From Bacillus sp. FJAT-42376 (GTDB taxonomy: Bacteria; Bacillota; Bacilli; Bacillales; Bacillaceae), in contig NZ_CP033906.1 of assembly GCF_003816055.1 (NCBI RefSeq), positions 3,720,001-3,784,000 of the forward strand: DNA of 64,000 bases, given 5' to 3'. Position 1 is the first letter of the stretch. Every line of letters begins with the position of its first letter. The notes under the pieces are model-generated. The model searched no databases. It had not been told where the DNA came from and saw only the letters and a list, made by a program, of their open reading frames with translations. Both the position numbers and the translations under genes were made by a program. Shown piece after piece: positions 1-64,000 of this stretch.

Positions 1-24
1 GGGCAGCGCCGCCAAAATATTCAT
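1..24 (-). CDS. 5' end of an unidentified minus-strand gene (partial)
   Basis: On the minus strand an AGGGGGATGA Shine-Dalgarno sequence precedes an ATG at 24-22, and the frame (MNILAALP) stays open to the window edge. Only eight codons are visible, so no function can be given. It lies 114 bp downstream of the SIMPL gene on the same strand. Confidence 0.45.
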
Positions 25-137
25 TTCATCCCCCTAATACGATTCACTCATAATGAATACCATCATACGGGATGAATATCACTGCAATATTGAGAATTTG
101 TTTATTTTTTGTAAAGTTCTGCTAGATGGAGACGATT

Positions 138-824
138 TTAGCCATAGCGATATTGAACACGCACCTCTGCCGATACCGTTAATGAACCCGGAAAGACAGG
201 GGAGGGGGAGGACGCAGACGCCGCAAATGCACTGGCTTCCCTTTCAAATGGAACAGAGCCTTTTGAAATTTCTGTCACTTTTACCGGTACAGACTGAAGG
301 GAAACCTGGTAGCTCTGAGTAAGAACCACAGCTTTTTCATACCCCTGCTTAACCGCCTCTCTCAGCGCTTTTTCTAAATAAACTTGAGTATTCTCAAGCT
401 GAAATTGGACACGGTCTACCCGATTTATCCCGTTATTTACAGCTGTATCGACGATGGCGCCAATCTGGTCAAGCTGATTGGTTTTTACCGAAAGCAAATT
501 GACTACCTCATATCCTTCAAGTGTTTGTTTCCCATCCTGAAAAGAATACTTCGGGGAGATATTATAGGAAATAGTTTGAATATCTCCTTTATCAATCCCC
601 TGTCTGTAAAGAGCATTCACTGCTTTTTCCAGTCTTTTTTTGTTTTCGTCCTGTGCCGTCTTAACATCCTGGGATTCCGTCACAATCCCGAGCTGGATGA
701 GAGCTGTATCAGGATTTGCTTCTGCGCTCCCCTGGCCGGTAACCTCCATAATATGGTCTTTCCGGTCCCTCGCCTGTCCTCCCGGAACCTGCATATACCC
801 TCCATATTGCATACACTCACACAT
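138..824 (-). CDS. SIMPL (DUF541) domain protein
   Basis: The 228-residue product has the SIMPL/DUF541 pattern: an early EVTGQGSAEANPDTA strand, a long helix with KTAQDENKKRLEKAV, the I-x-T-x-x-Y-x-I-x-P segment (QTISYNISPKYSF) near residue 105, and a C-terminal SAEVRVQYRY strand. SIMPL proteins form oligomeric beta/alpha assemblies; their role in bacilli is unclear. There is no signal peptide or membrane segment, so it is probably cytoplasmic or surface-associated by another route. The start is uncertain: ATGs at codons 1, 5 and 11 are possible, and codon 11 has GGAGG four bases upstream. It follows comA on the same strand, where B. subtilis has the thioesterase gene yuxO. Confidence 0.8.
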   Translation of the reverse strand: MCECMQYGGYMQVPGGQARDRKDHIMEVTGQGSAEANPDTALIQLGIVTESQDVKTAQDENKKRLEKAVNALYRQGIDKGDIQTISYNISPKYSFQDGKQTLEGYEVVNLLSVKTNQLDQIGAIVDTAVNNGINRVDRVQFQLENTQVYLEKALREAVKQGYEKAVVLTQSYQVSLQSVPVKVTEISKGSVPFEREASAFAASASSPSPVFPGSLTVSAEVRVQYRYG

Positions 825-876
825 CCTTTAAGAGAATTTTCTCTAAATATATGTGAGCGTCGGACCGTTCTTGTCA

Positions 877-1518
877 TTAATCAATGATGGATTCCGACTT
901 CGCAATCAAAACGGCCTCCGTACGGGAACCTACATTCAATTTATTAAAAATGGAAGTCAGGCTATACTCGATTGAGCGTTTGCTCAGATGAAGATTATCG
1001 GCAATTTCCTGATTGGTATGCCCCTTTTCCACTTCCTGCAAAATCGCCTTTTCTCTCTCATTTAAGCATTCGGTTTCCAGACTGTGTTCCGTCTGCTTAA
1101 TCTTTTGCTGCGATAGAATACTCTGAAGGTATTTGTAAGGCAAAATGATTTCACCATTAATGGCATGACGGATGTAAGCAAGGATTTTTTCCTTTGATTC
1201 TGCTTTATTTATCGCTCCATGAATTCCCATTCGAATGGCTTCTTCAAAATAATCTTCCACATCATACCCTGTATATAGAATAATTTTACAGCCGCAGTTC
1301 TGGTCAACGATTCCTCTCGATAGCTCCATGCCATTGATGTCTCCTAAATTCAAATCCATCAGGATGACATCATACGGATTAAAATCCATGTTCTCAACAG
1401 CCTCAAGCGTAAAAGGAGGACTCATAAAATCTACCACAACTTCTGGATCCTTTTCTAAGATGGCTTTCGTTCCCTCACGGACTGCCGGATGATCATCGAC
1501 TACCAAAATATGTATCAT
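877..1518 (-). CDS. comA: ComA, quorum-sensing response regulator (NarL/LuxR type)
   Basis: The 213-residue product nearly matches the 214 of B. subtilis ComA. A receiver domain (residues 1-120) has the acidic pair in VVDDH, the phosphoacceptor Asp55 in VILMDLN and a lysine in INKAES. A LuxR-type helix-turn-helix follows, with LNEREKAILQEV and TNQEIADNLHLSKRSIEY. ComA phosphorylated by ComP activates srfA, degQ and rap genes in B. subtilis. The start at 1518 (MIHILVV) was preferred over an in-frame codon 18 positions upstream because the receiver fold begins there and AGGA sits five bases upstream. It is the last gene of the com locus and is separated from comP by an intrinsic-terminator-like hairpin. 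Confidence 0.95.
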   Translation of the reverse strand: MIHILVVDDHPAVREGTKAILEKDPEVVVDFMSPPFTLEAVENMDFNPYDVILMDLNLGDINGMELSRGIVDQNCGCKIILYTGYDVEDYFEEAIRMGIHGAINKAESKEKILAYIRHAINGEIILPYKYLQSILSQQKIKQTEHSLETECLNEREKAILQEVEKGHTNQEIADNLHLSKRSIEYSLTSIFNKLNVGSRTEAVLIAKSESIID

Positions 1519-1550
1519 AGCGTTCCTACCTCTCCTCGGAGCTAGTCTTA

Positions 1551-1590
1551 TTGTATAAAAAAGACTTGGCATTAGCCAAGTCTTAATTTG
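1551..1590 (-). terminator. Hairpin plus U-tract between comP and comA
   Basis: On the minus strand AAGACTTGGC-TAAT-GCCAAGTCTT, a perfect 10-bp stem, is followed directly by TTTTTT. It lies just past the comP stop and about 40 bp before comA. A TATACAAT sequence just after it could be a separate comA -10 element. Confidence 0.7.
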
Positions 1591-1596
1591 AAAAAG

Positions 1597-3933
1597 TTAT
1601 ATTTCAATTACTGCTTTAAATCCTTCGCCTCTGGACGTCTCGATTGTCAGCGTGCCTTTCAGTGCTTTTACCCGTTCCGTAATGCCGGAGAGCCCCATAC
1701 TTTCAGAACTGTAGCTGATTTCGCTTTGATCAAACCCAATTCCATCATCCTCATAATGGAGGACAATTTTGTCCTTGATACAAACAAGCATAATCAGAAC
1801 GTTGCTGGCATGTGAATGCTTATTGGCATTATTCAATAGCTCCTGAATAATCCGGTACAAATTCAGCTGAACATCCAAATCCGTGTTGGGCTGAAACTTG
1901 CCGGCATTCATTCGGATTTCGAAATCTGCTATTTCCTGGTATTGACTCACCAGTTTATTTAAAGCTTTCACCAGGCCTAAATCATACAGCAGCTGAGGAC
2001 GAAGCTCCTGACACGTTTCTCTTGTCGTTTTAATAATCTTCGTCATATTATGGTTCATATCCTCAAGCTGACCTTTCAATGCGGCAGGAGCAGCCTCCAG
2101 TTCAACGAGCGCCACCTCACATTGCCTCTTCAGTGAAATCAAATCCTGCAGAACCGAATCATGCAAATCTTTGGCAAGATTCGACCGCTGTTTTTCCTCA
2201 ATTGAAAAGAAGAGCTTCGTCAGCCATGATGGATTTGTGCCTTCCTTCTGAACGGTTTCCAGATGATTCATGAGTTCTTCGATTTTCAGGAAGTTCTCAA
2301 GCGACACATTGGTGTAAAAGGACAATGCTTTAAGCCAGGATATTTCATCCCTTGTCAGTTTGGGTGTATTAATGGATGAGAGACAGAGGAGGATGTAATT
2401 GTGTCCTTTTGATTCTCCAATGTGAATTAAAAAACCTTTGTCAACTTCATGAATTTTTCCTATTTCAGTCACCACTTCGGAAACAAAAGGTAAATGGTCA
2501 TCAACATCTCCATCTTTATCAAAAAAATCTGTACTAATTAATTTGCCTTCTTTATTAACCTCTATAAAATATAATTTGTTTACCAATAGCACATCTATTA
2601 TTATTTTCTTTAGAATATCTATTAATTGATTTAATTTATTTGCTTTTCTTATTTCATTAGTATATTTAAAAATACTATCTTGATAGTTGTATTTTTCAGA
2701 AAATCTTCTTAATTTAAATCTAAAATCAACTATCTCTTTAAAATAAAAAACAAGTAGCATCAATAAAAAAACGAATGCTGATAATTTTATAGGAGTAAAA
2801 GTGGATTCAAGTGATTCAGGAATATATTCACTTTTTGAATCAGTATTTAAAAATAGCATAAACCCTACTATAGCAAGAGTGGGTATAATTGCTAGGAGAG
2901 TATAATATCTGATCCTTCCCAGCAAAAATTCAATATCGTATATTTTAGTAGCTACGAATTGATAAACGAGAGAAAATGGTATTAATAGTAAAAACGCTGC
3001 CAAAACTATAGGAGGAAAAATATAACGGTCAAATAGTAAATATGGCACCAAATAGAAAACAATAAATGGAAGAAAAGAAAATACGTTCGTAATAATAATG
3101 ATTTTAATAAAATATGCTTGTGGCGCATATTTTATTTTTCGTAATCCGTTAATCTTTAATATGAACACCATTATAATTAATAGTAAAAAGGAAATTAAGT
3201 TTATGATTCTTGCAGGAGAGAATTCAATATTAAATAATTCGATGTATATTTCATACGAAAGGTTTGAGAGAACTAAAAGATATCCAAAGACTACATATTT
3301 AACACTAAATAACTTTTTCCCAAGTTCAACGAAGTATTGATAGATGAAATGTAAATAGCTGACTGGAACAGAGAGAAAAAGTACCAAGTTTATAAACCTG
3401 CTTATTTGATCTCCTCTTGAAGAACCTGTACTGCTGAAATAGGCTAATGAAATAATCAGCAAAAACACATTAAGTATTAATGCAGATTTTAAATTTAACC
3501 TTATATTAGTTTTGTAAACGAAGTAAATGCAGAATAAACAAAGAAAGTAAAAAGTATAGGGGATTATTAATAAAAATAGATTCTGAGTATTTTGCAGTGA
3601 AGCAAAGTTCCCTTTAATCTGGTAGCTTTTCACTTCATTATCGCTATTAATTATTTTAAAATCCTTAATTTGTTCAAGCATTCCATACTTTACTGTTACT
3701 GTATGCTTAAAGGGACTATCACCATTGATTTCAATTATTTCATCGCCATTTTTTAAGCCTACTTTTGATGCCCAAGTTTGAGATTCAACAATATTTACAA
3801 TTACTTTACCATCTTTAATTGCGGTTCCTACTCCAATGTACGGGTAATTATAATTAATATATGAAAAGTAAAAAGTCATTAAGAAACTAATACCCACTAT
3901 AAGTAGAAACAACTTGTTGTAACTTCTATTCAT
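1597..3933 (-). CDS. comP: ComP, membrane histidine kinase sensing ComX
   Basis: This 778-residue kinase has an N-terminal membrane helix (about 8-26), an extracytoplasmic PDZ-like segment (about 33-110, with VGLKNGDEIIEING), six to eight more membrane helices to about residue 400, a GAF-like region, and a HisKA_3/HATPase_c module. The phosphorylated histidine is about H591 in LAKDLHDSVLQDL. The N box (IQELLNNANKHS) and G boxes (DDGIGF, SMGLSGI) are intact. The layout matches B. subtilis ComP, which binds isoprenylated ComX outside the cell and phosphorylates ComA. The N-terminal two thirds is far more AT-rich than the kinase end, as expected for the polymorphic recognition part. comX starts 18 bp upstream. 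Confidence 0.95.
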   Translation of the reverse strand: MNRSYNKLFLLIVGISFLMTFYFSYINYNYPYIGVGTAIKDGKVIVNIVESQTWASKVGLKNGDEIIEINGDSPFKHTVTVKYGMLEQIKDFKIINSDNEVKSYQIKGNFASLQNTQNLFLLIIPYTFYFLCLFCIYFVYKTNIRLNLKSALILNVFLLIISLAYFSSTGSSRGDQISRFINLVLFLSVPVSYLHFIYQYFVELGKKLFSVKYVVFGYLLVLSNLSYEIYIELFNIEFSPARIINLISFLLLIIMVFILKINGLRKIKYAPQAYFIKIIIITNVFSFLPFIVFYLVPYLLFDRYIFPPIVLAAFLLLIPFSLVYQFVATKIYDIEFLLGRIRYYTLLAIIPTLAIVGFMLFLNTDSKSEYIPESLESTFTPIKLSAFVFLLMLLVFYFKEIVDFRFKLRRFSEKYNYQDSIFKYTNEIRKANKLNQLIDILKKIIIDVLLVNKLYFIEVNKEGKLISTDFFDKDGDVDDHLPFVSEVVTEIGKIHEVDKGFLIHIGESKGHNYILLCLSSINTPKLTRDEISWLKALSFYTNVSLENFLKIEELMNHLETVQKEGTNPSWLTKLFFSIEEKQRSNLAKDLHDSVLQDLISLKRQCEVALVELEAAPAALKGQLEDMNHNMTKIIKTTRETCQELRPQLLYDLGLVKALNKLVSQYQEIADFEIRMNAGKFQPNTDLDVQLNLYRIIQELLNNANKHSHASNVLIMLVCIKDKIVLHYEDDGIGFDQSEISYSSESMGLSGITERVKALKGTLTIETSRGEGFKAVIEI

Positions 3934-3951
3934 ATCTACACCCTTTATTTA

Positions 3952-4113
3952 TTATAGCCAGTACAGATTGAGAGTCCTTCCAGAGTTAATTAAACCTTCC
4001 ACTAAGCCTAAAGCCTCATCAAGCTTATCCAACCCTATAACACTGGCCTCTCCGTTTACAACCTTTTCCAATACATCTGGATTCTCTATTAAATAGTTTA
4101 CGATTTCTTGCAT
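3952..4113 (-). CDS. comX: ComX pre-pheromone
   Basis: A 53-codon gene was read directly from the minus strand between comQ and comP. It starts MQEIVNYLIENPDVLEKV and ends TLNLYWL followed by TAA. Size, position, the start resembling ComX leaders and a single tryptophan near the C-terminus all fit ComX, whose tryptophan is isoprenylated by ComQ before release. Here Trp52 is the penultimate residue. The ATG at 4113 has AGGAG ten bases upstream; another ATG ten bases earlier is out of frame. It lies 22 bp after comQ and 18 bp before comP. Confidence 0.93.
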   Translation of the reverse strand: MQEIVNYLIENPDVLEKVVNGEASVIGLDKLDEALGLVEGLINSGRTLNLYWL

Positions 4114-4135
4114 TCTTTTTCATCTCCTAAATGAC

Positions 4136-5077
4136 TTATTTTATCAAATGAGATTTAATTATCTCAATTCGATCAGCTGATAACGGCAGCCTGTTCATAG
4201 TTGTAATCGCTTTTTGGATGGCTATTTGTTTAATAACATTTAAGTAGTGGATAACCCCCGATTTAAAGAGGATATCTTTATACATCTTCATATCGCTATA
4301 TTGTTCTTCGAAAGGTATACCTTTATCAATAAACTGAAGGATTTCTTGCGAAGCTTCATTAAATTCTCTCTTAAGGTATAAAAGTGCAAGAGTGTTTTTC
4401 TTAGTGGTTAAATCACTTTTATGTAATTGAAATAAGTCTCGGAAATCATTCTCAGTCTGCGCAGCAATTCCAATTTGCAGGGTATATTCATGCACTTCAG
4501 GTACTTTGCTTCCATATGAATGCACCGTTCCTAACATAGAAGACATCGCAAGCATTGAGCCGGATTTTCTCTTCATCATTTCCAAGCAAGCTTCTTCCGT
4601 AACGGCCGAACCCGTTAAGTCCTCATGCTGCCCTTCCATTGCGCGAATGGAGTAGTCATTTACCATCCTGGTGAGTTCGCCGCTGCGGTCCATTTCGGCA
4701 ATCATTTGCAGACTGATGCTGTACATCATGGTAGCCAGGTTCAAGGCTTCTCCCATCGGAATCTGCATCCATGGTTCCGAAAGATTGTCCTGATCTTCCA
4801 GATCATCGAAAATGTCAAATGATAGCGCATAAAGTTCAACTGCGGCCGCAAGTTTATGCAGTTCGTCACTTAGATGCTCTGTTCGGTTATCCGGATCTGC
4901 AAAAATCATCCCATGCAAATAGGTCAGCTGCCCGAAAAAGGCCTGCTCCTTCGTACTGATAAACGACATAATTCGACCTCTTGCGTTTTCGTTTATTACT
5001 TTAGAGGTTACCGATTGCGTGGATGCCTTTCTTACTGCGTCTAAGTTCAAGTGTAATTGGTCACTAATTGCAATCAC
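4136..5077 (-). CDS. comQ: ComQ, isoprenyl transferase for ComX
   Basis: This 313-residue all-alpha protein of the polyprenyl synthase superfamily has the first aspartate-rich motif FDIFDDLEDQD (DDxxD at residues 91-95) and a weaker second motif near 207-215 (TENDFRDLF). ComQ transfers a farnesyl or geranyl group to the ComX tryptophan. The position upstream of comX and downstream of degQ matches the B. subtilis locus. The start is odd: the frame begins at GTG 5077, but the Shine-Dalgarno-like AAAGGGGTGAT overlaps that codon, so initiation a few codons further in (perhaps ATT at codon 4 or TTG at codon 10) is possible. Confidence 0.92.
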   Translation of the reverse strand: MIAISDQLHLNLDAVRKASTQSVTSKVINENARGRIMSFISTKEQAFFGQLTYLHGMIFADPDNRTEHLSDELHKLAAAVELYALSFDIFDDLEDQDNLSEPWMQIPMGEALNLATMMYSISLQMIAEMDRSGELTRMVNDYSIRAMEGQHEDLTGSAVTEEACLEMMKRKSGSMLAMSSMLGTVHSYGSKVPEVHEYTLQIGIAAQTENDFRDLFQLHKSDLTTKKNTLALLYLKREFNEASQEILQFIDKGIPFEEQYSDMKMYKDILFKSGVIHYLNVIKQIAIQKAITTMNRLPLSADRIEIIKSHLIK

Positions 5078-5167
5078 CCCTTTAAAAGTAATATTACTAT
5101 ATATGCATTTTTTTTAATAGATAATTATAAAATTTTTACATTCCTATAAAATAACTTCATATTTTTT

Positions 5168-5203
5168 CAAAAAAAAGCAGCCCCTATTCTCGGAGGCTGC
5201 TCT
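5168..5203 (-). terminator. Second minus-strand terminator upstream of comQ
   Basis: GCAGCC (5177-5182) pairs with GGCTGC (5195-5200), and the minus strand continues into eight T residues. With the degQ hairpin it forms a double stop between degQ and comQ. Confidence 0.6.
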
Positions 5204-5233
5204 CTGTCTCATTCTATTATTTATACTGTCTGC

Positions 5234-5263
5234 AAAGAAAAAAGCTCTATTGGGTAAGAGCTC
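5234..5263 (-). terminator. degQ intrinsic terminator
   Basis: AGCTCT/AGAGCT arms (5243-5248 and 5257-5262) overlap the degQ stop codon and are followed on the minus strand by a T-rich tract. Confidence 0.75.
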
Positions 5264-5402
5264 AAGAAACCTTTACATAAGCGTATTTGTCATATTTATC
5301 AATGCTTTTGTTAATGGACTGCAAGGATTGTTTGGTTTCCCGAATTTCCTTTTCAAGCTGGTGAAGAATCTGTGTCAGTTCCTCGATCTTGTGCTGTGTC
5401 AT
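5262..5402 (-). CDS. degQ: DegQ, degradative enzyme regulation peptide
   Basis: A 46-codon gene, the same length as B. subtilis DegQ, was read directly from the minus strand. It begins MTQHKIEELTQILHQLEKEI and contains SLQSINKSIDKYDKYAY, closely resembling the DegQ segment with NINKSIDQYDKFAY. DegQ stimulates phosphotransfer from DegS to DegU and so raises exoenzyme and antibiotic production. AGGAG lies ten bases before the ATG. It is upstream of comQ, as in B. subtilis, and a ComA-type site lies about 120 bp upstream. Confidence 0.92.
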   Translation of the reverse strand: MTQHKIEELTQILHQLEKEIRETKQSLQSINKSIDKYDKYAYVKVS

Positions 5403-5519
5403 CGCTTCCACACTCCTTCTTTTGTAAAAGACCGGTACAAATGAAACCGTATGTCCTTTGTTAATTTCATTCTATAGGAGTGCAGACTGTTTGTAACCGA
5501 AAATAAGGCGAAATTCTTA

Positions 5520-5535
5520 GTGCGTGATACCGCAA
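5520..5535 (-). promoter_or_regulatory. Candidate ComA-binding site upstream of degQ
   Basis: On the minus strand TTGCGG-TATC-ACGCAC matches the ComA consensus TTGCGG-N4-CCGCAA at all six bases of the first half-site and four of the second. A further TTTCGC-like element lies about 14 bases downstream, resembling the third element of described ComA sites. Position 118-133 bp upstream of the degQ ATG is compatible with activation. Confidence 0.6.
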
Positions 5536-5627
5536 TTGTTTCAATAGTCCATTATGTTTATATTTTCCTGAAATCGAATAAGATTTTTATCCTATAAAAA
5601 ATGCTTTTTTGACATTGATTCCCCGTT

Positions 5628-5852
5628 TTACTCTGTTTTATTAGTTATATGGTCCTTGATGAGCTCATTGGCATATATTTCGGCTTTCGAACGAACCAAT
5701 GCTAATTCAGCAGGACCTTTGTATCGAACGGCTAAATCCTCTATCAGGTTTTCCGTGCAAACAAATTCTGCTTCTACCGCACTTCCTTCATAATGGAAGA
5801 CAAAGAGGAACACCAGCTTATTCTCCAATTCAAAGATTTTCGGTTTAAGCAA
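5628..5852 (-). CDS. Small hypothetical protein (74 aa)
   Basis: The product is a compact soluble protein starting MLKPKIFELENKLVFLF and ending DHITNKTE. It has no signal peptide, membrane segment or recognised motif. GGAGGGG lies a suitable distance before the ATG, supporting real translation. It stands alone between degQ and a plus-strand small gene. It could belong to one of the short Bacillales-only DUF families, but none is assigned with confidence. Confidence 0.65.
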   Translation of the reverse strand: MLKPKIFELENKLVFLFVFHYEGSAVEAEFVCTENLIEDLAVRYKGPAELALVRSKAEIYANELIKDHITNKTE

Positions 5853-6003
5853 AATTGACCCCTCCTAAAATTTGTATAATTCATAAAATTCGCTATTTTA
5901 CAGCAAAATTCCTTTTTAATCAGCTAAAGGAATTTTCTCTAAAAGGATAACGGACAAATTCTATGACATATACATCATTGATAAAGATCGGAGGTGAAGC
6001 TGC

Positions 6004-6300
6004 TTGCCACTGCAGCCCCCTATTTCAGTGACCGGCTACACAGATATGTTTCACTTAAGCGCAAGAGAGGCACTTTCTTTATTTGGAGATATGCAAAAAG
6101 TGCTCACCGCTATTTCTTCCTCATCCCAGTACGCTTATCAAATTCGAAGGAATGCTGAACATTCAAATACAAAGGAAGTTACAAGGCTAATCCGCCAATC
6201 GGGACTTTCCTCTGCTTTTGAGGTCACTTATACACCTGATGGAATTAATCTATCTCTTATAAAACCACACGGACATCTAACAGCACACCTCAGATGGTGA
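6004..6300 (+). CDS. Small hypothetical protein (98 aa), TTG start
   Basis: TTG at 6004 follows GGAGGTGAAGCTGC, a strong ribosome-binding site. The product contains TDMFHLSAREALSLFGDMQK, a serine-rich stretch, and a C-terminal SAFEVTYTPDGINLSLIKP segment that looks like a short beta hairpin. No family is recognised. It occupies the position where B. subtilis has yuzC, but no similarity to YuzC was seen. Confidence 0.65.
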   Translation: MPLQPPISVTGYTDMFHLSAREALSLFGDMQKVLTAISSSSQYAYQIRRNAEHSNTKEVTRLIRQSGLSSAFEVTYTPDGINLSLIKPHGHLTAHLRW

Positions 6301-6432
6301 TGGATCTATTTTTACCTTGGAGATCTATGTGTGACCCTGTTCATTTCCGGTGAGTTTCTTCTATTATTGTTCCCGCATGATAGGTTCTGGCACAGTTTCC
6401 TTTCCTCGAAAGGAGAGTATACCGTTTTTGCA

Positions 6433-6470
6433 AAAATAAAAAAACCGGCTCCTCAGAACCGGTTTTTTTG
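6433..6470. terminator. Bidirectional terminator
   Basis: AAAACCGG (6441-6448) pairs with CCGGTTTT (6459-6466), with T runs on both strands. It serves the minus-strand aldo/keto reductase gene and possibly the plus-strand 98-aa gene. Confidence 0.8.
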
Positions 6471-6471
6471 T

Positions 6472-7374
6472 TTAAGGTACTTCATGCCCCATTGAAGCAT
6501 GAAGAATGTCAAACCATTCCTGTCTATCGATTTTTAAATCCAGGGCGTTTACCGCTGACTGAATGCGGTTCACTTTTCCTGAACCGACGATTGGCATAAT
6601 GTTTGAAGGGTGCGCCAGCAGCCAGGCATATAGTACTTCATCAATGCCCTTCGCTCCAATTTGTTCGCCGATTTTGTCCAGGACCGGATGGAGACGTTTT
6701 GCTTTCTCATCTTCGCCTTTAAAAATCTGGCCTCCTGCAAGAGGTGACCATGCCATTGGAGGTATTCTCATTTCCTGGCATAAATCCAGCGTACCGTCTT
6801 CAAAATTTTCAAGCTGGTAGGCAGACAGTTCAATTTGATTCGTTACAAGCGGAAAGTCAAGATAGGACTGAAGCATATGGAACTGGGAATGCTTAAAGTT
6901 CGAAACACCGAAGTGACGGACTTTTCCTTCCTGTTTCAGTTTCGTAAATGCCTCCGCAACTTCTGCCGGATCCATAAATGGATCTGGACGGTGAATTAAA
7001 AGGACATCTATGTAATCGGTTTGGAGATTTTTCAGAGACTGCTCTGCTGATGCTACAATGTGTTTCTTGCTCGTATCGTAGTGTTTAATACGATTTTCAG
7101 GACGGTTCTCCGAAATAAGGGCAATGCCTGCTTTCGTAACAATCTCCATTTTATCTCTCAAGGAAGGTTTGAGCGCGAGCCCTTCCCCAAATAAAATATC
7201 ACTTGTATAAGAACCATAAATGTCTGCGTGGTCAAAAGTTGTAATACCAAGCTCAAGACATTGTTCGATTAGTTCTAAACGTTCTTCCTTACTCATATTC
7301 CAGTCTGCAAGACGCCATAATCCATGGATAATGCGCGTAAAGGATAAGTCTTCTGCGATTTGTATGCGTTCCAT
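6472..7374 (-). CDS. Aldo/keto reductase (YdhF-like)
   Basis: This 300-residue NADPH-dependent TIM-barrel oxidoreductase keeps the AKR tetrad: Asp and Tyr in TTFDHADIYGSYTSD, Lys in IVTKAGI and His in VLLIHRPDP. The segment GKVRHFGVSNF and the C-terminal MPIVGSGKVNRI cofactor loop are also typical. The substrate is unknown; relatives reduce assorted aldehydes and ketones. It is monocistronic with its own terminator. The start has a good AAAGGAGAA sequence nine bases upstream. A cre-like site overlaps the likely promoter. Confidence 0.9.
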   Translation of the reverse strand: MERIQIAEDLSFTRIIHGLWRLADWNMSKEERLELIEQCLELGITTFDHADIYGSYTSDILFGEGLALKPSLRDKMEIVTKAGIALISENRPENRIKHYDTSKKHIVASAEQSLKNLQTDYIDVLLIHRPDPFMDPAEVAEAFTKLKQEGKVRHFGVSNFKHSQFHMLQSYLDFPLVTNQIELSAYQLENFEDGTLDLCQEMRIPPMAWSPLAGGQIFKGEDEKAKRLHPVLDKIGEQIGAKGIDEVLYAWLLAHPSNIMPIVGSGKVNRIQSAVNALDLKIDRQEWFDILHASMGHEVP

Positions 7375-7410
7375 TGATCATTCTCCTTTCATCGTATATT
7401 GTACTTCAAT

Positions 7411-7424
7411 TTTGAGCGCTTTCA
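7411..7424 (-). promoter_or_regulatory. Candidate cre (CcpA) site at the aldo/keto reductase promoter
   Basis: The minus strand reads TGAAAGCGCTCAAA, matching the cre core TGAAAGCGCT but weak at the right end. It falls between a plausible -35 and a TACAAT -10 element, a position typical for repression. Confidence 0.45.
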
Positions 7425-7445
7425 CAGAACTTTGCTTATAGTCGC

Positions 7446-8669
7446 TTATTCTGTGCCCTCCATTAAATTCTCTGCCCAATGAATCGAATTTATGTAGCAA
7501 TCATAAGCTTCTTCCTCTGAAAGACCGCTTTCAGGAAGATCATATTCCCCAAGCTCGATTTTTCTTGACCATTTAAAGACAGCCAGCAAATCGTTTTCTG
7601 TTCCGGACAGGGCATCTTTTATAGGCTGTGTGAGAGGAAGATCATCAAGAATATCCTTCATCTCCCGGTGAAGAAGCGTATCAATCATCGAAAACATTCC
7701 GGTAAGCATGTAGGAAGAAGAGTGGCTTCTATCGGTTTGAACAGCAATCTGTTCACAAATTTTGGCCCGAATCAGCGATAATTTAATGACTTCATTCATC
7801 ATTGGATCGTTTTTCCTGTAAAAGCTTCTTACGGACATAATATAAATCCATTTTCTGATTTCTGTCAGTCCTAATAGGACAATTGCCTGCTGAATCGATT
7901 GTATGGACAGTGATGGGCGAAACGCGGGAGAGTTCATAAGTTTAAGGAGTTTATAGGAGAGAGATAAGTCCTGCTCTATATGATGAGCAACATAATCAAT
8001 CCTCGGCTCTTCCTCATTTAATTCTTTAATAATTTTAAAATAAGACAGGAGATTAAGCGGCATATCATGGCTCAACAGGATGACCGGCTTACTGAAAAAA
8101 TAGCCCTGAAATAGTTCGCAGCCCAATTCCTTCGTTTCCATAAACTGTTCTTGAGTTTCTACTTTTTCCGCAATATATTTGAGATTGTACTTTTTTAAAT
8201 AGTTCATCATTTCTCTCAGCTCTGACAGACTGGTTTTCTGCAAATCTACTTTTATGTAATCAGCCAAATACAAAATCTCCTGCGCTTCGCGGTTGATCAG
8301 TTCCTGATGAATAAAAAAGTCATCCAGCGCAACGGTGTAGCCCTTGCCTTTTAAGCTTTTGCAAATCTCGGCAAGCTCAGCTGAAACAGGAATATTTTCT
8401 AAAATTTCAATGACCACCGATTTCGGATCCAGATAATCAGGAATCCCCAGCCGGAGAAGATCTTCGGTAAAATTGATGAAACACGGCTTTCCTTCTGATA
8501 ACTCGTTTATCCCCATATTTAAAAAGCTATCCAATATTAAGTTCAATGTTGCTTCGTTTCCGTCTATGTCCGGAAAATAATTATTTTTGCTGTTTCGATA
8601 CAGCAGCTCGTACCCTTCCAAATTCCCCTTGCGGTCAAAAATCGGCTGCCTTCCAATAAATACTTTCAT
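7446..8669 (-). CDS. pdeH: EAL-HDOD protein, PdeH/YuxH-like c-di-GMP phosphodiesterase
   Basis: The product is 407 residues from the ATG at 8669 (MKVFIGRQPIFD); an ATG eight codons upstream is less likely. The N-terminal EAL domain has YELLYR, INFTE, IEILEN, LDDFF, YIKVDLQ, AEKVET and FQGYFFSKP, so metal-binding and catalytic acids are kept, although the usual DDFGTG loop is DDFF. The C-terminal half (about 200-400) is an HDOD domain with LLKLMNSPAFRP and QAIVLLGLTEIRKW. Architecture and position match B. subtilis PdeH (YuxH), which degrades cyclic di-GMP and so favours motility. Confidence 0.85.
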   Translation of the reverse strand: MKVFIGRQPIFDRKGNLEGYELLYRNSKNNYFPDIDGNEATLNLILDSFLNMGINELSEGKPCFINFTEDLLRLGIPDYLDPKSVVIEILENIPVSAELAEICKSLKGKGYTVALDDFFIHQELINREAQEILYLADYIKVDLQKTSLSELREMMNYLKKYNLKYIAEKVETQEQFMETKELGCELFQGYFFSKPVILLSHDMPLNLLSYFKIIKELNEEEPRIDYVAHHIEQDLSLSYKLLKLMNSPAFRPSLSIQSIQQAIVLLGLTEIRKWIYIMSVRSFYRKNDPMMNEVIKLSLIRAKICEQIAVQTDRSHSSSYMLTGMFSMIDTLLHREMKDILDDLPLTQPIKDALSGTENDLLAVFKWSRKIELGEYDLPESGLSEEEAYDCYINSIHWAENLMEGTE

Positions 8670-8871
8670 TTTACACTTTCCACCCCTGAACACGTGACTA
8701 TTTTCCCTTACTATATTACCTCAAAAAGCCTCATGTTAATGTCGAAATTTGTAAAAAATTAAAGAATCTTTTATTTCCCTCCAGATTGTTCACTCAGCCA
8801 GGCTTCACCCTGCCTCTGCTCAGCAGGATGAAGTCAGCAGGAAAAATGCTGCAGAAATAAAGAGAAGATGG

Positions 8872-8988
8872 TCAAGCTTTTATAACGTGCAAAATCAGCT
8901 TGATCCATCCATACAGGGCCACCCACAGCGGAACACTTAAGAGAGTTGCCCAGAGCATTCCTTTAAAAAAATTCCCTTCCCGGTTCAT
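8872..8988 (-). CDS. Small membrane peptide (38 aa)
   Basis: An ATG at 8988 preceded by GGGAGGTATTTCC opens a 38-codon frame, MNREGNFFKGMLW then a single hydrophobic helix (ATLLSVPLWVALYGWIKLIL) and a short basic tail HVIKA. The strong ribosome-binding site and clean one-helix layout suggest a real membrane microprotein. Function unknown. It lies between pdeH and the divergent hpaB-like gene. Confidence 0.6.
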   Translation of the reverse strand: MNREGNFFKGMLWATLLSVPLWVALYGWIKLILHVIKA

Positions 8989-9187
8989 GGAAATACCTCC
9001 CTTATAACCGTTAAAGGATAGCCATTCTATCCGTTTTTTATACTCTTATTATTCCTTTTCTCATTTCATGACAAAAGACTACATGATGACTCCTGCGCTG
9101 CCCCCTCACGTTCTTTTATGCACTGCATATAGTGAAAAGGGATTTAGGTATTTTCGTTCGATCAAACCTCTGTCGGGAGTGAAAACA

Positions 9188-10633
9188 TTGCCGGTCATTA
9201 CTGGAAAACAATACATCGATCGGTTGAATCAGCTGCATCCTGCAATATGGTACAAAGGAGAAAAAATGAAAAGCCCCGTTTCTGAGCACCCGGCTTATAA
9301 GGGCGCGATCCGGACAAAAGCGGAGTTATATGATTTGCAGCATCAGCCTGATCTAACAGACAGAATGACATACACTTGTCCGGATACGAAAGAAAAAACG
9401 GGTATGTCCTATTTAACACCAAAGACAAAGGAAGATTTGATCAGACGCCGGCTCATGATGACGGAGTGGGCGCGAAAAACACACGGGATGATGGGGCGCA
9501 CTCCAGATTATATGAACACGGCTGTAATGGCTCTTACAGCTTCTTCTTCCATTCTAAAGGACCAGGATGAAGAATTTTCCCAAAATCTCATCCGGCACTA
9601 CAACCGGGCTAAACAGGAGGATTTATCCTTCACGCACAGTTTTATTAATCCGCAAATGAACCGAGCTTCTTCCTATTATGACTCTAATCATCAGCCTGTC
9701 GCAGCGAAAGTCGTAAAGAAGACTTCCAGTGGCTTAGTGATAAAGGGAGCCAGGCTCCTCGCGACTGAAGGCGGCATGACAGATGAAGTTCTTGTCTTCC
9801 CGTCAGGGGGAGGAGCCCAGTCAAAAGAGTTCGCTTTTTCATTCTCCATCCCAAGCAATACAAAAGGATTGTCCTTTTTATGCCGGGAATCCTTCAGTCA
9901 GGGAGAATCTTCCTTTAATTACCCTTTGTCCTCCCGGTTTGAGGAAATGGACACCGTCATTATGTTTGATAATGTGCTTGTTCCATGGGACCGGGTCTTC
10001 TTTTATCACCGCCCGGATCTGGCAGGGAAAATGTTTAGTGAGAGTTCCTTCGCCCCTCAGGCTTTGCATCAAGTGATTAACCGGCAGCTGGTCAAACTTG
10101 AGTTTTTGCTTGGTCTTGCGCAGCTTCTCGTTTCCACGCTGAACGTGAGCGAATATCAGCATATTCAAGAGAAAATCGCAGACTTGATTATCGGAGTGGA
10201 AGTGCTGGAGGCCCTTCACCGGAAGTCGGAGAACACTGCTGAATTGGACCGGTGGGGAACCATGTGCCCTAACCTTCAGCCTCTTTATGCAGCCATCTGT
10301 CTTCATTCAAAGCTCTATCCCCGTTTTATTGAAATTCTCCAGCTGATTGGAGCGGGAGGGTTTATGACCATTGCTTCCGAAGAGGATTTTCATTCTGAAA
10401 TCGGTGAACAGGCAGAACACTATTTGCAGGGAACCGCGGTAGACGGAAAGATGAAGACCGCTCTATTCCGGCTTGCCTGGGACGCAACGATGAGCTCGTT
10501 TGGCGGAAGACAAACCCAATATGAGCGATTCTTTTTCGGTGATCCAGTCCGCCTTAAATCAAACCTTTATTCTTTTTATCCGCGCCAGCATATGATGGAC
10601 GAAGTGTTAAACTTTTTGGATTACAGGAATTAA
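9188..10633 (+). CDS. 4-hydroxyphenylacetate 3-monooxygenase oxygenase subunit (HpaB/YoaI-like)
   Basis: This FAD-dependent two-component phenol monooxygenase is about 481 residues from the preferred TTG start (MPVITGKQYIDRLNQ). GGGAG lies eight bases before that TTG, whereas the upstream ATG at 9068 has no ribosome-binding site. HpaB features include ARKTHGMMGRTPDYMNTAVM, the TEGGMTDEVLVFP region, FDNVLVPWDRVFFY and the C-terminal FGGRQTQYERFFFGDP. The family ortho-hydroxylates phenolic substrates using reduced flavin from a separate reductase; no reductase gene is adjacent, so the flavin source is elsewhere. Confidence 0.85.
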   Translation: MPVITGKQYIDRLNQLHPAIWYKGEKMKSPVSEHPAYKGAIRTKAELYDLQHQPDLTDRMTYTCPDTKEKTGMSYLTPKTKEDLIRRRLMMTEWARKTHGMMGRTPDYMNTAVMALTASSSILKDQDEEFSQNLIRHYNRAKQEDLSFTHSFINPQMNRASSYYDSNHQPVAAKVVKKTSSGLVIKGARLLATEGGMTDEVLVFPSGGGAQSKEFAFSFSIPSNTKGLSFLCRESFSQGESSFNYPLSSRFEEMDTVIMFDNVLVPWDRVFFYHRPDLAGKMFSESSFAPQALHQVINRQLVKLEFLLGLAQLLVSTLNVSEYQHIQEKIADLIIGVEVLEALHRKSENTAELDRWGTMCPNLQPLYAAICLHSKLYPRFIEILQLIGAGGFMTIASEEDFHSEIGEQAEHYLQGTAVDGKMKTALFRLAWDATMSSFGGRQTQYERFFFGDPVRLKSNLYSFYPRQHMMDEVLNFLDYRN

Positions 10634-10662
10634 AACAGGCGCTCATGCAGAGCGCCTGTTTT
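10632..10662. terminator. Bidirectional terminator
   Basis: AAAACAGGCGCT (10632-10643) pairs with AGCGCCTGTTTT (10651-10662), serving the convergent hpaB-like gene and yueH. Confidence 0.85.
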
Positions 10663-10897
10663 ACATTTCAGTTCTCCATTGCCTGATTTTACCCGCAAGC
10701 AGACTCGCCTCTTCCGGATCCGCCGCTTTTTGCAGAGATTGAAGAATCCTCTCGTCCACTTTTTCAAAAGGTTCGTCATAGCCTATCTTAATCGACCAAT
10801 GGTTATCCGGTATCGCAATCAAGTGATATTCTTCTTTTTTATTCTCATAGATATAAACTTTATCTGTATTCGCCATATGGGCTCTTCTAATTTTCAT
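10661..10897 (-). CDS. yueH: YueH family protein
   Basis: The 78-residue protein has the YueH signature, with VYIYENKKEEYHLIAIPD near the start, WSIKIGYDEP mid-way and a C-terminal LAGKIRQW helix. YueH is a small conserved protein of unknown function in bacilli. Neighbours yueG-like and yueF are conserved too. AAAGGA lies before the ATG at 10897. Confidence 0.8.
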   Translation of the reverse strand: MKIRRAHMANTDKVYIYENKKEEYHLIAIPDNHWSIKIGYDEPFEKVDERILQSLQKAADPEEASLLAGKIRQWRTEM

Positions 10898-10942
10898 GCC
10901 AGATCCTTTCCGGTAAAGGTCTTCGCTTGTTCTTAAAAATTA

Positions 10943-11104
10943 TTACTCCTTCAAAGCAGAGATGGGTTTCAATGTTTCTGCAGCCTGTAGGATTTTTAAA
11001 GTCACCTGATTTTTTTCGGGAGATTTTCTTTTCGAATGAAGCACTTTTTTCACTTCATCCTCATGGACACCGGCAAGCTTTGCGATACATATCGTATCAT
11101 GCAT
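10943..11104 (-). CDS. 53-aa LacI-type helix-turn-helix-only protein
   Basis: An ATG at 11104 with GAGAGAGGTGAT just upstream opens a 53-codon frame. The first 45 residues resemble a LacI-family DNA-binding head: TICIAKLAGVHEDEVKKVL followed by a QVTLKILQAAETL helix. No ligand-binding domain follows; the gene stops at SALKE. It could be a DNA-binding microprotein or a relic of a larger regulator, but the strong ribosome-binding site argues for expression. It lies 46 bp upstream of yueH on the same strand and is probably co-transcribed with it. Confidence 0.65.
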   Translation of the reverse strand: MHDTICIAKLAGVHEDEVKKVLHSKRKSPEKNQVTLKILQAAETLKPISALKE

Positions 11105-11227
11105 TCCGAATCACCTCTCTCCTCTAAATCGTACAAAAAATTCAGTATGGAATCAATCGATATGCTGTACAATCACCATGGCTCACCGTCTATTTTCTTT
11201 TTCTCTTTACATGTTCAGCCAGCAGCA

Positions 11228-11258
11228 AACGCGCCTTGCCAAAGGCAAGACGCACAAT
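11228..11258 (-). terminator. Hairpin after the GerPF-like gene
   Basis: CGTCTTGCC-TTT-GGCAAGGCG on the minus strand just after the yueG-like stop forms a strong stem, but the T tract after it is poor. It may terminate or stabilise the transcript. Confidence 0.45.
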
Positions 11259-11266
11259 AATTCAAG

Positions 11267-11482
11267 TCAGGCATTTAAAGCATCTGATTGATCATTTACA
11301 TCCGAATCATAATCATTGGTTATGTTCCGGCTGTTGTAAACTTGATTTCCGTCTCCATTCGAAAGAGCACCGGACCCCACCGCTGACTTTGACACACTTT
11401 TTGGAGAAATAGTGAAGGTATCTCCGACTTTAAATACTCCCGTCACACTTTCAATTTCCATTGGACCGACAAATGCAGGCAT
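11267..11482 (-). CDS. yueG: GerPA/GerPF-family spore germination protein (YueG-like)
   Basis: The 71-residue product has the GerPA/GerPF pattern: MPAFVGPMEIESVTGVFKVG, then DTFTISPKSVSKSAVGSGA, then a polar asparagine-rich tail. GerP proteins are made late in the mother cell and help germinants cross the spore coat. Start 11482 has AAGGGGTGA upstream; longer in-frame extensions lack support. It diverges from a group of other GerP-like genes across a 112-bp intergenic region, so the two sides probably share mother-cell control. Confidence 0.85.
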   Translation of the reverse strand: MPAFVGPMEIESVTGVFKVGDTFTISPKSVSKSAVGSGALSNGDGNQVYNSRNITNDYDSDVNDQSDALNA

Positions 11483-11594
11483 CTGCTCACCCCTTTTTGC
11501 TGATAGCCTATGCGTATTCCCTCTAAACGGTTCTAATGAACAATTGGGCTTGAGCGGGCATACACTGTAAAAGCGAACGGAAGAAGGTGACAAC

Positions 11595-11837
11595 GTGCCG
11601 ACGACGATCAACTTGTTTAATCTCAAAGTCAACAGCATCTCATGCAACGGTTCAGTCAACATCGGGGAGACCGTGCATAACAGCCACGTGGCCAGTTCAA
11701 AATCCACTGGTATGAACTCTTCCTTCGGCGATTTCTCACCTACTGATTCACTTATGGAAAACATTTATATTGATCCAGACCAAAATGATCAAGCGAATAT
11801 TGCCAACCTTGACGAATTTATCGCCAGCCAGACATGA
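11595..11837 (+). CDS. GerP-like spore protein, paralogue 1
   Basis: GTG at 11595 follows AAGAAGGTGA. The 80-residue product reads TINLFNLKVNSISCNGSVNI, then NSHVASSKSTGMNSSFGDFS and a polar acidic tail. It shares its layout with the next gene (INIFNIKVNG, SHTANIKSVG, GDFSP), so the two are tandem duplicates. The central GxxFxxGDFSP segment resembles GerPA/GerPF proteins and the start resembles GerPD. A role in the spore coat permeability layer is inferred. Confidence 0.7.
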   Translation: MPTTINLFNLKVNSISCNGSVNIGETVHNSHVASSKSTGMNSSFGDFSPTDSLMENIYIDPDQNDQANIANLDEFIASQT

Positions 11838-11849
11838 GGAGGTTCTTTC

Positions 11850-12092
11850 ATGCCCTATCAAATTAACATATTTAATATAAAGGTTAATGGAGTCGCTCAA
11901 AATGCCAATATCGATTTTGGAAACATCACGCAAAACAGCCATACGGCAAATATTAAGTCCGTTGGAGCAAGCTTTACAGCAGGAGACTTTTCACCCAACG
12001 CCTCTATAATGGGAAATGCGAACGCAGACCCGGATATTAGTGACCAGGATCAGATTGCGAACCCGTCTCTTCCGGTAACTACACAAATTTGA
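11850..12092 (+). CDS. GerP-like spore protein, paralogue 2
   Basis: The ATG at 11850 follows GAGGAGGTTCTTTC, 12 bp after the previous stop. The 80-residue product (PYQINIFNIKVNGVAQNANI, SHTANIKSVGASFTAGDFSP) is similar to paralogue 1 along its length. It is presumably co-transcribed with paralogue 1, hsp20 and the gerPC-like gene. Its function is inferred only from family resemblance and context. Confidence 0.7.
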   Translation: MPYQINIFNIKVNGVAQNANIDFGNITQNSHTANIKSVGASFTAGDFSPNASIMGNANADPDISDQDQIANPSLPVTTQI

Positions 12093-12146
12093 TCCCTTCC
12101 CCGCTGCCTAAGGCGGGGTACGGAATTTTAAGGGAGGGATAAAAAG

Positions 12147-12623
12147 ATGGACAAAGAAAAAATTCAAAAATGGCTCGACATGACGGAGAAATGTCAAAAA
12201 AATGATTTTTGGAAATCGATTTTCGAGACGGATTCAGACAATGGTTCGGCTTCCGGCCAGTCCCGCAGCAGCGAAACTTCTCTTTTCCCGAAGTATGATC
12301 TTTATTCCCATGAAGGGATCCTGTCGGTTCTGATTGAAATACCGGGTTTCAAGAAAGAAGATTTTTCAGTTACCCTCGACTCAACTAAAACCAAAATTTT
12401 ATTTAAAGGAGCCCTTCATCCTCCCTATTCCTTTCAGTACCGGGTCTCCCATGAGAGGCATTATGGAGAAGTGGAACGGGTGATTCCGCTTCCCTTCCAA
12501 GTCGAAAAAGAAACGGTCAAAAGCCAGTATGCATTCGGAGTCCTCGAACTGACCTTTAATAAGGCAGCAGAAGAGGCGGCTGTTTCCATAAATTTTGATG
12601 AAAGTCATACAGACGGGCAATAG
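12147..12623 (+). CDS. Hsp20/alpha-crystallin-like protein
   Basis: The 158-residue product carries an alpha-crystallin-like domain from about residue 48: KYDLYSHEGILSVLIEIPGF, KKEDFSVTL, a short loop, and a final beta strand FGVLELTFNK, close to the family GVLxLxxPK motif. The first 45 residues are polar and partly coiled. Small heat-shock-like proteins occur in spore coats (for example CotM and CotP), and the placement inside a GerP-like gene group suggests a coat-assembly role rather than a general heat-shock one. GGGAGGGAT precedes the ATG. Confidence 0.75.
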   Translation: MDKEKIQKWLDMTEKCQKNDFWKSIFETDSDNGSASGQSRSSETSLFPKYDLYSHEGILSVLIEIPGFKKEDFSVTLDSTKTKILFKGALHPPYSFQYRVSHERHYGEVERVIPLPFQVEKETVKSQYAFGVLELTFNKAAEEAAVSINFDESHTDGQ

Positions 12624-12665
12624 TTCCATATACTTAAGTAACTTCTCAATTGTGTGGGATCAGCC

Positions 12666-13169
12666 ATGAAATTCTGGAAAAAAAAACAAAAAGCTAAAGA
12701 CAAAGCTTTTCAGGAAAGACTGCTTAAATTGGACGAATCCATCCGGAACATGAAGGAAATCCTGACAAACATGGAGAGCCGCCCGGAACCAAAATCCCCC
12801 TTCCATTCTGATTCAAGCATCATAAAGAAAAAACAGGCAGAACTGGGCAACACTCTATCCGTTTTGCAAAACGAGCTCTCCTTTATTAAACATCATTTGC
12901 TTCATCATAAAGAAGACAGTCCCCCCTCATCGTCCGGACACATCCCTGTCATTTATATTCAAAGTCTTCATATTGAAAACGTGGATATGAAGGAAGTGGA
13001 TTTAAGCAACAATCTTGGACAGCTCGGAATAAAGGACCTGCCTGGGCAGTTGAATATCGGAACGGTCTACGGGAAGACCAAACCGGAAGAAACGAAAGAA
13101 CCTGAAGACGAAAAGAAAAAAGACCATAAAGACAATCCCACGATCTTTATCCAGCGCAAAAAGGACTGA
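12666..13169 (+). CDS. GerPC-like spore germination protein
   Basis: The product is about 167 residues from ATG 12666 (MKFWKKKQKAKD); a GTG at 12654 is an alternative. Residues 10-85 form a charged coiled coil. The C-terminal region has IPVIYIQSLHIENVDMKEV then NNLGQLGIKDLPGQLNIG, the signature of GerPC, which ends with a very similar NxGxLGIKxLxGQLNIG block. A lysine/glutamate-rich tail follows. It is last in the plus-strand GerP-like group and ends at a strong terminator. Confidence 0.8.
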   Translation: MKFWKKKQKAKDKAFQERLLKLDESIRNMKEILTNMESRPEPKSPFHSDSSIIKKKQAELGNTLSVLQNELSFIKHHLLHHKEDSPPSSSGHIPVIYIQSLHIENVDMKEVDLSNNLGQLGIKDLPGQLNIGTVYGKTKPEETKEPEDEKKKDHKDNPTIFIQRKKD

Positions 13170-13192
13170 CTCGATGAGCCAGTCCTTTCTTT
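13158..13192. terminator. Bidirectional terminator between gerPC-like and yueF
   Basis: AAAGGACTG (13160-13168) pairs with CAGTCCTTT (13180-13188) between convergent genes. Confidence 0.8.
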
Positions 13193-14315
13193 AATCTTTC
13201 CGATTTCGGTTCTTTTCCTCCCTTTTTTCTGCCTGATACCTCATTCTGAGACGAATCAGCCTGGTGAGATTTAAAATCGTCGCCTTCAGCACGGCATACG
13301 TCGGGACAGCAAGAATCATCCCGATCACTCCGCCAAAGCTTCCTGCTCCAATTAAGAGCAGGATAATCGTGAGCGGATGGGTATTAATTCTTTTTCCGAT
13401 AATGAGCGGCGACAGAAGGTTTCCGTCTATTTGCTGGACGACCAGGACAACCAGCCCTGCTAGCAGTCCTTTTGTCGGGGTTTCAAGCATTCCGATCACG
13501 ACAGCAGGCGCAGCTCCTAAAAATGGACCCAGGTAAGGGATGATGTTGGAAACCGATACGATAATTCCGAGTATCAGCGCATAATCAAGCCCGATAATGG
13601 AAAATCCGATAAAACAGCCGGTTCCCACAAAAATGGAGACAAGCAGCTGTCCTTGAATATACGCAGCGAGCGTATCATATAAATCATGGAAAATTTTAAT
13701 GCCTTCATGACGGTATGTATTCGGAAGCACCTTAACGGCCTGAACGGGAAACCTATGGCCATCCTTAAGCATGAAGAAAAGAATAAAAGGAACCGTTACA
13801 ATGGTCAGGGTAATATTTGTTACAACCCCAAGGACCGCGGTCACACTGGCCGTTACATTTTGTGGAATCTGAGTGGTGAAATCCGTCAGCGCCTGTTCAA
13901 TTTTATTAATGGAAACATACTCCTGCGTCATGATCCATTTAAACCAGCCGGATTGGGAGAGATTTTGAATAAACTGTGTAAGCTCTGTGACATAATTCGG
14001 GAAGTTGTTGAATAGGTCGGTAATCTGCTGAGAAAGCATAGGACCGGCTATTGCGCCAAGCATGACAATCAAACCAATGAAAATCAAATAAATGATTAAA
14101 ATGGCAAGCGTTCTCGGCACCCGGTTTTTCTCTAAGAAACGGACAATCGGACTGAAGATAAAGAACAGCACACCCGCAATCAGCATCGGAAAAAAGAGGG
14201 TTGTCGTAAATGATACAATCGGTGCAAACAGGAAGGAAACTTTTGTACAAACGTAGATAATTAAAAGAATTAATAATACTTCGAGTGTCCAGAAATGCAC
14301 TTTAGACTTCAGCAA
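13191..14315 (-). CDS. yueF: AI-2E family transporter YueF
   Basis: The 374-residue polytopic protein has about eight membrane helices and the AI-2E transporter family (UPF0118) layout: two N-terminal helices, a long amphipathic loop (QITDLFNNFPNYVTELTQF), and a C-terminal bundle with GPFLGAAPAVVIGMLETP, DGNLLSPLIIGKRINTHPL and GMILAVPTYAVLK. Members export small molecules or exchange ions; the substrate is not known. The TTG start at 14315 follows GGAGGCAGGTGCG. Position matches B. subtilis yueF. Confidence 0.88.
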   Translation of the reverse strand: MLKSKVHFWTLEVLLILLIIYVCTKVSFLFAPIVSFTTTLFFPMLIAGVLFFIFSPIVRFLEKNRVPRTLAILIIYLIFIGLIVMLGAIAGPMLSQQITDLFNNFPNYVTELTQFIQNLSQSGWFKWIMTQEYVSINKIEQALTDFTTQIPQNVTASVTAVLGVVTNITLTIVTVPFILFFMLKDGHRFPVQAVKVLPNTYRHEGIKIFHDLYDTLAAYIQGQLLVSIFVGTGCFIGFSIIGLDYALILGIIVSVSNIIPYLGPFLGAAPAVVIGMLETPTKGLLAGLVVLVVQQIDGNLLSPLIIGKRINTHPLTIILLLIGAGSFGGVIGMILAVPTYAVLKATILNLTRLIRLRMRYQAEKREEKNRNRKD

Positions 14316-14398
14316 CGCGCACCTGCCTCCTAAACCATATTCTTTACCTTCAACCTACTACCCCTCTCCACCTATGTCAATGAAATTTACAAAATTAA

Positions 14399-14515
14399 AA
14401 CGTGGCGGTCCAAGAAGTATTCACAGATGTCCCACTTGCTATTTAACTTAGATACATGGCTGATTTCCGCTTAGTGCTCCCTTATCCACGGGCTCGCGGG
14501 TATCTTCAATTAAAA
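14399..14515 (+). repeat. Degenerate copy of a dispersed GC-rich intergenic repeat
   Basis: Fragments such as TGATTTCCGCTTAGTGCTCC and CGGGCTCGCGGGTATCTTCA align with the better copies at 55.3 and 60.4 kb. It is followed, as at 49.9 and 60.5 kb, by a hairpin containing GAAACGC. No coding frame is supported in this 270-bp gap between yueF and the CNNM gene. Confidence 0.45.
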
Positions 14516-14550
14516 ACAGAGAAACGCATAGCATGCATTTCCCTGTCTTT
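14512..14550. terminator. Terminator hairpin of the GAAACGC type
   Basis: ACAGAGAAACGCA pairs with TGCATTTCCCTGT around a short loop, with A and T tracts on either side. It serves the downstream end of the minus-strand CNNM gene. Confidence 0.65.
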
Positions 14551-14584
14551 AATCTATGTGACCCAAGAAAGCCACACTTTGTCT

Positions 14585-15919
14585 TCAGCTATTGACGGGT
14601 TCTTCTTGTACCTTGTTTGAATGCACCTTTAAGACCTCGACGGATCTGATTAAATGCCCTTCAATTTCCCGGACGGTGAATTCATACCCTTCATGAAACA
14701 CCGTTTCCCCTTCCTTTATATCAATATTTCTCGTCAAGAGCCATCCCCCGACTGTATCAATATCTTCTTCTTCAATCTCAAGGTGAAGCAAATTATTTAC
14801 CTGGTGAAGAAGAACCTTTCCGTCAAAAATATAATGATGCTCTGCTTTCCTTTGAATCTCCGGAACTTCATCCTGATCAAACTCGTCTCTGATTTCCCCG
14901 ACAATTTCTTCAACAATATCCTCTACCGTAACAAGACCCGCGGTTCCGCCGTACTCATCTACTAAAACAGCTAAATGGACCCGCTCCTTTTGCATTTTAA
15001 TTAACAAATCATGAATCGGAATCGATTCAATGACTTCAATCACCGGACGAATGTACTTTTCGAGGGAAAGATTCCTTCGCATATCTTCCTCGTGCGCGAA
15101 AAGATCTGTGAAAATTTCTTTGCTGTTTACCAATCCTAAAATATGATCCTTGTCCCCATTTACAACAGGATAGCGCGTATATTTCTCTCTGCTCATCACA
15201 CCAAGGTTTTCTTCAAACGAATCCTCCGAGTCGAGCGCAGCAATTTCTGTTCTCGGCACCATAATTTCCTTCGCTACACGGTCATCAAACTCAAAAATAC
15301 GATTGACATATTTATATTCTGATTGATTGATTTCACCGTTTTCATAGCTTTCGGATAAGATAATTCTCAGCTCTTCTTCAGAATGGGCCATTTCATGCTC
15401 GGAAGCAGGCTTCAGCCCAAAAATACCCGTCACGAATCTGGCTGACGTATTCAATGCCCATATAAACGGAAAAGCCACCTTGTAAAACAGGATGAGTGGC
15501 CTTGCAAATGCAAGAGCGACCATTTCTGTTTTTTGAATCGCAACCGTCTTAGGGGCCAGTTCTCCGACCACTACATGCACGAACGTGATCACTGCAAAAG
15601 CAATCGTGACGGATATGATATGCGAAATGGATTCGCTTAACGGAAGCTGCTCAAAAAGGGGCTTAAGCAAATGAGCGACAGTCGGTTCCCCAAGCCACCC
15701 AAGGCCGAGTGCCGTTACGGTAATCCCCAGCTGACAAGCTGATAAATATTCATCAAGACTTGAAGTGACCTTTTTTGCTGCAATGGCATTTTTATTGCCT
15801 TCAGCAATAAGCTGATCAAGCCTTGAACTTCTGATTTTAACAATGGCAAACTCCGAGGTTACAAAAAATGCAGTTAAAGCAATAAGTATGGCGACAAGCA
15901 CCAAGTTCACTATATCCAA
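14585..15919 (-). CDS. CNNM/CorC (HlyC) family membrane protein
   Basis: The product has an N-terminal DUF21/CNNM transmembrane domain (NLVLVAILIALTAFFVTSEF onward, about four helices), a pair of CBS domains (about 220-340, with MVPRTEIAALD and LAVLVDEYGGTAGLVT) and a C-terminal CorC_HlyC transporter-associated domain (HHYIFDGKVLL). Relatives such as YugS, YqhB and YhdP export magnesium or cobalt. TTG at 15919 (LDIVNLVLV) fits homologue length (444 aa) and has AAGGG nearby; a longer frame to 16012 has weak support. Confidence 0.85.
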   Translation of the reverse strand: MDIVNLVLVAILIALTAFFVTSEFAIVKIRSSRLDQLIAEGNKNAIAAKKVTSSLDEYLSACQLGITVTALGLGWLGEPTVAHLLKPLFEQLPLSESISHIISVTIAFAVITFVHVVVGELAPKTVAIQKTEMVALAFARPLILFYKVAFPFIWALNTSARFVTGIFGLKPASEHEMAHSEEELRIILSESYENGEINQSEYKYVNRIFEFDDRVAKEIMVPRTEIAALDSEDSFEENLGVMSREKYTRYPVVNGDKDHILGLVNSKEIFTDLFAHEEDMRRNLSLEKYIRPVIEVIESIPIHDLLIKMQKERVHLAVLVDEYGGTAGLVTVEDIVEEIVGEIRDEFDQDEVPEIQRKAEHHYIFDGKVLLHQVNNLLHLEIEEEDIDTVGGWLLTRNIDIKEGETVFHEGYEFTVREIEGHLIRSVEVLKVHSNKVQEEPVNS

Positions 15920-16072
15920 AATTCCCTTATCCAAAAAAGGATAAGGAGTCACCTCCCATGGCTGCAGGTTAATGTTTAATTGCTTTCCCCTATCCGGGTA
16001 CTTGCACAGCATTCTACTCTATACCCCATTTTCAGCAGGTTCTCACATGTATATATCTCACAATTAAGGAAC

Positions 16073-16105
16073 AAAAAAGCCAGGTTCGCAGATGAACCGG
16101 CTTCC
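16073..16105 (-). terminator. Terminator of the yuzF-like gene
   Basis: AGCCGGTTC-N6-GAACCTGGCT followed by TTTTTT on the minus strand, just after the DUF2642 gene. Confidence 0.75.
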
Positions 16106-16110
16106 GGGGT

Positions 16111-16347
16111 CTAATCCTGTACAGGCATAATGGAAACGATTTGCTGAATGCGGATAAAAAACACAGCCTCTCCGCTTGCTTTCAAAACAATGTGATCCGG
16201 TTTTACATCTTCTAGTTTTCCTCTCACCGTATCCCTTACAGTCTGGATGACCAGATCCCTTCCAAGGACCGTTTGAAGTGTCTGATACACATAGGGGTCA
16301 ATGATGGTAATCATCTGAGGAGCCTGGTTCTGCATGCGCGCGTTCAT
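16111..16347 (-). CDS. yuzF: DUF2642 protein YuzF
   Basis: The 78-residue Sm-like DUF2642 protein contains VYQTLQTVLGRDLVIQTVRD, then GKLEDVKPDHIVLKASGEAV and a hydrophobic FFIRIQQIVSIMP strand. YuzF is a small Bacillus protein linked to sporulation by family distribution. Two starts are possible: ATG 16347 lies almost against the GGGAG site, and ATG 16335 (MQNQAPQ) has ten bases of spacing and may be the true start. Confidence 0.8.
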   Translation of the reverse strand: MNARMQNQAPQMITIIDPYVYQTLQTVLGRDLVIQTVRDTVRGKLEDVKPDHIVLKASGEAVFFIRIQQIVSIMPVQD

Positions 16348-16422
16348 CTCCCTTATACAGTCTTCACACTTTTAAAGTATGAGACCGGACCCGGGGATAT
16401 AACACTTTACCTGTACTTCCCC

Positions 16423-16953
16423 TTATACGGTTCTTTTTAAGGGATGATTCCTCTTTTCAATCTGCCGGTCCAGAGCCTGGATCTTCTTTCTGGCGGTCTG
16501 GTTGGAAATTTTCCGGTAATGATGCTTCCCATTTGGTTCTTCATCCAGTTCATCCGCCATTTTCACTACTTTTTGCAAAGGGTTCTGTGCCAATTTCCCA
16601 TCCGGCAAATAGGAATCGGTATGAAGAAGAATGGCAAGGGCGATTTCTTTCGCTGCTACCCGGTCCTCTCCGAGCCGGACAAGCAGTTTATGAGCACGTT
16701 CGGCCCCTTTAATGGCATGAATATCATTTTTCTTATATTGTTCGAAGTCCCATTCACCGTCTGTATACCATTCATAGTGGCCAATATCATGAAGCAGGGC
16801 TGCTTTGGCAGCCAGGTCCGGATTGACGCCTTCTTTGGAAGCGAGTCTGTATGCGTGATAGGCTGCGGACACCGCATGGGCGAGTCCCGAACGCTGCAAA
16901 TATTTCTGGGCAATTGGATGGTCAAAGATCTCAGTCAGGGTAACATTCCTCAT
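16423..16953 (-). CDS. yueE: HD-domain phosphohydrolase YueE
   Basis: The 176-residue HD-superfamily hydrolase has the metal-binding HD pair in AALLHDIGHYEWY, a histidine in DIHAIKGAERAH, and LLHTDSYLPDGK with a downstream aspartate in KMADELDEE. The substrate is unknown; HD enzymes of this size often act on nucleotides. It matches the size and place of B. subtilis yueE, which there is followed by the type VII secretion genes; here those genes are absent. Confidence 0.85.
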   Translation of the reverse strand: MRNVTLTEIFDHPIAQKYLQRSGLAHAVSAAYHAYRLASKEGVNPDLAAKAALLHDIGHYEWYTDGEWDFEQYKKNDIHAIKGAERAHKLLVRLGEDRVAAKEIALAILLHTDSYLPDGKLAQNPLQKVVKMADELDEEPNGKHHYRKISNQTARKKIQALDRQIEKRNHPLKRTV

Positions 16954-17080
16954 CGATGAACCCTCCTTAACTCAATAATTTTCTTACCAAAATAGCATAT
17001 CTAAAAAGCAATTTCAAATGAAACGTTATATTCTATGACAGACTTGCACACGCTGTCCATTTATATGTCCTAAGATTAAG

Positions 17081-17111
17081 AAAAAACGTTCATTCCGCAG
17101 GAGAACGTCTT
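17081..17111 (-). terminator. cssRS operon terminator
   Basis: GACGTTCTC pairs with GAACGTT around a GC-rich loop and runs into TTTTTT on the minus strand, immediately after cssS. Confidence 0.75.
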
Positions 17112-18435
17112 AGACTGGAAAGTGAACATGAAAGGCCACTCCATTGTTTTCATTTTCGACGGTAATGCTTGCATGATGGAGGTCCGCAATCCTTTTGATA
17201 ATCGCCAGACCAAGCCCGAAGTTCCCTTTCTCCCCTTTCACAAACGGCTGGAACATCTTAGACAGCAGCGTTTCGCTTAACGGGTCCCCATCGTTAAAAC
17301 ATCTGATATAGACAGAGTCCTGAGATGTTTTGACAGAGAGTTCAACGGTTGTTTCCGCAAATTTCAAGGCGTTTTCAAGCAAGTTTTCCAATAGCACCCT
17401 TATCTGCTCGCCGCTCCCGCTGACCGTTGCTTCTTCAAGATCTGTGCGGATTCTGACGGCTGGATTCGCCGCACTAAAACGAACAATGACATCTTCAGCC
17501 GTTTCATTAATAGAAACCGGTTTATTTTCCAGCTTCAGCTGCGAGATATAGTCGAGCTTTGTTAAATAAAGCAGATCTTTAATTTTCTTTTCAAGCAATA
17601 ACGCTTCTTTTTCAATTATGTCAGCCGTTCCTTCAGGAGAACCGGTCGGATGAATTCCATCCTTCATCGCCTCAGAGTAGCTCCTGATCACCATAATAGG
17701 CGTTTTCAAATCATGGGAAACATTTTGAAGCATCGTTTGCTGAAATTCATCCTGCTTTTTCAGCTGATCTCTCATATCGTCAATCGATGCAGCCAATTTC
17801 CCGATCTCATCCTTCCGGTCAAGGAGAAGGGATTCATTAAGATTCCGTTTGGATATTTTGTTTACATGTGCGGTAATCAGATTGAGCGGCTTAACGAGCC
17901 ATTTTGAAAAAATGAACGAGAGAATAATCCCGCCTACAATAATCAAGGCAAAAATAAAAAAGATCCGGGATAATAAAGTTTGAATGAGTTCGTTCCGGTA
18001 AGTGTCCTGGAGATAGGAAACAAGAATGACTTCACGGCCTGTTATAATATCACGGCCTTTTTTTATTACATATAAGTATTCATTTTTTCCAACGGACAGG
18101 GTATAGCGCTTGCTGCTCTCGTCCTGTGCTTTTGCCTGCATCCTGAAAAATTTAATAGTTTTATTCTGAAACCTTGATGCTTCGGAATTTCCATTTTCAT
18201 AAATAAACACACTTTTCACCGTACGTGTTTGCTGATCGTTTACCGATTGTTCCAGGATATTATCCCGCGCTCCGAGTATAATTTGCTCCTGTCTTTCCTC
18301 AATTGTCCGAAAAAGCTCATTTGTAAAAAACGTCTTCAATGTGGAAGGGATGACAAGAAAAAATACAACGGCCATCACGACAATCAATCCCGTAAAAAGC
18401 GAAGCAATCTGTATAAAGAGCGGCTTATTTCTCAA
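17110..18435 (-). CDS. cssS: CssS-like secretion-stress sensor kinase
   Basis: The 441-residue kinase has two membrane helices (about 7-30 and 155-180) flanking an extracytoplasmic domain, a HAMP linker, HisKA with the phospho-accepting histidine in QNVSHDLKTPIMVIRSY, an N box (ENLLENALKFAE) and a G box (GNFGLGLAIIKRIA). CssS in B. subtilis senses misfolded secreted proteins and, through CssR, induces the HtrA/HtrB proteases. The assignment rests mainly on the strongly CssR-like partner. Its TTG start lies inside cssR (11-bp overlap), so translation is coupled. Confidence 0.8.
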   Translation of the reverse strand: MRNKPLFIQIASLFTGLIVVMAVVFFLVIPSTLKTFFTNELFRTIEERQEQIILGARDNILEQSVNDQQTRTVKSVFIYENGNSEASRFQNKTIKFFRMQAKAQDESSKRYTLSVGKNEYLYVIKKGRDIITGREVILVSYLQDTYRNELIQTLLSRIFFIFALIIVGGIILSFIFSKWLVKPLNLITAHVNKISKRNLNESLLLDRKDEIGKLAASIDDMRDQLKKQDEFQQTMLQNVSHDLKTPIMVIRSYSEAMKDGIHPTGSPEGTADIIEKEALLLEKKIKDLLYLTKLDYISQLKLENKPVSINETAEDVIVRFSAANPAVRIRTDLEEATVSGSGEQIRVLLENLLENALKFAETTVELSVKTSQDSVYIRCFNDGDPLSETLLSKMFQPFVKGEKGNFGLGLAIIKRIADLHHASITVENENNGVAFHVHFPV

Positions 18436-19099
18436 GATATTTTACCGTCCGGTATCCGTAGCCGTAAATGGTTTCCACGTGAAGCTTCGGGCATTTTTTT
18501 CTCACCCTGCGCACCAAATCGTCTACTACACGGTCAGAGCCGAAATAATCCTCTCCCCAAACGTAAGCTAAAATCTGTTCACGGCTGAGCGCACTCCCGA
18601 CATGTTTGACCAGATAGACAAACAAATCGAACTCTTTTGAAGTCAGCTGAATGATTTCATTATTTTCTGAGATCGTCCGCTCTCTCTCTTTAATTGTATA
18701 AGGACCGTAAATTAAGCTCGGCTCCTCTTGCTTTTCATACGTCCGTTTCATTATTTTTTTCGCCCGGATAATCAGTTCCTTCGGCAGAAACGGTTTCGAT
18801 AAGTAATCATCCCCGCCAAGCTCGAGACCGATGATGCGGTCCAGATCCTCATCACGTGCACTGATAAAAATGACCGGCGTCTCTTCATTCATCTTTTTAA
18901 TTTCTTTAATGACATCGTATCCATCAATATCCGGAAGCATAATATCGAGAATCCACAGATGCGGCTGTTCAGGAATGCTTTTGATAGCGTCCGAGCCGTT
19001 GTGGAAGCTTTTTACTTCCCAATTTTCCTGTTTCAGGTACGTCGTTAACACGGTATTTAAATGAGTTTCATCTTCTACTAAGTAAACTGTATAGGACAT
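18425..19099 (-). CDS. cssR: CssR-like OmpR-family response regulator
   Basis: The 224-residue regulator has a receiver domain (MSYTVYLVEDE start, Asp52 in HLWILDIMLPDIDGYD, switch region VIFISARDEDLDR, Lys in YLSKPFLPKELI) and an OmpR winged helix with LTSKEFDLFVYLVKH, WGEDYFGSDRVVDDLVRR and VETIYGYGYR. These segments are very close to those of B. subtilis CssR. No htrA-like gene lies beside it, so its targets are probably elsewhere and may include the two exported proteins just upstream. Confidence 0.88.
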   Translation of the reverse strand: MSYTVYLVEDETHLNTVLTTYLKQENWEVKSFHNGSDAIKSIPEQPHLWILDIMLPDIDGYDVIKEIKKMNEETPVIFISARDEDLDRIIGLELGGDDYLSKPFLPKELIIRAKKIMKRTYEKQEEPSLIYGPYTIKERERTISENNEIIQLTSKEFDLFVYLVKHVGSALSREQILAYVWGEDYFGSDRVVDDLVRRVRKKCPKLHVETIYGYGYRTVKYLEK

Positions 19100-19245
19100 T
19101 TTACTCCTCCATTAATTTGCCATACGATGGCACGGCTTTCTCCATGCCCCGCTTTTTATAAGAAAAGGAGAGCCGGAATGCCCTCCTGATCCTTTTTATA
19201 TTATTGTACCTTTTCGTTCAACCGGTTTTCCAGTTTTTCATATTC

Positions 19246-19665
19246 TTATTGTCTGCTCTTAAGAAGTTCATCCAGCAGCTTTTCAACTTGTGCTTCATTT
19301 TTATTTTCTATGGCTATTTTTAAAGCATGCCTCAAGTCTTGATGACCGCTTCGGCTTTCTTTCCTTTTTTCTTTCAATGCCCTGAATTTTGTTTTTTTCT
19401 CTTCGTTTGCTTCCTGACTTCTTCCCGGCTTCTGCTCACTCAAGCTTCTTTCTTTGAAATCAGTTTGTTGATTATCCATCCGTACAGAAGAATGCATACG
19501 GAGAACGGGCTTCCTGTTTGACCGCTGCTCTCCGCTTGATTGAGTTGCTCCTTGTTCGTATAAAACAGCGCCCTGCACCTTTTGTACATGTTTTTCTTCT
19601 GCACAGACCCATCCAGGTACGGCCGTCATAGCTGCTTCACTGGAAATCATCAGCTTTTTTCTCAT
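19246..19665 (-). CDS. Hypothetical charged helical protein (139 aa)
   Basis: The product starts MRKKLMISSEAAMTAVPGWV, a weak secretion-like signal ending CAEEKH. A low-complexity polar middle with many Gln, Ser and Arg follows, then a helical C-terminal region (LRHALKIAIENKNEAQVEKL, LDELLKSRQ). The C-terminal piece resembles the end of the next gene's product (ELRRVLNAKDEAEIKNSLNR). GGAAAGGATG lies before the start. No family is recognised. Its place upstream of cssRS suggests an envelope or secretion-stress role, which is inference only. Confidence 0.65.
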   Translation of the reverse strand: MRKKLMISSEAAMTAVPGWVCAEEKHVQKVQGAVLYEQGATQSSGEQRSNRKPVLRMHSSVRMDNQQTDFKERSLSEQKPGRSQEANEEKKTKFRALKEKRKESRSGHQDLRHALKIAIENKNEAQVEKLLDELLKSRQ

Positions 19666-19779
19666 TCATTATGCATCCTTTCCGCTCTATTCTGTGGTGG
19701 CTCGGTCCGATTTTTATTTTAGCGGGGAAATGACGCAGAAATATGAGAGATTTGAGGGGAATTGACTGAAAGACTCCAT

Positions 19780-20280
19780 TTATTCGCTTAGGCGTTTCCT
19801 GATTTCTTCATTGCGGTTTTTGATTGTGATCAGCATCCTATTCAGCGAGTTTTTAATCTCTGCTTCATCTTTTGCGTTTAATACTCTTCGAAGTTCAATG
19901 ACGAGCTGCTTTTTGTCCCTGGGCTGTGGATGTGTATTCCGCCTGCTACTTCTCCACTCCCTCATTTTCCTTTCCACTTCATCTTTTGATTGATTTTTAT
20001 CCTTCAAATGCTTTTTTAACATGGACAGCTCTTGCCTGTCCTCTTCAAATTTCTGATGAAGCTTCACTCTCAGTTCTCTCCTCTCTTTAAGAGCAGCTTC
20101 CCACTCCCCTCCTTTTTCCGGGGTGTACGTTTTGACGAGCTGCAACAGCTCCTCCTGCCTGTCTATTCGAAATTTTTTTGATTGTGATTGGGGGTGTCCG
20201 CTTGTTTGTAAAGCGGACACTGTTGCACAGTCCGCCAGCAGGAGCAGAAGCAGGACACAAGATAAAAGGCATTTTTTCAC
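19780..20280 (-). CDS. Hypothetical exported helical protein (166 aa)
   Basis: A clear signal peptide (MKKCLLSCVLLLLLLADC, then ATVSALQTSG) is followed by a highly charged helical domain: LKERRELRVKLHQKFEED, ELSMLKKHLKDKNQS and ELRRVLNAKDEAEIKNSLNR. LADC is a poor lipobox, so cleavage after SALQ is also possible. The domain is almost all helix with alternating acidic and basic residues, as in exported chaperone-like or coiled-coil proteins. No family is recognised. It precedes the 139-aa gene and cssRS on the same strand. Confidence 0.7.
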   Translation of the reverse strand: MKKCLLSCVLLLLLLADCATVSALQTSGHPQSQSKKFRIDRQEELLQLVKTYTPEKGGEWEAALKERRELRVKLHQKFEEDRQELSMLKKHLKDKNQSKDEVERKMREWRSSRRNTHPQPRDKKQLVIELRRVLNAKDEAEIKNSLNRMLITIKNRNEEIRKRLSE

Positions 20281-20545
20281 GATGAACCATCCTTATCTCT
20301 TCAATTTGATTTCCTTATTAGAATGGCCTTTCTTTTAAAGAGAAATGATGCGGATTGAAAAAATCTTTACGTCCTGTGTTCCAAAATAGACGGACATTTC
20401 TCTTTCTTTTTGTTGATTTTTACAAAAAGGCTGCGCATACTTTTTTATAAAGCCCTTTACTATGACTGCGGATGGCAACCGCTCACTAAAACAACCGTAT
20501 GCTGAAACATCCCTTTCTATAAAAGAACCGCCAGGAGTGACGATT

Positions 20546-21778
20546 ATGACAGACCGGTATAAACATCCTTTTATCTACCATTTTGACCGGCTTGAGGACA
20601 TTGCCGATAAAATTAGCGAAGTCTTATCCCTTCCTATTACAATTGAGGACGTCAATCATCGTCTGCTTGCCTATAGTACTCACGATGATTGCACGGATCC
20701 TGCCCGGATTTCCACCATTATAGGACGCAGAGTTCCAGAGAAGGTAATCAATAGCCTCTGGAAAGATGGAACCATACCAAGGCTGATGAAGACAAAAGAC
20801 CCGATTCGTGTCAATCAGATTGAAGAAGTCGGCCTCGGAAGCAGGGTGGCCATTTCGATCTGGAAGAACGAAGAAGTGCTCGGTTTTGTCTGGGCGCTTG
20901 AGATTGAAAAAAAGCTGTCAGCCACTGAATTAGGGCTTCTAAAAGAAGCAGCGGAGGCGATTAAAAATAAGCTGTTGAACTTGCATGCCAGTAAAACAAA
21001 GAAGCAGGAGCACAGTCAGGAAATGTTTTGGAGGCTTTTAACGGGAAACGTCCAGTCCGCGGGAGAAATTGTGGAGGGTTTCGGGCAGCTCAATATTAAA
21101 TTCCCTCATGCTTTTTCTGTTCTGCTGTTTACGTTCCCAGAGGAAATATCCCAAAATGCAGAAAAGCAGATTGACTACCTGCTGAAGACGACTCAGCAAG
21201 TTCATGTGTTATTGTCCACCACTGATTTTAAACAGCTCATTATTTTAGCGGAGCCCCGCGGAGACCAGGCTTTGACAGAGTTAAAGGACTTTTGCTCATC
21301 CACGCTGAAACAGCTGGATGAACGTTTTGGACTTCGTCATGTAGAAGCATGCATCGGGGGCGTATACAGCGAAATTTTGAACATTCACAAAAGCTACCGC
21401 GAGGCACTCGCAGTCGCAAAAATTAAACAGCGCTTCACTAAAGAAACAGCAGCTTTAACAAGTTTTTCTGAACTGGGGATCTACCAATACCTTGATATTC
21501 TGTTTGAGAAACGAAAACAGGATGGATTTGAGAACTATGCCCTGCAAAAGCTGAAGGATTACGATTCAGATCATAAAACTAATTTGACAGAGACCCTTGA
21601 GGTCTACATTGAATCGGACAGTTCTGTTCATGCAGCGTCTAAGATTCTGAACGTTCATGTCAACACCCTCAGCTACCGGCTAAAAAGGATTACACAAATA
21701 GCGGAAATCGACTTGTCCAATCCAAATGAAAAAATGACAATCTATTTGGATATAAAGCTTGACCGGATGTCTTTGTGA
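20546..21778 (+). CDS. adeR: AdeR-like PucR-family activator of ald
   Basis: About 410 residues from ATG 20546 (MTDRYKHPFIYHFDRLEDIA), chosen because AGGAGTGA lies seven bases upstream; an in-frame ATG at 20462 lacks a site. The protein has an N-terminal PucR-type sensory domain, a GGDEF-related middle, and a C-terminal helix-turn-helix with AASKILNVHVNTLSYRLKRI. In B. subtilis AdeR activates alanine dehydrogenase expression in response to alanine. Here it lies directly upstream of ald on the same strand, as in B. subtilis, and its stop codon lies inside an 18-bp palindrome. Confidence 0.88.
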   Translation: MTDRYKHPFIYHFDRLEDIADKISEVLSLPITIEDVNHRLLAYSTHDDCTDPARISTIIGRRVPEKVINSLWKDGTIPRLMKTKDPIRVNQIEEVGLGSRVAISIWKNEEVLGFVWALEIEKKLSATELGLLKEAAEAIKNKLLNLHASKTKKQEHSQEMFWRLLTGNVQSAGEIVEGFGQLNIKFPHAFSVLLFTFPEEISQNAEKQIDYLLKTTQQVHVLLSTTDFKQLIILAEPRGDQALTELKDFCSSTLKQLDERFGLRHVEACIGGVYSEILNIHKSYREALAVAKIKQRFTKETAALTSFSELGIYQYLDILFEKRKQDGFENYALQKLKDYDSDHKTNLTETLEVYIESDSSVHAASKILNVHVNTLSYRLKRITQIAEIDLSNPNEKMTIYLDIKLDRMSL

Positions 21779-21789
21779 AATTTCACAAA
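21772..21789. promoter_or_regulatory. Perfect 18-bp palindrome, probable AdeR operator for ald
   Basis: TTTGTGAAATTTCACAAA is a perfect palindrome spanning the adeR stop codon. Its centre lies about 75 bp upstream of the transcription start expected from the TATACT box at 21843-21848, a classic activator position. AdeR activation of ald is known in B. subtilis; assigning this site to AdeR is inference. Confidence 0.65.
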
Positions 21790-21842
21790 ACCTTGTAAAC
21801 CCTTTCTATTTTTTAAACAAACCTTTTTTTTGGAGAAGCTAT

Positions 21843-21848
21843 TATACT
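21843..21848 (+). promoter_or_regulatory. ald -10 element
   Basis: TATACT lies 52 bp before the ald start. The region 17 bp upstream has no recognisable -35 hexamer but contains a T-tract, as expected for an activator-dependent promoter. Confidence 0.5.
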
Positions 21849-21899
21849 GAAAACATAACAAATCCAAGGAAAACCTGACTTTAAAAGGAGGAAGGGTTC

Positions 21900-23030
21900 A
21901 TGATTATAGGGGTACCCAAAGAAATTAAAAACAACGAAAACCGAGTAGCTTTAACTCCGGGTGGCGCAGCTCAATTCATCGCAGCGGGCCACCGTGTCCT
22001 AGTAGAAAAAGGAGCAGGTCTCGGCAGCAGTTTTACAGATGAAGCCTACATTGAAGCAGGAGCTGAATCAATCGAGCGTGCTGCGGATGTATGGAATCAG
22101 GCTGAAATGATTATGAAAGTGAAAGAACCTTTAAAGGCGGAATACGGCTATTTCCGTGAAGAATTGGTGCTTTTCACGTACCTTCATCTTGCAGCAGAGC
22201 CCGATCTTGCCCTTGCGCTTAAAGAATCCGGAGTCATTTCCATTGCCTACGAAACCGTTTCAGCGGGCCGTACGCTTCCATTGCTCACTCCAATGAGTGA
22301 AGTGGCAGGTCGAATGTCTGCTCAAATTGGTGCACAATTCCTTGAGAAGCCAAAAGGAGGAAAAGGAATCCTGCTGGCCGGCGTTCCTGGTGTCGGCCGC
22401 GGAAAAGTGACCATCATAGGCGGCGGGGTTGTCGGGACAAACGCAGCAAAAATGGCGATTGGCCTTGGAGCTGATGTAACCATTATTGATTTAAGCGCAG
22501 ACCGTCTCCGCGAACTTGATGACATTTTCGGCAATCAAATCAAGACGCTGATGTCGAATCCGATCAATATCGCTCAGGCAGTAGCTGAATCGGATCTACT
22601 AATCTGTGCGGTTCTAATTCCGGGTGCGAAGGCTCCGACACTTGTTACGGAGGAAATGGTAAAAAGCATGACGCCGGGTTCTGTTATCGTCGACGTAGCG
22701 ATTGACCAGGGCGGTATTGTCGAAACCGTTGACCATATAACTACCCACGATCAGCCAACTTATGAAAAACACGGTGTCGTTCATTATGCGGTAGCCAATA
22801 TGCCGGGGGCCGTTCCAAGAACCTCCACTATGGCGCTAACAAATGTTACGGTTCCTTATGCTCTTCAAATTGCCAATAAAGGTGTGTATAAAGCGATAGC
22901 TGAAAATGCTGCTCTTAAAGCCGGTTTGAATACAGCGAAGGGTGAAATCACCTATGCAGCTGTAGCAAGAGATCTCGGCTTCAATTACGTGCCGGCAGAT
23001 GTTGCGCTTGATAAGGAAATGGCTGTATAA
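21900..23030 (+). CDS. ald: Alanine dehydrogenase
   Basis: The 376-residue enzyme interconverts L-alanine and pyruvate plus ammonium with NAD, feeding alanine into carbon metabolism and sporulation. It has the [20 protein letters not shown] start, the substrate lysine in MIMKVKEPL, the catalytic histidine in [13 protein letters not shown], and a Rossmann segment [20 protein letters not shown]. The C-terminal signature [18 protein letters not shown] is intact. AGGAGGAAGGG precedes the ATG. It is monocistronic with its own terminator and its regulator upstream. Confidence 0.97.
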
Positions 23031-23041
23031 GTGATTTCAGC

Positions 23042-23074
23042 AAGGAAGGTGCCCTGTGAGCACCTTCCTTTTTG
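23042..23074 (+). terminator. ald terminator
   Basis: AAGGAAGGTGC pairs with GCACCTTCCTT and runs into TTTTT. Confidence 0.85.
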
Positions 23075-23118
23075 ATTTGGGCAGAAATACGCTAAACTTG
23101 GATAAGGAGGCGATTTAA

Positions 23119-23571
23119 TTGGCTGAGCATCGTTTTATTCTTCAGGCAAATTGGCCCGGCGGCAGAAACAGTACAGGCGACATCCAAGCCGGTCATTTAA
23201 AAACGGAAATATCCATTCCCCCGGAAATGGGCGGACCCGGAATCGGGACAAATCCGGATGAAATGCTCCTTGGAGCCGCCGCGACCTGCTATATCATTAC
23301 ACTTGCTGCGATGCTTGAGAGGAGTTCTATAGAAAAGGAGAGTCTGACGATGGAGTCAGAAGGAATTGTGGAGGAAATAAAAGGCGTCATCACTTATAAA
23401 AGAATCATTCACAAGCCTGTCCTCATCCTTCCCGCAGGAACAGACGAAAAGCATATTGAACTCTCACGGAAGCTTGCTGAAAAAGCGGAGAAGTCGTGTA
23501 TGATATCACGTGCTTTACAAGGTAACGTAGTGATTGAGCTCGAACCCGCCATTTCCATCGGCACCAATTAA
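23119..23571 (+). CDS. OsmC-family peroxiredoxin-like protein
   Basis: The 150-residue OsmC/Ohr-fold protein has two reactive cysteines in GAAATCYIITLAAM and EKSCMISRAL, and the usual active-site arginine is replaced or displaced in this subfamily. The NPDEMLLGAAATCY motif is typical. Members reduce organic hydroperoxides with thiol cofactors; it resembles the YmaD subgroup. TTG at 23119 is the start, after AAGGAGGCGATTTAA. It is flanked by terminators on both sides, so it is monocistronic. Confidence 0.85.
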   Translation: MAEHRFILQANWPGGRNSTGDIQAGHLKTEISIPPEMGGPGIGTNPDEMLLGAAATCYIITLAAMLERSSIEKESLTMESEGIVEEIKGVITYKRIIHKPVLILPAGTDEKHIELSRKLAEKAEKSCMISRALQGNVVIELEPAISIGTN

Positions 23572-23598
23572 AAAGCGGCCATCCGGCCGCTTTTTATC
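23569..23598. terminator. Bidirectional terminator
   Basis: AAAAAGCGGCC-ATCC-GGCCGCTTTTT lies between the convergent osmC-like and kinase genes. Confidence 0.85.
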
Positions 23599-25369
23599 TA
23601 AATCTTTTTTTAGCTTCTTCAATTGGATCGAGCGGGAGACGAATGGTGACCGTTGTTCCTTTACCCAATTCACTCTCAAATTGAATGCTGCCTCTGTGCT
23701 CCTCTTTTACAATTTTATAGCAGACAGTCAGTCCAAGACCGGTACCGCGCTCTTTTGTTGTAAAAAATGGTTCACCCAGCTTCTCAATCCGTTCTGGTTC
23801 AATCCCTGAACCCTCATCCTTTAATACGAACTGAGCGGCTCCATCTCCCGTCATGAAGCAGTCAATAGACATGGTTCCGCCGAACTCCATCGCTTCGATC
23901 GAGTTTTTAATTAAATTCATAAACACTTGTTTTAAATGATTTTTGTTGCACATGATTGACATTTCAGGGTCCGCTTGGACCATGAACTGAACATAGGAAG
24001 CTTTAGCGGATTCCTCCATCAGCAGGATGACATCCTCCAATATTTCTGCGGCTTTCTCTTCTTTAAACGATTTTCCCTGAGGCTTTGCAATGAGCAAAAG
24101 CTCATCGATTACCTCGTTAATCCGGTCAATCTCCTCCGCCATAACGCGGAGATGATTTTTATGCTTTGAATGATCATCTTCACCTAAAAACTGTACAAAT
24201 CCTTTGAGAGAGGTAAGCGGATTTCGAATTTCGTGGGCCACTCCTGCTGCAAGCTCCCCCACAACACTCATCTTTTCCGCCTTTAGTATGAGTTCTTCAT
24301 CGCGCTTTCTTTGACTGATATCTGTACCTATGCACAAGATCAGCTGCTTCCCGAGAAGTTTTACGGGGATTTTCAGCACCTCTATCCACCTTGTCTCACC
24401 TTTCAGATCTACAATTTTTTCAAGTTTTTCATATCTCGGCTTTATTCCGAGAAGCACCTTTTTCTCTTCCATCTCAATCTTTACAGCCTGAACACTTCGC
24501 GGATTTAACTCAAGGTCCGTTTTATAGAGGATTCCCTCCGCTTCTGTGTTATAAAGAGAGGCCATTGCATCATTTACGATTATAAATTGATGATCTTCAT
24601 TTTTCACATAAATATAGTTGGGATTAAGGTTCATAATGGTATGAAGGAGGTTTTTCTGTTCCTTTAATCCCCGGTTCAAATTCTGGATTACTCCTATAAA
24701 GATAAGCAGAGAAAGCAGGACAGAAGAAAACCCCGAAATAAAAAGGGGGAGAATTTTATATCCGCTCAAAAGACCGATGCTGATTACCGTAAAAATGGTA
24801 ATGCTCAAATAAAAACTGAATAGCCGATGTTCCTTCACTGTTAGAAAGAGGGATACAAAGATCAGAATAAAGGCCATCACAAGGGTGAACGACGTATTCA
24901 ATAAAAACAGCCATTGCCCGTCTCCAAAGACGGGATAATAGTGGATTGGAAAATGCCTGCCCATTCTATATATTTCCAAACCTTTAATTCCCAGCTCTGT
25001 ATTGCTTACCGCATATGCTGCGATGCTCACTAATAAGGAGAATGTAACTAAAAGCCGAAGCACCCAAACGGAATATTTGCCGGAGAGGAAATGGATTTTA
25101 CTGTAGCGGGTAAGAAGAATATACAATAAATAACAAACGACTGGAAAGGTAAAGATCAGCCCGCATCGAAAGAGTGAAAAATAGCGTTGAGCTGTCTCGG
25201 GCGGAAACAGTCCCACTCCATATAGAATCGATAAATCAAATTGCCATATACCGAGCAGCAGCAGAAAACTGACAGCAACGGCAAATAGAGGAGTGCGATT
25301 GTGAAAAAGAATCACAACACCTAATACGAAAGGGATAATCGCAATAATGGCCAGTAACGTAAAATACAT
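23594..25369 (-). CDS. Orphan sensor histidine kinase (sporulation-kinase type)
   Basis: This 591-residue kinase has about seven N-terminal membrane helices (residues 1-225), one PAS domain (about 240-360, with NLNPNYIYVKNEDHQFIIVN), and a HisKA/HATPase module with the histidine in GVAHEIRNPLTSLKGFVQF, an N box (LIKNSIEAM) and G boxes (DEGSGIEP, GTGLGLTVCYKIV). The HEIRNPLTxLKGFxQ H box is that of the KinA-KinE family, which phosphorylates Spo0F. No response regulator is adjacent, as expected for a phosphorelay input kinase. The 7TM head is unlike KinA, and its signal is unknown. Confidence 0.85.
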   Translation of the reverse strand: MYFTLLAIIAIIPFVLGVVILFHNRTPLFAVAVSFLLLLGIWQFDLSILYGVGLFPPETAQRYFSLFRCGLIFTFPVVCYLLYILLTRYSKIHFLSGKYSVWVLRLLVTFSLLVSIAAYAVSNTELGIKGLEIYRMGRHFPIHYYPVFGDGQWLFLLNTSFTLVMAFILIFVSLFLTVKEHRLFSFYLSITIFTVISIGLLSGYKILPLFISGFSSVLLSLLIFIGVIQNLNRGLKEQKNLLHTIMNLNPNYIYVKNEDHQFIIVNDAMASLYNTEAEGILYKTDLELNPRSVQAVKIEMEEKKVLLGIKPRYEKLEKIVDLKGETRWIEVLKIPVKLLGKQLILCIGTDISQRKRDEELILKAEKMSVVGELAAGVAHEIRNPLTSLKGFVQFLGEDDHSKHKNHLRVMAEEIDRINEVIDELLLIAKPQGKSFKEEKAAEILEDVILLMEESAKASYVQFMVQADPEMSIMCNKNHLKQVFMNLIKNSIEAMEFGGTMSIDCFMTGDGAAQFVLKDEGSGIEPERIEKLGEPFFTTKERGTGLGLTVCYKIVKEEHRGSIQFESELGKGTTVTIRLPLDPIEEAKKRFR

Positions 25370-25521
25370 AGTTTACACTCCATGGAATCTTTAAGAATTA
25401 GATTGCTGGAAATATGCCAGCATAGTATTCATTATAACAATGTACGACATCTTTCGCGCCCTTTGAACAAAACTTTTTTAAAATTCAAGTATTAATTTTT
25501 ACCAAATAAAAATCCGAATCA

Positions 25522-26130
25522 TTAGTCCCAGGAAAACCTCTCTTCCTTCCATGGGTCTCCATTCATGTGATATCCATTCTTTTCCCAGAATCCCGGATGA
25601 TTATGCTCTGTAAATTGAATTCCTCTCAGCCATTTGGCACTTTTCCAAAAATAAAGATGCGGGAAGACAGCCCGCAGCGGGTAGCCGTGCTCCGGAGTCA
25701 ATGGCTTTCCATCATGCGAGAGAGCAAGCAAGCTTGTATCTTTTAAAAAATCTTCCAAGGGGAGATTAGCCGTCCAGCCTTCTTCAGCGTGAAGAATAAC
25801 GAAACCTGCTTCCTTTTTCAATCCTGCCGCTTTTGCAACATCCCGTGTTCTTACACCTGTCCATAAATTATCCAATCTGGACCATCCGGTTACACAGTGA
25901 ATGTCGTTTGCTGCTGTTGACTGCGGGAAATCCAGCAAATCCTGATAGGTGAGCAGCAATGGGGTGTCCACCAAGCCGTATACTTGCAGATTCCACTTTT
26001 CTATTTCCGGATAATAGGGTACCGAACCTGCGTGCAGCACTGGAAATGTTTTTGTTACATGCTGATTAGGGGGAATCCGGTCCGAATCAGCATGTACTTT
26101 AGGTTTTCCGAAATACATATTCCTCACCAT
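25522..26130 (-). CDS. yuiH: Molybdopterin-dependent oxidoreductase YuiH
   Basis: The 202-residue sulfite-oxidase-fold protein has the Mo-ligating cysteine in DIHCVTGWSRLDNLWTGV, and VILHAEEGWTANLPLE and TPEHGYPLRAVFPHLYFWKS are typical. It has no signal peptide, unlike E. coli MsrP (YedY), and no membrane partner nearby. Its substrate is not known. The start may be at codon 1 (26130) or codon 5 (26118, MYFGKPKVH). A BirA-type operator lies only 8 bp upstream of codon 1. Confidence 0.85.
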   Translation of the reverse strand: MVRNMYFGKPKVHADSDRIPPNQHVTKTFPVLHAGSVPYYPEIEKWNLQVYGLVDTPLLLTYQDLLDFPQSTAANDIHCVTGWSRLDNLWTGVRTRDVAKAAGLKKEAGFVILHAEEGWTANLPLEDFLKDTSLLALSHDGKPLTPEHGYPLRAVFPHLYFWKSAKWLRGIQFTEHNHPGFWEKNGYHMNGDPWKEERFSWD

Positions 26131-26137
26131 CCTCTTA

Positions 26138-26166
26138 TGTTAACCTTAAAATAAACATTGTTGACA
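26138..26166. promoter_or_regulatory. BirA-type biotin operator between yuiH and bioY
   Basis: TGTTAAC (26138-26144) and GTTGACA (26160-26166), separated by 15 bases, match the BirA operator pattern TTGTTAAC-N15-GTTAACAA. The right half contains the TTGACA expected as the bioY -35 element. In B. subtilis the orthologous gene yuiG is under BirA control. Confidence 0.8.
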
Positions 26167-26227
26167 ATGATCTTTTCATCTATTAGTCTATATATAAAAG
26201 TCTATTGGTGTAAAGGAGATTGTTGGT

Positions 26228-26821
26228 ATGGGTAGAAGATTTCAGACGGTTGATTTAGTTTATGCCGGTATGTTTGCCGCTTTAATGGCTGTTGGGGCAA
26301 ACTTAACCTCATGGGTGCCTTTTCTGCAGGTTGCAGGAATTCCGCTTTCCATGGCTCCATTTTTCTGTGTCCTCGCAGGTCTTTTGCTCGGGAGCCGTCT
26401 CGGCGCTTTATCAATGACCGTTTATGCTTTAATTGGTGCAGCAGGGGCCCCGGTCTTTGCGGGATTTTCATCAGGATTGGGCGTACTATTTGGAAAATCC
26501 GGCGGATTTATTATTTCCTACATATTAGCGGCATATGCAGCAGGGAAAATTGTTGAATGGAATAAGAACCCGAAGCTTCCTGTCTTTATGGCCGCCGCTT
26601 TTGCTGGAATTGTTGTGATGTACGTTTTTGGAACGACTTATATGTATGCAATCATCAATTATGTCTTGGGAGCAAAACTTTCTTACCTGGCTTCATGGCA
26701 GATTATGGCGTGGTTTGCCGTAAAAGATATTGTATTTACGATTTTCGCTGCAATAATCACTCCCCGTATTTATCATCAGATTAAAAAAGGGTCAGGTCAA
26801 ATAAAGCACAAGGCAGCATAA
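26228..26821 (+). CDS. bioY: BioY biotin transporter substrate-binding subunit
   Basis: The 197-residue polytopic S-component of an ECF-type biotin importer has the BioY pattern: about six helices, AGIPLSMAPFFCVLAGLLLG near residue 37, GGFIISYILAAYAAGKIVEW, and FVKD-like WFAVKDIVFTIFAAII near the C-terminus. BioY binds biotin and works alone or with a shared EcfAT module. It matches B. subtilis YuiG. AAAGGAGATTGTTGGT precedes the ATG. Confidence 0.9.
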   Translation: MGRRFQTVDLVYAGMFAALMAVGANLTSWVPFLQVAGIPLSMAPFFCVLAGLLLGSRLGALSMTVYALIGAAGAPVFAGFSSGLGVLFGKSGGFIISYILAAYAAGKIVEWNKNPKLPVFMAAAFAGIVVMYVFGTTYMYAIINYVLGAKLSYLASWQIMAWFAVKDIVFTIFAAIITPRIYHQIKKGSGQIKHKAA

Positions 26822-26837
26822 ACCGGCAAGACTTTCA

Positions 26838-26872
26838 AAAAAGGGAGACGCATGCTAAGCGTTTCCCTTTTT
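26838..26872 (+). terminator. bioY terminator of the GAAACGC type
   Basis: GGGAGACGC-ATGCTAA-GCGTTTCCC followed by TTTTT. The stem sequence is nearly the same as in the hairpins at 14.5, 49.98 and 60.5 kb. Confidence 0.8.
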
Positions 26873-26884
26873 ACGTTTTGAAGT

Positions 26885-27075
26885 GTATGTCAAGCTAATG
26901 AAAACGGAATGAGGCGATCCTGCCGTAACCGGCAACAGGTGTGACCCCGCAGCTGGGAATCCAGGAGAAGGCTTACCGCCCGCAGCGCAGACTTAATAGA
27001 GCGCTGTCCAGAAATGAGGCTCATGACCCCTCTATCTCCCCCGATGTATTCAGAAGTGCATTTCATTCCTGAACT
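26885..27075 (-). repeat. Possible degenerate repeat copy in a long gene-free gap
   Basis: The 490-bp gap between bioY and the 54-aa gene has no supported gene before 27315. Fragments such as CCGCAGCTGGGAATCCAGGA and CGCCCGCAGCGCAGACTT resemble the dispersed GC-rich repeat in reverse orientation, but divergence is high. Confidence 0.3.
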
Positions 27076-27314
27076 CTTCACCAGTGGAACTTGCTTTTGG
27101 CTGACTCACTTGAAAAACTCCCCCCCTACACTGATTAACAATGGCTCTATATAACGATTTGCTCTCCCCCCGCATAGAATAAAAAGACTTTCCCAAGCAA
27201 AATGGGTTGAATTACCTTGGAAATTGATGTACTCTATAAACTATTGCCGTGGAAGTATAAATAGATTTCCAACTTGGCATACTGCAAGTAAAGGATTAAA
27301 AAGAGGTGAAGATC

Positions 27315-27479
27315 ATGTCTGGATTAGCGATTAAACGCTATTTTCTGAGTGAGCTGGACCGCGAACAATATGAAATTGAAGTATTAAATCACACCCCATC
27401 CGCAGCCGATTATTTGTTCGATTGGGACGACGCTGAACTCATCAGCGAATGGAAAAACATTCGCCCACAAGCACAATAA
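27315..27479 (+). CDS. Hypothetical acidic small protein (54 aa)
   Basis: The ATG at 27315 follows AAGAGGTGAAGATC, a strong ribosome-binding site. The product starts MSGLAIKRYFLSELDREQYE and ends EWKNIRPQAQ. It has no membrane segment, is rich in acidic and aromatic residues (DYLFDWDDAELI), and is followed by a terminator. No family is recognised. The strong signals on both sides make a real monocistronic gene likely. Confidence 0.7.
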   Translation: MSGLAIKRYFLSELDREQYEIEVLNHTPSAADYLFDWDDAELISEWKNIRPQAQ

Positions 27480-27483
27480 TAAG

Positions 27484-27518
27484 ATAGACTGCCGGAAATC
27501 CGGCAGTCTTTTATTTTG
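27484..27518 (+). terminator. Terminator of the 54-aa gene
   Basis: AGACTGCCGG-AAAT-CCGGCAGTCT followed by TTTATTTT. Confidence 0.85.
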
Positions 27519-27566
27519 TCCATTTCCAAAATCAGCACAGGATCATCCGGCTTAAACAAAAGGCCC

Positions 27567-27718
27567 TGTTAAAGCCTGAAATTTTCTTTAACACCTGTCG
27601 ATTAGAGCGGAAAGCGCGAGACTCCGGGCGATAGCAGCGGGACAGATGAAACCACGCAGGCCCGCCCAAGGATAAGCGAGTGCCTGCTAGCTGCAATCGA
27701 CAGCCAAGTTTAACAAAT
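27567..27718 (-). repeat. Dispersed GC-rich intergenic repeat, minus-orientation copy
   Basis: On the minus strand it begins GTTAAACTTGGCTGTCGATT and contains CTGTCCCGCTGCTATCGCCC and GGAGTCTCGCGCTTTCCGCT, matching in order the copy at 55.3 kb. It lies immediately downstream of the yuiF terminator. Confidence 0.75.
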
Positions 27719-27754
27719 GAAAAAAGAGCCCCTAGAGAAGGCTCTTTTTTCAAC
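27719..27754 (-). terminator. yuiF terminator
   Basis: AAAAAAGAGCC-N10-GGCTCTTTTTT stem just past yuiF and abutting the dispersed repeat. Confidence 0.75.
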
Positions 27755-27805
27755 ATGGCTTTACAGAGATTTATATAAAGTCTGGATGCCAGACCATATA
27801 CCAAA

Positions 27806-29134
27806 TTATAGAACCATGGCAGCGATCCATCCAAAGAGGATGAGTGGAACATTATATAAAATAAATGTCGGGACTACAGTATCCCAAATATGATCATGCT
27901 GCCCATCCGCATTGAGTCCGGATGTCGGTCCAAGCGTACTGTCCGATACCGGAGAACCGGCATCACCAAGTGCCCCTGCAGTACCAATAATCGCAATTGT
28001 TGCCAGAGGACTGAACCCAAGGCTAATGCATAGAGGTACGAAGAGCGAAGTAATAATGGGTACGGTAGAGAAAGAAGATCCTATTCCCATAGTGACCAGC
28101 AGACCGACTACTAACATAAGCAGCGCAGCCAAAGACTGATTATCACCGATTATTTCAGAGGCGCTTTTCACCATTGTTTCAATGTGCCCTGTCTTTTCCA
28201 TTACACTGGCAAATCCAGAGGCAGCAAGCATGACGAATCCGATAAAGGCCATCATTTGCATTCCTTTTGTCAATACCTGATCCGCTTCTTTCCACTTCAT
28301 TGCACCTGTTACATAAAGGACGGCTATTCCTGCAAGAGCCCCAAAAATCATACCGCCTTCAATTTCCAGCTTAGAAAGGTACAGCTGGACAGCAAGGGAT
28401 ATAACAATGGCTGCTGCAGCAAAGCTCAGCGTCTTTTTTGAATAAGCTACAGCCTCGGCTCCAGTTATTTCTTTATCCTCGTATACTCTTTTCTTTCGAT
28501 AAATAATGAACGCAAGGATCAGACCCGTTACCATCCCTAAGGAAGGAATCATCATCGCCTCTGGAATCTGCGATAACTTAATAGAGAGACCTGCCTCCTT
28601 CATATTATCTCTCAAAATACCGTGGAAAATGGCACCGAATCCAGCTTGTACATACATATAAGGAGTGATTAATCCAAAGGTCATCACTGCCGCCACAAGC
28701 CTTCTGTCAATCTGCAGCTGGTTGAATATTTTTAATAATGGCGGTATCAGAACCGGTATAAAGGCAATGTGAACCGGCACTATATTTTGAGATGAGATTG
28801 AGATAAGCAAAATGATAAATAAGATCAAAACCTTGGATAATGTTTTTCGATTCGATTCGCCTTCTTTGCCGACAAGCTTGATCGCAAAATGCACCATGGC
28901 ATCAGGCAGTCCTGTTTTCGTCAACGCCACCGCAAACGCTCCAAGAGAGGCATAGCTTAGAGCTACAGCAGCGTTTGCTCCCAATCCGCCGGTAAAGGCT
29001 TCCCCAATCGTTTTTATATCAAGCCCGCTTGCTAATCCGCCAGCCAGTGCTCCAATGATCAATGAAAAAACAACATTAACCCTGAACAGGCTTAACAGCA
29101 GCAGAACCACAACGGCTAAAATCACTGCATTCAT
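27806..29134 (-). CDS. yuiF: Na+/H+ antiporter-family transporter YuiF
   Basis: The product is about 442 residues from ATG 29134 (MNAVILAVVVLLLLSLFR), chosen over an upstream TTG because GGGGG lies eight bases before it. It is polytopic with about 11 helices and carries TGGLGANAAVALSYASLGAF, the GMGIGSSFSTVPI-like loop and the GDAGSPVSDSTLGPTSGLN motif of the NhaC-like/YuiF group. Members are annotated as antiporters or amino-acid transporters; the substrate is not certain. Confidence 0.85.
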   Translation of the reverse strand: MNAVILAVVVLLLLSLFRVNVVFSLIIGALAGGLASGLDIKTIGEAFTGGLGANAAVALSYASLGAFAVALTKTGLPDAMVHFAIKLVGKEGESNRKTLSKVLILFIILLISISSQNIVPVHIAFIPVLIPPLLKIFNQLQIDRRLVAAVMTFGLITPYMYVQAGFGAIFHGILRDNMKEAGLSIKLSQIPEAMMIPSLGMVTGLILAFIIYRKKRVYEDKEITGAEAVAYSKKTLSFAAAAIVISLAVQLYLSKLEIEGGMIFGALAGIAVLYVTGAMKWKEADQVLTKGMQMMAFIGFVMLAASGFASVMEKTGHIETMVKSASEIIGDNQSLAALLMLVVGLLVTMGIGSSFSTVPIITSLFVPLCISLGFSPLATIAIIGTAGALGDAGSPVSDSTLGPTSGLNADGQHDHIWDTVVPTFILYNVPLILFGWIAAMVL

Positions 29135-29269
29135 TCCGTAAACCCCCAAAACACTTTAGTTTGCTAATATGGTAGAGCAATAAATAACATGCACTTAAAT
29201 TATCACATTTTGACGAAACCTGTCAACGATTTGTTTTATCACATTAGCAGAGTAAAGTATTAATACACA

Positions 29270-29304
29270 GAAAAGGCTGAATCCCATTCGATTCAGCCTT
29301 TCCA
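29270..29304 (-). terminator. Terminator of the Gly/Tyr-rich gene
   Basis: AAAGGCTGAATCGAATGGGA pairs back through TTCAGCCTTTT on the minus strand; it ends just before the stop of the Gly/Tyr-rich gene. Confidence 0.75.
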
Positions 29305-29640
29305 TTAATAATAGTAGGGGTATCCGTAATAGGGGTAATATGGATATCCATAACCATAACCATATCCATAATAAGGACTGAGAAGCGCTGAAGCAGCTAA
29401 TCCGCCTGCCAATCCCAAGGGAAAGCCATAGCCATAGCCGAAAGGTCCAAATCCATAACCAAACGGTCTGCCAAACCCAAAGCCGAAGGGTCTGCCGAAA
29501 CCAAATCCGAAAGGTCTCCCAAACCCTCCAAACCCAAATCCCGGTCTCCCGAATCCTCCAAATCCAAATCCCGGTCTCCCGAATCCTCCAAATCCAAAGG
29601 GCCGCCTCGTATCTTCATCTAAAATCAGCTGTTCACTCAA
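29305..29640 (-). CDS. Gly/Phe/Tyr-rich repeat protein, probably spore-associated
   Basis: The 111-residue product has a short acidic head (MSEQLILDEDTRRP) and then repeats of GFGGFGRP and RPFGFGFG (about residues 15-65). A short hydrophobic patch (LGLAGGLAASALL) follows, and the C-terminal tail is made of GYGYG and YPYY units. The DNA repeats in units near 30 bp. Such low-complexity aromatic/glycine proteins are common in Bacillus spore coats. GGAGG lies upstream of the ATG. Function is inferred from composition only. Confidence 0.7.
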   Translation of the reverse strand: MSEQLILDEDTRRPFGFGGFGRPGFGFGGFGRPGFGFGGFGRPFGFGFGRPFGFGFGRPFGYGFGPFGYGYGFPLGLAGGLAASALLSPYYGYGYGYGYPYYPYYGYPYYY

Positions 29641-29732
29641 TCACATAACCTCCATAACTCTTTCTGGGTATTCCTTCCTCCATATAAGTTATGCAGGCGG
29701 ATCGTCCAGAGAGTTAGGCGGAAGTCCTGTTT

Positions 29733-31223
29733 TTATGCTTCAAAATTTTCCACAAATGTTGCAAGGGTTCTGGCCATAACGCCTGTGCCGCCTGAAGGCC
29801 CGAGGAGAGTTTCTTTCGCTGTAACGGATGTTCCTGCAATATCCAGGTGTACCCATGGAGTCTCCTCAGCAAATTCCTTTAAAAACGCAGCGGCCATAAT
29901 GGCGTGTCCTTCTCTGCCGGGAGAATTGCTTAAATCGGCCATTTTACTGCTTTTTACCCTTTTCGTATCCTTTTCTGTAATCGGGAGCAGCCACATTGGT
30001 TCTCCACATTCTTTAGATGCTGATGATACTTGCTCAAAAAGCTTTTCGTTATTTGTCGTTGCTCCTGTCATCTCATTGCCAAGGGCGACGATGACTCCTC
30101 CTGTTAATGTTGCCACATCCACCAGATGAGTGGCTCCATGATGTTTCGCATATGTAATGGCATCTGCCAGTACCAGCCGGCCTTCTGCATCTGTATTCAG
30201 TATTTCAATGGTTTTTCCGTTCATGGACACAATCACATCATCTGGTTTGAAAGCCGTTCCTGAAATCACATTGTCGGTTGATGGAATAACGGCTACGACA
30301 TTTTGTTCAGGCTTCAGCTCACCAATGATCTCCATTGCTCCTAAAACAGCTGCAGCTCCTCCCATATCGGTTTTCATTCCAACTATTCCTGATTTTGTTT
30401 TAATGGAATATCCGCCCGTGTCAAACGTGATTCCTTTTCCGACAAGACCAAGTGTTTCCTCGCGATCTTCACTCCCGGTGTACTTAAGGACAATCATTTT
30501 CGGCGGTTCAGCTGAACCCTGGCTGACCGCTAGCATGGCGCCCATCCCAAGCTTTTGCATCTCTTCTTTATCCAGTATTTCACATTCAAAGCCATACTGG
30601 TCTGAAAGACGTTTCGCATGCTCGGCAAGTTCAGTTGCTGTAAGAATGTTGGACGGCATATTAACGAGTGTCCTTGCCGAGTTTGTGCCTTTTCCATGCG
30701 CAGAACCGACAAACAATGCTGCCCTGATTTCTGCCGGATCTTCTTTGGTTATAATGGTCACCTGTGTAATGTTTTTCTCCGGTTCATTTGATTTGTGCTT
30801 ATAGTCTTTAATCTTATAGGCTGCTAATTCAAGTGCTTCAGCAAGACTATGCGCAGCTTCCAGACTATTCAGATTTTCAGAGGTGAATGAATCTAAATCA
30901 ACAGCTGCTTCCGTTTTTTTATCTGCAAGCAGACGTTTCACGATTTGGCCGAACGTTTCTCTTGCCGCTTCAAAGTTCCAGTCCTTCTCTCTGCCTAATC
31001 CTGAAATATACATCCTCTTCATGCCGGTTTTTCCAAGCGGGAAAATTTTAGAAAGAGACATAGCGTCTGAGCGGATGTCTCCCTCTTTAATAAGGGATGT
31101 AACTTGACCTTCAAGACTGCCGTCCAAGTCCGCAAGTGTCCCCTGCAAAGGCTGTGTTTTTTTAAATAAACCCGTAATGACGGTCTCTTCATTTCCTGTC
31201 AGTGCTTCATAAACGTTAAACAT
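29733..31223 (-). CDS. pepA: Leucyl aminopeptidase (M17), YuiE
   Basis: This 496-residue cytosol aminopeptidase has the M17 signature [13 protein letters not shown] near residue 345, a lysine in [14 protein letters not shown], the aspartate in [13 protein letters not shown] and a C-terminal [11 protein letters not shown] segment. The two-zinc metallopeptidase removes N-terminal residues during peptide turnover. The N-terminal third is the usual divergent macro-like domain. AAAGGAGGAAATC precedes the ATG. It lies 33 bp downstream of the DUF309 gene on the same strand and may be co-transcribed with it. Confidence 0.93.
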
Positions 31224-31256
31224 TCTGATTTCCTCCTTTAATGGTTTCCAAACATG

Positions 31257-31631
31257 TCATTCCAGGTATAAAAAGAGCATGGGAAGCCTGGGCAGACTAT
31301 TCGTCATTTCAAACGGTATCTTATCAGGGACCTGTGGTATAATGAGTAAACAATTTTCCATGAAATGATGTACTTTTTCCAAATCCATTCCCCAGTGATG
31401 CGGACGGTAAGGCTGTATATATTGTCTGCCCGCAAGCATCATCGACCTTGTGCCTTTCAAATTGCCATAGCTGTAATGATAGAGGGCCACAGACATTTGC
31501 AGCAGTCCTTTTAAGAAAAGATTCGACTTGTCGGTCAGCCACATTTCCTCAAGGAGATCATGACAAGTGTAGTAATCACCTTCGTTAAAATGGATGAAGA
31601 ACTGGTAGTACTCTTCCGGATAAGCATCCAC
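31257..31631 (-). CDS. DUF309 family protein (YpuF-like)
   Basis: The 124-residue DUF309 protein has the family motif HFNEGDYYTCHDLLEEMW near the start, then FLKGLLQMSVALYHYSYGN and a GTRSMMLAGRQYI helix. It is a helical fold of unknown function widely conserved in Firmicutes; the conserved E-x-H/W residues look like a metal or ligand site. It diverges from yuiD. Confidence 0.85.
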   Translation of the reverse strand: MDAYPEEYYQFFIHFNEGDYYTCHDLLEEMWLTDKSNLFLKGLLQMSVALYHYSYGNLKGTRSMMLAGRQYIQPYRPHHWGMDLEKVHHFMENCLLIIPQVPDKIPFEMTNSLPRLPMLFLYLE

Positions 31632-31729
31632 AAAGCGATCCTCCTTCGCCTGATAGCTTTATTTTATCAGACCTGGGGAATTTAAACATAATGAAACCCT
31701 GATACATACGGAAGGCAGGAGAAGCCAAT

Positions 31730-32212
31730 ATGGATTTATTTTTTAATTTCCCCCTGATTGCAGCTCTGACCGCTATTTTCTTCGCACAGGTAGTCAAGGT
31801 CCCCATTCACTTTATAGCCATTAGAAAGTGGGATTGGTCTCTTGTCACCAGTACGGGCGGTATGCCCAGTTCGCATTCCGCTGCCGTCACTGCCCTAACA
31901 ACCGCAGTTGCGATTGAAGACGGCCTTGGTTCCACTCTGTTTGCGGTCTCAGCCATCTTCGCCGTTATCACCATGTTTGATGCAACCGGAGTAAGGCGCC
32001 ACGCAGGCGAACAGGCCACCGTTCTCAATAAACTGGTTATTGATTTTAACCGCTTTATGAAAGAAGCAAAAGACTGGCAGCAGACACAGGAGCAGGAGAA
32101 GCAGAAAAAACTGAAAGAATTGCTGGGCCACCAGCCGATTGAAGTATTTTTCGGAGGAATCACAGGAATCGTCCTTACACTTTTGATGCACTATCTTTTT
32201 TTCCAACTATAA
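31730..32212 (+). CDS. yuiD: Divergent PAP2-family membrane protein YuiD
   Basis: The 160-residue protein has four or five membrane helices and the motifs TGGMPSSHSAAVTALTTAV and MFDATGVRRHAGEQA, the signature of the DUF212/YuiD divergent PAP2 family. The serine-histidine and arginine-histidine pairs parallel the phosphatase motifs of lipid phosphatases, but the substrate is unknown. The next gene follows after 17 bp with its ribosome-binding site right at the yuiD stop. Confidence 0.88.
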   Translation: MDLFFNFPLIAALTAIFFAQVVKVPIHFIAIRKWDWSLVTSTGGMPSSHSAAVTALTTAVAIEDGLGSTLFAVSAIFAVITMFDATGVRRHAGEQATVLNKLVIDFNRFMKEAKDWQQTQEQEKQKKLKELLGHQPIEVFFGGITGIVLTLLMHYLFFQL

Positions 32213-32229
32213 ACCGGAGGTGAACCGCG

Positions 32230-33045
32230 CTGAAGATTGTATCGATCTGTCCCAGCAATACAGAACTTGCTGTTTGCCTTGGCCTAACCGATCAATTAGC
32301 TGGAATTGATGACTTTTCAGATTGGCCGGAGGAAAAGATCAGCCACCTTCCGAGACTGGGTCCGGATTTATCCATTCGGATGGATGATTTGGAAAGGTGC
32401 GAACCGGATTTGGTGCTCGCTTCCCTAAGTGTTCCCGGCATGGAAAAAAACATCGAAGAATTAGAGCGGCGAAACTTGCCGTATATGATTTTTAATCCTC
32501 AGTCACTTGAAGAAATTAACGAAGATTTACTGAGGCTCGGAGCAAGAACGGGGCGTTTGGAACAGGCAGAGGAAAAAACGCATGCCTTCCGCTTGATTAT
32601 GAAGAAATTCAAAATGAAATCAGATGAACTGTCTGTAAGGCCATCTGTATACTTTGAGTGGTGGCCGAAGCCGATTTTTACACCGGGCGGAATAAACTGG
32701 CTAACGGAAATGAGCCGCCTCGCCGGTGCTGAAAATATATTTGCCAAGACAAAGGATGCGAGCATTCAGACTAGCTGGGAAGAGGTCCTTTCAAGAGATC
32801 CTGACTACTTTTTTCTCGTGTGGGTTGGCGTAAAAGAGTCAAAAATGAGAATTGAATATGTCCAGAAGCGCAGCGGCTCTGCCAATCTGAAAGCATTAAG
32901 AAACGGGCGGGTTCTTTTGCTGAAAGAAGCACATTTTTGCAGACCCTCTCCAAGACTCTATGAAGGTCTTGCCGAACTTGCTTCCATTTTGCATCCGGCC
33001 TTCTTTAAAGAAGAAATCTCATACATACGGAATATATTCGATTAA
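32230..33045 (+). CDS. Cobalamin-binding protein (BtuF-like fold), apparent CTG start
   Basis: The 271-residue protein has a helical-backbone metal-receptor fold: KIVSICPSNTELAVCLGL, DDFSDWPEE, LPRLGPDLSI, then EWWPKPIFTPGGINWLTEM and a C-terminal PSPRLYEGLAEL. It has no signal peptide, as in other cytoplasmic members annotated as cobalamin-binding proteins. GGAGGTGA ends six bases before CTG AAG ATT GTA, and homology starts at that point. The first in-frame ATG is 150 bp later and would delete conserved sequence. It is probably translated with yuiD. The role is inferred from the family. Confidence 0.8.
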   Translation: MKIVSICPSNTELAVCLGLTDQLAGIDDFSDWPEEKISHLPRLGPDLSIRMDDLERCEPDLVLASLSVPGMEKNIEELERRNLPYMIFNPQSLEEINEDLLRLGARTGRLEQAEEKTHAFRLIMKKFKMKSDELSVRPSVYFEWWPKPIFTPGGINWLTEMSRLAGAENIFAKTKDASIQTSWEEVLSRDPDYFFLVWVGVKESKMRIEYVQKRSGSANLKALRNGRVLLLKEAHFCRPSPRLYEGLAELASILHPAFFKEEISYIRNIFD

Positions 33046-33080
33046 AAAGGCAGCCGGATTGAACTCCAGCTGCCTTTTTC
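33043..33080. terminator. Bidirectional terminator
   Basis: AAAAAGGCAGC and GCTGCCTTTTT arms lie between the convergent cobalamin-binding gene and yuiC. Confidence 0.85.
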
Positions 33081-33777
33081 AATATTCCCGATTCGGATGG
33101 GTATACTGCTGCCTGAATACTTGAAGGGACTCGCTTTCATTCAGCTTGGCCAATTCTCGTTCAGTAAAGCTTCCATCCCCTTTTTTGACCACATAAACAT
33201 CCAGTTCCTTCTTGCCCCAATGCTTATAAACATCCGCCACGGTATCAAAATATAAGTCAAGGCGATCTCCCTTAATCGCAGCCCCTTTATCGGTTACCAC
33301 ACCGTATCCATATTCAGGAATAAACAGCACAGTTCCAATTGGAAAAACAGTAAGGTCGGCGGCGATCGTAGAAAACAGATCTCTCTTTACTTTAACACCT
33401 GAGTATGTAATCCCATATTCCGGATGACCCGGATTTTTTCCTGTCGATTCGTAGCCTGCCGTATAGCCGGTAGCAACCACTTTATGCTTAGGATACTGTT
33501 CCCAGTTAAAAGCCGTTTCCAGCTTTTCATCTTTTTTCAATAACGAACCCGATATGGTCTGAACGGATGAAGCATGGCGGACAGGCAGCCATTTAAGTGA
33601 CAATCCAAACAACCGGAAAGAATCGTTTTCTCCATTATGACTTGCATATGCATGATATAAATCCTGAGTCAGTTCTCTCGCTTTTACTCCAGACACAGCT
33701 TCAAACGTTGTTGCCAGGGCAGCTGCGAATAGCAGCGTCATCACCAAACGTCTTGCCCATATTCCAAAGAATCTCAT
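33079..33777 (-). CDS. yuiC: 3D-domain protein YuiC (MltA-like, Rpf/stationary-phase type)
   Basis: The 232-residue protein has one N-terminal membrane or signal helix (about 10-28) and a C-terminal 3D domain: [53 protein letters not shown] with the conserved aspartates of the MltA-like active site. B. subtilis YuiC was shown to be a lytic-transglycosylase-like peptidoglycan enzyme. It is probably anchored or secreted and acts on the cell wall. Confidence 0.88.
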
Positions 33778-33897
33778 TTTATGTTACACACTCCTCTCAC
33801 TAAGCTATTTGTTCCCAATCAATGACAAAAGTATTCTTAAAGAGAGGAATTGAAATGTTTGTAACAAAAGACGGGTCGTGCGGACTTTACCCTGCCA

Positions 33898-33930
33898 AAA
33901 TAAAAAAACTTCCGCATCAGCCGGAAGCTT
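33898..33930 (-). terminator. yuiB terminator
   Basis: CTTCCGGCTGATGCGGAAG followed by TTTTTTT on the minus strand, just past the yuiB stop. Confidence 0.8.
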
Positions 33931-34247
33931 CAGAACATCTGATATCCTTTTTTTCTTAATGCCTGTATGACAAATCCTGAACAGACCGCACCTGCAAGAC
34001 CGCTTGCTAAAATGGTAATATCCACACCTTGAAGCGAGACGACCTTCTTTAAAAGTGCCGGAAAAGATTCTCCCGGTGCACTGAAATAAGAGGCGGCAGT
34101 TCCATCATCAATAATCAAAATACAAACGATCGGATAAATGACCGCCATGATCCATGACATTCTGAGCAGCATATTCAAGATAAATCCAATGCCAAAGAAC
34201 AAGACAAAAAATAAGACAATGGAAATAATAAATACCGGCAATATCAT
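33930..34247 (-). CDS. yuiB: Membrane protein YuiB
   Basis: The 105-residue membrane protein has three helices (about 3-27, 29-48 and 72-95) and a short polar tail RKKGYQMF, the same length as B. subtilis YuiB. Its function is not known. The gene lies 86 bp after yuiA on the same strand, and the pair is conserved in B. subtilis between yuiC and yumB. Confidence 0.85.
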   Translation of the reverse strand: MILPVFIISIVLFFVLFFGIGFILNMLLRMSWIMAVIYPIVCILIIDDGTAASYFSAPGESFPALLKKVVSLQGVDITILASGLAGAVCSGFVIQALRKKGYQMF

Positions 34248-34333
34248 ATCTAAAACACCTCCAATACACCAATTTCAGTGTACTGAAAGCGCATTAGATA
34301 CGTCAATATGAATTTCCCTGAATTTTCTATATT

Positions 34334-34453
34334 TCAAGACTTTTTTCCAGTTCCATTGCAGCAATCACATGTTTCTGTACCGCCAAGAAGCAACTGAAAA
34401 TAACCTTTGCCTGAGCAATATGGACACTCTCTTTTTTCAGCTTTCAATGTCAT
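34334..34453 (-). CDS. yuiA: YuiA, CxxCxGxG zinc-finger microprotein
   Basis: A 39-codon gene was read from the minus strand: it starts MTLKAEKRECPYCSGKGYFQ and ends CDCCNGTGKKS. Two CxxC-x-G-x-G knuckles resemble half of the DnaJ zinc-binding repeat. GGGGAGATCACAG precedes the ATG. Its place next to yuiB matches B. subtilis yuiA, a 47-codon gene of the same kind. It probably binds one zinc ion; function unknown. Confidence 0.85.
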   Translation of the reverse strand: MTLKAEKRECPYCSGKGYFQLLLGGTETCDCCNGTGKKS

Positions 34454-34602
34454 CTGTGATCTCCCCTTTATGATCTGTTGTTAATTAAGATATCAGGTAT
34501 CTTGTCAACAATAAAGGCAGATAAGATGACAAAAGAGCCAATGAAAGCGAATACATCAGGCTTAAACTCTTATTTTCTTTAATTTTCTTATTTTTTTGAA
34601 AA

Positions 34603-35085
34603 TTATAAAAATAAGTTATATGCGGAGTAGTTAAATTGCTCCCCCGGATCAAGCTGGTCATATAACGTTAATTTAGGATCCATATCTTTGTCACCCAATG
34701 CGGTAATCAGCAAGGATGAGTCCGGATCAGCTTTTAACTGTTCATAAGGAATAAATGCCGCCTCAAAGAGCTCTTCTTCCTGAATCCGGATCACACTGCT
34801 TGCTGCTTTTAGCTTAAAAATAAGCATATTATCACTGACCTGGCCTTTTATAACGCCAGATCTCACCCCAACAATTCCATTGAGGACCGCCTTAATTCCC
34901 GTTTCTTCATATATTTCTCTGATTACTGCCTGATCAACTGTCTCATTTCCATCCACAAATCCAGCCGGCAGGGACCATTTGCCCTTCAGACCGCCATATT
35001 TCTTTTTTACAACAAGCCACCTATTTGATTCATCGGTTACAATCCCCGCAGCTGCCAGCCAGACATTTCCCCGTTTACTTGTCAT
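34603..35085 (-). CDS. NUDIX hydrolase
   Basis: The 160-residue NUDIX protein has a complete box, GFVDGNETVDQAVIREIYEE then TGIK, fitting GX5EX7REUXEEXGU. The lead-in KKKYGGLKGKWSLPAGF is typical of nucleoside-diphosphate-derivative hydrolases. The substrate cannot be told from sequence. It lies between yuiA and yumB, an arrangement without a counterpart known to me in B. subtilis. Confidence 0.88.
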   Translation of the reverse strand: MTSKRGNVWLAAAGIVTDESNRWLVVKKKYGGLKGKWSLPAGFVDGNETVDQAVIREIYEETGIKAVLNGIVGVRSGVIKGQVSDNMLIFKLKAASSVIRIQEEELFEAAFIPYEQLKADPDSSLLITALGDKDMDPKLTLYDQLDPGEQFNYSAYNLFL

Positions 35086-35149
35086 GATGCCACTCCTCTA
35101 CCTGTCATTCCATCAAATAATATAATGCTTTTATTATGTACCCAAAAAT

Positions 35150-35186
35150 AAGAAAAGGCAAAAGCTATAAGCTTTTGCCTTTCCTT
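35150..35186. terminator. Bidirectional terminator
   Basis: AAGGCAAAAGCTATAAGCTT pairs back through TTTTGCCTT, next to a remnant of the dispersed repeat. Confidence 0.75.
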
Positions 35187-35195
35187 ACTTATTGG

Positions 35196-35264
35196 TTCTG
35201 TTAAACTTTGCTGCTGATTTCCGCATCAAATGTTATAAATCAACAGCATGCTTTAACGCAGACT
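35196..35264 (+). repeat. Remnant ends of the dispersed repeat
   Basis: GTTAAACTTTGCTGCTGATT and AATCAACAGCATGCTTTAA match the two outer ends of the copy at 55.3 kb (GTTAAACTTGGCTATTG and AATCAACAACATGCTTTAA), with the GC-rich core missing. This looks like a core-deleted copy. Confidence 0.6.
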
Positions 35265-35269
35265 GCTTA

Positions 35270-36481
35270 TTAAAAGAACTTGAATTTTCCTTTTTTCATG
35301 ACCATACCAGGTCCGCCCACCATGTATAGTGCACGGTTATCGATCATCTTTTTCATGAATGATGCTTTCGTTCCAACAAGCTTTTTGCCGAAAACAGTTC
35401 CTACTGCATCATCTTCACCAAGAGAAGCAACTGTACCTTTAATGTCAGCTTTAAAGCCTTCCATTTCTCCCTGGCCTTTGATTAATACGGATAGGTTTTT
35501 CGCACAAGTCTCTCCCTGCTGCATCGCAATTTGTGCAGTTGGAGGGTATGGACGATTGATTTCTTCATTGATAATCAATGAGCAATCTCCAATGATGAAT
35601 ACATCTTTGTGGCCAGGTGCAAGAAGATCAGGAGTAACTTTAACGCGTCCGCGCATGTTCTCGAATCCAGCTTCTTCTACAACGCTGTTTCCGCGAACCC
35701 CTGCAGCCCATACAACTGTACCAGCTTTGATTTCTTCCATATGGTCATCTTTAGCAACGACGATTCCATCTTCCGTACATTCTTTAATCGCAGTACCGAT
35801 TTTGAATTCTACACCTTTGCGCTCAAGATGGTTAACTGCATACTCAACAAGTTCCGGATCAAATCCTGGAAGAGCCGTCGGAGCAGCTTCCACACAGATG
35901 ATGCGGACTTTCTTAGGATCAATATCATATTCGCGGCAAAGCTTCGGCACACGGTTGGAAAGTTCTCCAAGGAACTCGATACCTGTGAATCCGGCTCCAC
36001 CGACAACAATTGTCAAACGGTCATCCTGCTTCACTTCTTCAGTCTGATACGTTGCGAACTGAAGTTCAATATGCTCACGCAATTGACGTGCAGCATTAAT
36101 GTTCGTAATTCCGAAAGCATATTCCTTCAAGCCTTGAATTCCGAAGGTTTCCGGCTGAGATCCTAGAGATACAACAAGATAGTCATACTCAAGCTCGCCT
36201 TTTTCAAGAACGATTTTCTTTTCATCCGGCTTGATTGCTGTTACTGTATCCTGTACGAAGTTCACACGGCTGCTGATTACATCTTTAATTTGGTAACGGC
36301 ATTTATCGTGATGAAGCGTACCGGCTGAAGCTTCATGCAGCCAAGTTGTTTCATAATGGTAATCGTTTTTGTTAACAAGCGTAATATCCGCATCGTTAAC
36401 CCCTACTAATTTTGAAAGACGGTTAACTGTAATTAAACCGCCATAACCTGCACCTAAAACCACTACTTTTGGTTTTCTCAA
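35270..36481 (-). CDS. yumB: Type II NADH dehydrogenase YumB
   Basis: The product is 403 residues from TTG 36481 ([15 protein letters not shown]); AAAGGTGAT lies upstream and longer in-frame starts lack support. It is an FAD enzyme with two dinucleotide folds: [20 protein letters not shown] and [20 protein letters not shown], plus the [11 protein letters not shown] motif and a C-terminal amphipathic region. It passes electrons from NADH to menaquinone without proton pumping. Divergent from yumC across 434 bp that carry three Rex-like sites. Confidence 0.92.
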
Positions 36482-36587
36482 GACGATCACATCACCTTTA
36501 CTTAATTTGTCGGTAAAAGAACAAAAATGATACCTGTGTATATTTTCTGCTCTTTTCACCATTTTATTTTGTTTTTTGCCAAAAACT

Positions 36588-36605
36588 TTGTGAAATCCTT
36601 CACTA
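36588..36605. promoter_or_regulatory. Rex-like site A upstream of yumB
   Basis: TTGTGAA-ATCC-TTCACTA matches the Rex consensus TTGTGAA-N4-TTCACAA at 12 of 14 defined bases. Confidence 0.6.
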
Positions 36606-36644
36606 TCTAGTGCGCAAAAAAATAAATCACCGAAAAAAAAATGG

Positions 36645-36662
36645 TTCACAAAAAATTAACAA
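36645..36662. promoter_or_regulatory. Rex-like half-site B
   Basis: TTCACAAAAAATTAACAA contains one clean TTCACAA half-site and a weak partner. Confidence 0.35.
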
Positions 36663-36688
36663 TTATGCCTATTACCCATATTAATCCT

Positions 36689-36706
36689 TTGTGAAGTGTT
36701 TTTCAA
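36689..36706. promoter_or_regulatory. Rex-like site C
   Basis: TTGTGAA-GTGT-TTTTCAA matches one half of the Rex consensus fully and five of seven bases of the other. Confidence 0.45.
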
Positions 36707-36887
36707 GCAATAATTAGCCTAAATCATCTGTTGCGAAAATTCAGAAAATAAGGTAGGATACTAAATTAAACTGCCCGCATCCCGCCCGATTTGCTCCATG
36801 AAAAAGCCGCTCTGATGCCGCTTAAGGAAAAACTTACCGTTTTTTATTGGAAGATGAGCTTCGAAAAGAAATATGATATGATATCAG

Positions 36888-36902
36888 TAAGAATAGTTAT
36901 CA
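36888..36902. promoter_or_regulatory. Fur-like box upstream of yumC
   Basis: TAAGAATAGTTATCA matches TGATAATNATTATCA at 11 of 14 defined bases. It lies just after TATGAT -10-like sequences and before the yumC ribosome-binding site. Confidence 0.45.
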
Positions 36903-36915
36903 TTTAGGGGGTTAT

Positions 36916-37914
36916 ATGGTGAAAGAAGATACAAAGGTTTATGACATAACCATTATAGGAGGAGGTCCTGTAGGACTGTTCACCGCTTTTTACGGAGGGA
37001 TGAGACAAGCTAGTGTAAAGATCATCGAAAGTCTCCCTCAGCTCGGCGGTCAGCTATCTGCCCTCTATCCTGAAAAATACATATATGATGTAGCCGGTTT
37101 TCCAAAGGTACGTGCTCAAGAGTTAATCAATAACCTGAAAGAGCAAATGGCTATGTTTAATCCGGCAGTTGCCCTGGAACAGGCTGTAGAAGAAGTAGAG
37201 AAACAAGCGGACGGCGTATTCAAGCTGACCACCAACTCTGAAGTCCACTACACCAAAACGATTATCATTACGGCAGGAAATGGTGCATTCCAGCCCCGCC
37301 GCATTGAACTTGAAAATGCTGCACAATATGAAGGCAAAAACATGCACTATTTCATTGATGACCTGAATTCATTTGCGGGTAAGCGTGTCATGATCTGCGG
37401 AGGCGGAGATTCGGCTCTGGACTGGGCCCTCATGCTCGAGCCTATTGCGGAGAAAGTTACTCTTGTTCACCGCCGCGACAAATTCCGTGCCCACGAACAC
37501 AGCGTTGAGCAGCTGATGAATTCAAAAGTAGAAGTCATGACACCATTTATTCCTGAGGAAATTATCGGCGAAGACCGCATCGAACAAGTCGTCCTTCAGG
37601 AAGTAAAAGGCGAGCGCAAAGAAGTCATCGACATTGATGACTTAATCGTCAACTTCGGATTCGTTTCATCTCTGGGACCAATCAAAAACTGGGATTTAAA
37701 TATCGAAAAGAATAATATTGTGGTGAATTCAAAAATGGAAACAAACATCGAAGGCATCTACGCAGCCGGAGATATCTGTACGTATGACGGAAAAGTGAAG
37801 CTGATTGCCAGCGGATTCGGAGAAGCGCCGACTGCTGTCAATAACGCAAAAGCTTACATGGATCCTAAAGCGCGTGTACAGCCGCTTCACAGCACCAGTT
37901 TGTTTGAGAAATAA
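36916..37914 (+). CDS. yumC: Ferredoxin--NADP+ reductase YumC
   Basis: This 332-residue thioredoxin-reductase-like ferredoxin/flavodoxin NADP+ reductase has the FAD fold [20 protein letters not shown], the NADPH fold [16 protein letters not shown] and [11 protein letters not shown] near the C-terminus. The redox CxxC of true thioredoxin reductases is absent, as in YumC. B. subtilis YumC is essential and supplies reduced ferredoxin or flavodoxin. GGGGG precedes the ATG at 36916. Confidence 0.93.
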
Positions 37915-37918
37915 AAGA

Positions 37919-37950
37919 TAAGGCCGGTCATGAGACTGGCCTCATTTTTT
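37919..37950. terminator. yumC terminator
   Basis: AGGCCGGTCATGAGACTGGC then CTCATTTTTT; it also serves the convergent membrane gene. Confidence 0.8.
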
Positions 37951-38222
37951 TACCCCATTTGTAAAAAAACAAATCCAAAACAAGCCGCCACAAGCAAAAT
38001 GATGACTCCCGCTGCAATCAGCAGACCTTGCCCCACACGATTGTACCCGGCTCCAAAACTGACAAAAAGGGCGATTACGTGCAGAATGGGCCCTAAATAT
38101 AAATTTTGAAATCCCATAATCGCAACAATATAGAAGAAAAAACTTAAGAAAAATCCTATCCCCGCATTATCCAGGACGCCTCTCTTCTTCTCTCCGCCCT
38201 TATGCTGATTTTCTTCACTCAT
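37950..38222 (-). CDS. Hypothetical membrane protein (90 aa)
   Basis: The product has a charged head (MSEENQHKGGEKKRG), then three hydrophobic segments (FFLSFFFYIVAIMGF, HVIALFVSFGAGYN, GLLIAAGVIILLVAACFGF). No family is recognised. It lies 28 bp downstream of the Tes-like radical SAM gene on the same strand and may belong to that operon. Confidence 0.7.
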   Translation of the reverse strand: MSEENQHKGGEKKRGVLDNAGIGFFLSFFFYIVAIMGFQNLYLGPILHVIALFVSFGAGYNRVGQGLLIAAGVIILLVAACFGFVFLQMG

Positions 38223-38250
38223 AATCAGTCACCCCTATTAAAAAATCACC

Positions 38251-39663
38251 TCATAGCCTGACTCCCGTTTCAATCTCAGCCTGTATCTCTTTTAGCAATT
38301 GCTCCTTGTCATCCCTATAAAACAAATTGTATGTATCAAAAGGAATAATTCTCCCATCAGGATGCGCAATATGAACACAAGATTTCTTAACCGACCTGAC
38401 ATCAAAATCATATGCATCCAAAAATTGCATGATAATCACCCTGAAAACATTGTCATAACCGATCTGTCCGGGAAGCACGACCTTAGGCAGGCAGCACAGC
38501 AAATCTTTCAGTGACAGAGCAGTCGACTGAGGCGAATGATTTAAAGAAAACAATTTGTAAATCATATTCCGGATATTCTCATCCTGCTCAAACACAATCG
38601 TATTGCTCTCTCCCTGAAGCAAAATATCCGGATCAATCATCCCGGTAAGCGGTGTTACTTTTCCATTCAGCTTTAGCGCATATCCCATGGCCAGGGAATC
38701 CGGGTGGCACGGTACCGGAATAATATCCTCCTGATTAAACACTTCCGACTGATCAATTATCTGCCTGCGTACCTCACTGAGCGTCAGTCTGTCCGTTTCA
38801 GGGTTATACTGTTCCAGTCTTCCGGCAGCCTGAATTGGCTGAAACGTAACGCCCCTGACACAGCGCTGCTCAAGCCCATACTGAATCACCTTACCGATTT
38901 CATGATCATTCAGGCCCTTCTTCAGCGTCACCACCAAAGTCGTCGAAAGATTCCATGCATTCAAATGCTCAATGGCCTTCCGCCTTGTTTCCCTTAAATC
39001 CACCCCTCTTAGTTCCAAAAGAGCTTCTTCTTCAAAGCTGTCAAACTGAAGGTAAATTTCGAAACCAGGTGCATAGGAGGCAAGCCTCTCCGCAAAAGAC
39101 GGATCATTCGCAATCCGCAGCCCATTTGTATTCAGCATAATGTGCTTAATCGGTTTGGATTTCACTAAATCCAAGATATCAAAAAACTGAGGATGAATCG
39201 TCGGTTCTCCGCCGCTGATCTGAACGATGTCAGGCTCCCGCTCATTTTTAATGATTGCATCCAGCATAAACTCGATCTCTTCCATAGAGCGAAAGCGCCC
39301 CTTATCAGGACCTGATTCCGCATAGCAAATCGGACACTTCAAATTGCACCGCTCCGTCACCTCAAGCACCGTCAAACAGCTGTGCTGCTCATGATCCGGA
39401 CAAAGCCCGCAGTCATACGGACATCCATACTTAATCGGCGTATTCCAGCGATACGGCATTTCCGAAGGCTTTATAAATTCGCGGCACTTTTTGTAATACT
39501 CCACATCCGTTGAAATCAGCACTTTCTCCCGTCCATGCTTCATACAATGCTTCACCAGATACACCTTTTCATCTTGAATAATGACCTTTGCCTCTACTTT
39601 TCTTAAACATGTAGAACAAATACTGTTCGTCAAATCATAAAATAAATACGGCCTGTTAGGCAT
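38251..39663 (-). CDS. Radical SAM protein of the Tes/MJ0619 family
   Basis: The 470-residue protein has a cysteine layout like that of archaeal tetraether synthase: C16/C19 (ICSTC), C40, C60, then CPYDCGLC with C96 (C81, C85, C88, C96), and the radical SAM triad C106/C110/C113 in TERCNLKCPICYAE. QISGGEPTIHPQF is the SAM-binding GGE motif. A double cysteine near 393 could ligate another cluster. Tes couples lipid chains end to end by forming carbon-carbon bonds. The start overlaps the upstream Lgt-like gene by 8 bp, so the two are translationally coupled. A role in lipid modification is inference. Confidence 0.8.
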   Translation of the reverse strand: MPNRPYLFYDLTNSICSTCLRKVEAKVIIQDEKVYLVKHCMKHGREKVLISTDVEYYKKCREFIKPSEMPYRWNTPIKYGCPYDCGLCPDHEQHSCLTVLEVTERCNLKCPICYAESGPDKGRFRSMEEIEFMLDAIIKNEREPDIVQISGGEPTIHPQFFDILDLVKSKPIKHIMLNTNGLRIANDPSFAERLASYAPGFEIYLQFDSFEEEALLELRGVDLRETRRKAIEHLNAWNLSTTLVVTLKKGLNDHEIGKVIQYGLEQRCVRGVTFQPIQAAGRLEQYNPETDRLTLSEVRRQIIDQSEVFNQEDIIPVPCHPDSLAMGYALKLNGKVTPLTGMIDPDILLQGESNTIVFEQDENIRNMIYKLFSLNHSPQSTALSLKDLLCCLPKVVLPGQIGYDNVFRVIIMQFLDAYDFDVRSVKKSCVHIAHPDGRIIPFDTYNLFYRDDKEQLLKEIQAEIETGVRL

Positions 39664-40402
39664 GAAACATTCCCCTCTCCGTCTGCGCCGATTTTCTCCT
39701 CATCAAGTTCGCATAATAAAGCATCCCGAAAAGACAAGCCCATTGCACATTGTTCATCATCAAAAACAAATCTGGCGTCGGTTTAATAAAATCAATCAAA
39801 AACCGGAATAGAAAGTACGAAAACATAAACACCTGAAAATAAAAACCTTCCCAATATCCGCCCCTCTTTTTTAAGGACCCATGCACACTAAGCAAAAGCA
39901 GCAAAAAAGCAATCTCATAAAGAGCCGTCGGATGGCGCCTGACCCCATCTCCCAAATCCATCCCTGTGATCCAAGACGTTTCCATTCCAAAAGTATGATC
40001 CTCCACCCCAGTCAGAAAGCAGCCAATCCGGCCAATCATCATCCCAACAATGAGAGGAAGAACAAAATCATCACCAGTCGAGGACTTCCATCCCACCAGC
40101 TTCTTTGTCAGCTCTACACCAATCAGTCCACCTATAAGCGCTCCCACGATCGTCTTCCCCTGTAAAAGGTATACAGGGTCATTCCAATGCTGGACAGTCG
40201 CTCCCGGGTCCTCCAGCCAATATAAAATTTTTGATCCGGCAGCAGCCCCCAAAACCACTCCCACTACAATCCACATCCCCGTATCCTTCGTCATCTCACT
40301 AGGACGCTTCGTCCAAAGATAAACCCGAAATCCGATAAAATATGCCAGACTCTCAAGGAGGAAATGAGGGTGAAGCCCAAATATGTATACCGGAAAATCC
40401 AT
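39656..40402 (-). CDS. Lgt-like (prolipoprotein diacylglyceryl transferase family) paralogue
   Basis: The 248-residue polytopic protein has the Lgt fold: GALIGGLIGVELTK, IGRIGCFLTGVEDHTFG, RRHPTALYE (the HPTQLYE motif) and RFLIDFIKPTP. Against E. coli Lgt, arginines equivalent to R143 and R239 are present (R125, R200), but the essential H103 is Val86 and N146 is Cys128. So it is probably not the housekeeping lipoprotein enzyme. Its gene overlaps the Tes-like gene and lies next to the tandem array. Confidence 0.82.
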   Translation of the reverse strand: MDFPVYIFGLHPHFLLESLAYFIGFRVYLWTKRPSEMTKDTGMWIVVGVVLGAAAGSKILYWLEDPGATVQHWNDPVYLLQGKTIVGALIGGLIGVELTKKLVGWKSSTGDDFVLPLIVGMMIGRIGCFLTGVEDHTFGMETSWITGMDLGDGVRRHPTALYEIAFLLLLLSVHGSLKKRGGYWEGFYFQVFMFSYFLFRFLIDFIKPTPDLFLMMNNVQWACLFGMLYYANLMRRKSAQTERGMFHA

Positions 40403-40495
40403 AACGCCCTCCTTTGGATGATTCTGGTTTTATTATACTAGGTTTTATTGGTTAATTTGGTATTTTTTATAAAATAAGAGAAAGGCCGGGGGGTG

Positions 40496-41625
40496 ATTCG
40501 GGACATCGCAGGATTTACTGGGGGTTTGGGGTATTGGAATATTTGGGGCGTTTCCGGACATCACCGGGTTTCCTGTGTCTTCCCGGACATCACAGGGTTG
40601 CGGCGGCCTTCCAGGACATTGTTCCTGGACATCCCAGGGTTGCGGCGGCCTTCCCGGACATCGCTGGGTTTCGCCGCCCTTCCCGGACATTGTTCCCGGA
40701 CATCACCAGGTTTTGGGGCCTTCCCGGACATTGTTCCCGGACATCAAACGGTTTCGGGGCCTTCCCGGACATTGTTCCCGGACATCACCGGGTTGCGGCG
40801 GCCTTCCCGGACATTGTTCCCGGACATCACCGGGTTGCGGCGGCCTTCCCGGACATTGTTCCCGGACATCGCACGGTTTCGGCGGGCTTCCCGGACATTG
40901 TTCCCGGACATCACCGGGTTGCGGCGGCCTTCCCGGACATTGTTCCCGGACATCACCAGGTTTTGGGGCCTTCCCGGACATTGTTCCCGGACATCACACG
41001 GTTTCGGCGGCCTTCCCGGACATTGTTCCCGCACATCACACGGTTGCGGCGGGCTTCCCGGACATTGTTCCCGGACATCACCTGGTTTTGGGGCCTTCCC
41101 GGACATTGTTCCCGGACATCACAGGGTTGCGGCGGCCTTCCCGGACATTGTTCCCGGACATCACCGGGTTTCGGCGGCCTTCCCGGACATTGTTCCCGGA
41201 CATCACAGGGTTGCGGCGGCCTTCCCGGACATTGTTCCCGGACATCACGGGGTTGCGGCGGCCTTCCCGGACATTGTTCCCGGACATCACCGGGTTGCGG
41301 CGGCCTTCCCGGACATTGTTCCCGGACATCACACGGTTTCGGGGCCTTCCCGGACATTGTTCCCGGACATCACAGGGTTTCGGCGGCCTTCCCGGACATT
41401 GTTCCCGGACATCACACGGTTTCGGGGCCTTCCCGGACATTGTTCCCGGGCATCACCTGGTTTTTGGGCCTTCCCAGACATTGTTCCCGCACATCACACG
41501 GATGCGGGGCCTTCCCGGACATTGTTCCCGGACATCAAACGGTTTCGGGGCCTTCCCGGACATTGTTCCCGGACATCACAGGGTTGCGGCGGCCTTCCCG
41601 GACATTGTTCCCGGACATCACAATG
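40496..41625 (+). repeat. GC-rich tandem array, about 24 units of 41-42 bp
   Basis: The core unit is TTCCCGGACATTG, TTCCCGGACATC, then a variable ACCGGGTTGCGGCGGCC-type tail; TTGCGGCGG variants give 42 bp and TTTTGGGG or TTTCGGGG variants 41 bp. About 24 units contain ATTGTTCC. The left edge carries shorter 29-bp units without that piece and increasingly decayed copies; the right edge ends in ACATCACAATGATTCCAG. Units abut with no unique spacers. Long open frames in several phases exist because the unit lacks stop codons; no start signal supports translation. It fills the gap between the lgt-like gene and the divergent transposase gene. Confidence 0.95.
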
Positions 41626-41748
41626 ATTCCAGAGCGTTCCCTGCCATCGTTATGTTTCTAAGTTCGTTCAATTTTAATCGAAGCCGGGAAGGAGTTATCT
41701 TATTTTTGTAGAATTGTTGATGAGAATAATGCAGAAAGGTGGAGTTTT

Positions 41749-42318
41749 ATGCCAAGAGCAAGAAATTGGAGTCAGTATAAGGATGGGACCTATCATATTA
41801 TTTCAAGAGCTATTAGAAAATGGTCATTGTTTGAGGACTACCGTGATAAGGATCGCTATCTGACCATTTTGGAGGAAACTCAGCAGAAATATCCGTTCAA
41901 ACTACATGCGTTTTGCTTAATGAAAAACCACGTTCATCTCCTCATTGAAGTAATGGATCACCAGCCAAATGTTATCATGAAGCAGATTAATTTCCGATAT
42001 GCCCGGTACTTCAATTTCCGGCATAAGCACAAGGGGCATCTATTTGAAGGAAGGTATTTTGCTGAACCGATTAGTACCGTCTCTAAATTTTTAAACACTT
42101 CCCGATATATCCACTTAAATCCTTATAAAGCGCTGGCTGTTAAGCAGGCAGAAGATTATAAATGGAGCAGCTATCCTTATCTAGTAAAGAACCTTGTATG
42201 CCCCATCCTTTATAAAAACAAAACTCTAAGTCATTTTTCTCCTCCTTATGAAGAAAACTTCAAGCATTTCACAGAAGAATTAAAATGGCAGGATAAAGAA
42301 GAACTGCCTTCACTATGA
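41749..42318 (+). CDS. REP-associated-type Y1 transposase (RAYT-like)
   Basis: This 189-residue Transposase_17/HUH single-strand transposase has the HUH motif H61-V62-H63 in CLMKNHVHLLIEV, the catalytic tyrosine Y120 in TSRYIHLNPYKA, and the usual GHLFEGRYFAEPI and DYKWSSYPYL segments. RAYT enzymes cut and rejoin single strands at short palindromic repeats and are usually single-copy domesticated genes rather than part of an insertion sequence. AGGTGGAG precedes the ATG. No IS ends or target duplication are visible. The tandem array ends 124 bp upstream. Confidence 0.9.
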   Translation: MPRARNWSQYKDGTYHIISRAIRKWSLFEDYRDKDRYLTILEETQQKYPFKLHAFCLMKNHVHLLIEVMDHQPNVIMKQINFRYARYFNFRHKHKGHLFEGRYFAEPISTVSKFLNTSRYIHLNPYKALAVKQAEDYKWSSYPYLVKNLVCPILYKNKTLSHFSPPYEENFKHFTEELKWQDKEELPSL

Positions 42319-42395
42319 TCTCCCCATCCATTCCTTCCTCTTATCAGAAAACCTGCAAAGTGACCCTCCAACTTAAACACACTTTGAATCTTCCC

Positions 42396-42430
42396 ATAAA
42401 AAAACCTTCTCATGTTCATGAGAAGGGAAA
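42396..42430 (-). terminator. yutM terminator
   Basis: CCTTCTCATG-AAC-ATGAGAAGG then TTTTTTT on the minus strand, close after the sufA-like gene. Confidence 0.8.
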
Positions 42431-42438
42431 GTATTTGT

Positions 42439-42801
42439 TCAGCACTCTTCCGGAGTACCCTTATTCGTCGCGGTGACAAACGATGATCCGCAGCCGCAGC
42501 TTGCGATGGCGTTCGGGTTATCGATGGTGAACCCTCCGCCCATTAAGGATTGTTTGAAGTCGATGACTGTGCCCTTTAATGCCGGCGCGCTGTCTTTATC
42601 AATCAGAACAGGGATTCCGTAGAATTCAAGTTCTGTGTCGCCTTCTTGTTTTTCGTGGTCAAATCCCATGCCGTAGGAAAGGCCGCTGCAGCCTCCTCCT
42701 TTGATTCCGACGCGAAGGTAGGCATTTTCTTCTTCGTGTTCTTTCATCATATCTTTTATTTGAAAGGATGCTGCTTCTGTAATTGTGATAATGTCAGCCA
42801 T
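42439..42801 (-). CDS. sufA: A-type iron-sulfur assembly protein (SufA/YutM)
   Basis: The 120-residue HesB/IscA family protein has three conserved cysteines, in GGGCSGLSYGM (first) and ASCGCGSSF (CxC pair, near 102-105). It carries iron or an Fe-S cluster between the scaffold and target enzymes. The length equals B. subtilis YutM. Nearby yutI (NifU C-terminal type), radical SAM enzymes and lipA are plausible clients or partners. Confidence 0.92.
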   Translation of the reverse strand: MADIITITEAASFQIKDMMKEHEEENAYLRVGIKGGGCSGLSYGMGFDHEKQEGDTELEFYGIPVLIDKDSAPALKGTVIDFKQSLMGGGFTIDNPNAIASCGCGSSFVTATNKGTPEEC

Positions 42802-42873
42802 GTGATCACTCCTTTGTAAAAGTGGCTATGGTTTCAGTATACATGGTCCGTCCGTTTCACTCAAATACCTGGT

Positions 42874-43731
42874 TCAGCGGATGTAGTAGGTGCCTTCTGC
42901 GATGACTTCTGCAGGGCCGGTCATGAGGACACTTCCGTGTTCTGTCCAGTTAATAATCAGATCCCCTCCTGCCAGGTGAACGGTTATGTCTTCTCCTCTC
43001 GGGGATTTGCCGTTTAGTACAGAAGCGACGGCAGCAGCGCATGCCCCGGTTCCGCATGCTTGTGTGATGCCGGATCCTCTTTCCCATACACGGAAGTTTA
43101 ACTCTTTTTCCGTTAAAACCTCGATGAATTCTACGTTGATTCCATCATGGAATCTTGGATCTTTTTCAACGATGGGCCCGAGTGTTGTTAAAGGGGCTTT
43201 TTCTATATCTTCTATATAAAAAATGATATGAGGATTTCCCATGGAAAGTGCAGTAATTTCGTATTCGGTTCCCTGGAATTCCATTTGTTCCGCAATCGTT
43301 GTCTGTCCGGGATTTCCATCCATTGGAATATCCTTTTTGAACAGCCGCGGCTCCCCCATATCTATGGTAACTGCCTGTACTGTATTGTTTTCAACTTGGA
43401 CTTTTGCTTCGACTAGTCCGGACAGGGTTTCAATTTTAAAAACCGGGTCTTTGACAAGCTGATGCTCGTATGCGTATTTTGCTACACACCTCAAGCCGTT
43501 TCCGCAGTTGAGCGCTTCCGATCCGTCATTATTAAAAATCCTCATTTTTACAGGGGCTTTTTCAGAAGGACAAATAAGGATCATCCCATCTGACCCTATT
43601 CCTGTAAAAGGATTGGCCACCTCTTTTGCAATTCGCGGAAGTTCGCCTTCTTTTAGACTTTCTTCAAACATATTTACATAGATATAATTATTCCCCAGAC
43701 CATGCATCTTCGTGAATTTAAAGGTATTCAT
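42874..43731 (-). CDS. dapF: Diaminopimelate epimerase
   Basis: This 285-residue enzyme converts LL- to meso-diaminopimelate for lysine and peptidoglycan synthesis. Both catalytic cysteines are present: [18 protein letters not shown] and [32 protein letters not shown] starts the fold and [13 protein letters not shown] lies mid-way. It lies upstream of yutM on the same strand. Confidence 0.96.
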
Positions 43732-43821
43732 CCTGCAGCCTCCAAAAAAAAATGATTTCTATAAGTATAAAGTGTGCAAAGGCGGTCCACAATAGAAATA
43801 TCCCCCGTTTGAATAGAACGT

Positions 43822-43858
43822 AAGAACTCCTTGCACATATGTAAGGAGTTTTTATTTT
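43822..43858 (+). terminator. Terminator-like hairpin with no clear upstream gene
   Basis: AACTCCTTGCACATATGTAA then GGAGTTTTTATTTTG faces plus, but dapF upstream runs on minus. It may end a short untranslated transcript. Confidence 0.4.
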
Positions 43859-43905
43859 GTTCTTTTCTTATTCTCCTGTACATTTCATTTATAGATCGAA
43901 TTTAA

Positions 43906-43911
43906 TGGTAT
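43906..43911 (+). promoter_or_regulatory. -10 element for the DUF2225 gene
   Basis: TATAAT in GGTATAATAGAACC, 40 bp before the ATG at 43951. Confidence 0.55.
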
Positions 43912-43950
43912 AATAGAACCATTAATTATCACCGATTTGGAGGAAGAGGA

Positions 43951-44649
43951 ATGGAAACTCCATATTTATATGATAAAAATACTACGTGTACTCTTTGCAG
44001 TTTCCAGATTCGGACGAAAAAACTGCGTTCTTCTTTTATCAGAATCGATTACAGCGAATCAGACTTTTATTCTAAATACAAAGGGGATCACTGCAATCCG
44101 CTTTTATATTATGTTACCGTCTGCCCAAATTGCGGCTATTCTTTTTCCGATGAATTTACTCCTCGCTTGAGCGCGCCTGCCAGAAATCAGCTCATCAAGT
44201 ACATTTGGGAGAAATGGTCAAAAAAGGATTATTGTCAGGAACGCACCCCCGAGATGGCCATCTCCGCTTATAAATTGGCGATTTACTGTGCAGGGCTGAA
44301 GAGCGAAAAGCATTCGGTAAAGGCCGGCCTGCACCACCGGCTTGCCTGGATGTACCGGGATGCAGAAAATAAGGAAGAGGAGCTCAGATTTTTAAAGCTT
44401 GCACTTGAGGAGTATTTGCAGTCTTATATGAAGGAAGATTATCTAGGAAGCAAACTGACGGAGATGAAGGTGCTGTATTTAATAGGAGAGCTTAGCCGGA
44501 GAACCGGTAAGGAAAACCAGGCCGTGCGTTATTTTTCCAGAATGATTGAAAACCAGAGCGTGACAAAGGAAAAGGGAATAATTGAAATGGCCAAAGACCG
44601 CTGGCAGGAAATGAGAGAGGAACGGGCTAAACAAAAGCTATTGATGTAA
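43951..44649 (+). CDS. DUF2225 zinc-ribbon protein
   Basis: The 232-residue protein begins with a zinc ribbon: CTLCSF and, 45 residues later, CPNCGYSF. A TPR-like helical region follows, with AISAYKLAIYCAGLKSEKHS, EEELRFLKLALEEYLQSY and KENQAVRYFSRMIE. DUF2225 proteins are widespread in Bacillales; function unknown, but the layout suggests a binding adaptor. GAGGAAGAGGA lies before the ATG. Confidence 0.85.
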   Translation: METPYLYDKNTTCTLCSFQIRTKKLRSSFIRIDYSESDFYSKYKGDHCNPLLYYVTVCPNCGYSFSDEFTPRLSAPARNQLIKYIWEKWSKKDYCQERTPEMAISAYKLAIYCAGLKSEKHSVKAGLHHRLAWMYRDAENKEEELRFLKLALEEYLQSYMKEDYLGSKLTEMKVLYLIGELSRRTGKENQAVRYFSRMIENQSVTKEKGIIEMAKDRWQEMREERAKQKLLM

Positions 44650-44650
44650 A

Positions 44651-44688
44651 AAGGATGACCATTTTTATACGGTCATCCCTTTTTATTA
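44651..44688. terminator. Bidirectional terminator
   Basis: AAAAGGATGACC pairs with GGTCATCCCTTTTT between the convergent DUF2225 gene and yuzB. Confidence 0.8.
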
Positions 44689-44922
44689 AAACATCGGGTT
44701 CTCTTCCAGATGCTGATAAATATTTTCAACGAGTTCGTCCGGAGTTTCTCCAGAAACCGCTTCTCCATTTACAAGTGCGTACATGGATTCAAAGCACTTT
44801 CCGCAATATCCAAGACAGCCGTATTCCACAATATCCAAATTCGGATCTTTTTCGAGTATTTCGAGTGCTCGCTGTGATCCGTTTGCCAGATTGCTTATGC
44901 AGAATTCAATGATCGGCTTCAT
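44686..44922 (-). CDS. yuzB: YuzB family protein (DUF1450)
   Basis: The 78-residue DUF1450 protein has [27 protein letters not shown] with three spaced cysteines, and a [15 protein letters not shown] tail. The fold is thioredoxin/ferredoxin-like, so it may bind an iron-sulfur cluster. Its place beside yutJ matches B. subtilis. Confidence 0.88.
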
Positions 44923-45225
44923 CCTATCACCTCTCTAATTCTTTTTTATCCTACCCTTTTTCGATAAAAATCGTCAACGTTTATCGCTTATCCCCTTCCA
45001 AAAGCTCTGCTCATTTTGTTACAATTAACTTAACACATTTGTGTAATAAGGTTGTACTATTCAATGCTTTTACATATTAAGTGGATATTTTGAAGACATA
45101 TATTGTGATTTTACAGCAAATTCGATATACTTTTTAGTGGCATTTTGAAAAGGTTTTCTTAAATTTTATCAGTTTAGAATACTATTTTTTTATTAATTCC
45201 CGTGGGGAGAAGGGGAAATCCGCAT

Positions 45226-46293
45226 ATGAAAAATCTAGTCATTCTTGGCGGCGGGTACGGGGGAATGAGAATTCTTCAAAGACTGCTTCCAAATAACCTT
45301 CCAAATGATGTTCAAATCACCCTGGTTGATAAAAATCCCTACCACTGCCTGAAAACGGAATATTACGCACTGGCAGCGGGAACGATTTCCGATCACCACA
45401 TCCGGGTTGATTTTCCGGAACATGAAAAGCTGACACACAAGTATGGGGAAGTCGCTTCCATTAACCGGGACGGAAAAGAGATTGTTTTTACGAATGGGGA
45501 AACACTTGGATATGATGATCTTGTAGTGGGTCTTGGCTGTGAAGATAAGTATCACGCTGTGCCGGGTGCACAGGAATATTCCTACAGCATTCAAACGATT
45601 GACCAGTCCCGCAAAACGTATCGCGAGGTAAATGACCTGCCGGCAGGTGCAATTGTTTCCATAGTCGGTGCTGGATTAAGCGGCGTGGAACTTGCCAGTG
45701 AGCTTCGGGAAAGCCGCAAAGATTTAAAGATTAAATTGTTTGACCGGGGCGCTACCATTCTCTCTATGTTTCCTGAGCGGCTTAGCCGTTACGTGCAGAG
45801 CTGGTTTGAGGACCATGGAGTAGAGATTATCAACGGAGCGAACATAACGAAGGTTGAGCCGAATATCGTTTACAATCATGATGAACCTGTTCATAGTGAT
45901 GTCATTGTCTGGACGGCTGGGATTCAGCCGAGTAAGATAGTCCGCGAAATGGATGTTGAAAAGGATACCCAAGGCCGGGTCGTGCTGACTCCGCAGCATT
46001 ACCTTCCAAATGACAAGAGTGTTTTTGTGGTTGGAGATTGCGCCTCACTTCCGTATGCTCCAAGCGCTCAGCTTGCCGAAGCACAGGCTGAACAGATTGT
46101 TGTTGTTTTATTGAAACGGTGGAAAAATGAGCCGGAACCGGAATCATTCCCGCAGTTTAAGCTTAAAGGCATACTGGGATCTCTGGGCAAAAAGCACGGT
46201 TTCGGTCTGTTAAATGAGAAGCCGCTTATGGGCCGGGTACCGAGGCTTCTTAAATCGGGAATTTTATGGATGTACAAGTTTCATAGAGGATAA
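45226..46293 (+). CDS. yutJ: NADH dehydrogenase-like flavoprotein YutJ
   Basis: The product is 355 residues from ATG 45226 (MKNLVILGGGYGGMR), preceded by AAGGGGAAATCCGCAT; a GTG at 45202 would overlap the ribosome-binding site. It has FAD and NAD folds (VILGGGYGGMRILQRLL; VSIVGAGLSGVELASELRES) and VFVVGDCASLPYAPSAQLAE, the NDH-2 layout. It is the second NDH-2-like gene in the window besides yumB. It lacks a long C-terminal membrane anchor. Confidence 0.9.
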   Translation: MKNLVILGGGYGGMRILQRLLPNNLPNDVQITLVDKNPYHCLKTEYYALAAGTISDHHIRVDFPEHEKLTHKYGEVASINRDGKEIVFTNGETLGYDDLVVGLGCEDKYHAVPGAQEYSYSIQTIDQSRKTYREVNDLPAGAIVSIVGAGLSGVELASELRESRKDLKIKLFDRGATILSMFPERLSRYVQSWFEDHGVEIINGANITKVEPNIVYNHDEPVHSDVIVWTAGIQPSKIVREMDVEKDTQGRVVLTPQHYLPNDKSVFVVGDCASLPYAPSAQLAEAQAEQIVVVLLKRWKNEPEPESFPQFKLKGILGSLGKKHGFGLLNEKPLMGRVPRLLKSGILWMYKFHRG

Positions 46294-46299
46294 GGTTTG

Positions 46300-46330
46300 G
46301 GGCGGGAGTTCACTACCGCCTTTTTTATAT
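46300..46330 (+). terminator. yutJ terminator
   Basis: GGCGG-GAGTTCACTA-CCGCC followed by TTTTTT. Confidence 0.7.
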
Positions 46331-46379
46331 GGGCTGATTGCTGCGGAGCAGACACAGAACTCTTTGCCTTCCCCTTGTA

Positions 46380-46422
46380 AAACAAAAAAAAGCACTCTTA
46401 ACCAGAGTACTTCCTCAAGCTT
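46380..46422 (-). terminator. Terminator of the 79-aa gene
   Basis: AGTACTCTGG-TTA-AGAGTGCTTTTTTT on the minus strand, an imperfect stem with a long T tract. Confidence 0.55.
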
Positions 46423-46448
46423 CTATTCTGCTGCGAAGGAAGTACTGA

Positions 46449-46688
46449 TTACATGCTCATCCATGTGTACTTCTTTATCGCTTTGCTGACTGCTTTTGAT
46501 TTAGATGGATCTGCGGAACTTGTCTGAAAGATACCGCTATCGTCAGCTACGTATACTCTGTAGAGTAGCTTGCCTTTTCCATCCATTTCGAAATGAATGT
46601 CAATCATACAGTTGGTGTCATTAATTTTATACTCATACATGTGGTTTTTAATCACAGCATGTTTTTTGATGGTGCTTACCTTATTCAT
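46449..46688 (-). CDS. Hypothetical protein (79 aa)
   Basis: A small basic soluble protein: MNKVSTIKKHAVIKNHMYEY, DIHFEMDGKGKLLYRVYVAD, and a KSKAVSKAIKKYTWMSM tail. It looks like a short beta sheet plus one helix. No family is recognised. AAAGGGGGCTATAGG lies before the ATG, which supports expression. Confidence 0.65.
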   Translation of the reverse strand: MNKVSTIKKHAVIKNHMYEYKINDTNCMIDIHFEMDGKGKLLYRVYVADDSGIFQTSSADPSKSKAVSKAIKKYTWMSM

Positions 46689-46807
46689 CCTATAGCCCCC
46701 TTTAGGAAACTATATCACGAAATAGGTCATTGTACTTAATATTTTTTCTAAATTAAGGTGTTTTCCTGATCATATTTTCCTCGTTCAACTAAACCTTAAG
46801 GCCTTCT

Positions 46808-47131
46808 TTAGGCGCCCTGCACCAATCCAAGTTTTTCGAGTTCTTCGCATATGGTTTTAAGGCGGGGGCTGCCTTCCCCGACAACTTTTCCATTCAGCAC
46901 AACAAGAGGATAAAAGTATTCGTCATTGCGGACTTTTTCAGCGATCTCTTCTCTTTCCCCTTCCAGATTCGGAGCATCAATGTCTATATAATCCACATGA
47001 ATGGGATGATTGGGAAATTTTCTTGCCAGTGCGGCACTCAGCCATTCCTGGGTTTCTTTTGATGATGGCATATTTACACAGCTTGGACACAATCTTTCAG
47101 CACCGTATACTTCAATGTTCATAATTTTCAC
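46808..47131 (-). CDS. yuzD: YuzD family thioredoxin-like protein (DUF1462)
   Basis: The 107-residue protein has a CxxC redox motif in YGAERLCPSCVNMPSSKE, a VDYIDIDAPNLEGEREEI segment and FYPLVVLNGKVVGEG, a thioredoxin/arsenate-reductase-like fold matching YuzD. A thiol-redox role is likely by motif, though not proven. It lies divergent from yutI. Confidence 0.9.
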   Translation of the reverse strand: MKIMNIEVYGAERLCPSCVNMPSSKETQEWLSAALARKFPNHPIHVDYIDIDAPNLEGEREEIAEKVRNDEYFYPLVVLNGKVVGEGSPRLKTICEELEKLGLVQGA

Positions 47132-47326
47132 CCTCCGCAGTCCGTTCTTTATTCCATTGTATTCGAACCAGGCTGTTTTTGCATTTGTTTTTAATGGGCA
47201 TCATTTGCCGTATGTTTATCACAGCAAATATGGTACAATGGGAGAAAATATGGATATTTTCAAGTCTTGGCATTCGATTTTATTGTAGTGCCGGAATATA
47301 ATAATAGCAGGAAGGAGACGATTGCT

Positions 47327-47560
47327 ATGGAAGAAAATCAAAGAGAACAAGTACAGGAAGTACTAGATAAATTGCGACCTTTTTTACTTCGCGACGGCGG
47401 AGACTGTGAACTGGTGGATGTGGAGGACGGAATTGTAAAACTTCGTCTTTTAGGAGCTTGCGGAAGCTGCCCAAGTTCAACCATTACGCTTAAAGCCGGG
47501 ATCGAGCGCGCTTTGCTTGAGGAAGTACCGGGAGTAGTGGAAGTAGAACAAGTATTTTAA
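47327..47560 (+). CDS. yutI: NifU C-terminal-type Fe-S carrier YutI
   Basis: The product is 77 residues from ATG 47327 ([20 protein letters not shown]), chosen because GGAAGGAGACG precedes it; the frame extends further upstream without support. It has the [20 protein letters not shown] block and the CxxC cluster ligands in [20 protein letters not shown]. It delivers [4Fe-4S] clusters to client proteins and is a likely partner of SufA and LipA in this window. Confidence 0.93.
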
Positions 47561-47563
47561 TGA

Positions 47564-47603
47564 TACAGGAGCCCCCGGTTTTCACCGGAGGCTCTTTTTT
47601 TTG
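47564..47603 (+). terminator. yutI terminator
   Basis: GGAGCCCCCGGTTTTCACCG then GAGGCTCTTTTTTTT. Confidence 0.85.
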
Positions 47604-47659
47604 GCTGACTCCGAAAGCCCCGGTCGTTTTTCTGAACAGAGCTGTTCGCAGCAAAACCC

Positions 47660-49618
47660 TTACATATACTCGTTAAACCATTGGCGAATCGCATTCATTC
47701 TTTCAGCTCTCAGGAAAGGATGGCCGCTTCTGGACAGTTCATGATTTTGGTCGGGGAAACGGAGAAATTTGACAGTCTTTCCTTTCCTCTTCAGAACCAT
47801 ATAAAGCTGTTCTGCCTGTTCAATCGGGCATCTGTAGTCCTTTTCGCTGTGAAGGATAAGAAGCGGCGTTTCGATTTCATCCGCATATTTCAGCGGTGAG
47901 TGGTCCCAAAGCTTCATGGCGTCCTCCGGCATGGTTCCGCCTACTTCCCATTCTGTGAAGAAGGTGCCAATATCACTGACTCCGTAAAAGCTGAGCCAGT
48001 TGCTGATGGAGCGCTGGGTTACAGCTGCTTTAAACCGGTTTGTATGGCCGACCATCCAGTTTGTCATAAACCCGCCGTAGCTTCCTCCTGTTACACCAAT
48101 TCTTTCCTCATCTATGAATGGATATTGTGCGATTGCCGCATCGACGGCACTCATTAAATCCTTATAATCACTTCCGCCATAATCACCCCGGTTGAGATTT
48201 GCAAAATCCTGTCCATACCCGTGGCTTCCTCTCGGGTTTACGTACAGAACGGCATACCCATCCGACGCGAGGACCTGGAATTCATGGAAATAAGTATTCG
48301 CATACATCATATGCGGCCCCCCATGAATTTCAAGGATTAAAGGGTACTTTTTCCCGTCCTCCATGGCGGCAGGCTTCATCAGCCACCCATGAATGGTCCA
48401 GCCATCTTCTGCTTCTGTTTCAATCGGTTCTGGTTCCGAAACCGTCACCTCTTCCAGCCAGCTCTGATTCAGTCGCGTAAGCTGATGGATCTCACCCGTC
48501 TGAAAGTTTACTTCGAACAGTTCAGATGGGGATACAGGAGTGCTGATGGAAAGAATTCCCCAGTGCTCTGATGGATGCATCGTTAAGCCATGGACATGCT
48601 CAGACTCCAATCGGACAGGATACATGAGTCCCTCAACAGATCCGTAATAGACACCTGTGCTTCCCCGGTCTGATACAAGCAGATAAAAGCCTTGTGAATC
48701 TGCTGTCCATTGGATTGATGGAGAAACGGCTCCATACAGAGAGTCGCTGACAGCCGCATCTCCTGCGTACATATCCCATTCAGCTGTCAGACATTGCAGT
48801 CTCTCAGTCTCCATTTCATAGATCCAAAGCTTTTGAAGGGTGGCGCTTTTATAATCTTTCTCATGTCCGAAGAATGCGAGAAAACGGCCGTCCGGAGAAA
48901 ACTGCGGTTTGGAAAATTGCCCTTTTCCTGCTGTAAGGTTCTTCTCTTCCGCGGATTCTTTATTGATTAAAAGGACGTCTGAAACCAGTCCTTTTCCGGG
49001 TGATTCCGGAGGATAATGGATGCAGGCTATGTATTCACCTGATAACGCCGGACTTTCAGCACCGCCTTCACACGTTACCAGTTCTTTTGTTTCATTTGTC
49101 TTAAGATCAAGGAGAAAAAGCCTGCTTTTTCGGTTGCGTATAAATCCGTCCCGGTCTGATTTGTACTGCATTTCTGTTACTTCAAGCACTGCCGGCTGAT
49201 CTGGTTTTTCCTTTGGAATATGCAGGGATTCGCCAGCCTGTAAATAAGATTGAAAGAGCAGCTGATCCTCGTTCACCCACACAGGATTCGCTGCCCCATG
49301 ACCGGAAGAGGTGAGCTGTTTCGCCTCGCCCCCTCCAGACTTCATCAAATAAATCTGGGGGACGCCTGAACGGTCCGACACAAAGGCAAGATTTCCCGCT
49401 GGCGACCAGCGCGGTGTATGATTTTTACTTTCTCCAAATGTCCATTGTTCCACCGTATCATTTTGTCTGCTGATCACATGCAGGTGTGAATGGTATGTAT
49501 AAGACGTTGCGTTAATGAAAGATTCTGTAAAAACAATCTGCTGGCCATCCGGTGATATACGCGGATCGGCCGGGATTTTTATATGATATAAATCGTTTGC
49601 GTCTATTTTCCTTTTCAT
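47660..49618 (-). CDS. yuxL: S9 family peptidase YuxL
   Basis: This 652-residue serine peptidase of the prolyl-oligopeptidase/acyl-aminoacyl-peptidase type has an N-terminal seven-bladed propeller with repeated DGQ/SPDGRFLAFF and WSPAGNLAFVSDR segments (residues 1-390) and a C-terminal alpha/beta hydrolase. The nucleophile is in GVTGGSYGGFMTNWM, the aspartate in ILHSEKDYRCP and the histidine in FPDQNHELSRS. It has no signal peptide, so it acts on peptides in the cytoplasm. AGGAGGAGTG precedes the ATG. Confidence 0.92.
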   Translation of the reverse strand: MKRKIDANDLYHIKIPADPRISPDGQQIVFTESFINATSYTYHSHLHVISRQNDTVEQWTFGESKNHTPRWSPAGNLAFVSDRSGVPQIYLMKSGGGEAKQLTSSGHGAANPVWVNEDQLLFQSYLQAGESLHIPKEKPDQPAVLEVTEMQYKSDRDGFIRNRKSRLFLLDLKTNETKELVTCEGGAESPALSGEYIACIHYPPESPGKGLVSDVLLINKESAEEKNLTAGKGQFSKPQFSPDGRFLAFFGHEKDYKSATLQKLWIYEMETERLQCLTAEWDMYAGDAAVSDSLYGAVSPSIQWTADSQGFYLLVSDRGSTGVYYGSVEGLMYPVRLESEHVHGLTMHPSEHWGILSISTPVSPSELFEVNFQTGEIHQLTRLNQSWLEEVTVSEPEPIETEAEDGWTIHGWLMKPAAMEDGKKYPLILEIHGGPHMMYANTYFHEFQVLASDGYAVLYVNPRGSHGYGQDFANLNRGDYGGSDYKDLMSAVDAAIAQYPFIDEERIGVTGGSYGGFMTNWMVGHTNRFKAAVTQRSISNWLSFYGVSDIGTFFTEWEVGGTMPEDAMKLWDHSPLKYADEIETPLLILHSEKDYRCPIEQAEQLYMVLKRKGKTVKFLRFPDQNHELSRSGHPFLRAERMNAIRQWFNEYM

Positions 49619-49687
49619 ATGCTGAACACTCCTCCTATCCCTATTATACTTAATTCGGCCACCGAGGTAATTTCCCTTTAATCTTTT

Positions 49688-49850
49688 AGCTCTTTTAGAG
49701 TTGTTCCGTTGCAGGCGCCCGCTTATCCTGCGGCGGGTTGTGAGCCTGCCATCCGCTTTGCGACTGCAGGGTCTAATCTGTACGCTCTAAGCAGGAGCCT
49801 CGCATTCTGCTCCAAGCAACAGGTATTAAAAAGCACCACCATGCATCAAC
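49688..49850 (+). repeat. Dispersed GC-rich intergenic repeat, plus copy
   Basis: GTTGCAGGCGCCCGCTTATC, TGAGCCTGCCATCCGCTTTG and AGCAGGAGCCTCGCATTCTG align in order with the copy at 55.3 kb. The 430-bp gap between yuxL and thrB holds this repeat, a decayed tail (to about 49950) and the thrB terminator; no gene was seen. Confidence 0.7.
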
Positions 49851-49971
49851 TAGCCTTTTAATTTGGTGTTTTGCGCACGTGCAAAGGATACTCCCATCCT
49901 CTCCTTCTTCCCGCTTCTTCCGCCTAAGTGTCGTCCTTCCGGTTCAATCAGCTTGACTTGAAATTCAAACA

Positions 49972-50008
49972 AAAACAGGGAAACGCTTAGTATGCGTCTC
50001 CCTGTTTG
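49972..50008 (-). terminator. thrB operon terminator of the GAAACGC type
   Basis: CAGGGAAACGC-TTAGTAT-GCGTCTCCCTG stem; the minus strand runs into TTTTTGTTTG. Confidence 0.75.
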
Positions 50009-50044
50009 AAATAAATAAGCCTTTTCAGATCGTCCCTTTTCCCA

Positions 50045-50974
50045 TCATATACTCCCGGAATGATTATAGCTGGAAAACCGTTCGACTGTGCTGCCCTCGG
50101 CCGGAACATATAAAAGGTCAACTTGACAAGCTGTAAATTGGATACGGAGCCGTTCAGCAATCCTTGATCCGTCCCCTTGTTTTGCAAAACAGATAACAGC
50201 AGGGCCTGCTCCGCTCAGGGCTGTGCCGTATGCTCCGGCTTCCCTTGCAGCAGCTGCAACAAGTTCTAATTCTGGAGTCAGCGCGCCCCTATAAGGCTGG
50301 TGAAGGAGATCTTTCTCCATCATCTGTCCCGCCAGCGGCCAATTTGCTGTCATGAGGGCCGCAACTAGCATATTCCCAACAGCCCCTGCTTCTACGGCTG
50401 TTTTAAATGGCAATAACCCCGGCAGTACCTCTCTTGCATCCTTCGTAAAGATTTTATAAGAAGGGATGACGACTACCGGTTCCAATTTAAAATCAGGAAC
50501 GCGGACAATATGGGTTTCATCTTTTTGATGGAGTCCAATAACCAGTCCCCCGTATACAGAGGCTCCAGCATTGTCAGGATGATCCTCTTCAAGACTCGCA
50601 AGCCTCGCCTTTTCCATCAATGTAAGAGAGAGGCCGCCTAATGCATCTGCAAGCTCCACTCCTGCCACAATAGCAGCAGCACTGCTCCCAAGTCCTCTTG
50701 CAACAGGAATGTCACTCCACACTTTTACATGACAGGGCGGAAGAACTGCGCCATATTTTGAAGCTGTCCGCACGGCAACCTGATAAATCAGATTCTCTTT
50801 TCCCTCCGGCAAACCGGCTGTCTCAGGACTTTCGGATTCAAAAAACCAGAAGTCTGACGGAGAAACAGTTAGAATAAGATACCGGCTGAGCGCCATGCCG
50901 ATGGAGTCAAAACCCGGTCCAAGATTGGCCGTGCTGCCCGGAACTTTTATCTTCAGCATCTCCCCCTCTTTCAT
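50045..50974 (-). CDS. thrB: Homoserine kinase
   Basis: This 309-residue GHMP kinase has the ATP-binding motif [18 protein letters not shown], an N-terminal [19 protein letters not shown] and [18 protein letters not shown] near the C-terminus. It phosphorylates homoserine for threonine synthesis. Its ATG overlaps the thrC stop by four bases. A second ATG five codons in (MLKIKVPGS) is an alternative, but its ribosome-binding sequence lies too close. Confidence 0.95.
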
Positions 50975-52032
50975 ACCGGATGTACTCCTTCAAGACGCTC
51001 TAAAATGCTCATTTCATCGTTTGGCAGAAGGATTGGTTTCAATTCATTATAGTCAATGGCTGTATTCGGATCTTTGAGTCCATTTCCTGTCAGGACAGAA
51101 ACGATTCGGATCCCTCCCGGAAGGTCCCCGTTCCGCAGCTGTTTAATGACTCCGGCAATGGAAGCGCAAGAGGCAGGCTCTGCAAAAATCCCTTCTTTTC
51201 GGGCAATCAGCTTATAAGCCTCAATAATTTCGTCATCGGTTACCTCATCTATTTTTCCGCCTGACTGCTTTGCAGCCTTAACAGCCAGTTCCCAGCTTGC
51301 CGGATTCCCGATTCGAATGGCTGTCGCAATGGTTTCGGGCTGATGAATAATCTGATTGCGCACGATAGCCGCTGACCCTTCCGCCTCAAATCCTCTCATT
51401 TGCGGCAATCCGGTTTGTTTTGCCTCGTGGTACTCGGTGAACCCTTTCCAATAGGCGGAGATATTGCCGGCATTGCCTACCGGAATCGATAATACATCCG
51501 GTGCGCTTCCAAGTGCATCACACACTTCAAAAGCAGCTGTCTTCTGGCCCTCCAGCCTGTAAGGGTTCACAGAGTTTACTAACGTAATAGGGAGCTTCGC
51601 ACATACACTCCGCACCATTCTGAGCGCATCGTCAAAATTGCCGGCAATGGAGTATATTTCTGCTCCATACATGACTGCCTGCGCAAGTTTGCCAAATGCA
51701 ATCTTCCCGTCAGGAATGACAACGATGCATTTCATTCCCGCTCTTGCCGCATAAGCAGCAGCCGCTGCGGATGTATTTCCTGTGGACGCACACATGATCA
51801 CACGGCTTCCTTCTTCTTTCGCTTTCGCTGCAGCCATCACCATTCCCCGGTCTTTAAATGAGCCTGTCGGATTCGTTCCCTCCGTCTTCACATACCAGTC
51901 AACTCCAAACTCTTCGGACAGATTAGACAGGCGGATAAGCGGCGTGTTCCCCTCATTTAGGGAAAGAAAAGGTGTACGGTCATTAATCGGCAGGTACTCC
52001 TTATATTCCTTCAGCAGTCCGCCCCAGCTCAT
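50971..52032 (-). CDS. thrC: Threonine synthase
   Basis: This 353-residue PLP enzyme has the lysine in [19 protein letters not shown], the [19 protein letters not shown] phosphate-binding loop, and [15 protein letters not shown]. It converts O-phosphohomoserine to threonine. Start and stop each overlap the neighbouring genes by four bases, giving tight translational coupling in hom-thrC-thrB. Confidence 0.96.
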
Positions 52033-53327
52033 GCTCCGCCATTCCCTTCGACCCTGTATGTGCTTTTCACTTCGGAAACCACTTCCATGTGATCCAGCCT
52101 GTTCATAATTTCAGCAAAATCCTTTTGGGATGCGTGGTGTGTTACAATGACAATTTCCGCAAGTTCACTATTTTTAAGGGGCAGCTGGAGAATTTTCTCG
52201 AAGCTGACTCCGCGTTCTGAGAAAAGCCCTGTAATTTTTGCCAGCGCTCCTACCTGATCTTTCACATGGATACGGAGAAAATGCTGGGCAAAAATCTCCT
52301 CATCCAGCTTCAATTGTTTCTCGTATTGGGGGGCAACGGCACTTCGTCCGTTCACGCCAAGCCTCATATTTTTCATTACCCCAACTAAATCTGACACCAC
52401 CGCAGTTGCTGTAGGCAAACTTCCTGCACCGGGACCGTAAAACATCGTTTCTCCCACCGCTTCTCCATATACATACACAGCGTTGTATTCATCGTTTACA
52501 GCAGCCAGGGGATGATGGTCAGGAAGCAGGGTCGGCTCGACGCTCACTTCAATTTTATTGTTGTGCCTGTGGGCAATTCCGATAAGCTTCATTGTATAGC
52601 CGAGCCTTTTGCTGTAATTGATGTCATCGTCTGAAATCGCTGAAATTCCCCGTACTTGAACATCTTTTAAGTCCACATTCATGGAAAAACCAAGGCGGGC
52701 GAGGATTGCCATTTTCCTTGCTGCATCCAGTCCTTCAACATCCGCAGTCGGGTCAGATTCAGCGTATCCCAAATCCTGCGCTTCTTTCAGCACTTCAGCA
52801 TACGGACTGCCGTATTTGCTCATTTTCGTTAAAATAAAGTTCGTTGTTCCATTCACAATTCCCATCATTTTAGTAATCCGGTCAGAAGCTAGTCCATCTA
52901 CAAGACTTCTGAGAATCGGGATACCGCCGGCTACACTTGCCTCATAAAATAAATCACAGCCATTTTTGGTTGCAGCCGCAAGCAGTTCAGAACCATATAA
53001 AGCCATTAAATCTTTATTGGCAGTCACAATCTGTTTCTTTTCGTTTAAAGCAGCAAGTAAGTATTCTTTAGTCTGTTCAATTCCGCCCATCACTTCTATT
53101 AATACATCCACCTCTTGATCATGGATCACTTCATAAGGATCTGTTGTCAGCAGGGATGAATCCACATCAATCATCCGCTGTTTATCTTTTTCGCGGACAA
53201 GTACTTTCCTGACTTCAACCGGACAGCCCACAAGATGGTTTAATTTGTCCTGGTGCTCGCGGATGATTTTTACGACCCCGCTCCCTACCGTGCCTAATCC
53301 AAGCAGTCCTACCTGTATTGCTTTCAT
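52029..53327 (-). CDS. hom: Homoserine dehydrogenase
   Basis: The product is 432 residues from ATG 53327 ([19 protein letters not shown]), chosen because GGGGGAGACC lies just before it; a longer in-frame start is unsupported. It has an NAD(P) fold, [46 protein letters not shown], and a C-terminal ACT domain ([20 protein letters not shown]) for threonine feedback. First gene of the threonine operon. Confidence 0.96.
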
Positions 53328-53351
53328 CAGTGGTCTCCCCCTTCTGCAAAC

Positions 53352-53380
53352 ACAAATGTACTCCCTAAAAATACATTTGT
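53352..53380. promoter_or_regulatory. Inverted repeat in the hom leader
   Basis: ACAAATGTA (53352-53360) and TACATTTGT (53372-53380) form nine-base arms around 11 bases, with another ACATTTG at 53394. It lies between the promoter and the hom ribosome-binding site and may bind a threonine-operon regulator. Confidence 0.5.
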
Positions 53381-53412
53381 ACTTATGTAATAGACATTTG
53401 ATATATAGTTGC

Positions 53413-53441
53413 ATTATAAATCCCGTCATATTATTTTACAA
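53413..53441 (-). promoter_or_regulatory. hom promoter
   Basis: On the minus strand TTGTAA (53441-53436), 17 bases, then TATAAT (53418-53413). A SigA-type promoter with a leader of roughly 80 bases. Confidence 0.7.
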
Positions 53442-53446
53442 GGCTG

Positions 53447-53461
53447 AATTTTCTGCTAAAT
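53447..53461. promoter_or_regulatory. CodY-like box upstream of hom
   Basis: AATTTTCTGCTAAAT matches AATTTTCWGAAAATT at 12 of 15 bases. It sits just upstream of the hom -35 element. Confidence 0.55.
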
Positions 53462-53466
53462 TATCC

Positions 53467-53480
53467 TGTAAACGCTTTCT
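53467..53480. promoter_or_regulatory. cre-like site upstream of hom
   Basis: TGTAAACGCTTTCT matches the cre consensus TGWAANCGNTNWCA at 13 of 14 bases; it is five bases from the CodY-like box. Confidence 0.6.
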
Positions 53481-53507
53481 CTTAAGAGCAGCATGGAAAC
53501 ATTCTAT

Positions 53508-53550
53508 ATTAAAAATCCCCGAATCTCATTTCAGAAACGGGGATTTACGG
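53508..53550 (-). terminator. yutH terminator
   Basis: AAATCCCCG and CGGGGATTT arms (about 53512-53546) followed by a T-rich minus-strand tract, between yutH and hom. Confidence 0.8.
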
Positions 53551-53552
53551 GA

Positions 53553-54560
53553 TTAGCCAAGCCAGTGCAAAACAGGAAGCTGTATTTTTCTTGTCCTCAT
53601 GGATAGCATGGCAGAATAAGAAGTAAGAAACTGCTCGTATTCAGCTGACCGGCTGAGAAGTTGCTGCAGTTTTTTCTCATAAAAAGGTTTTCCGGACTCA
53701 GACGATAAATAGTAATCCTCAATGCATTCAAAATAATGGATCGGGAAAAGCAAACGGCTGTAAATCAGCCGCCAGCCAAATGAAGAAATTGGGGCTGTGC
53801 GGTCATAGTCTTCGAGAAAGCTGCCGCCTTCACTTCTTAGCTGCTCTGGATTCTCAATAAATTCATACCGCAGATATTCGGCAAGATCCCTTGCAGCATG
53901 ATCAAACACCCAATCTGTCGGAAGTTTCATTGGAAATTCCTTATTCCATACTTGTGAATGAAAACGGTTATGGCATATGGTAGCTGAATCAGACGCAAGC
54001 GGCTCATCATCGAGTTCCGTATCCACCAGATACTGAATCCCATTTTCCGCCATCCCCAGATAATAAGGAAAGGATTCAATAAACAGTTTCTCGAAATGAT
54101 CCAGCGGGTGCGCCTGCACTTTCCCTCTCCAGAACGCCTCCAGCTGATCGAGCCTTCTTTCCCAGAGATTTTTCCATTCCCCAATCCGCTTTGTTTTGTC
54201 TGCCTGGTATGGATAGCTTCGGGCACGCTGATGGAACTGTGCTAATTCTCTGCCGGGTGATTGGCTTCTGGACATGAGTTTATCAGGGCATTTAAGAATC
54301 GCGTATCTTCTCCCGTCTTTTTCTGCCGATAAGGCCCCCTGCAGACTCGGCCAGAAGGAGGCTACGTATGGTTCTCTTTTTTCCTGTAAATACTGACTCA
54401 TATAATAGAGCTCATACAGCTCCTGTTCGTCCATATGCTGCACAGGGACAATGATGCCAAGCGTGCTTTGCACACGAAAGGCGTCGCGGTTTCCTGCTTT
54501 AAACGTTCCGGGTACATGGATACCGAATTGTTCTTTTAAAAAATCTTTCAGCGGAATCAT
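53553..54560 (-). CDS. yutH: Spore coat-associated protein YutH (CotS family)
   Basis: The 335-residue protein has the kinase-like CotS/YutH layout: VSPG-type ELYELYYMSQYLQEKREPYV start, GRELAQFHQRARSYPYQ, ATICHNRFHSQVWN in place of the kinase catalytic loop, and WVFDHAARDLAEYLRYEF. Family members attach to the spore coat; catalytic residues are only partly kept. It precedes hom on the same strand, with a terminator between them. Confidence 0.85.
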   Translation of the reverse strand: MIPLKDFLKEQFGIHVPGTFKAGNRDAFRVQSTLGIIVPVQHMDEQELYELYYMSQYLQEKREPYVASFWPSLQGALSAEKDGRRYAILKCPDKLMSRSQSPGRELAQFHQRARSYPYQADKTKRIGEWKNLWERRLDQLEAFWRGKVQAHPLDHFEKLFIESFPYYLGMAENGIQYLVDTELDDEPLASDSATICHNRFHSQVWNKEFPMKLPTDWVFDHAARDLAEYLRYEFIENPEQLRSEGGSFLEDYDRTAPISSFGWRLIYSRLLFPIHYFECIEDYYLSSESGKPFYEKKLQQLLSRSAEYEQFLTSYSAMLSMRTRKIQLPVLHWLG

Positions 54561-54735
54561 CTCCGTTTCAGGCAGTCTTTACCCTATCCTAATCCCGGGT
54601 CCTCCTGAATATGCTATTTTTAGCACTGAATGCTTACACCAATTTTCCGGGATTGTATAAAATAAGAATAAAACAAGGTGCCTTTTTAAGGCCCGGCTTC
54701 TGGAATAATCGAAAGATCCTAAACAAGATAGGAAG

Positions 54736-55239
54736 ATGCGGATGGAGAAGCGGAGTATGAATGCTGTTGAAAAAAAAGCCAGACAGAAATTAAAAGACCG
54801 TGGTGTTAAAATAGAAGATATTGCAGAGCTCGTTTATTATTTGCAAAAAAAGTATCATCCTGATTTGCAAATGGCGGATTGTACGGCCAATGTAGAAAGA
54901 GTCCTTGCCAAAAGGGAAGTGCAGAATGCCCTCCTCACAGGAATTCAGCTGGATGAACTGGCCGAAAAGAAAATGCTGGAGGAGCCTTTGCAGGGCATCA
55001 TTGAAACAGATGAGGGTTTATACGGTGTCGATGAAATTATGGCCTTTTCAATCGTAAATATATATGGTTCCATCGGATTTACAAACTATGGGTATATCGA
55101 TAAAGAAAAACCGGGGATTTTAGCTTTTTTAAACGATAAATCCACTGGCATGTGCCATACGTTTCTCGATGATATCGTTGGCGCAATAGCGGCGGCAGCT
55201 TCCAGCAGACTTGCGCACCGTGCTGCCCATACAGAATAA
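54736..55239 (+). CDS. yutG: PgpA-family protein YutG
   Basis: The 167-residue phosphatidylglycerophosphatase A-like protein contains YGVDEIMAFSIVNIYGSIGF, DKSTGMCHTFLDDIVGAIAA (DD metal site) and a basic N-terminal helical part. PgpA dephosphorylates phosphatidylglycerol phosphate; this cytoplasmic group has an N-terminal extension in place of membrane helices. The start is uncertain; ATG 54757 (MNAVEKKARQ) also has GGAG at a good distance. Confidence 0.85.
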   Translation: MRMEKRSMNAVEKKARQKLKDRGVKIEDIAELVYYLQKKYHPDLQMADCTANVERVLAKREVQNALLTGIQLDELAEKKMLEEPLQGIIETDEGLYGVDEIMAFSIVNIYGSIGFTNYGYIDKEKPGILAFLNDKSTGMCHTFLDDIVGAIAAAASSRLAHRAAHTE

Positions 55240-55312
55240 TGCGGCTGTCACCGGATCCTGATTAGAGATAATCATGAAAATAGAAGATGTTGGGGCAAAA
55301 GGTTTCTGGCTA

Positions 55313-55500
55313 ATAAAAACGTTCAGTTAAACTTGGCTATTGGTTTCCATTGCAGGCGCTCGCTTTCCGCGGGGCGGGCGGTGAGCTTCCTCGCCGCTTT
55401 GCGCCTGCCGGGTCTCACCTGTCCCGCTGCTCCCGCAGGAGTCTCACGCCTTCCGCTTCAATCAACAAGGTTTAAAAAATCAACAACATGCTTTAATTGA
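55313..55500 (+). repeat. Dispersed GC-rich intergenic repeat, best copy
   Basis: This copy starts GTTAAACTTGGCTATTGG, holds GCAGGCGCTCGCTTTCCGCG, TCACCTGTCCCGCTGCTCCC and GCCTTCCGCTTCAATCAAC, and ends AATCAACAACATGCTTTAA. It lies in the 510-bp gap between yutG and yutF and is followed by a long-armed terminator. Confidence 0.85.
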
Positions 55501-55502
55501 GC

Positions 55503-55568
55503 GAATAAAAAAAACCGAACGATTATTTGAAACTCTGATATAGAGCTTCCTAATAGTTCGGTTTTATT
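55503..55568 (+). terminator. Long hairpin after yutG
   Basis: AAAACCGAAC and GTTCGGTTTT arms flank about 40 bases that include a smaller stem; T tract follows on plus. Confidence 0.55.
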
Positions 55569-55622
55569 GTTTTTCATTCTTTTTTCAAAGGAAATATTCG
55601 GCTTAAGGACAACAATTTAATT

Positions 55623-55727
55623 ATGTCCCATCCTCTTTTTGTAAACATCGGTTCGTTTTACAGAATGGGTCAGCCTGATGGGAGCGGAAGCCAACATGAA
55701 CAAAAAGAAAAAAAGGAAAAGCGTTAG
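55623..55727 (+). CDS. Possible 34-aa basic/acidic microprotein
   Basis: ATG 55623 opens MSHPLFVNIGSFYRMGQPDG and a charged tail ending EKKEKR. AAGG lies 14 bases upstream, which is far. No family is recognised; it could be chance. Confidence 0.3.
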   Translation: MSHPLFVNIGSFYRMGQPDGSGSQHEQKEKKEKR

Positions 55728-55748
55728 GTTAACAGCCCCTGTATTCCC

Positions 55749-56519
55749 TTAAATATTTTCAAACCAATCCTCTAAAGAGTGCACAGCATAAGTTGGCTGA
55801 ATTTCTACCTTTTCAAGATGCTCTTTAAGCGTCACTCCAGTATGAACAATAAGCGTGTCCATTCCTGTTCTGATCCCTGCCATAATGTCCGTAGCATAGT
55901 TATCACCCACCATCAGTACGTCCGATTTAGGGATTCCGAGAACTTCAAGGGCCTGTTCCATAATGATTGGCTCTGGTTTCCCTATAAACACTGGTTCCAC
56001 TTGCGTTGAGACGGTAATGACCGAGGTAAGAGACCCGTTTCCCGGAAGAAGTCCCCGTTCGGTTGGGATGGCAATGTCTCCATTCGTTGAAATGAATGCT
56101 GCCCCATTTCTGACAGCCAGGCATGCTCCCGATAGCTTTTCATATGTAATCCCGCGATCGATTCCCACAACGACAAAATCGGCCGTTTCTCCGCCTTCGG
56201 TAAACCCTTTTTCTTCAAGTGCCTGCCGTATGCCCTCTTCTCCAATGACGAAGACAGATCCGCCCGGCTTTTTACCGTGCATATAATTAGCCGTTGCCTG
56301 GGAGGTTGTAAAAACCTGGGACGGACTGGCCGCAATATCAAACGCATTCAGCTTTTCAGCCACTTTTTCCGGTGTGGCGGAGGAGTTGTTTGTCACGAAT
56401 AAATAAGGAATTCCCTTTTCATTTAAAAGCCTGACAAAATCGCCTGCTTCTTCAATTTTCTCTGTACCCTTATACATCGTACCATCTAGATCAATTAAGT
56501 AGCCTTTATAGGATTTCAA
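55749..56519 (-). CDS. yutF: HAD-IIA phosphatase YutF (TIGR01457-type)
   Basis: This 256-residue haloacid-dehalogenase phosphatase of the NagD-like group has DLDGTMYKGTEK (nucleophile), FVTNNSSATPEK, STNGDIAIPTERGLLPGNGS and DVLMVGDNYATDIMAGI. It probably dephosphorylates small sugar or nucleotide phosphates. It follows yutE by 22 bp and forms an operon with yutE and the EAL gene upstream. Confidence 0.9.
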   Translation of the reverse strand: MKSYKGYLIDLDGTMYKGTEKIEEAGDFVRLLNEKGIPYLFVTNNSSATPEKVAEKLNAFDIAASPSQVFTTSQATANYMHGKKPGGSVFVIGEEGIRQALEEKGFTEGGETADFVVVGIDRGITYEKLSGACLAVRNGAAFISTNGDIAIPTERGLLPGNGSLTSVITVSTQVEPVFIGKPEPIIMEQALEVLGIPKSDVLMVGDNYATDIMAGIRTGMDTLIVHTGVTLKEHLEKVEIQPTYAVHSLEDWFENI

Positions 56520-56541
56520 AGCTCATTCCTCCTGCTGAACA

Positions 56542-56979
56542 TTAATTTTTAAAAGCTGACACAGGACCTAATTCATCAGAAAGATAGGTTCTAACTTTTG
56601 GAGGAAATGCCTTCAGCACCTCAAAATGCGTGTTCATTAAGATTTCAAGCTGCTTTGTATCAGCAGATATATACTCCTGGATTAAAGACTTCCGGAAAAA
56701 GACAAGTTCTTTTAAACCGGCTTCATCTTCTTTCTCAATTACTTTTTCATCCAGTAAAATGTCGATAATGTCTTCGTAGCTTCCCGGGTCCCTCATGATA
56801 AAACCATCAATCAGTGCATTGCCTGTATCAAGAATGCATTCCATTATTAAATGGCCAAGTCTTTGGAGAGCAAGCTTCTCCATTTTTGTTTCAAAAGAAT
56901 TGGTTTCAGAAAAAAAGCCCAGGAGTTCATCCATTAATTTCAGTGTTTCTTCTATTTTTTCCCGGTCCACAAAATACAT
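56542..56979 (-). CDS. yutE: HepT-like DUF86 protein YutE
   Basis: The 145-residue HEPN-fold protein resembles the HepT toxin family but stands alone without an MNT antitoxin gene. The RNase motif R-x4-6-H is replaced in FFRKSLIQEYI: the usual histidine is a glutamine. So ribonuclease activity is doubtful. It sits between the EAL gene and yutF, as an operon member. Confidence 0.82.
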   Translation of the reverse strand: MYFVDREKIEETLKLMDELLGFFSETNSFETKMEKLALQRLGHLIMECILDTGNALIDGFIMRDPGSYEDIIDILLDEKVIEKEDEAGLKELVFFRKSLIQEYISADTKQLEILMNTHFEVLKAFPPKVRTYLSDELGPVSAFKN

Positions 56980-56994
56980 GCAGTCATCCCCTTT

Positions 56995-58302
56995 TTAAAA
57001 AGCTACCCGTTCTTTTTGAAGCAATCCAGGCTTGGCATAAAAATACCCCTGGGCTAAGTCTACCCGATTTCTTGTCAGCACATCAGCTTCTTCTTTCTTT
57101 TCTATCCCTTCAGCCACAACGAGTGATCCCGTTTCCCTCGCAATTAGGAGAAGTCCTTTCAGCATGGACTCTTTAACCCGGTTTGTATCAATATTTTCAA
57201 TAACGGACCGGTCAATTTTGATGATATCCGGAAGAACTTCGCTAATCGTATGAAGGCTCGCATAACCTGCTCCTGTATCATCCACCGCAATGCGGATTCC
57301 GAGATCTCTTAACGCCATGATGTTGGACTTAAAGAAAGCCATTCCTTCAATGGAATCCCGCTCTGTAATCTCCAGAATGATGTTTTGCGGACTGACACCC
57401 GGATGTCTTTCGAATGCCTTTTTTACGGAAGATACAAACCGTTTGTTTCCGAGTGTAAGCGGAGTAAAATTTATATAAATGTCTTCTTTTGTTTTACTCT
57501 CTTTAACGAGAAGCATAGCTTTTTCCAAGATCAGCATTTCAAGATCATAGACCATGTTCGTCTGTCTGGCGACAGAAAAAAGCTGAAGCGGATTTTCAAG
57601 AGGCGTGCCTTCAGGGCCTCTCGTTAATATTTCCCACGCTTTCACCTCATTGGTTTCCAGCTGAATAATCGGCTGGGCGAGAAGCCGTATGTCTTGCTTT
57701 TGAATAATTTCTCTCATATTCAGCAGCGTATCAATGTACTTGGAGTGGATTCGTTTTTCAGCCATTTCCGCTGCTTGCTGCTGAGCTTTTAAGATCGCCT
57801 GGTGAGTAGAACTGTTCTCTCTTTCGACAAACATATAGCCTGACTCGCTTGTAAAATGAAGGTAAGGATATTCTGCTGACAGAAAGCTTTGAAGCTTTTT
57901 AATAAAATAAGCGATGAATTGCTCAATATGGGGCACGCTTTGTCTGTTCTCATCAATTTTCAAGAAAACGGTCAAGCCTTTATTATTATAATCATGCACA
58001 ACAAGTATATCATTCTGAAAGTCAGACGTCTCCAGTATGAATTTTGCCTCTTTCTTAAAGTTCAGGCAAAATTCTTTTTCCTGGGATGCTTCAAGCTGAT
58101 TCATCAGTTCCTTCATATTGGTAAACTGAATGACAATTCCGGCTACCTTTTTCCCTTCCGATACAGCGCGATAGACCCCTTCAAGAAGAGGGTTTCTTAA
58201 GATAAATTGAGGAGGGAAGTATTTTAAATACGTATATGGAAGCAAAATTTTGCTCCACTTCATAATACGCTTAGCATTTATAGTACAAAATTCACAGAAC
58301 AT
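56995..58302 (-). CDS. EAL-domain c-di-GMP phosphodiesterase
   Basis: The 435-residue protein has a degenerate GGDEF-like N-terminal half (residues 1-185, without the active-site GGDEF) and a complete EAL domain: EILTRG, INFTPLTL, LEITER, VDDTGAGYASLHTI, IIKIDRS, VAEGIEKKEE and AQGYFYAKP. All catalytic residues are kept, so it probably hydrolyses cyclic di-GMP. It has no membrane helix. First gene of an operon with yutE and yutF. Confidence 0.88.
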   Translation of the reverse strand: MFCEFCTINAKRIMKWSKILLPYTYLKYFPPQFILRNPLLEGVYRAVSEGKKVAGIVIQFTNMKELMNQLEASQEKEFCLNFKKEAKFILETSDFQNDILVVHDYNNKGLTVFLKIDENRQSVPHIEQFIAYFIKKLQSFLSAEYPYLHFTSESGYMFVERENSSTHQAILKAQQQAAEMAEKRIHSKYIDTLLNMREIIQKQDIRLLAQPIIQLETNEVKAWEILTRGPEGTPLENPLQLFSVARQTNMVYDLEMLILEKAMLLVKESKTKEDIYINFTPLTLGNKRFVSSVKKAFERHPGVSPQNIILEITERDSIEGMAFFKSNIMALRDLGIRIAVDDTGAGYASLHTISEVLPDIIKIDRSVIENIDTNRVKESMLKGLLLIARETGSLVVAEGIEKKEEADVLTRNRVDLAQGYFYAKPGLLQKERVAF

Positions 58303-58458
58303 CGTCTCAACCCTTCTGGTTTCGCACCTCTATATAATCCTATTTTACCATATAGAAAGGAAAATCGAGTTTTTGATTAAGGTTTTTATGCTTTTATCAA
58401 GAAAATTCTTCTTATTTGGTATAATTTTACGAAAAGACACGGCTAAGGAGAGGAAATA

Positions 58459-58722
58459 ATGGAGCGATTCTATTTATATGATGAAGTGGATCAAACGAAA
58501 ACGAGGTTTGTAAGCTTTACAGGAGAGCATCAGCGCTTTGATCTGGCTTTGCTTCACACAAACCGGTACTTCGGGAAAGTGATCGTGCTGAATCTTCAGA
58601 GCAGCAGGTTTGCCATCATTGGAGAAGACGATCTCAATGAACCAGGCTATCTCGAACATGCTTTCCAGCTCTCAGAGGAAGAAGCGGCAGAGCTTAGAGA
58701 ATTTCTGTACGAAACCGTTTAA
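58459..58722 (+). CDS. DUF3055 family protein
   Basis: The 87-residue protein matches the DUF3055 family: RFYLYDEVDQTKTRFVSFTG, QRFDLALLHTNRYFGKVIVL, FAIIGEDDLNEPGYLEHAFQ. A small Bacillales protein of unknown function. AAGGAGAGGAAATA precedes the ATG. Confidence 0.85.
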   Translation: MERFYLYDEVDQTKTRFVSFTGEHQRFDLALLHTNRYFGKVIVLNLQSSRFAIIGEDDLNEPGYLEHAFQLSEEEAAELREFLYETV

Positions 58723-58784
58723 TGAATGGGATAGGCACCAGCAGACCACACTAATGTAAACTGAAGATGGGCTGGTGAAACGAA

Positions 58785-59054
58785 ATGGATGACCTTCAAA
58801 ACGAAGAATACCGGGATTTTTCCAATGTAGAAGCCATGAGAAATTATGTGACACCTGAAATAACTCCTGAAGGCCCGTATGGTGCTCCGAGGGGGAAAGA
58901 TGAGCCAGTCGAGAATAAAAGCACCCCATGGACAAAAGGACAGCGTTATTACAGCGCTTTCAATTATGAAAATAAAGATCTTCATCAGGAACTGCCGCGG
59001 CGGGATCCGGGCGCCCATCCTACCCATGATGATCCTGACAGAAATGAGCAGTAA
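58785..59054 (+). CDS. DUF3905 family protein
   Basis: An 89-residue acidic, disordered-looking protein with APRGKDEPVENKSTPWTKGQ and PRRDPGAHPTHDDPDRNE, typical of DUF3905. GGTGA lies seven bases before the ATG. It lies 62 bp after the DUF3055 gene and is probably co-transcribed; function unknown, though similar small proteins occur in spores. Confidence 0.75.
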   Translation: MDDLQNEEYRDFSNVEAMRNYVTPEITPEGPYGAPRGKDEPVENKSTPWTKGQRYYSAFNYENKDLHQELPRRDPGAHPTHDDPDRNEQ

Positions 59055-59089
59055 AAAAGAGCTTTCGCAAAGATGCGAAGCTCTTTTTA
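59053..59089. terminator. Bidirectional terminator
   Basis: AAAAAGAGCTTTCGCA pairs with TGCGAAGCTCTTTTT between the convergent DUF3905 and yutD genes. Confidence 0.85.
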
Positions 59090-59428
59090 TTTGCGGATCT
59101 TCTTTAAAACAAAATACGCACAGCCGAAATTACAGTATTCATAAAGATATTCATCCAGTGTACTGATTTTTGTATCATAAGAGGCCTTCTGGTTCTGATC
59201 CTCAAAAAAGCCTTTTAGGCGCAGCTGGCCGTAGCCCCAGTCCCCAACGATATAATCGTATTTATTTAAGATGTCTGAGTACCGTGCTTTAAACGCTTCT
59301 TCGTTAAAGCCGTCTCGTTCATCCCGGAAAAGCTCATAATGAATATTTTGTACGGTTACCAATGGACAGCGCTCCTTACAGCGGACGTTTATTTCCTTTA
59401 TCATATCGGATTTTTGCTTCTCCATCAA
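59087..59428 (-). CDS. yutD: YutD family protein (DUF1027)
   Basis: The 113-residue protein has the YutD features: YELFRDERDGFNEEAFKARY, YDYIVGDWGYGQLRLKGFF and LYEYCNFGCAYFVLKKIRK. Function unknown. It lies in the conserved yutE-yutD-yutC-lipA stretch. Confidence 0.88.
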   Translation of the reverse strand: MMEKQKSDMIKEINVRCKERCPLVTVQNIHYELFRDERDGFNEEAFKARYSDILNKYDYIVGDWGYGQLRLKGFFEDQNQKASYDTKISTLDEYLYEYCNFGCAYFVLKKIRK

Positions 59429-59618
59429 TTACTAGGGAAAATTTACTGAAAACAGGCAATGTTAGAAAGGGAAGTGACATTTCCTTCAGCAGGTTTTCTG
59501 ATGTCAGGATTTTGGAACAGAACACGGTTTTGCAAAGACTGTTTAAGGTCTTCAGCAGCCAGGTGAACCACATGCATTTAAAATGTATGCGTGGTACGAA
59601 AAACAGGAGGTCAAATCA

Positions 59619-60293
59619 ATGAAACGATTCAGAGCATTGTTCATCGCTGCCACGTTTCTTTCTGCTCCTGCCTGTCAAAAGGCAGAAGAAGGGCAAAATC
59701 TCACAGATCAAAATGGCAGTACCATTAACGTGAATGAAAAGACAGACATGTACAAAAAAACGAGCAGCGAGAGCAAGAAAGAACAAAGAACAGAGAATTA
59801 CGGTTTTGTCCGGCATAAAAAAAGCAGCCTTACGGACAATGGACAACAAACCGAGTTTTACGGAATTAACAGGAAAGAGCTTGCGGATACGATCAGCGGA
59901 TTAGCGGTTCAGCTTCCAGGCATTGAAGAGGCGGCTGCTCTTGTAACAGATGAAGAAGTACTTATTGCTTATAGGGGCAGCGGGAAAAATAGAAATGAAA
60001 TGGCGGATATGGTCAGTAAAACAGCCATTTCAGTTGTTCCGCGTTATTACCATGTCTACATTTCCGATCAGCCCGCTTACTTTGATCAGCTTCAATCCTA
60101 CAGCAAGATGGATGCTCAAAGCCCGGATGCGGATGCGATTATTTCCAAATTGATCCGCCAGATGCTGAACGATTCTCCTCAGGGCAAAAGCCTGAATAAA
60201 GGAGAAAATGCCAACGGGGAAGGCTACGGGGAGAAGAATGAAAAAATGGACGAGGATATGAAAGATTCTTATGAAAAGACGCGCTACAAATAA
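59619..60293 (+). CDS. yutC: YhcN/YlaJ-family sporulation lipoprotein (YutC-like)
   Basis: The product is 224 residues from ATG 59619 (MKRFRALFIAATFLSAPAC), with AGGAGG ideally placed; upstream in-frame starts are rejected. The signal peptide ends APAC, a weak lipobox. The YhcN/YlaJ domain spans about 85-180 (ELADTISGLAVQLPGIEEAA, VTDEEVLIAYRG, ISVVPRYYHVYISDQPAYF), followed by a Lys/Asn/Gly-rich tail. Members are spore membrane lipoproteins. Confidence 0.85.
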   Translation: MKRFRALFIAATFLSAPACQKAEEGQNLTDQNGSTINVNEKTDMYKKTSSESKKEQRTENYGFVRHKKSSLTDNGQQTEFYGINRKELADTISGLAVQLPGIEEAAALVTDEEVLIAYRGSGKNRNEMADMVSKTAISVVPRYYHVYISDQPAYFDQLQSYSKMDAQSPDADAIISKLIRQMLNDSPQGKSLNKGENANGEGYGEKNEKMDEDMKDSYEKTRYK

Positions 60294-60339
60294 GAGGTCC
60301 TGTTAAAACAGGCCTAATCAAAAGAGTCTGTGGGGAATA

Positions 60340-60478
60340 TTAGAATGATTTAGCCTAATTTCCGCCCCTGGGTTTTTAGGCGGTTGAACCTCATCCCACA
60401 ATCCCGAGTGCGGGTCTTTGCCCCGCTGCTTTAGGCAGGAGTTCGCCTTTCCGCTTCAATCAGCCTGGCTTATCCGTA
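60340..60478 (+). repeat. Dispersed GC-rich intergenic repeat, plus copy
   Basis: The right half is well kept: CCCGCTGCTTTAGGCAGGAG, TTCGCCTTTCCGCTTCAATC and AGCCTGGCTTA; the left half is decayed. It lies between yutC and lipA and is followed by a GAAACGC-type hairpin. Confidence 0.65.
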
Positions 60479-60481
60479 AAC

Positions 60482-60522
60482 GAAAAAAGGAAACGCCTGG
60501 AATGCGTCTCCTTTTTTTCTTT
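60482..60522. terminator. lipA terminator of the GAAACGC type
   Basis: AAGGAAACGC-CTGGAAT-GCGTCTCCTTTTTTTC; strong T tract on plus, A tract on the other side, so it can serve yutC and lipA. Confidence 0.75.
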
Positions 60523-60528
60523 AAACAG

Positions 60529-61434
60529 TTATGCATTTGCCTGGCGTTTTTTGGAAGCTTCATTTACCTGCTCATCCGCATGATAAGAAGAACGGACCAT
60601 AGGACCCGCTTCACAGTGACTGAAGCCTTTGCTCATTGCAATTTCCTTTAGTTCTGCAAACTCATCGGGATGGTAATACTTTTGGACTTTCAAATGCTTT
60701 TTAGACGGCTGCAGATACTGGCCGATCGTCATAATGTCTACATGATTCGCACGCAGATCATCCATCGTTTGAAGAATTTCCTCTTTCGTTTCGCCGAGCC
60801 CTACCATTAGAGAGCTTTTCGTTGGAATATCAGGCTGCAGTTCTTTTGAACGGCGAAGCAGTTCAAGTGAGCGGTCATATTTCGCCCGGGCACGTACTCT
60901 TGGAGTCAGACGCTCAACCGTCTCGATATTGTGGTTTAAAATATCCGGACGGGCATCCATTAATGTTTTAAGGTTTTCATAAGATCCGCCCATATCGGAT
61001 GGAAGTACTTCGACTGTTGTGAATGGACTTTTTCTGCGGATCGCCCGCACCGTTTCAGCAAATACCTGGGAGCCGCCATCTTTCAGATCATCCCTTGCAA
61101 CGGCTGTTACAACCGCATGCTTCAGATTCATCAGAGCGACAGAATCTGCCACGCGTTCCGGCTCTTGAAGATCAAGCTCCGTTGGAAGGCCTGTTTTAAC
61201 TGCACAAAACCGGCATGCACGGGTACAAACGGATCCAAGAATCATGAAGGTCGCTGTGCGTCTGACCGCCCAGCATTCATGAATATTTGGACATTTTGCT
61301 TCCTCACAGACTGTATGAAGGTTTTTTTCCCTCATTAATTTCTTTAAGCCTGTGTAGTTTTCGTTCGTATTCAATTTTATTTTTAACCATTCCGGTTTAC
61401 GCAAATGTTCCTCTTGTTTTGCCAAAAAAATCAT
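60529..61434 (-). CDS. lipA: Lipoyl synthase
   Basis: This 301-residue radical SAM enzyme has the auxiliary cluster [13 protein letters not shown], the radical SAM triad [18 protein letters not shown]-type [20 protein letters not shown] and the C-terminal RSSYHADE serine ligand motif. It inserts sulfur into octanoyl groups on 2-oxoacid dehydrogenases and GcvH. Same place as B. subtilis yutB/lipA. Confidence 0.96.
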
Positions 61435-61661
61435 CTCCAGTATGTAGTCTCGTGAGTGAAAGAACTAAATGAAAACGTCACCACTAACGGGTAATCACCC
61501 TGCGCAAGATTTTTTCCTACAACCTCCACTTTAACATAGAAAAGGATTTAAGGACAAGAAAAAGGAAGGGGCTCGCTATTACTAACATTTACTACTAATG
61601 AAATTCCTGCTTCGTTTAAAACTAAGCCTATTAAAGAAGAGTTGAAAGGAGGCTCCTTATA

Positions 61662-62651
61662 TTGCGTTCTTTATTAATCGCCGTCATGCTGTTTCTATTT
61701 TGCTTTCCGCCTCAAGCATCCGCAAAAGGCATGGACGGGGAGACAGCTGAAAATGCTAAACGAATGGCGCTGTTTAAAAAAATCGGAAAACAAACTCACA
61801 TCTCCTGGGAACTTCTGGCCGCCGCAGACCTATTTGAGAGAAATGTAAGGCTTTCAAGAAGGGATCTTCCGAAACAGACCGGATTAATCGGGATATATAT
61901 TTTACCTGAGCGCTGGAGCGGACCTTTAAATACCGCCGCCTCAGACCGCAGCCCGGAACGCATCCGCCTTTTCGGAGGTATAGGAAAAGATGGAAACGGA
62001 GATGGACTTGCAGATCCGGCAAACGATGAAGATGTTCTATACTCCTATGCCTCCTTCCTTTCTAATTATGGAAACGGCTTTGAAAACACGAAAATCGGCT
62101 TGTGGGATTATTATCAGCGTGATAAATCAGTCGGTATGATTCTTGGATATATGAAAATTATTAATAAGGCTGGCCATTTGAATTTAAGCGGCCGGTCATT
62201 CCCGGTTCCTCTCCGCTATAATTACAGTTACCGCAGTACGTGGGGAGATGCCCGCGGCTGGGGCGGCAGACGAATTCATGAAGGAACCGATGTTTTTGCC
62301 GATTATGGAGTCCCTGTGCTGTCTACTTCGTACGGAATTGTTGAGATGAAGGGCTGGAACCGCTTTGGAGGCTGGAGAGTCGGTATCCGGGACGTCCGGA
62401 ACACCTATCATTACTATGGACATCTTAACGGATTCGCAAAAGGGCTGAGAGAAGGCATGGTGGTTAAGCCGGGGCAGGTCATCGGTTCTGTTGGCAGCTC
62501 CGGATACGGGCCGCCGGGAACGGCCGGGAAATTCCCTCCTCACTTGCATTACGGGATGTATAAAGATAATGGACGAACCGAATATTCCTTCGATCCCTAT
62601 CCTTACCTGAGGATTTGGGAACGGGCCGATAAAAAGAAGAAAACCCAATAA
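61662..62651 (+). CDS. lytH: M23 peptidase LytH (L-Ala-D-Glu endopeptidase)
   Basis: This 329-residue exported protein has a signal peptide (LLIAVMLFLFCFPPQASA), a linker domain, and a C-terminal M23 domain with HxxxD in GGRRIHEGTDVFADYGVPV and HxH in PPHLHYGMYK. The TTG start at 61662 follows AAAGGAGGCTCCTTATA. B. subtilis LytH (YunA) trims stem peptides during spore cortex formation. Position next to yunB supports the call. Confidence 0.92.
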   Translation: MRSLLIAVMLFLFCFPPQASAKGMDGETAENAKRMALFKKIGKQTHISWELLAAADLFERNVRLSRRDLPKQTGLIGIYILPERWSGPLNTAASDRSPERIRLFGGIGKDGNGDGLADPANDEDVLYSYASFLSNYGNGFENTKIGLWDYYQRDKSVGMILGYMKIINKAGHLNLSGRSFPVPLRYNYSYRSTWGDARGWGGRRIHEGTDVFADYGVPVLSTSYGIVEMKGWNRFGGWRVGIRDVRNTYHYYGHLNGFAKGLREGMVVKPGQVIGSVGSSGYGPPGTAGKFPPHLHYGMYKDNGRTEYSFDPYPYLRIWERADKKKKTQ

Positions 62652-62685
62652 AAAGAGCGCCGGCGGCGCTCTTTTTATTTCAGTT
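62650..62685. terminator. Bidirectional terminator
   Basis: AAAAAGAGCGCCGGCGGCGC then TCTTTTT between the convergent lytH and yunB. Confidence 0.85.
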
Positions 62686-63400
62686 CAATTGCAGGAGGCT
62701 GTCCCCCTCCCCCATTATAATAATCCGGAACATCTCCGCTGAAAGTTTTGATATCCACCGGAATATTAGCTGAAACGGTTGTGCTTTTACTGGAAAAGGG
62801 GATAATCACCCTGAGATTCACTTTTACATCAATGATGACTTTAATCAGTGCGTTATTGATTCCGAAAGGTTCGGCCGTAATTTTTGAATCGGTCAGGGCA
62901 TGGCCAACCATTTCAAAGCGCACCGGAATTTTGGGACCGACACTGCCGAGCAGAACGTTTCCGGTTGTTTGCCCAAGCGGGATTTCATAAATAAAATTTT
63001 CTTTCGAATCCTGCAGCTCCGGAATATTCAGAACGGCTAAGTTCCCCTTTTCTGCCAAAATAAGATTTCTTTGAATATGATCGGTGAAACTCGCCATCAT
63101 TTTCCTGACTCCTGCTGCATTGAAATCAGTGAGTTTTCCCTTTTCATCCACGTTTTCTTGAACAAGACGGCTTGTATCTCCTTCTTCCTCCAGCTCTTTT
63201 TTCAGAGCATCATTTATAATCAGCGATGCAATTTTTTGTGTTTCCGTTTCCGCAATACTCATCAGGACCGGCTGAATCTCTTTATTCACGATATACAGTC
63301 CTGCTGCAGTAGAAAAAACAAAAAAAATAAAAGACAGCAGCAGCACATATCGGAAAGGCATAACTCCTTTTCCCGGGAGACGTCTTTGAAATTTAGCCAA
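62675..63400 (-). CDS. yunB: Sporulation protein YunB
   Basis: The 241-residue protein has one N-terminal membrane helix (about 15-38) and a large extracytoplasmic domain with INDALKKELEEEGDTSRLVQ, SFTDHIQRNLILAEKGNLAV and SVGPKIPVRFEMVGHALTDS. YunB is a SigE-dependent protein of the mother cell; mutants sporulate poorly. TTG at 63400 follows GGGGGTATTTTTT. Confidence 0.88.
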   Translation of the reverse strand: MAKFQRRLPGKGVMPFRYVLLLSFIFFVFSTAAGLYIVNKEIQPVLMSIAETETQKIASLIINDALKKELEEEGDTSRLVQENVDEKGKLTDFNAAGVRKMMASFTDHIQRNLILAEKGNLAVLNIPELQDSKENFIYEIPLGQTTGNVLLGSVGPKIPVRFEMVGHALTDSKITAEPFGINNALIKVIIDVKVNLRVIIPFSSKSTTVSANIPVDIKTFSGDVPDYYNGGGGQPPAIELK

Positions 63401-63463
63401 AAAAATACCCCCTTTACATGCTAAATGTATGCACGCAAAAGAGGATGTACGCTATAAATTTCA

Positions 63464-63766
63464 CTAAATCATCAGCAGAAGGGCATCCCTTCCTGACATT
63501 CCGGTATGAATGCCGCGATTCTTCGCTTCATACGTAACGGATTCAAGCGGAGCATCCAATAGCTGGTCGATGGTCCGGACACCGACCGCTCTTGCTGCCA
63601 CAATTTCACGATCCTTAAGCTGACTATTTAATAAGGCTACATCCAGTGCACCGCAGGCAATATAGCCCTTGTCGCTGGAAATCGCCATGAAGCTGGTTTT
63701 TGGCAGCTGAACCGTCACGGCTGTGAACATATGACCGGCTATCACAATGGGGGAAATGGTCACCAT
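63464..63766 (-). CDS. yunC: YunC family protein (DUF1805)
   Basis: The 100-residue DUF1805 protein has VTISPIVIAGHMFTAVTVQL, GYIACGALDVALLNSQLKDR and EIVAARAVGVRTIDQLLDAP, the YunC fold. It is conserved in Bacillales; function unknown. AGGAAGGAGTG precedes the ATG. Confidence 0.9.
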   Translation of the reverse strand: MVTISPIVIAGHMFTAVTVQLPKTSFMAISSDKGYIACGALDVALLNSQLKDREIVAARAVGVRTIDQLLDAPLESVTYEAKNRGIHTGMSGRDALLLMI

Positions 63767-63825
63767 TATTCCACACTCCTTCCTCCTATCAGCTTATGTG
63801 CCGAAAAGGATGAAATGAACGGGAA

Positions 63826-64000
63826 TCAATTTTTGGCGCTGTTTTTATTAGAAAGTGACCATTCCAGCAAATCCCGCAGGAACTCCGGCATGAAATACTC
63901 TTTCTTTTCGGATTGCCCGATTACGGGATAAAGAGGACCAAGCGTAAACATGTCCGCTGTAGCGATCCTGTATGTCCTTTCAGAATCAAGAGGCAGCCCG
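63826..64000 (-). CDS. yunD: YunD, 3' end (partial)
   Basis: The last 57 codons of a minus-strand gene: GLPLDSERTYRIATADMFTL, then GPLYPVIGQSEKKEYFMPEF and SNKNSAKN. This matches the end of the 5'-nucleotidase C-terminal domain of metallophosphoesterase YunD, whose place beside yunC is conserved. The N-terminal catalytic domain is outside the window. Confidence 0.8.
   Translation of the reverse strand, partial: GLPLDSERTYRIATADMFTLGPLYPVIGQSEKKEYFMPEFLRDLLEWSLSNKNSAKN

What the first reader, a model, noticed from the sequence alone, without database searches (positions are those of the whole stretch)
38251..40402. Tes-like radical SAM enzyme coupled to an Lgt paralogue: a possible uncharacterised lipid-modification system
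The two genes overlap by 8 bp. The radical SAM protein has the cysteine ladder of tetraether lipid synthase (C81, C85, C88, C96, then C106/C110/C113). The Lgt-like protein handles phospholipid-derived groups. Together they could build a modified or chain-coupled lipid or lipid-linked molecule in a bacterium. The 90-aa membrane protein downstream may be a third member.
Basis: partly seen in the sequence, partly recalled or inferred. Interest (0 to 1): 0.88.

Follow-up and report, generated by a model that had tools for sequence, protein, structure and literature searches.

The report
Three-gene membrane lipid-tailoring operon
A bacterial gene trio, made of a relative of the enzyme that builds archaeal membrane-spanning lipids, an altered lipid-transfer enzyme and a small membrane protein with a conserved cysteine, recurs together in distant bacteria and probably tailors a lipid and attaches it to the small protein, though this has not been shown by experiment.

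Summary
In detail: a 470-aa radical SAM gene overlaps a 248-aa Lgt-like gene by 8 bp. The pair is strikingly conserved. Of 398 genomes of the window's class, the same 27 have both genes, always within 0.5 kb. It recurs in Bacteroidota, Actinomycetota (about 29% identity) and other Bacillota. The radical SAM protein has the Tes fold but is not a Tes: below the Tes cut-off, without the C-terminal cysteines and Y459 of Tes, and outside the Tes clade. The Lgt-like protein keeps both catalytic arginines, lacks the essential His103 and has Cys for Asn146. The new clue is the third gene: most pair loci carry a small membrane protein whose last helix ends in a conserved Cys in lipobox-like geometry. 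A motif rule, written after seeing it, fires at 46 of 58 pair loci (one out of frame) and at 0 of 30 distinct Tes-like loci without Lgt. Best reading: the Lgt paralogue uses that Cys as lipid acceptor, and the radical SAM enzyme modifies the lipid chain. The chemistry is unproven.

The parts
39656..40402 (-). lgt2: Lgt paralogue, 248 aa, about 7 membrane helices, first gene of the operon
   Evidence: PF01790 85 bits; far below the Lgt equivalog cut-offs (50 against 334 and 37.5 against 118.9 bits); AF2 model pLDDT 84.7, only significant PDB match 5azb E. coli Lgt
40019..40030 (-). R-I-G-C of the G-R-I-G-C signature: R125 (= E. coli R143) to C128 (= N146 position)
   Evidence: R125, G127 and C128 invariant in 53 of 53 aligned Lgt2 proteins; N146 to Cys in 24 of 24 rSAM-linked sequences compared with E. 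coli Lgt
40145..40147 (-). V86, at the position of the essential His103 of E. coli Lgt
   Evidence: V, L or M in all 24 rSAM-linked Lgt2 proteins; no His in this helix of the window protein, so the alignment (ambiguous by a few residues) does not matter
39803..39805 (-). R200 (= E. coli R239)
   Evidence: invariant in 53 of 53
38251..39663 (-). Tes-like radical SAM protein, 470 aa
   Evidence: PF04055 and PF23545; PDB 7tol E 1.9e-70 by sequence; AF2 pLDDT 84.3, pTM 0.87, 7tom TM 0.82
39325..39348 (-). radical SAM cluster motif C106-x3-C110-x2-C113
   Evidence: invariant in 49 of 49 aligned proteins
39391..39423 (-). N-terminal auxiliary cluster ligands C81, C85, C88, H91
   Evidence: 22 of 22 Bacilli members and 13 of 13 Tes; absent in the 2 mycobacterial members aligned
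37950..38222 (-). third gene: 90-aa small membrane protein, proposed acceptor protein
   Evidence: profile hits in 50 of 94 pair loci, duplicates and truncated loci included; motif rule at 46 of 58 distinct pair loci, one out of frame, against 0 of 30 distinct controls; no Pfam or NCBIfam family over cut-off
37980..37982 (-). C81 of the small protein, conserved Cys near the outer end of the last helix (VAAC-FG)
   Evidence: Cys in the aligned column in 41 of 45 full-length sequences; two more carry it one column away, one eleven columns away, and one is a piece of a broken gene whose other piece carries it

Best explanation
The three genes form one dedicated envelope-lipid unit. The Lgt paralogue, which keeps the two arginines that activate phosphatidylglycerol but has lost the usual essential histidine, transfers a phospholipid-derived (diacylglyceryl-type) group to the conserved cysteine at the outer end of the C-terminal membrane helix of the small protein. 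The Tes-like radical SAM enzyme acts from the cytoplasmic side and uses a 5'-deoxyadenosyl radical to modify an unactivated carbon of that lipid's chain, before or after transfer. SHOWN by sequence: the genes, linkage, co-occurrence, shared ancestry with Tes and Lgt, kept and lost residues, and the Cys-tail partner. INFERRED: that the Cys is the acceptor, that the donor is PG, that the radical acts on a lipid chain, and the order of steps. My confidence that the three are one functional unit acting at the membrane is about 0.85. The figure below is for the full mechanism.
For: Pair: the same 27 of 398 genomes of the class, within 0.5 kb in all 27; 20 of 20 genome-contig loci have Lgt2 beside it; also Persicobacter, Nonomuraea, Mycobacterium branderi, an M. 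avium plasmid and two other Bacillota genomes; distances of the two proteins correlate, r 0.94 over 57 loci and 0.79 over 51 Bacilli loci, 0 of 2000 permutations as high. Radical SAM: Tes fold and ladder, and Tes binds two lipids in hydrophobic pockets (PMC9433317, passages). Lgt2: R143, R239 and Y235 equivalents retained in 24 of 24; in E. coli Lgt they line the pocket that holds the diacylglyceryl moiety (PMC4728403, passages). Small protein: conserved Cys 16-23 residues after the last basic residue in 41 of 41 measured, near the 14-20 of 9 canonical lipobox candidates found by pattern; the same kind of tail on different N-terminal parts (Pro-rich, B-box-like) and two copies in three loci (L035, L140, L142), as expected of a recognised substrate element; motif rule 46 of 58 pair loci (one out of frame) against 0 of 30 distinct control loci and 4 in 275 kb of far flanks.
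Against: His103 is essential in E. coli Lgt (five substitutions fail, PMC4728403 passages) and is missing in Lgt2, so canonical chemistry cannot be assumed. The residues before the Cys (mostly N-A-A) are not a standard lipobox. The R143/C146 pattern also occurs in Lgt-like paralogues not linked to this radical SAM, so it is not a private signature. Lgt's active site faces outward while the radical SAM protein should be cytoplasmic. The Tes cysteines C455 and C470 are S and D in 22 of 22 Bacilli members, so Tes-like C-C coupling is uncertain. L130 (G943) has a Cys-tail protein and the radical SAM gene but no Lgt2 in its assembly, though the contig ends there. In L119 the Cys lies eleven columns from the family column, and the assignments in L117, L137, L139, L140 and L142 rest on reading the tails, not on a clearly significant profile hit. 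The motif rule was written after seeing the motif. No lipid or protein product is known.
Confidence: 0.4

Rival explanations
1. Lipid-only pathway: the radical SAM enzyme couples or cyclises acyl chains of membrane lipids as Tes does, the Lgt paralogue moves a diacylglyceryl group to a non-protein acceptor such as a glycolipid or head group, and the small protein is an accessory subunit whose Cys is structural or redox-active.
For: Tes homology and fold; Lgt2 has lost His103, whose HGGL region is proposed to bind the lipobox peptide (PMC4728403 passages); a genome with the pair, G839, also has two Tes-like proteins inside a fatty-acid-synthase-type cluster.
Against: The Cys-tail proteins are more diverse than the enzymes yet keep the Cys, and occur in two copies in three loci with different N-terminal parts elsewhere, which fits a substrate better than a subunit.
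Confidence: 0.27
2. Radical SAM protein maturation: the radical SAM enzyme modifies the small protein itself (for example a thioether or C-C link at the Cys), and the Lgt paralogue anchors or presents it.
For: Radical SAM maturases with small dedicated target proteins are a known kind (Haft and Basu 2011, seen only as a reference entry); conserved Cys.
Against: Pfam and NCBIfam scans gave the radical SAM core and Tes/TrsS models, no peptide-maturase model over its cut-off among the 25 of 58 NCBIfam matches shown; the Cys is predicted near the outer face, away from the cytoplasm (read from the charges).
Confidence: 0.18
3. Bacterial Tes: the pair makes membrane-spanning lipids in Bacillaceae.
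For: Tes fold and rubredoxin, N-terminal and radical SAM cluster ligands all kept.
Against: Below the Tes equivalog cut-off (290 against 450 bits; MJ0619 itself scores 744); C455, C470 and Y459 not kept; Tes-only clade with the window family rejected, p 0.013; a stretch of Tes before its HQHCG motif has no counterpart.
Confidence: 0.08
4. Redox-cofactor system like TrsS, that is, part of a molybdenum-hydroxylase or selenium cassette.
For: TrsS is the best NCBIfam match (338 bits).
Against: Below its cut-off of 490, while five TrsS-type relatives score 654-707; their loci carry hydroxylase-like, methyltransferase-like, C_GCAxxG-type and AMP-ligase genes (mostly named by eye) and neither Lgt nor a Cys-tail protein; I saw none of these at the pair loci printed.
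Confidence: 0.03

Closest known systems
Tetraether lipid synthase Tes / GDGT-MAS (MJ0619, PDB 7tol, 7tom; NF045702)
   Same: Overall fold, rubredoxin-type site, N-terminal [4Fe-4S] ligands including the His, radical SAM motif, Met439 equivalent
   Different: C-terminal cysteines re-wired (C338 variable, C455 to S, C470 to D; C319, C390, C391, C429 conserved instead), Y459 to I, a Tes stretch missing, outside the Tes clade, linked to Lgt and a Cys-tail protein
Radical SAM (seleno)protein TrsS (NF045646)
   Same: Nearest NCBIfam model; shares C96
   Different: Below cut-off where five TrsS-type relatives are over it; different genome neighbourhood
Lgt, prolipoprotein diacylglyceryl transferase (E. 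coli, PDB 5azb; TIGR00544, NF000778)
   Same: Fold, R143, R239, Y235, G154, and a topology that looks the same from the loop charges
   Different: No His103, Asn146 to Cys, far below equivalog cut-offs; the genome has a separate canonical Lgt
Second lgt with lit2 on copper-resistance elements
   Same: An extra lgt with its own partner gene (PMC8689077, passage)
   Different: Partner is Lit, not a radical SAM protein; that Lgt was not compared here
C-terminal tail-recognising systems (sortases, MYXO-CTERM and the like; recalled, not looked up)
   Same: Small variable proteins sharing a short C-terminal membrane tail next to the processing enzymes
   Different: Here the tail carries a conserved Cys in the helix and the neighbours are an Lgt paralogue and a Tes-like radical SAM protein

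Membership tests
Tes (tetraether lipid synthase) | Score over the curated NCBIfam cut-off NF045702 (450 bits) | tested here: not met
   290.4 bits; control MJ0619 (P0241) 744.4
Tes (tetraether lipid synthase) | Rubredoxin, N-terminal and radical SAM cluster ligands | tested here: met
   C16/C19/C40/H43, C81/C85/C88/H91, C106/C110/C113 (ligands from PMC9433317 passages)
Tes (tetraether lipid synthase) | C-terminal cluster: the three Cys invariant in 13 Tes rows (C338, C455, C470; taken here as ligands, the passages I read name only Met439) | tested here: not met
   Met kept 22 of 22; C455 is S and C470 is D in 22 of 22; C338 is C in 14, S in 6 and A in 2 of 22, S in the window; the neighbouring C429 could stand in for C455
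Tes (tetraether lipid synthase) | Tyr459, strictly conserved in archaeal Tes though not essential for activity | tested here: not met
   I in 22 of 22 Bacilli members, Y in 13 of 13 Tes
Tes (tetraether lipid synthase) | Falls in the Tes clade | tested here: not met
   15 Tes rows are one clade at SH-aLRT 100; exclusive clade with Bacilli plus Persicobacter members rejected, p-AU 0.013, quick tree, rows named after seeing it
Tes (tetraether lipid synthase) | Couples two saturated lipid chain ends | not testable with these tools
   needs enzyme assay
TrsS | Score over NF045646 cut-off (490 bits) | tested here: not met
   338.4 bits; five TrsS-type relatives 654-707
TrsS | Typical neighbours (hydroxylase-like, methyltransferase, C_GCAxxG-type protein, AMP-ligase; read off these loci, names by eye except the AMP-ligase and Fe-S oxidoreductase of L121) | tested here: not met
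   not seen in the pair loci printed; seen in L121, L122, L125, L133, L134
Lgt superfamily (PF01790) | Score over gathering cut-off (24.9 bits) | tested here: met
   84.7 bits
Canonical Lgt | Equivalog cut-offs (334 and 118.9 bits) | tested here: not met
   50.5 and 37.5 bits
Canonical Lgt | Essential His103, and Asn146 of the signature motif | tested here: not met
   V/L/M and Cys in 24 of 24 rSAM-linked sequences; own canonical Lgt has H and N (L024)
Canonical Lgt | Catalytic Arg143 and Arg239 | tested here: met
   24 of 24, 53 of 53
Bacterial lipoprotein (small protein) | N-terminal signal peptide with lipobox [LVI][ASTVI][GAS]C | tested here: not met
   The Cys lies in the C-terminal helix and most members have another residue at -3
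Bacterial lipoprotein (small protein) | Cys carries a diacylglyceryl group | not testable with these tools
   needs mass spectrometry
Viperin-type anti-phage protein | Full-length pVip match | tested here: not met
   only the radical SAM core matches, residues 101-217, 46 bits

The most novel reading that the evidence does not exclude
A dedicated protein-lipidation system with a C-terminal signal: the Lgt paralogue recognises an inverted, C-terminal lipobox-like helix and attaches a phospholipid-derived group, and a Tes-like radical SAM enzyme joins that lipid's chain end to another lipid, giving a protein covalently held by a cross-linked or membrane-spanning lipid in bacteria with ordinary ester lipids.
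Probability: 0.12. Interest if true: 0.95.

Novelty: new variant of a known kind. Interest (0 to 1): 0.76.

Why it matters
The Tes authors note bacterial relatives in organisms not known to make biphytanyl chains and leave their reactions open (PMC9433317, passages). This cassette supplies what that question lacked: an enzyme partner and a candidate protein substrate with one conserved residue to test. If right, it adds a C-terminal route of protein lipidation and a new use of carbon-hydrogen activation in bacteria. It also warns against naming these proteins pterin methyltransferase or lipoprotein transferase by automatic annotation, as several sources do.

Tried and rejected
Considered and rejected: that the protein is a Tes or a TrsS; that it is a viperin or defence protein (only core matches); phage carriage (no match at E 1e-20 in 50,697 phage records); that the H103/N146 change is private to this system (other Lgt paralogues share the Cys); a second copy of the small protein in the window's genome (one match up to E 10).

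Led nowhere or inconclusive: I expected G943, whose radical SAM protein groups with the actinobacterial ones and sits beside a Cys-tail protein (L130), to have Lgt2. The contig ends there and the genome shows only another Lgt paralogue. One clade of all Lgt-linked radical SAM proteins is rejected without L130 (p 2e-11) and not rejected with it (p 0.496); L130 was added after seeing the tree. The promoter and terminator scan gave 7 promoter-like sites against 4.1 expected and 4 terminator-like against 2.6. The tree is a quick search with long branches flagged. In one search the row meant as the own canonical Lgt was a wrong ORF; one search gives the right one. Literature: no paper describing this pair was found; the library holds open-licence papers only. 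Of the four papers I opened passages of two (PMC7641849, PMC8939145), both unrelated; the other two (PMC3877243, PMC12010503) I saw as a listing only.

Rows dropped before counts: loci that repeat a genome or hold a truncated flank were collapsed to 58 or 57; L020 and L118 were left out of the distance test. One search counted 43 controls; on recheck 12 of these repeat a genome and one (L090) is a truncated copy of a pair locus, so one search gives 30 distinct controls, 74 kb, still 0 hits. L130 and L096 (one locus) were left out of the controls because it carries a Cys-tail protein, and L062/L126 because they are the decayed pair. One of the 46 motif hits (L117) is an ORF in another frame; the likelier small ORF there, 8442-8729, ends in Cys-Phe. 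The 12 rule misses (L006, L013, L020, L028, L030, L044, L047, L049, L050, L128, L139, L142) each have a Cys-tail ORF by profile or by eye, the one for L128 being a 48-aa piece in its duplicate L052.
Full report
OBSERVATION. A 90-aa membrane ORF lies downstream at 37950..38222. Pfam confirms PF04055 plus the HMPTM zinc ribbon PF23545 in the first and PF01790 in the second; the 90-aa protein has no family. The genome has one further Lgt at C1:3956442-3957182, 275 bits against 84 for this one; it is the canonical one, with His and Asn at the two marker positions (L024).

THE PAIR IS A REAL UNIT. Among 398 genomes of the window's class (Bacilli, judging by its named relatives) a close radical SAM relative (E below 1e-200) was found in 27 and the Lgt paralogue (E below 1e-20) in 27. 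They are the same 27 genomes, and in each the two lie on one strand within 0.5 kb (compared by hand from the coordinates). Three further genomes had weaker radical SAM matches. Two (G617, G562) are TrsS by score and neighbours. One (G348) is a decayed copy with two in-frame stops next to a canonical lgt. Distribution is patchy: 10 of 299 genomes of the window's order. Flanking genes beyond the unit differ between genera, judged by eye.

THE PAIR CROSSES PHYLA. Among plasmid records there were 10 matches to the radical SAM protein. Four have an Lgt-like gene beside it or close to it: Persicobacter psychrovividus (Bacteroidota, 59% and 41% identity), Nonomuraea (29%), Mycobacterium branderi (two small genes between) and an M. 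avium plasmid (likewise). Of the rest, Mycolicibacterium vanbaalenii and Salinirubellus have a methyltransferase instead, and four haloarchaeal records were not opened. In the phylum, 33 of 398 genomes have a relative at E below 1e-30, two of them in the class. Two others at 41-42% identity, G839 and G957, have the Lgt paralogue downstream instead of upstream, directly in G839 and after two further genes in G957. G948 (35%) has a methyltransferase next to it and no Lgt within 3.5 kb. Pairwise distances of the two proteins go together: r 0.94 over 57 loci, 0.79 over the 51 Bacilli loci, 0 of 2000 permutations as high.

THE RADICAL SAM PROTEIN. By sequence its closest solved relative is Tes, 7tol, E 1.9e-70. 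The AlphaFold2 model (pLDDT 84.3, pTM 0.87; residues 370-400 poor) matches 7tom at TM 0.82 and 7tol at 0.79; the next hit has E 8e-11. Ligands of the rubredoxin site, the N-terminal auxiliary cluster and the radical SAM cluster, as listed in PMC9433317 (passages read), are all present. The C-terminal cluster region is re-wired: the Tes cysteines C455 and C470 are Ser and Asp in 22 of 22 Bacilli members, C338 is variable, Met439 is kept, and C319, C390, C391 and C429, not conserved in Tes, are invariant in those 22. Tyr459 is Ile. The two mycobacterial members aligned lack the N-terminal cluster ligands. It scores 290 bits against a cut-off of 450 for Tes and 338 against 490 for TrsS; with the same models MJ0619 scores 744 for Tes and five TrsS-type relatives 654-707 for TrsS, while the G839 and G957 relatives also fall below both. 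In the tree the 15 Tes proteins form their own clade; forcing Bacilli plus Persicobacter members together with Tes alone is rejected at p 0.013, the rows having been named after the tree was seen. So it works on a Tes scaffold but is not a Tes.

THE LGT PARALOGUE. The model (pLDDT 84.7) has one significant PDB match, E. coli Lgt 5azb. Residues that line the pocket for the diacylglyceryl part of PG in E. coli Lgt (R143, R239, Y235; PMC4728403 passages) are kept in 24 of 24 sequences. The essential His103 is V, L or M, and Asn146 of the signature motif is Cys. In a larger alignment, 53 sequences chosen from the 120 listed hits and from loci, R125, C128 and R200 are invariant. Against over-reading: Lgt-like paralogues that are not next to this radical SAM protein (L146-L148, L153-L156, L158) also have Cys at that place, with Q, Y or F at 103. 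Charges in the loops suggest the same topology as Lgt, active site outward (read from the sequence, not computed).

THE THIRD GENE. The small membrane proteins are very diverse, but their last helix ends in a Cys, typically N-A-A-C-F-G in Bacilli. Of 45 full-length members, 41 have the Cys in the aligned column, L042 and L043 carry it one column away, L119 eleven columns away, and one is a piece of a broken gene whose other piece has it. In the 41 it lies 16-23 residues after the last basic residue and 4-15 from the end; nine canonical lipobox candidates picked by pattern from the fetched loci measure 14-20. In Nonomuraea and the two mycobacterial loci a shared tail (G-W-A-L-x-S-x-x-x-x-G-x-C-T-G-x-N-P, with small variations) sits on Pro-rich or short proteins, two in tandem in both mycobacterial loci. 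In L020, L055, L056, L127 and L129 a Cys tail sits on a B-box-like zinc-finger protein upstream of lgt2 (by eye; for L127 B-box 19.9 bits, below the cut-off of 24.1). Persicobacter has a 59-aa version downstream. A rule that uses no alignment found such an ORF within 1.3 kb at 46 of 58 distinct pair loci (one of the 46 in another frame), at 0 of 30 distinct Tes-like loci without Lgt (74 kb of flank), and 4 times in 275 kb of far flank. The rule was written after seeing the motif, so the controls carry the weight. No Pfam or NCBIfam model covers the ten of these proteins that I scanned or the window's.

MECHANISM. The conserved Cys sits where a lipoprotein Cys sits relative to the membrane, next to an Lgt paralogue with intact donor-side arginines but without the essential histidine. 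The simplest reading is that this Cys is the acceptor, and that the Tes-like enzyme tailors the lipid chain. The order of steps, donor and product are unknown. The main weakness is the missing His103. The rivals are a lipid-only pathway and direct radical modification of the small protein.

NOVELTY. No description of the pair or of the Cys-tail proteins was found. PMC9433317 states that bacterial relatives exist in organisms not known to make biphytanyl chains; PMC8941075 reports 456 bacterial Tes homologues and proposes brGDGT synthesis (passages read of both). I rate it a new variant of known enzyme kinds joined in a unit that I did not find described.

Noticed in passing
window 40651-41622: An array of about 23 copies of a 42-bp GC-rich repeat lies upstream of lgt2. 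The same unit forms arrays at five places in the genome (72 matches with up to 3 mismatches, 0 in the reversed-pattern control), one of them about 2.3 kb from the canonical lgt gene.
   Followed up: partly
window 41749-42318 (+): An IS200-like (Y1) transposase, PF01797, sits right beside the repeat array, a layout like REP-associated transposases (the comparison is recalled).
   Followed up: no
L118 (G839), 3037-12817: Two tandem Tes-like radical SAM proteins (below the Tes and TrsS cut-offs) inside a fatty-acid-synthase-type cluster (ketosynthases, reductases, ACP, dehydratase-like, nitroreductase, hydrolase; mostly named by eye), without Lgt.
   Followed up: partly
L126 / L062 (G348): A decayed radical SAM copy with two in-frame stops and a possible remnant of the small gene (profile E 0.097) lies next to a canonical lgt, as if the unit had been lost there.
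   Followed up: partly
L119 (G957) 10615-11779: Between radical SAM and Lgt2 lie an ICMT/phospholipid methyltransferase-type gene (PF04140, 51 bits) and a DUF4395 gene.
   Followed up: no
L130 (G943), 38-2171: A 181-aa protein with a C-terminal Cys-tail helix directly upstream of a radical SAM protein that groups with the actinobacterial ones; no Lgt2 found in the assembly.
   Followed up: yes
G348, G855, G839, G957, G943, G948 (L146-L148, L153-L156, L158): Further Lgt-like paralogues with Cys for Asn146 and Q, Y or F for His103, not next to this radical SAM protein; function unknown.
   Followed up: no
window 36916-37914 (+): A pyridine-nucleotide oxidoreductase that looks like a ferredoxin-NADP reductase (named by eye) converges on the operon; I did not see it at the other pair loci printed.
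   Followed up: no
L139 (NZ_LT559118.1): The Nonomuraea record with the pair is filed as a plasmid but is 11.85 Mb long, so it is probably the chromosome.
   Followed up: no
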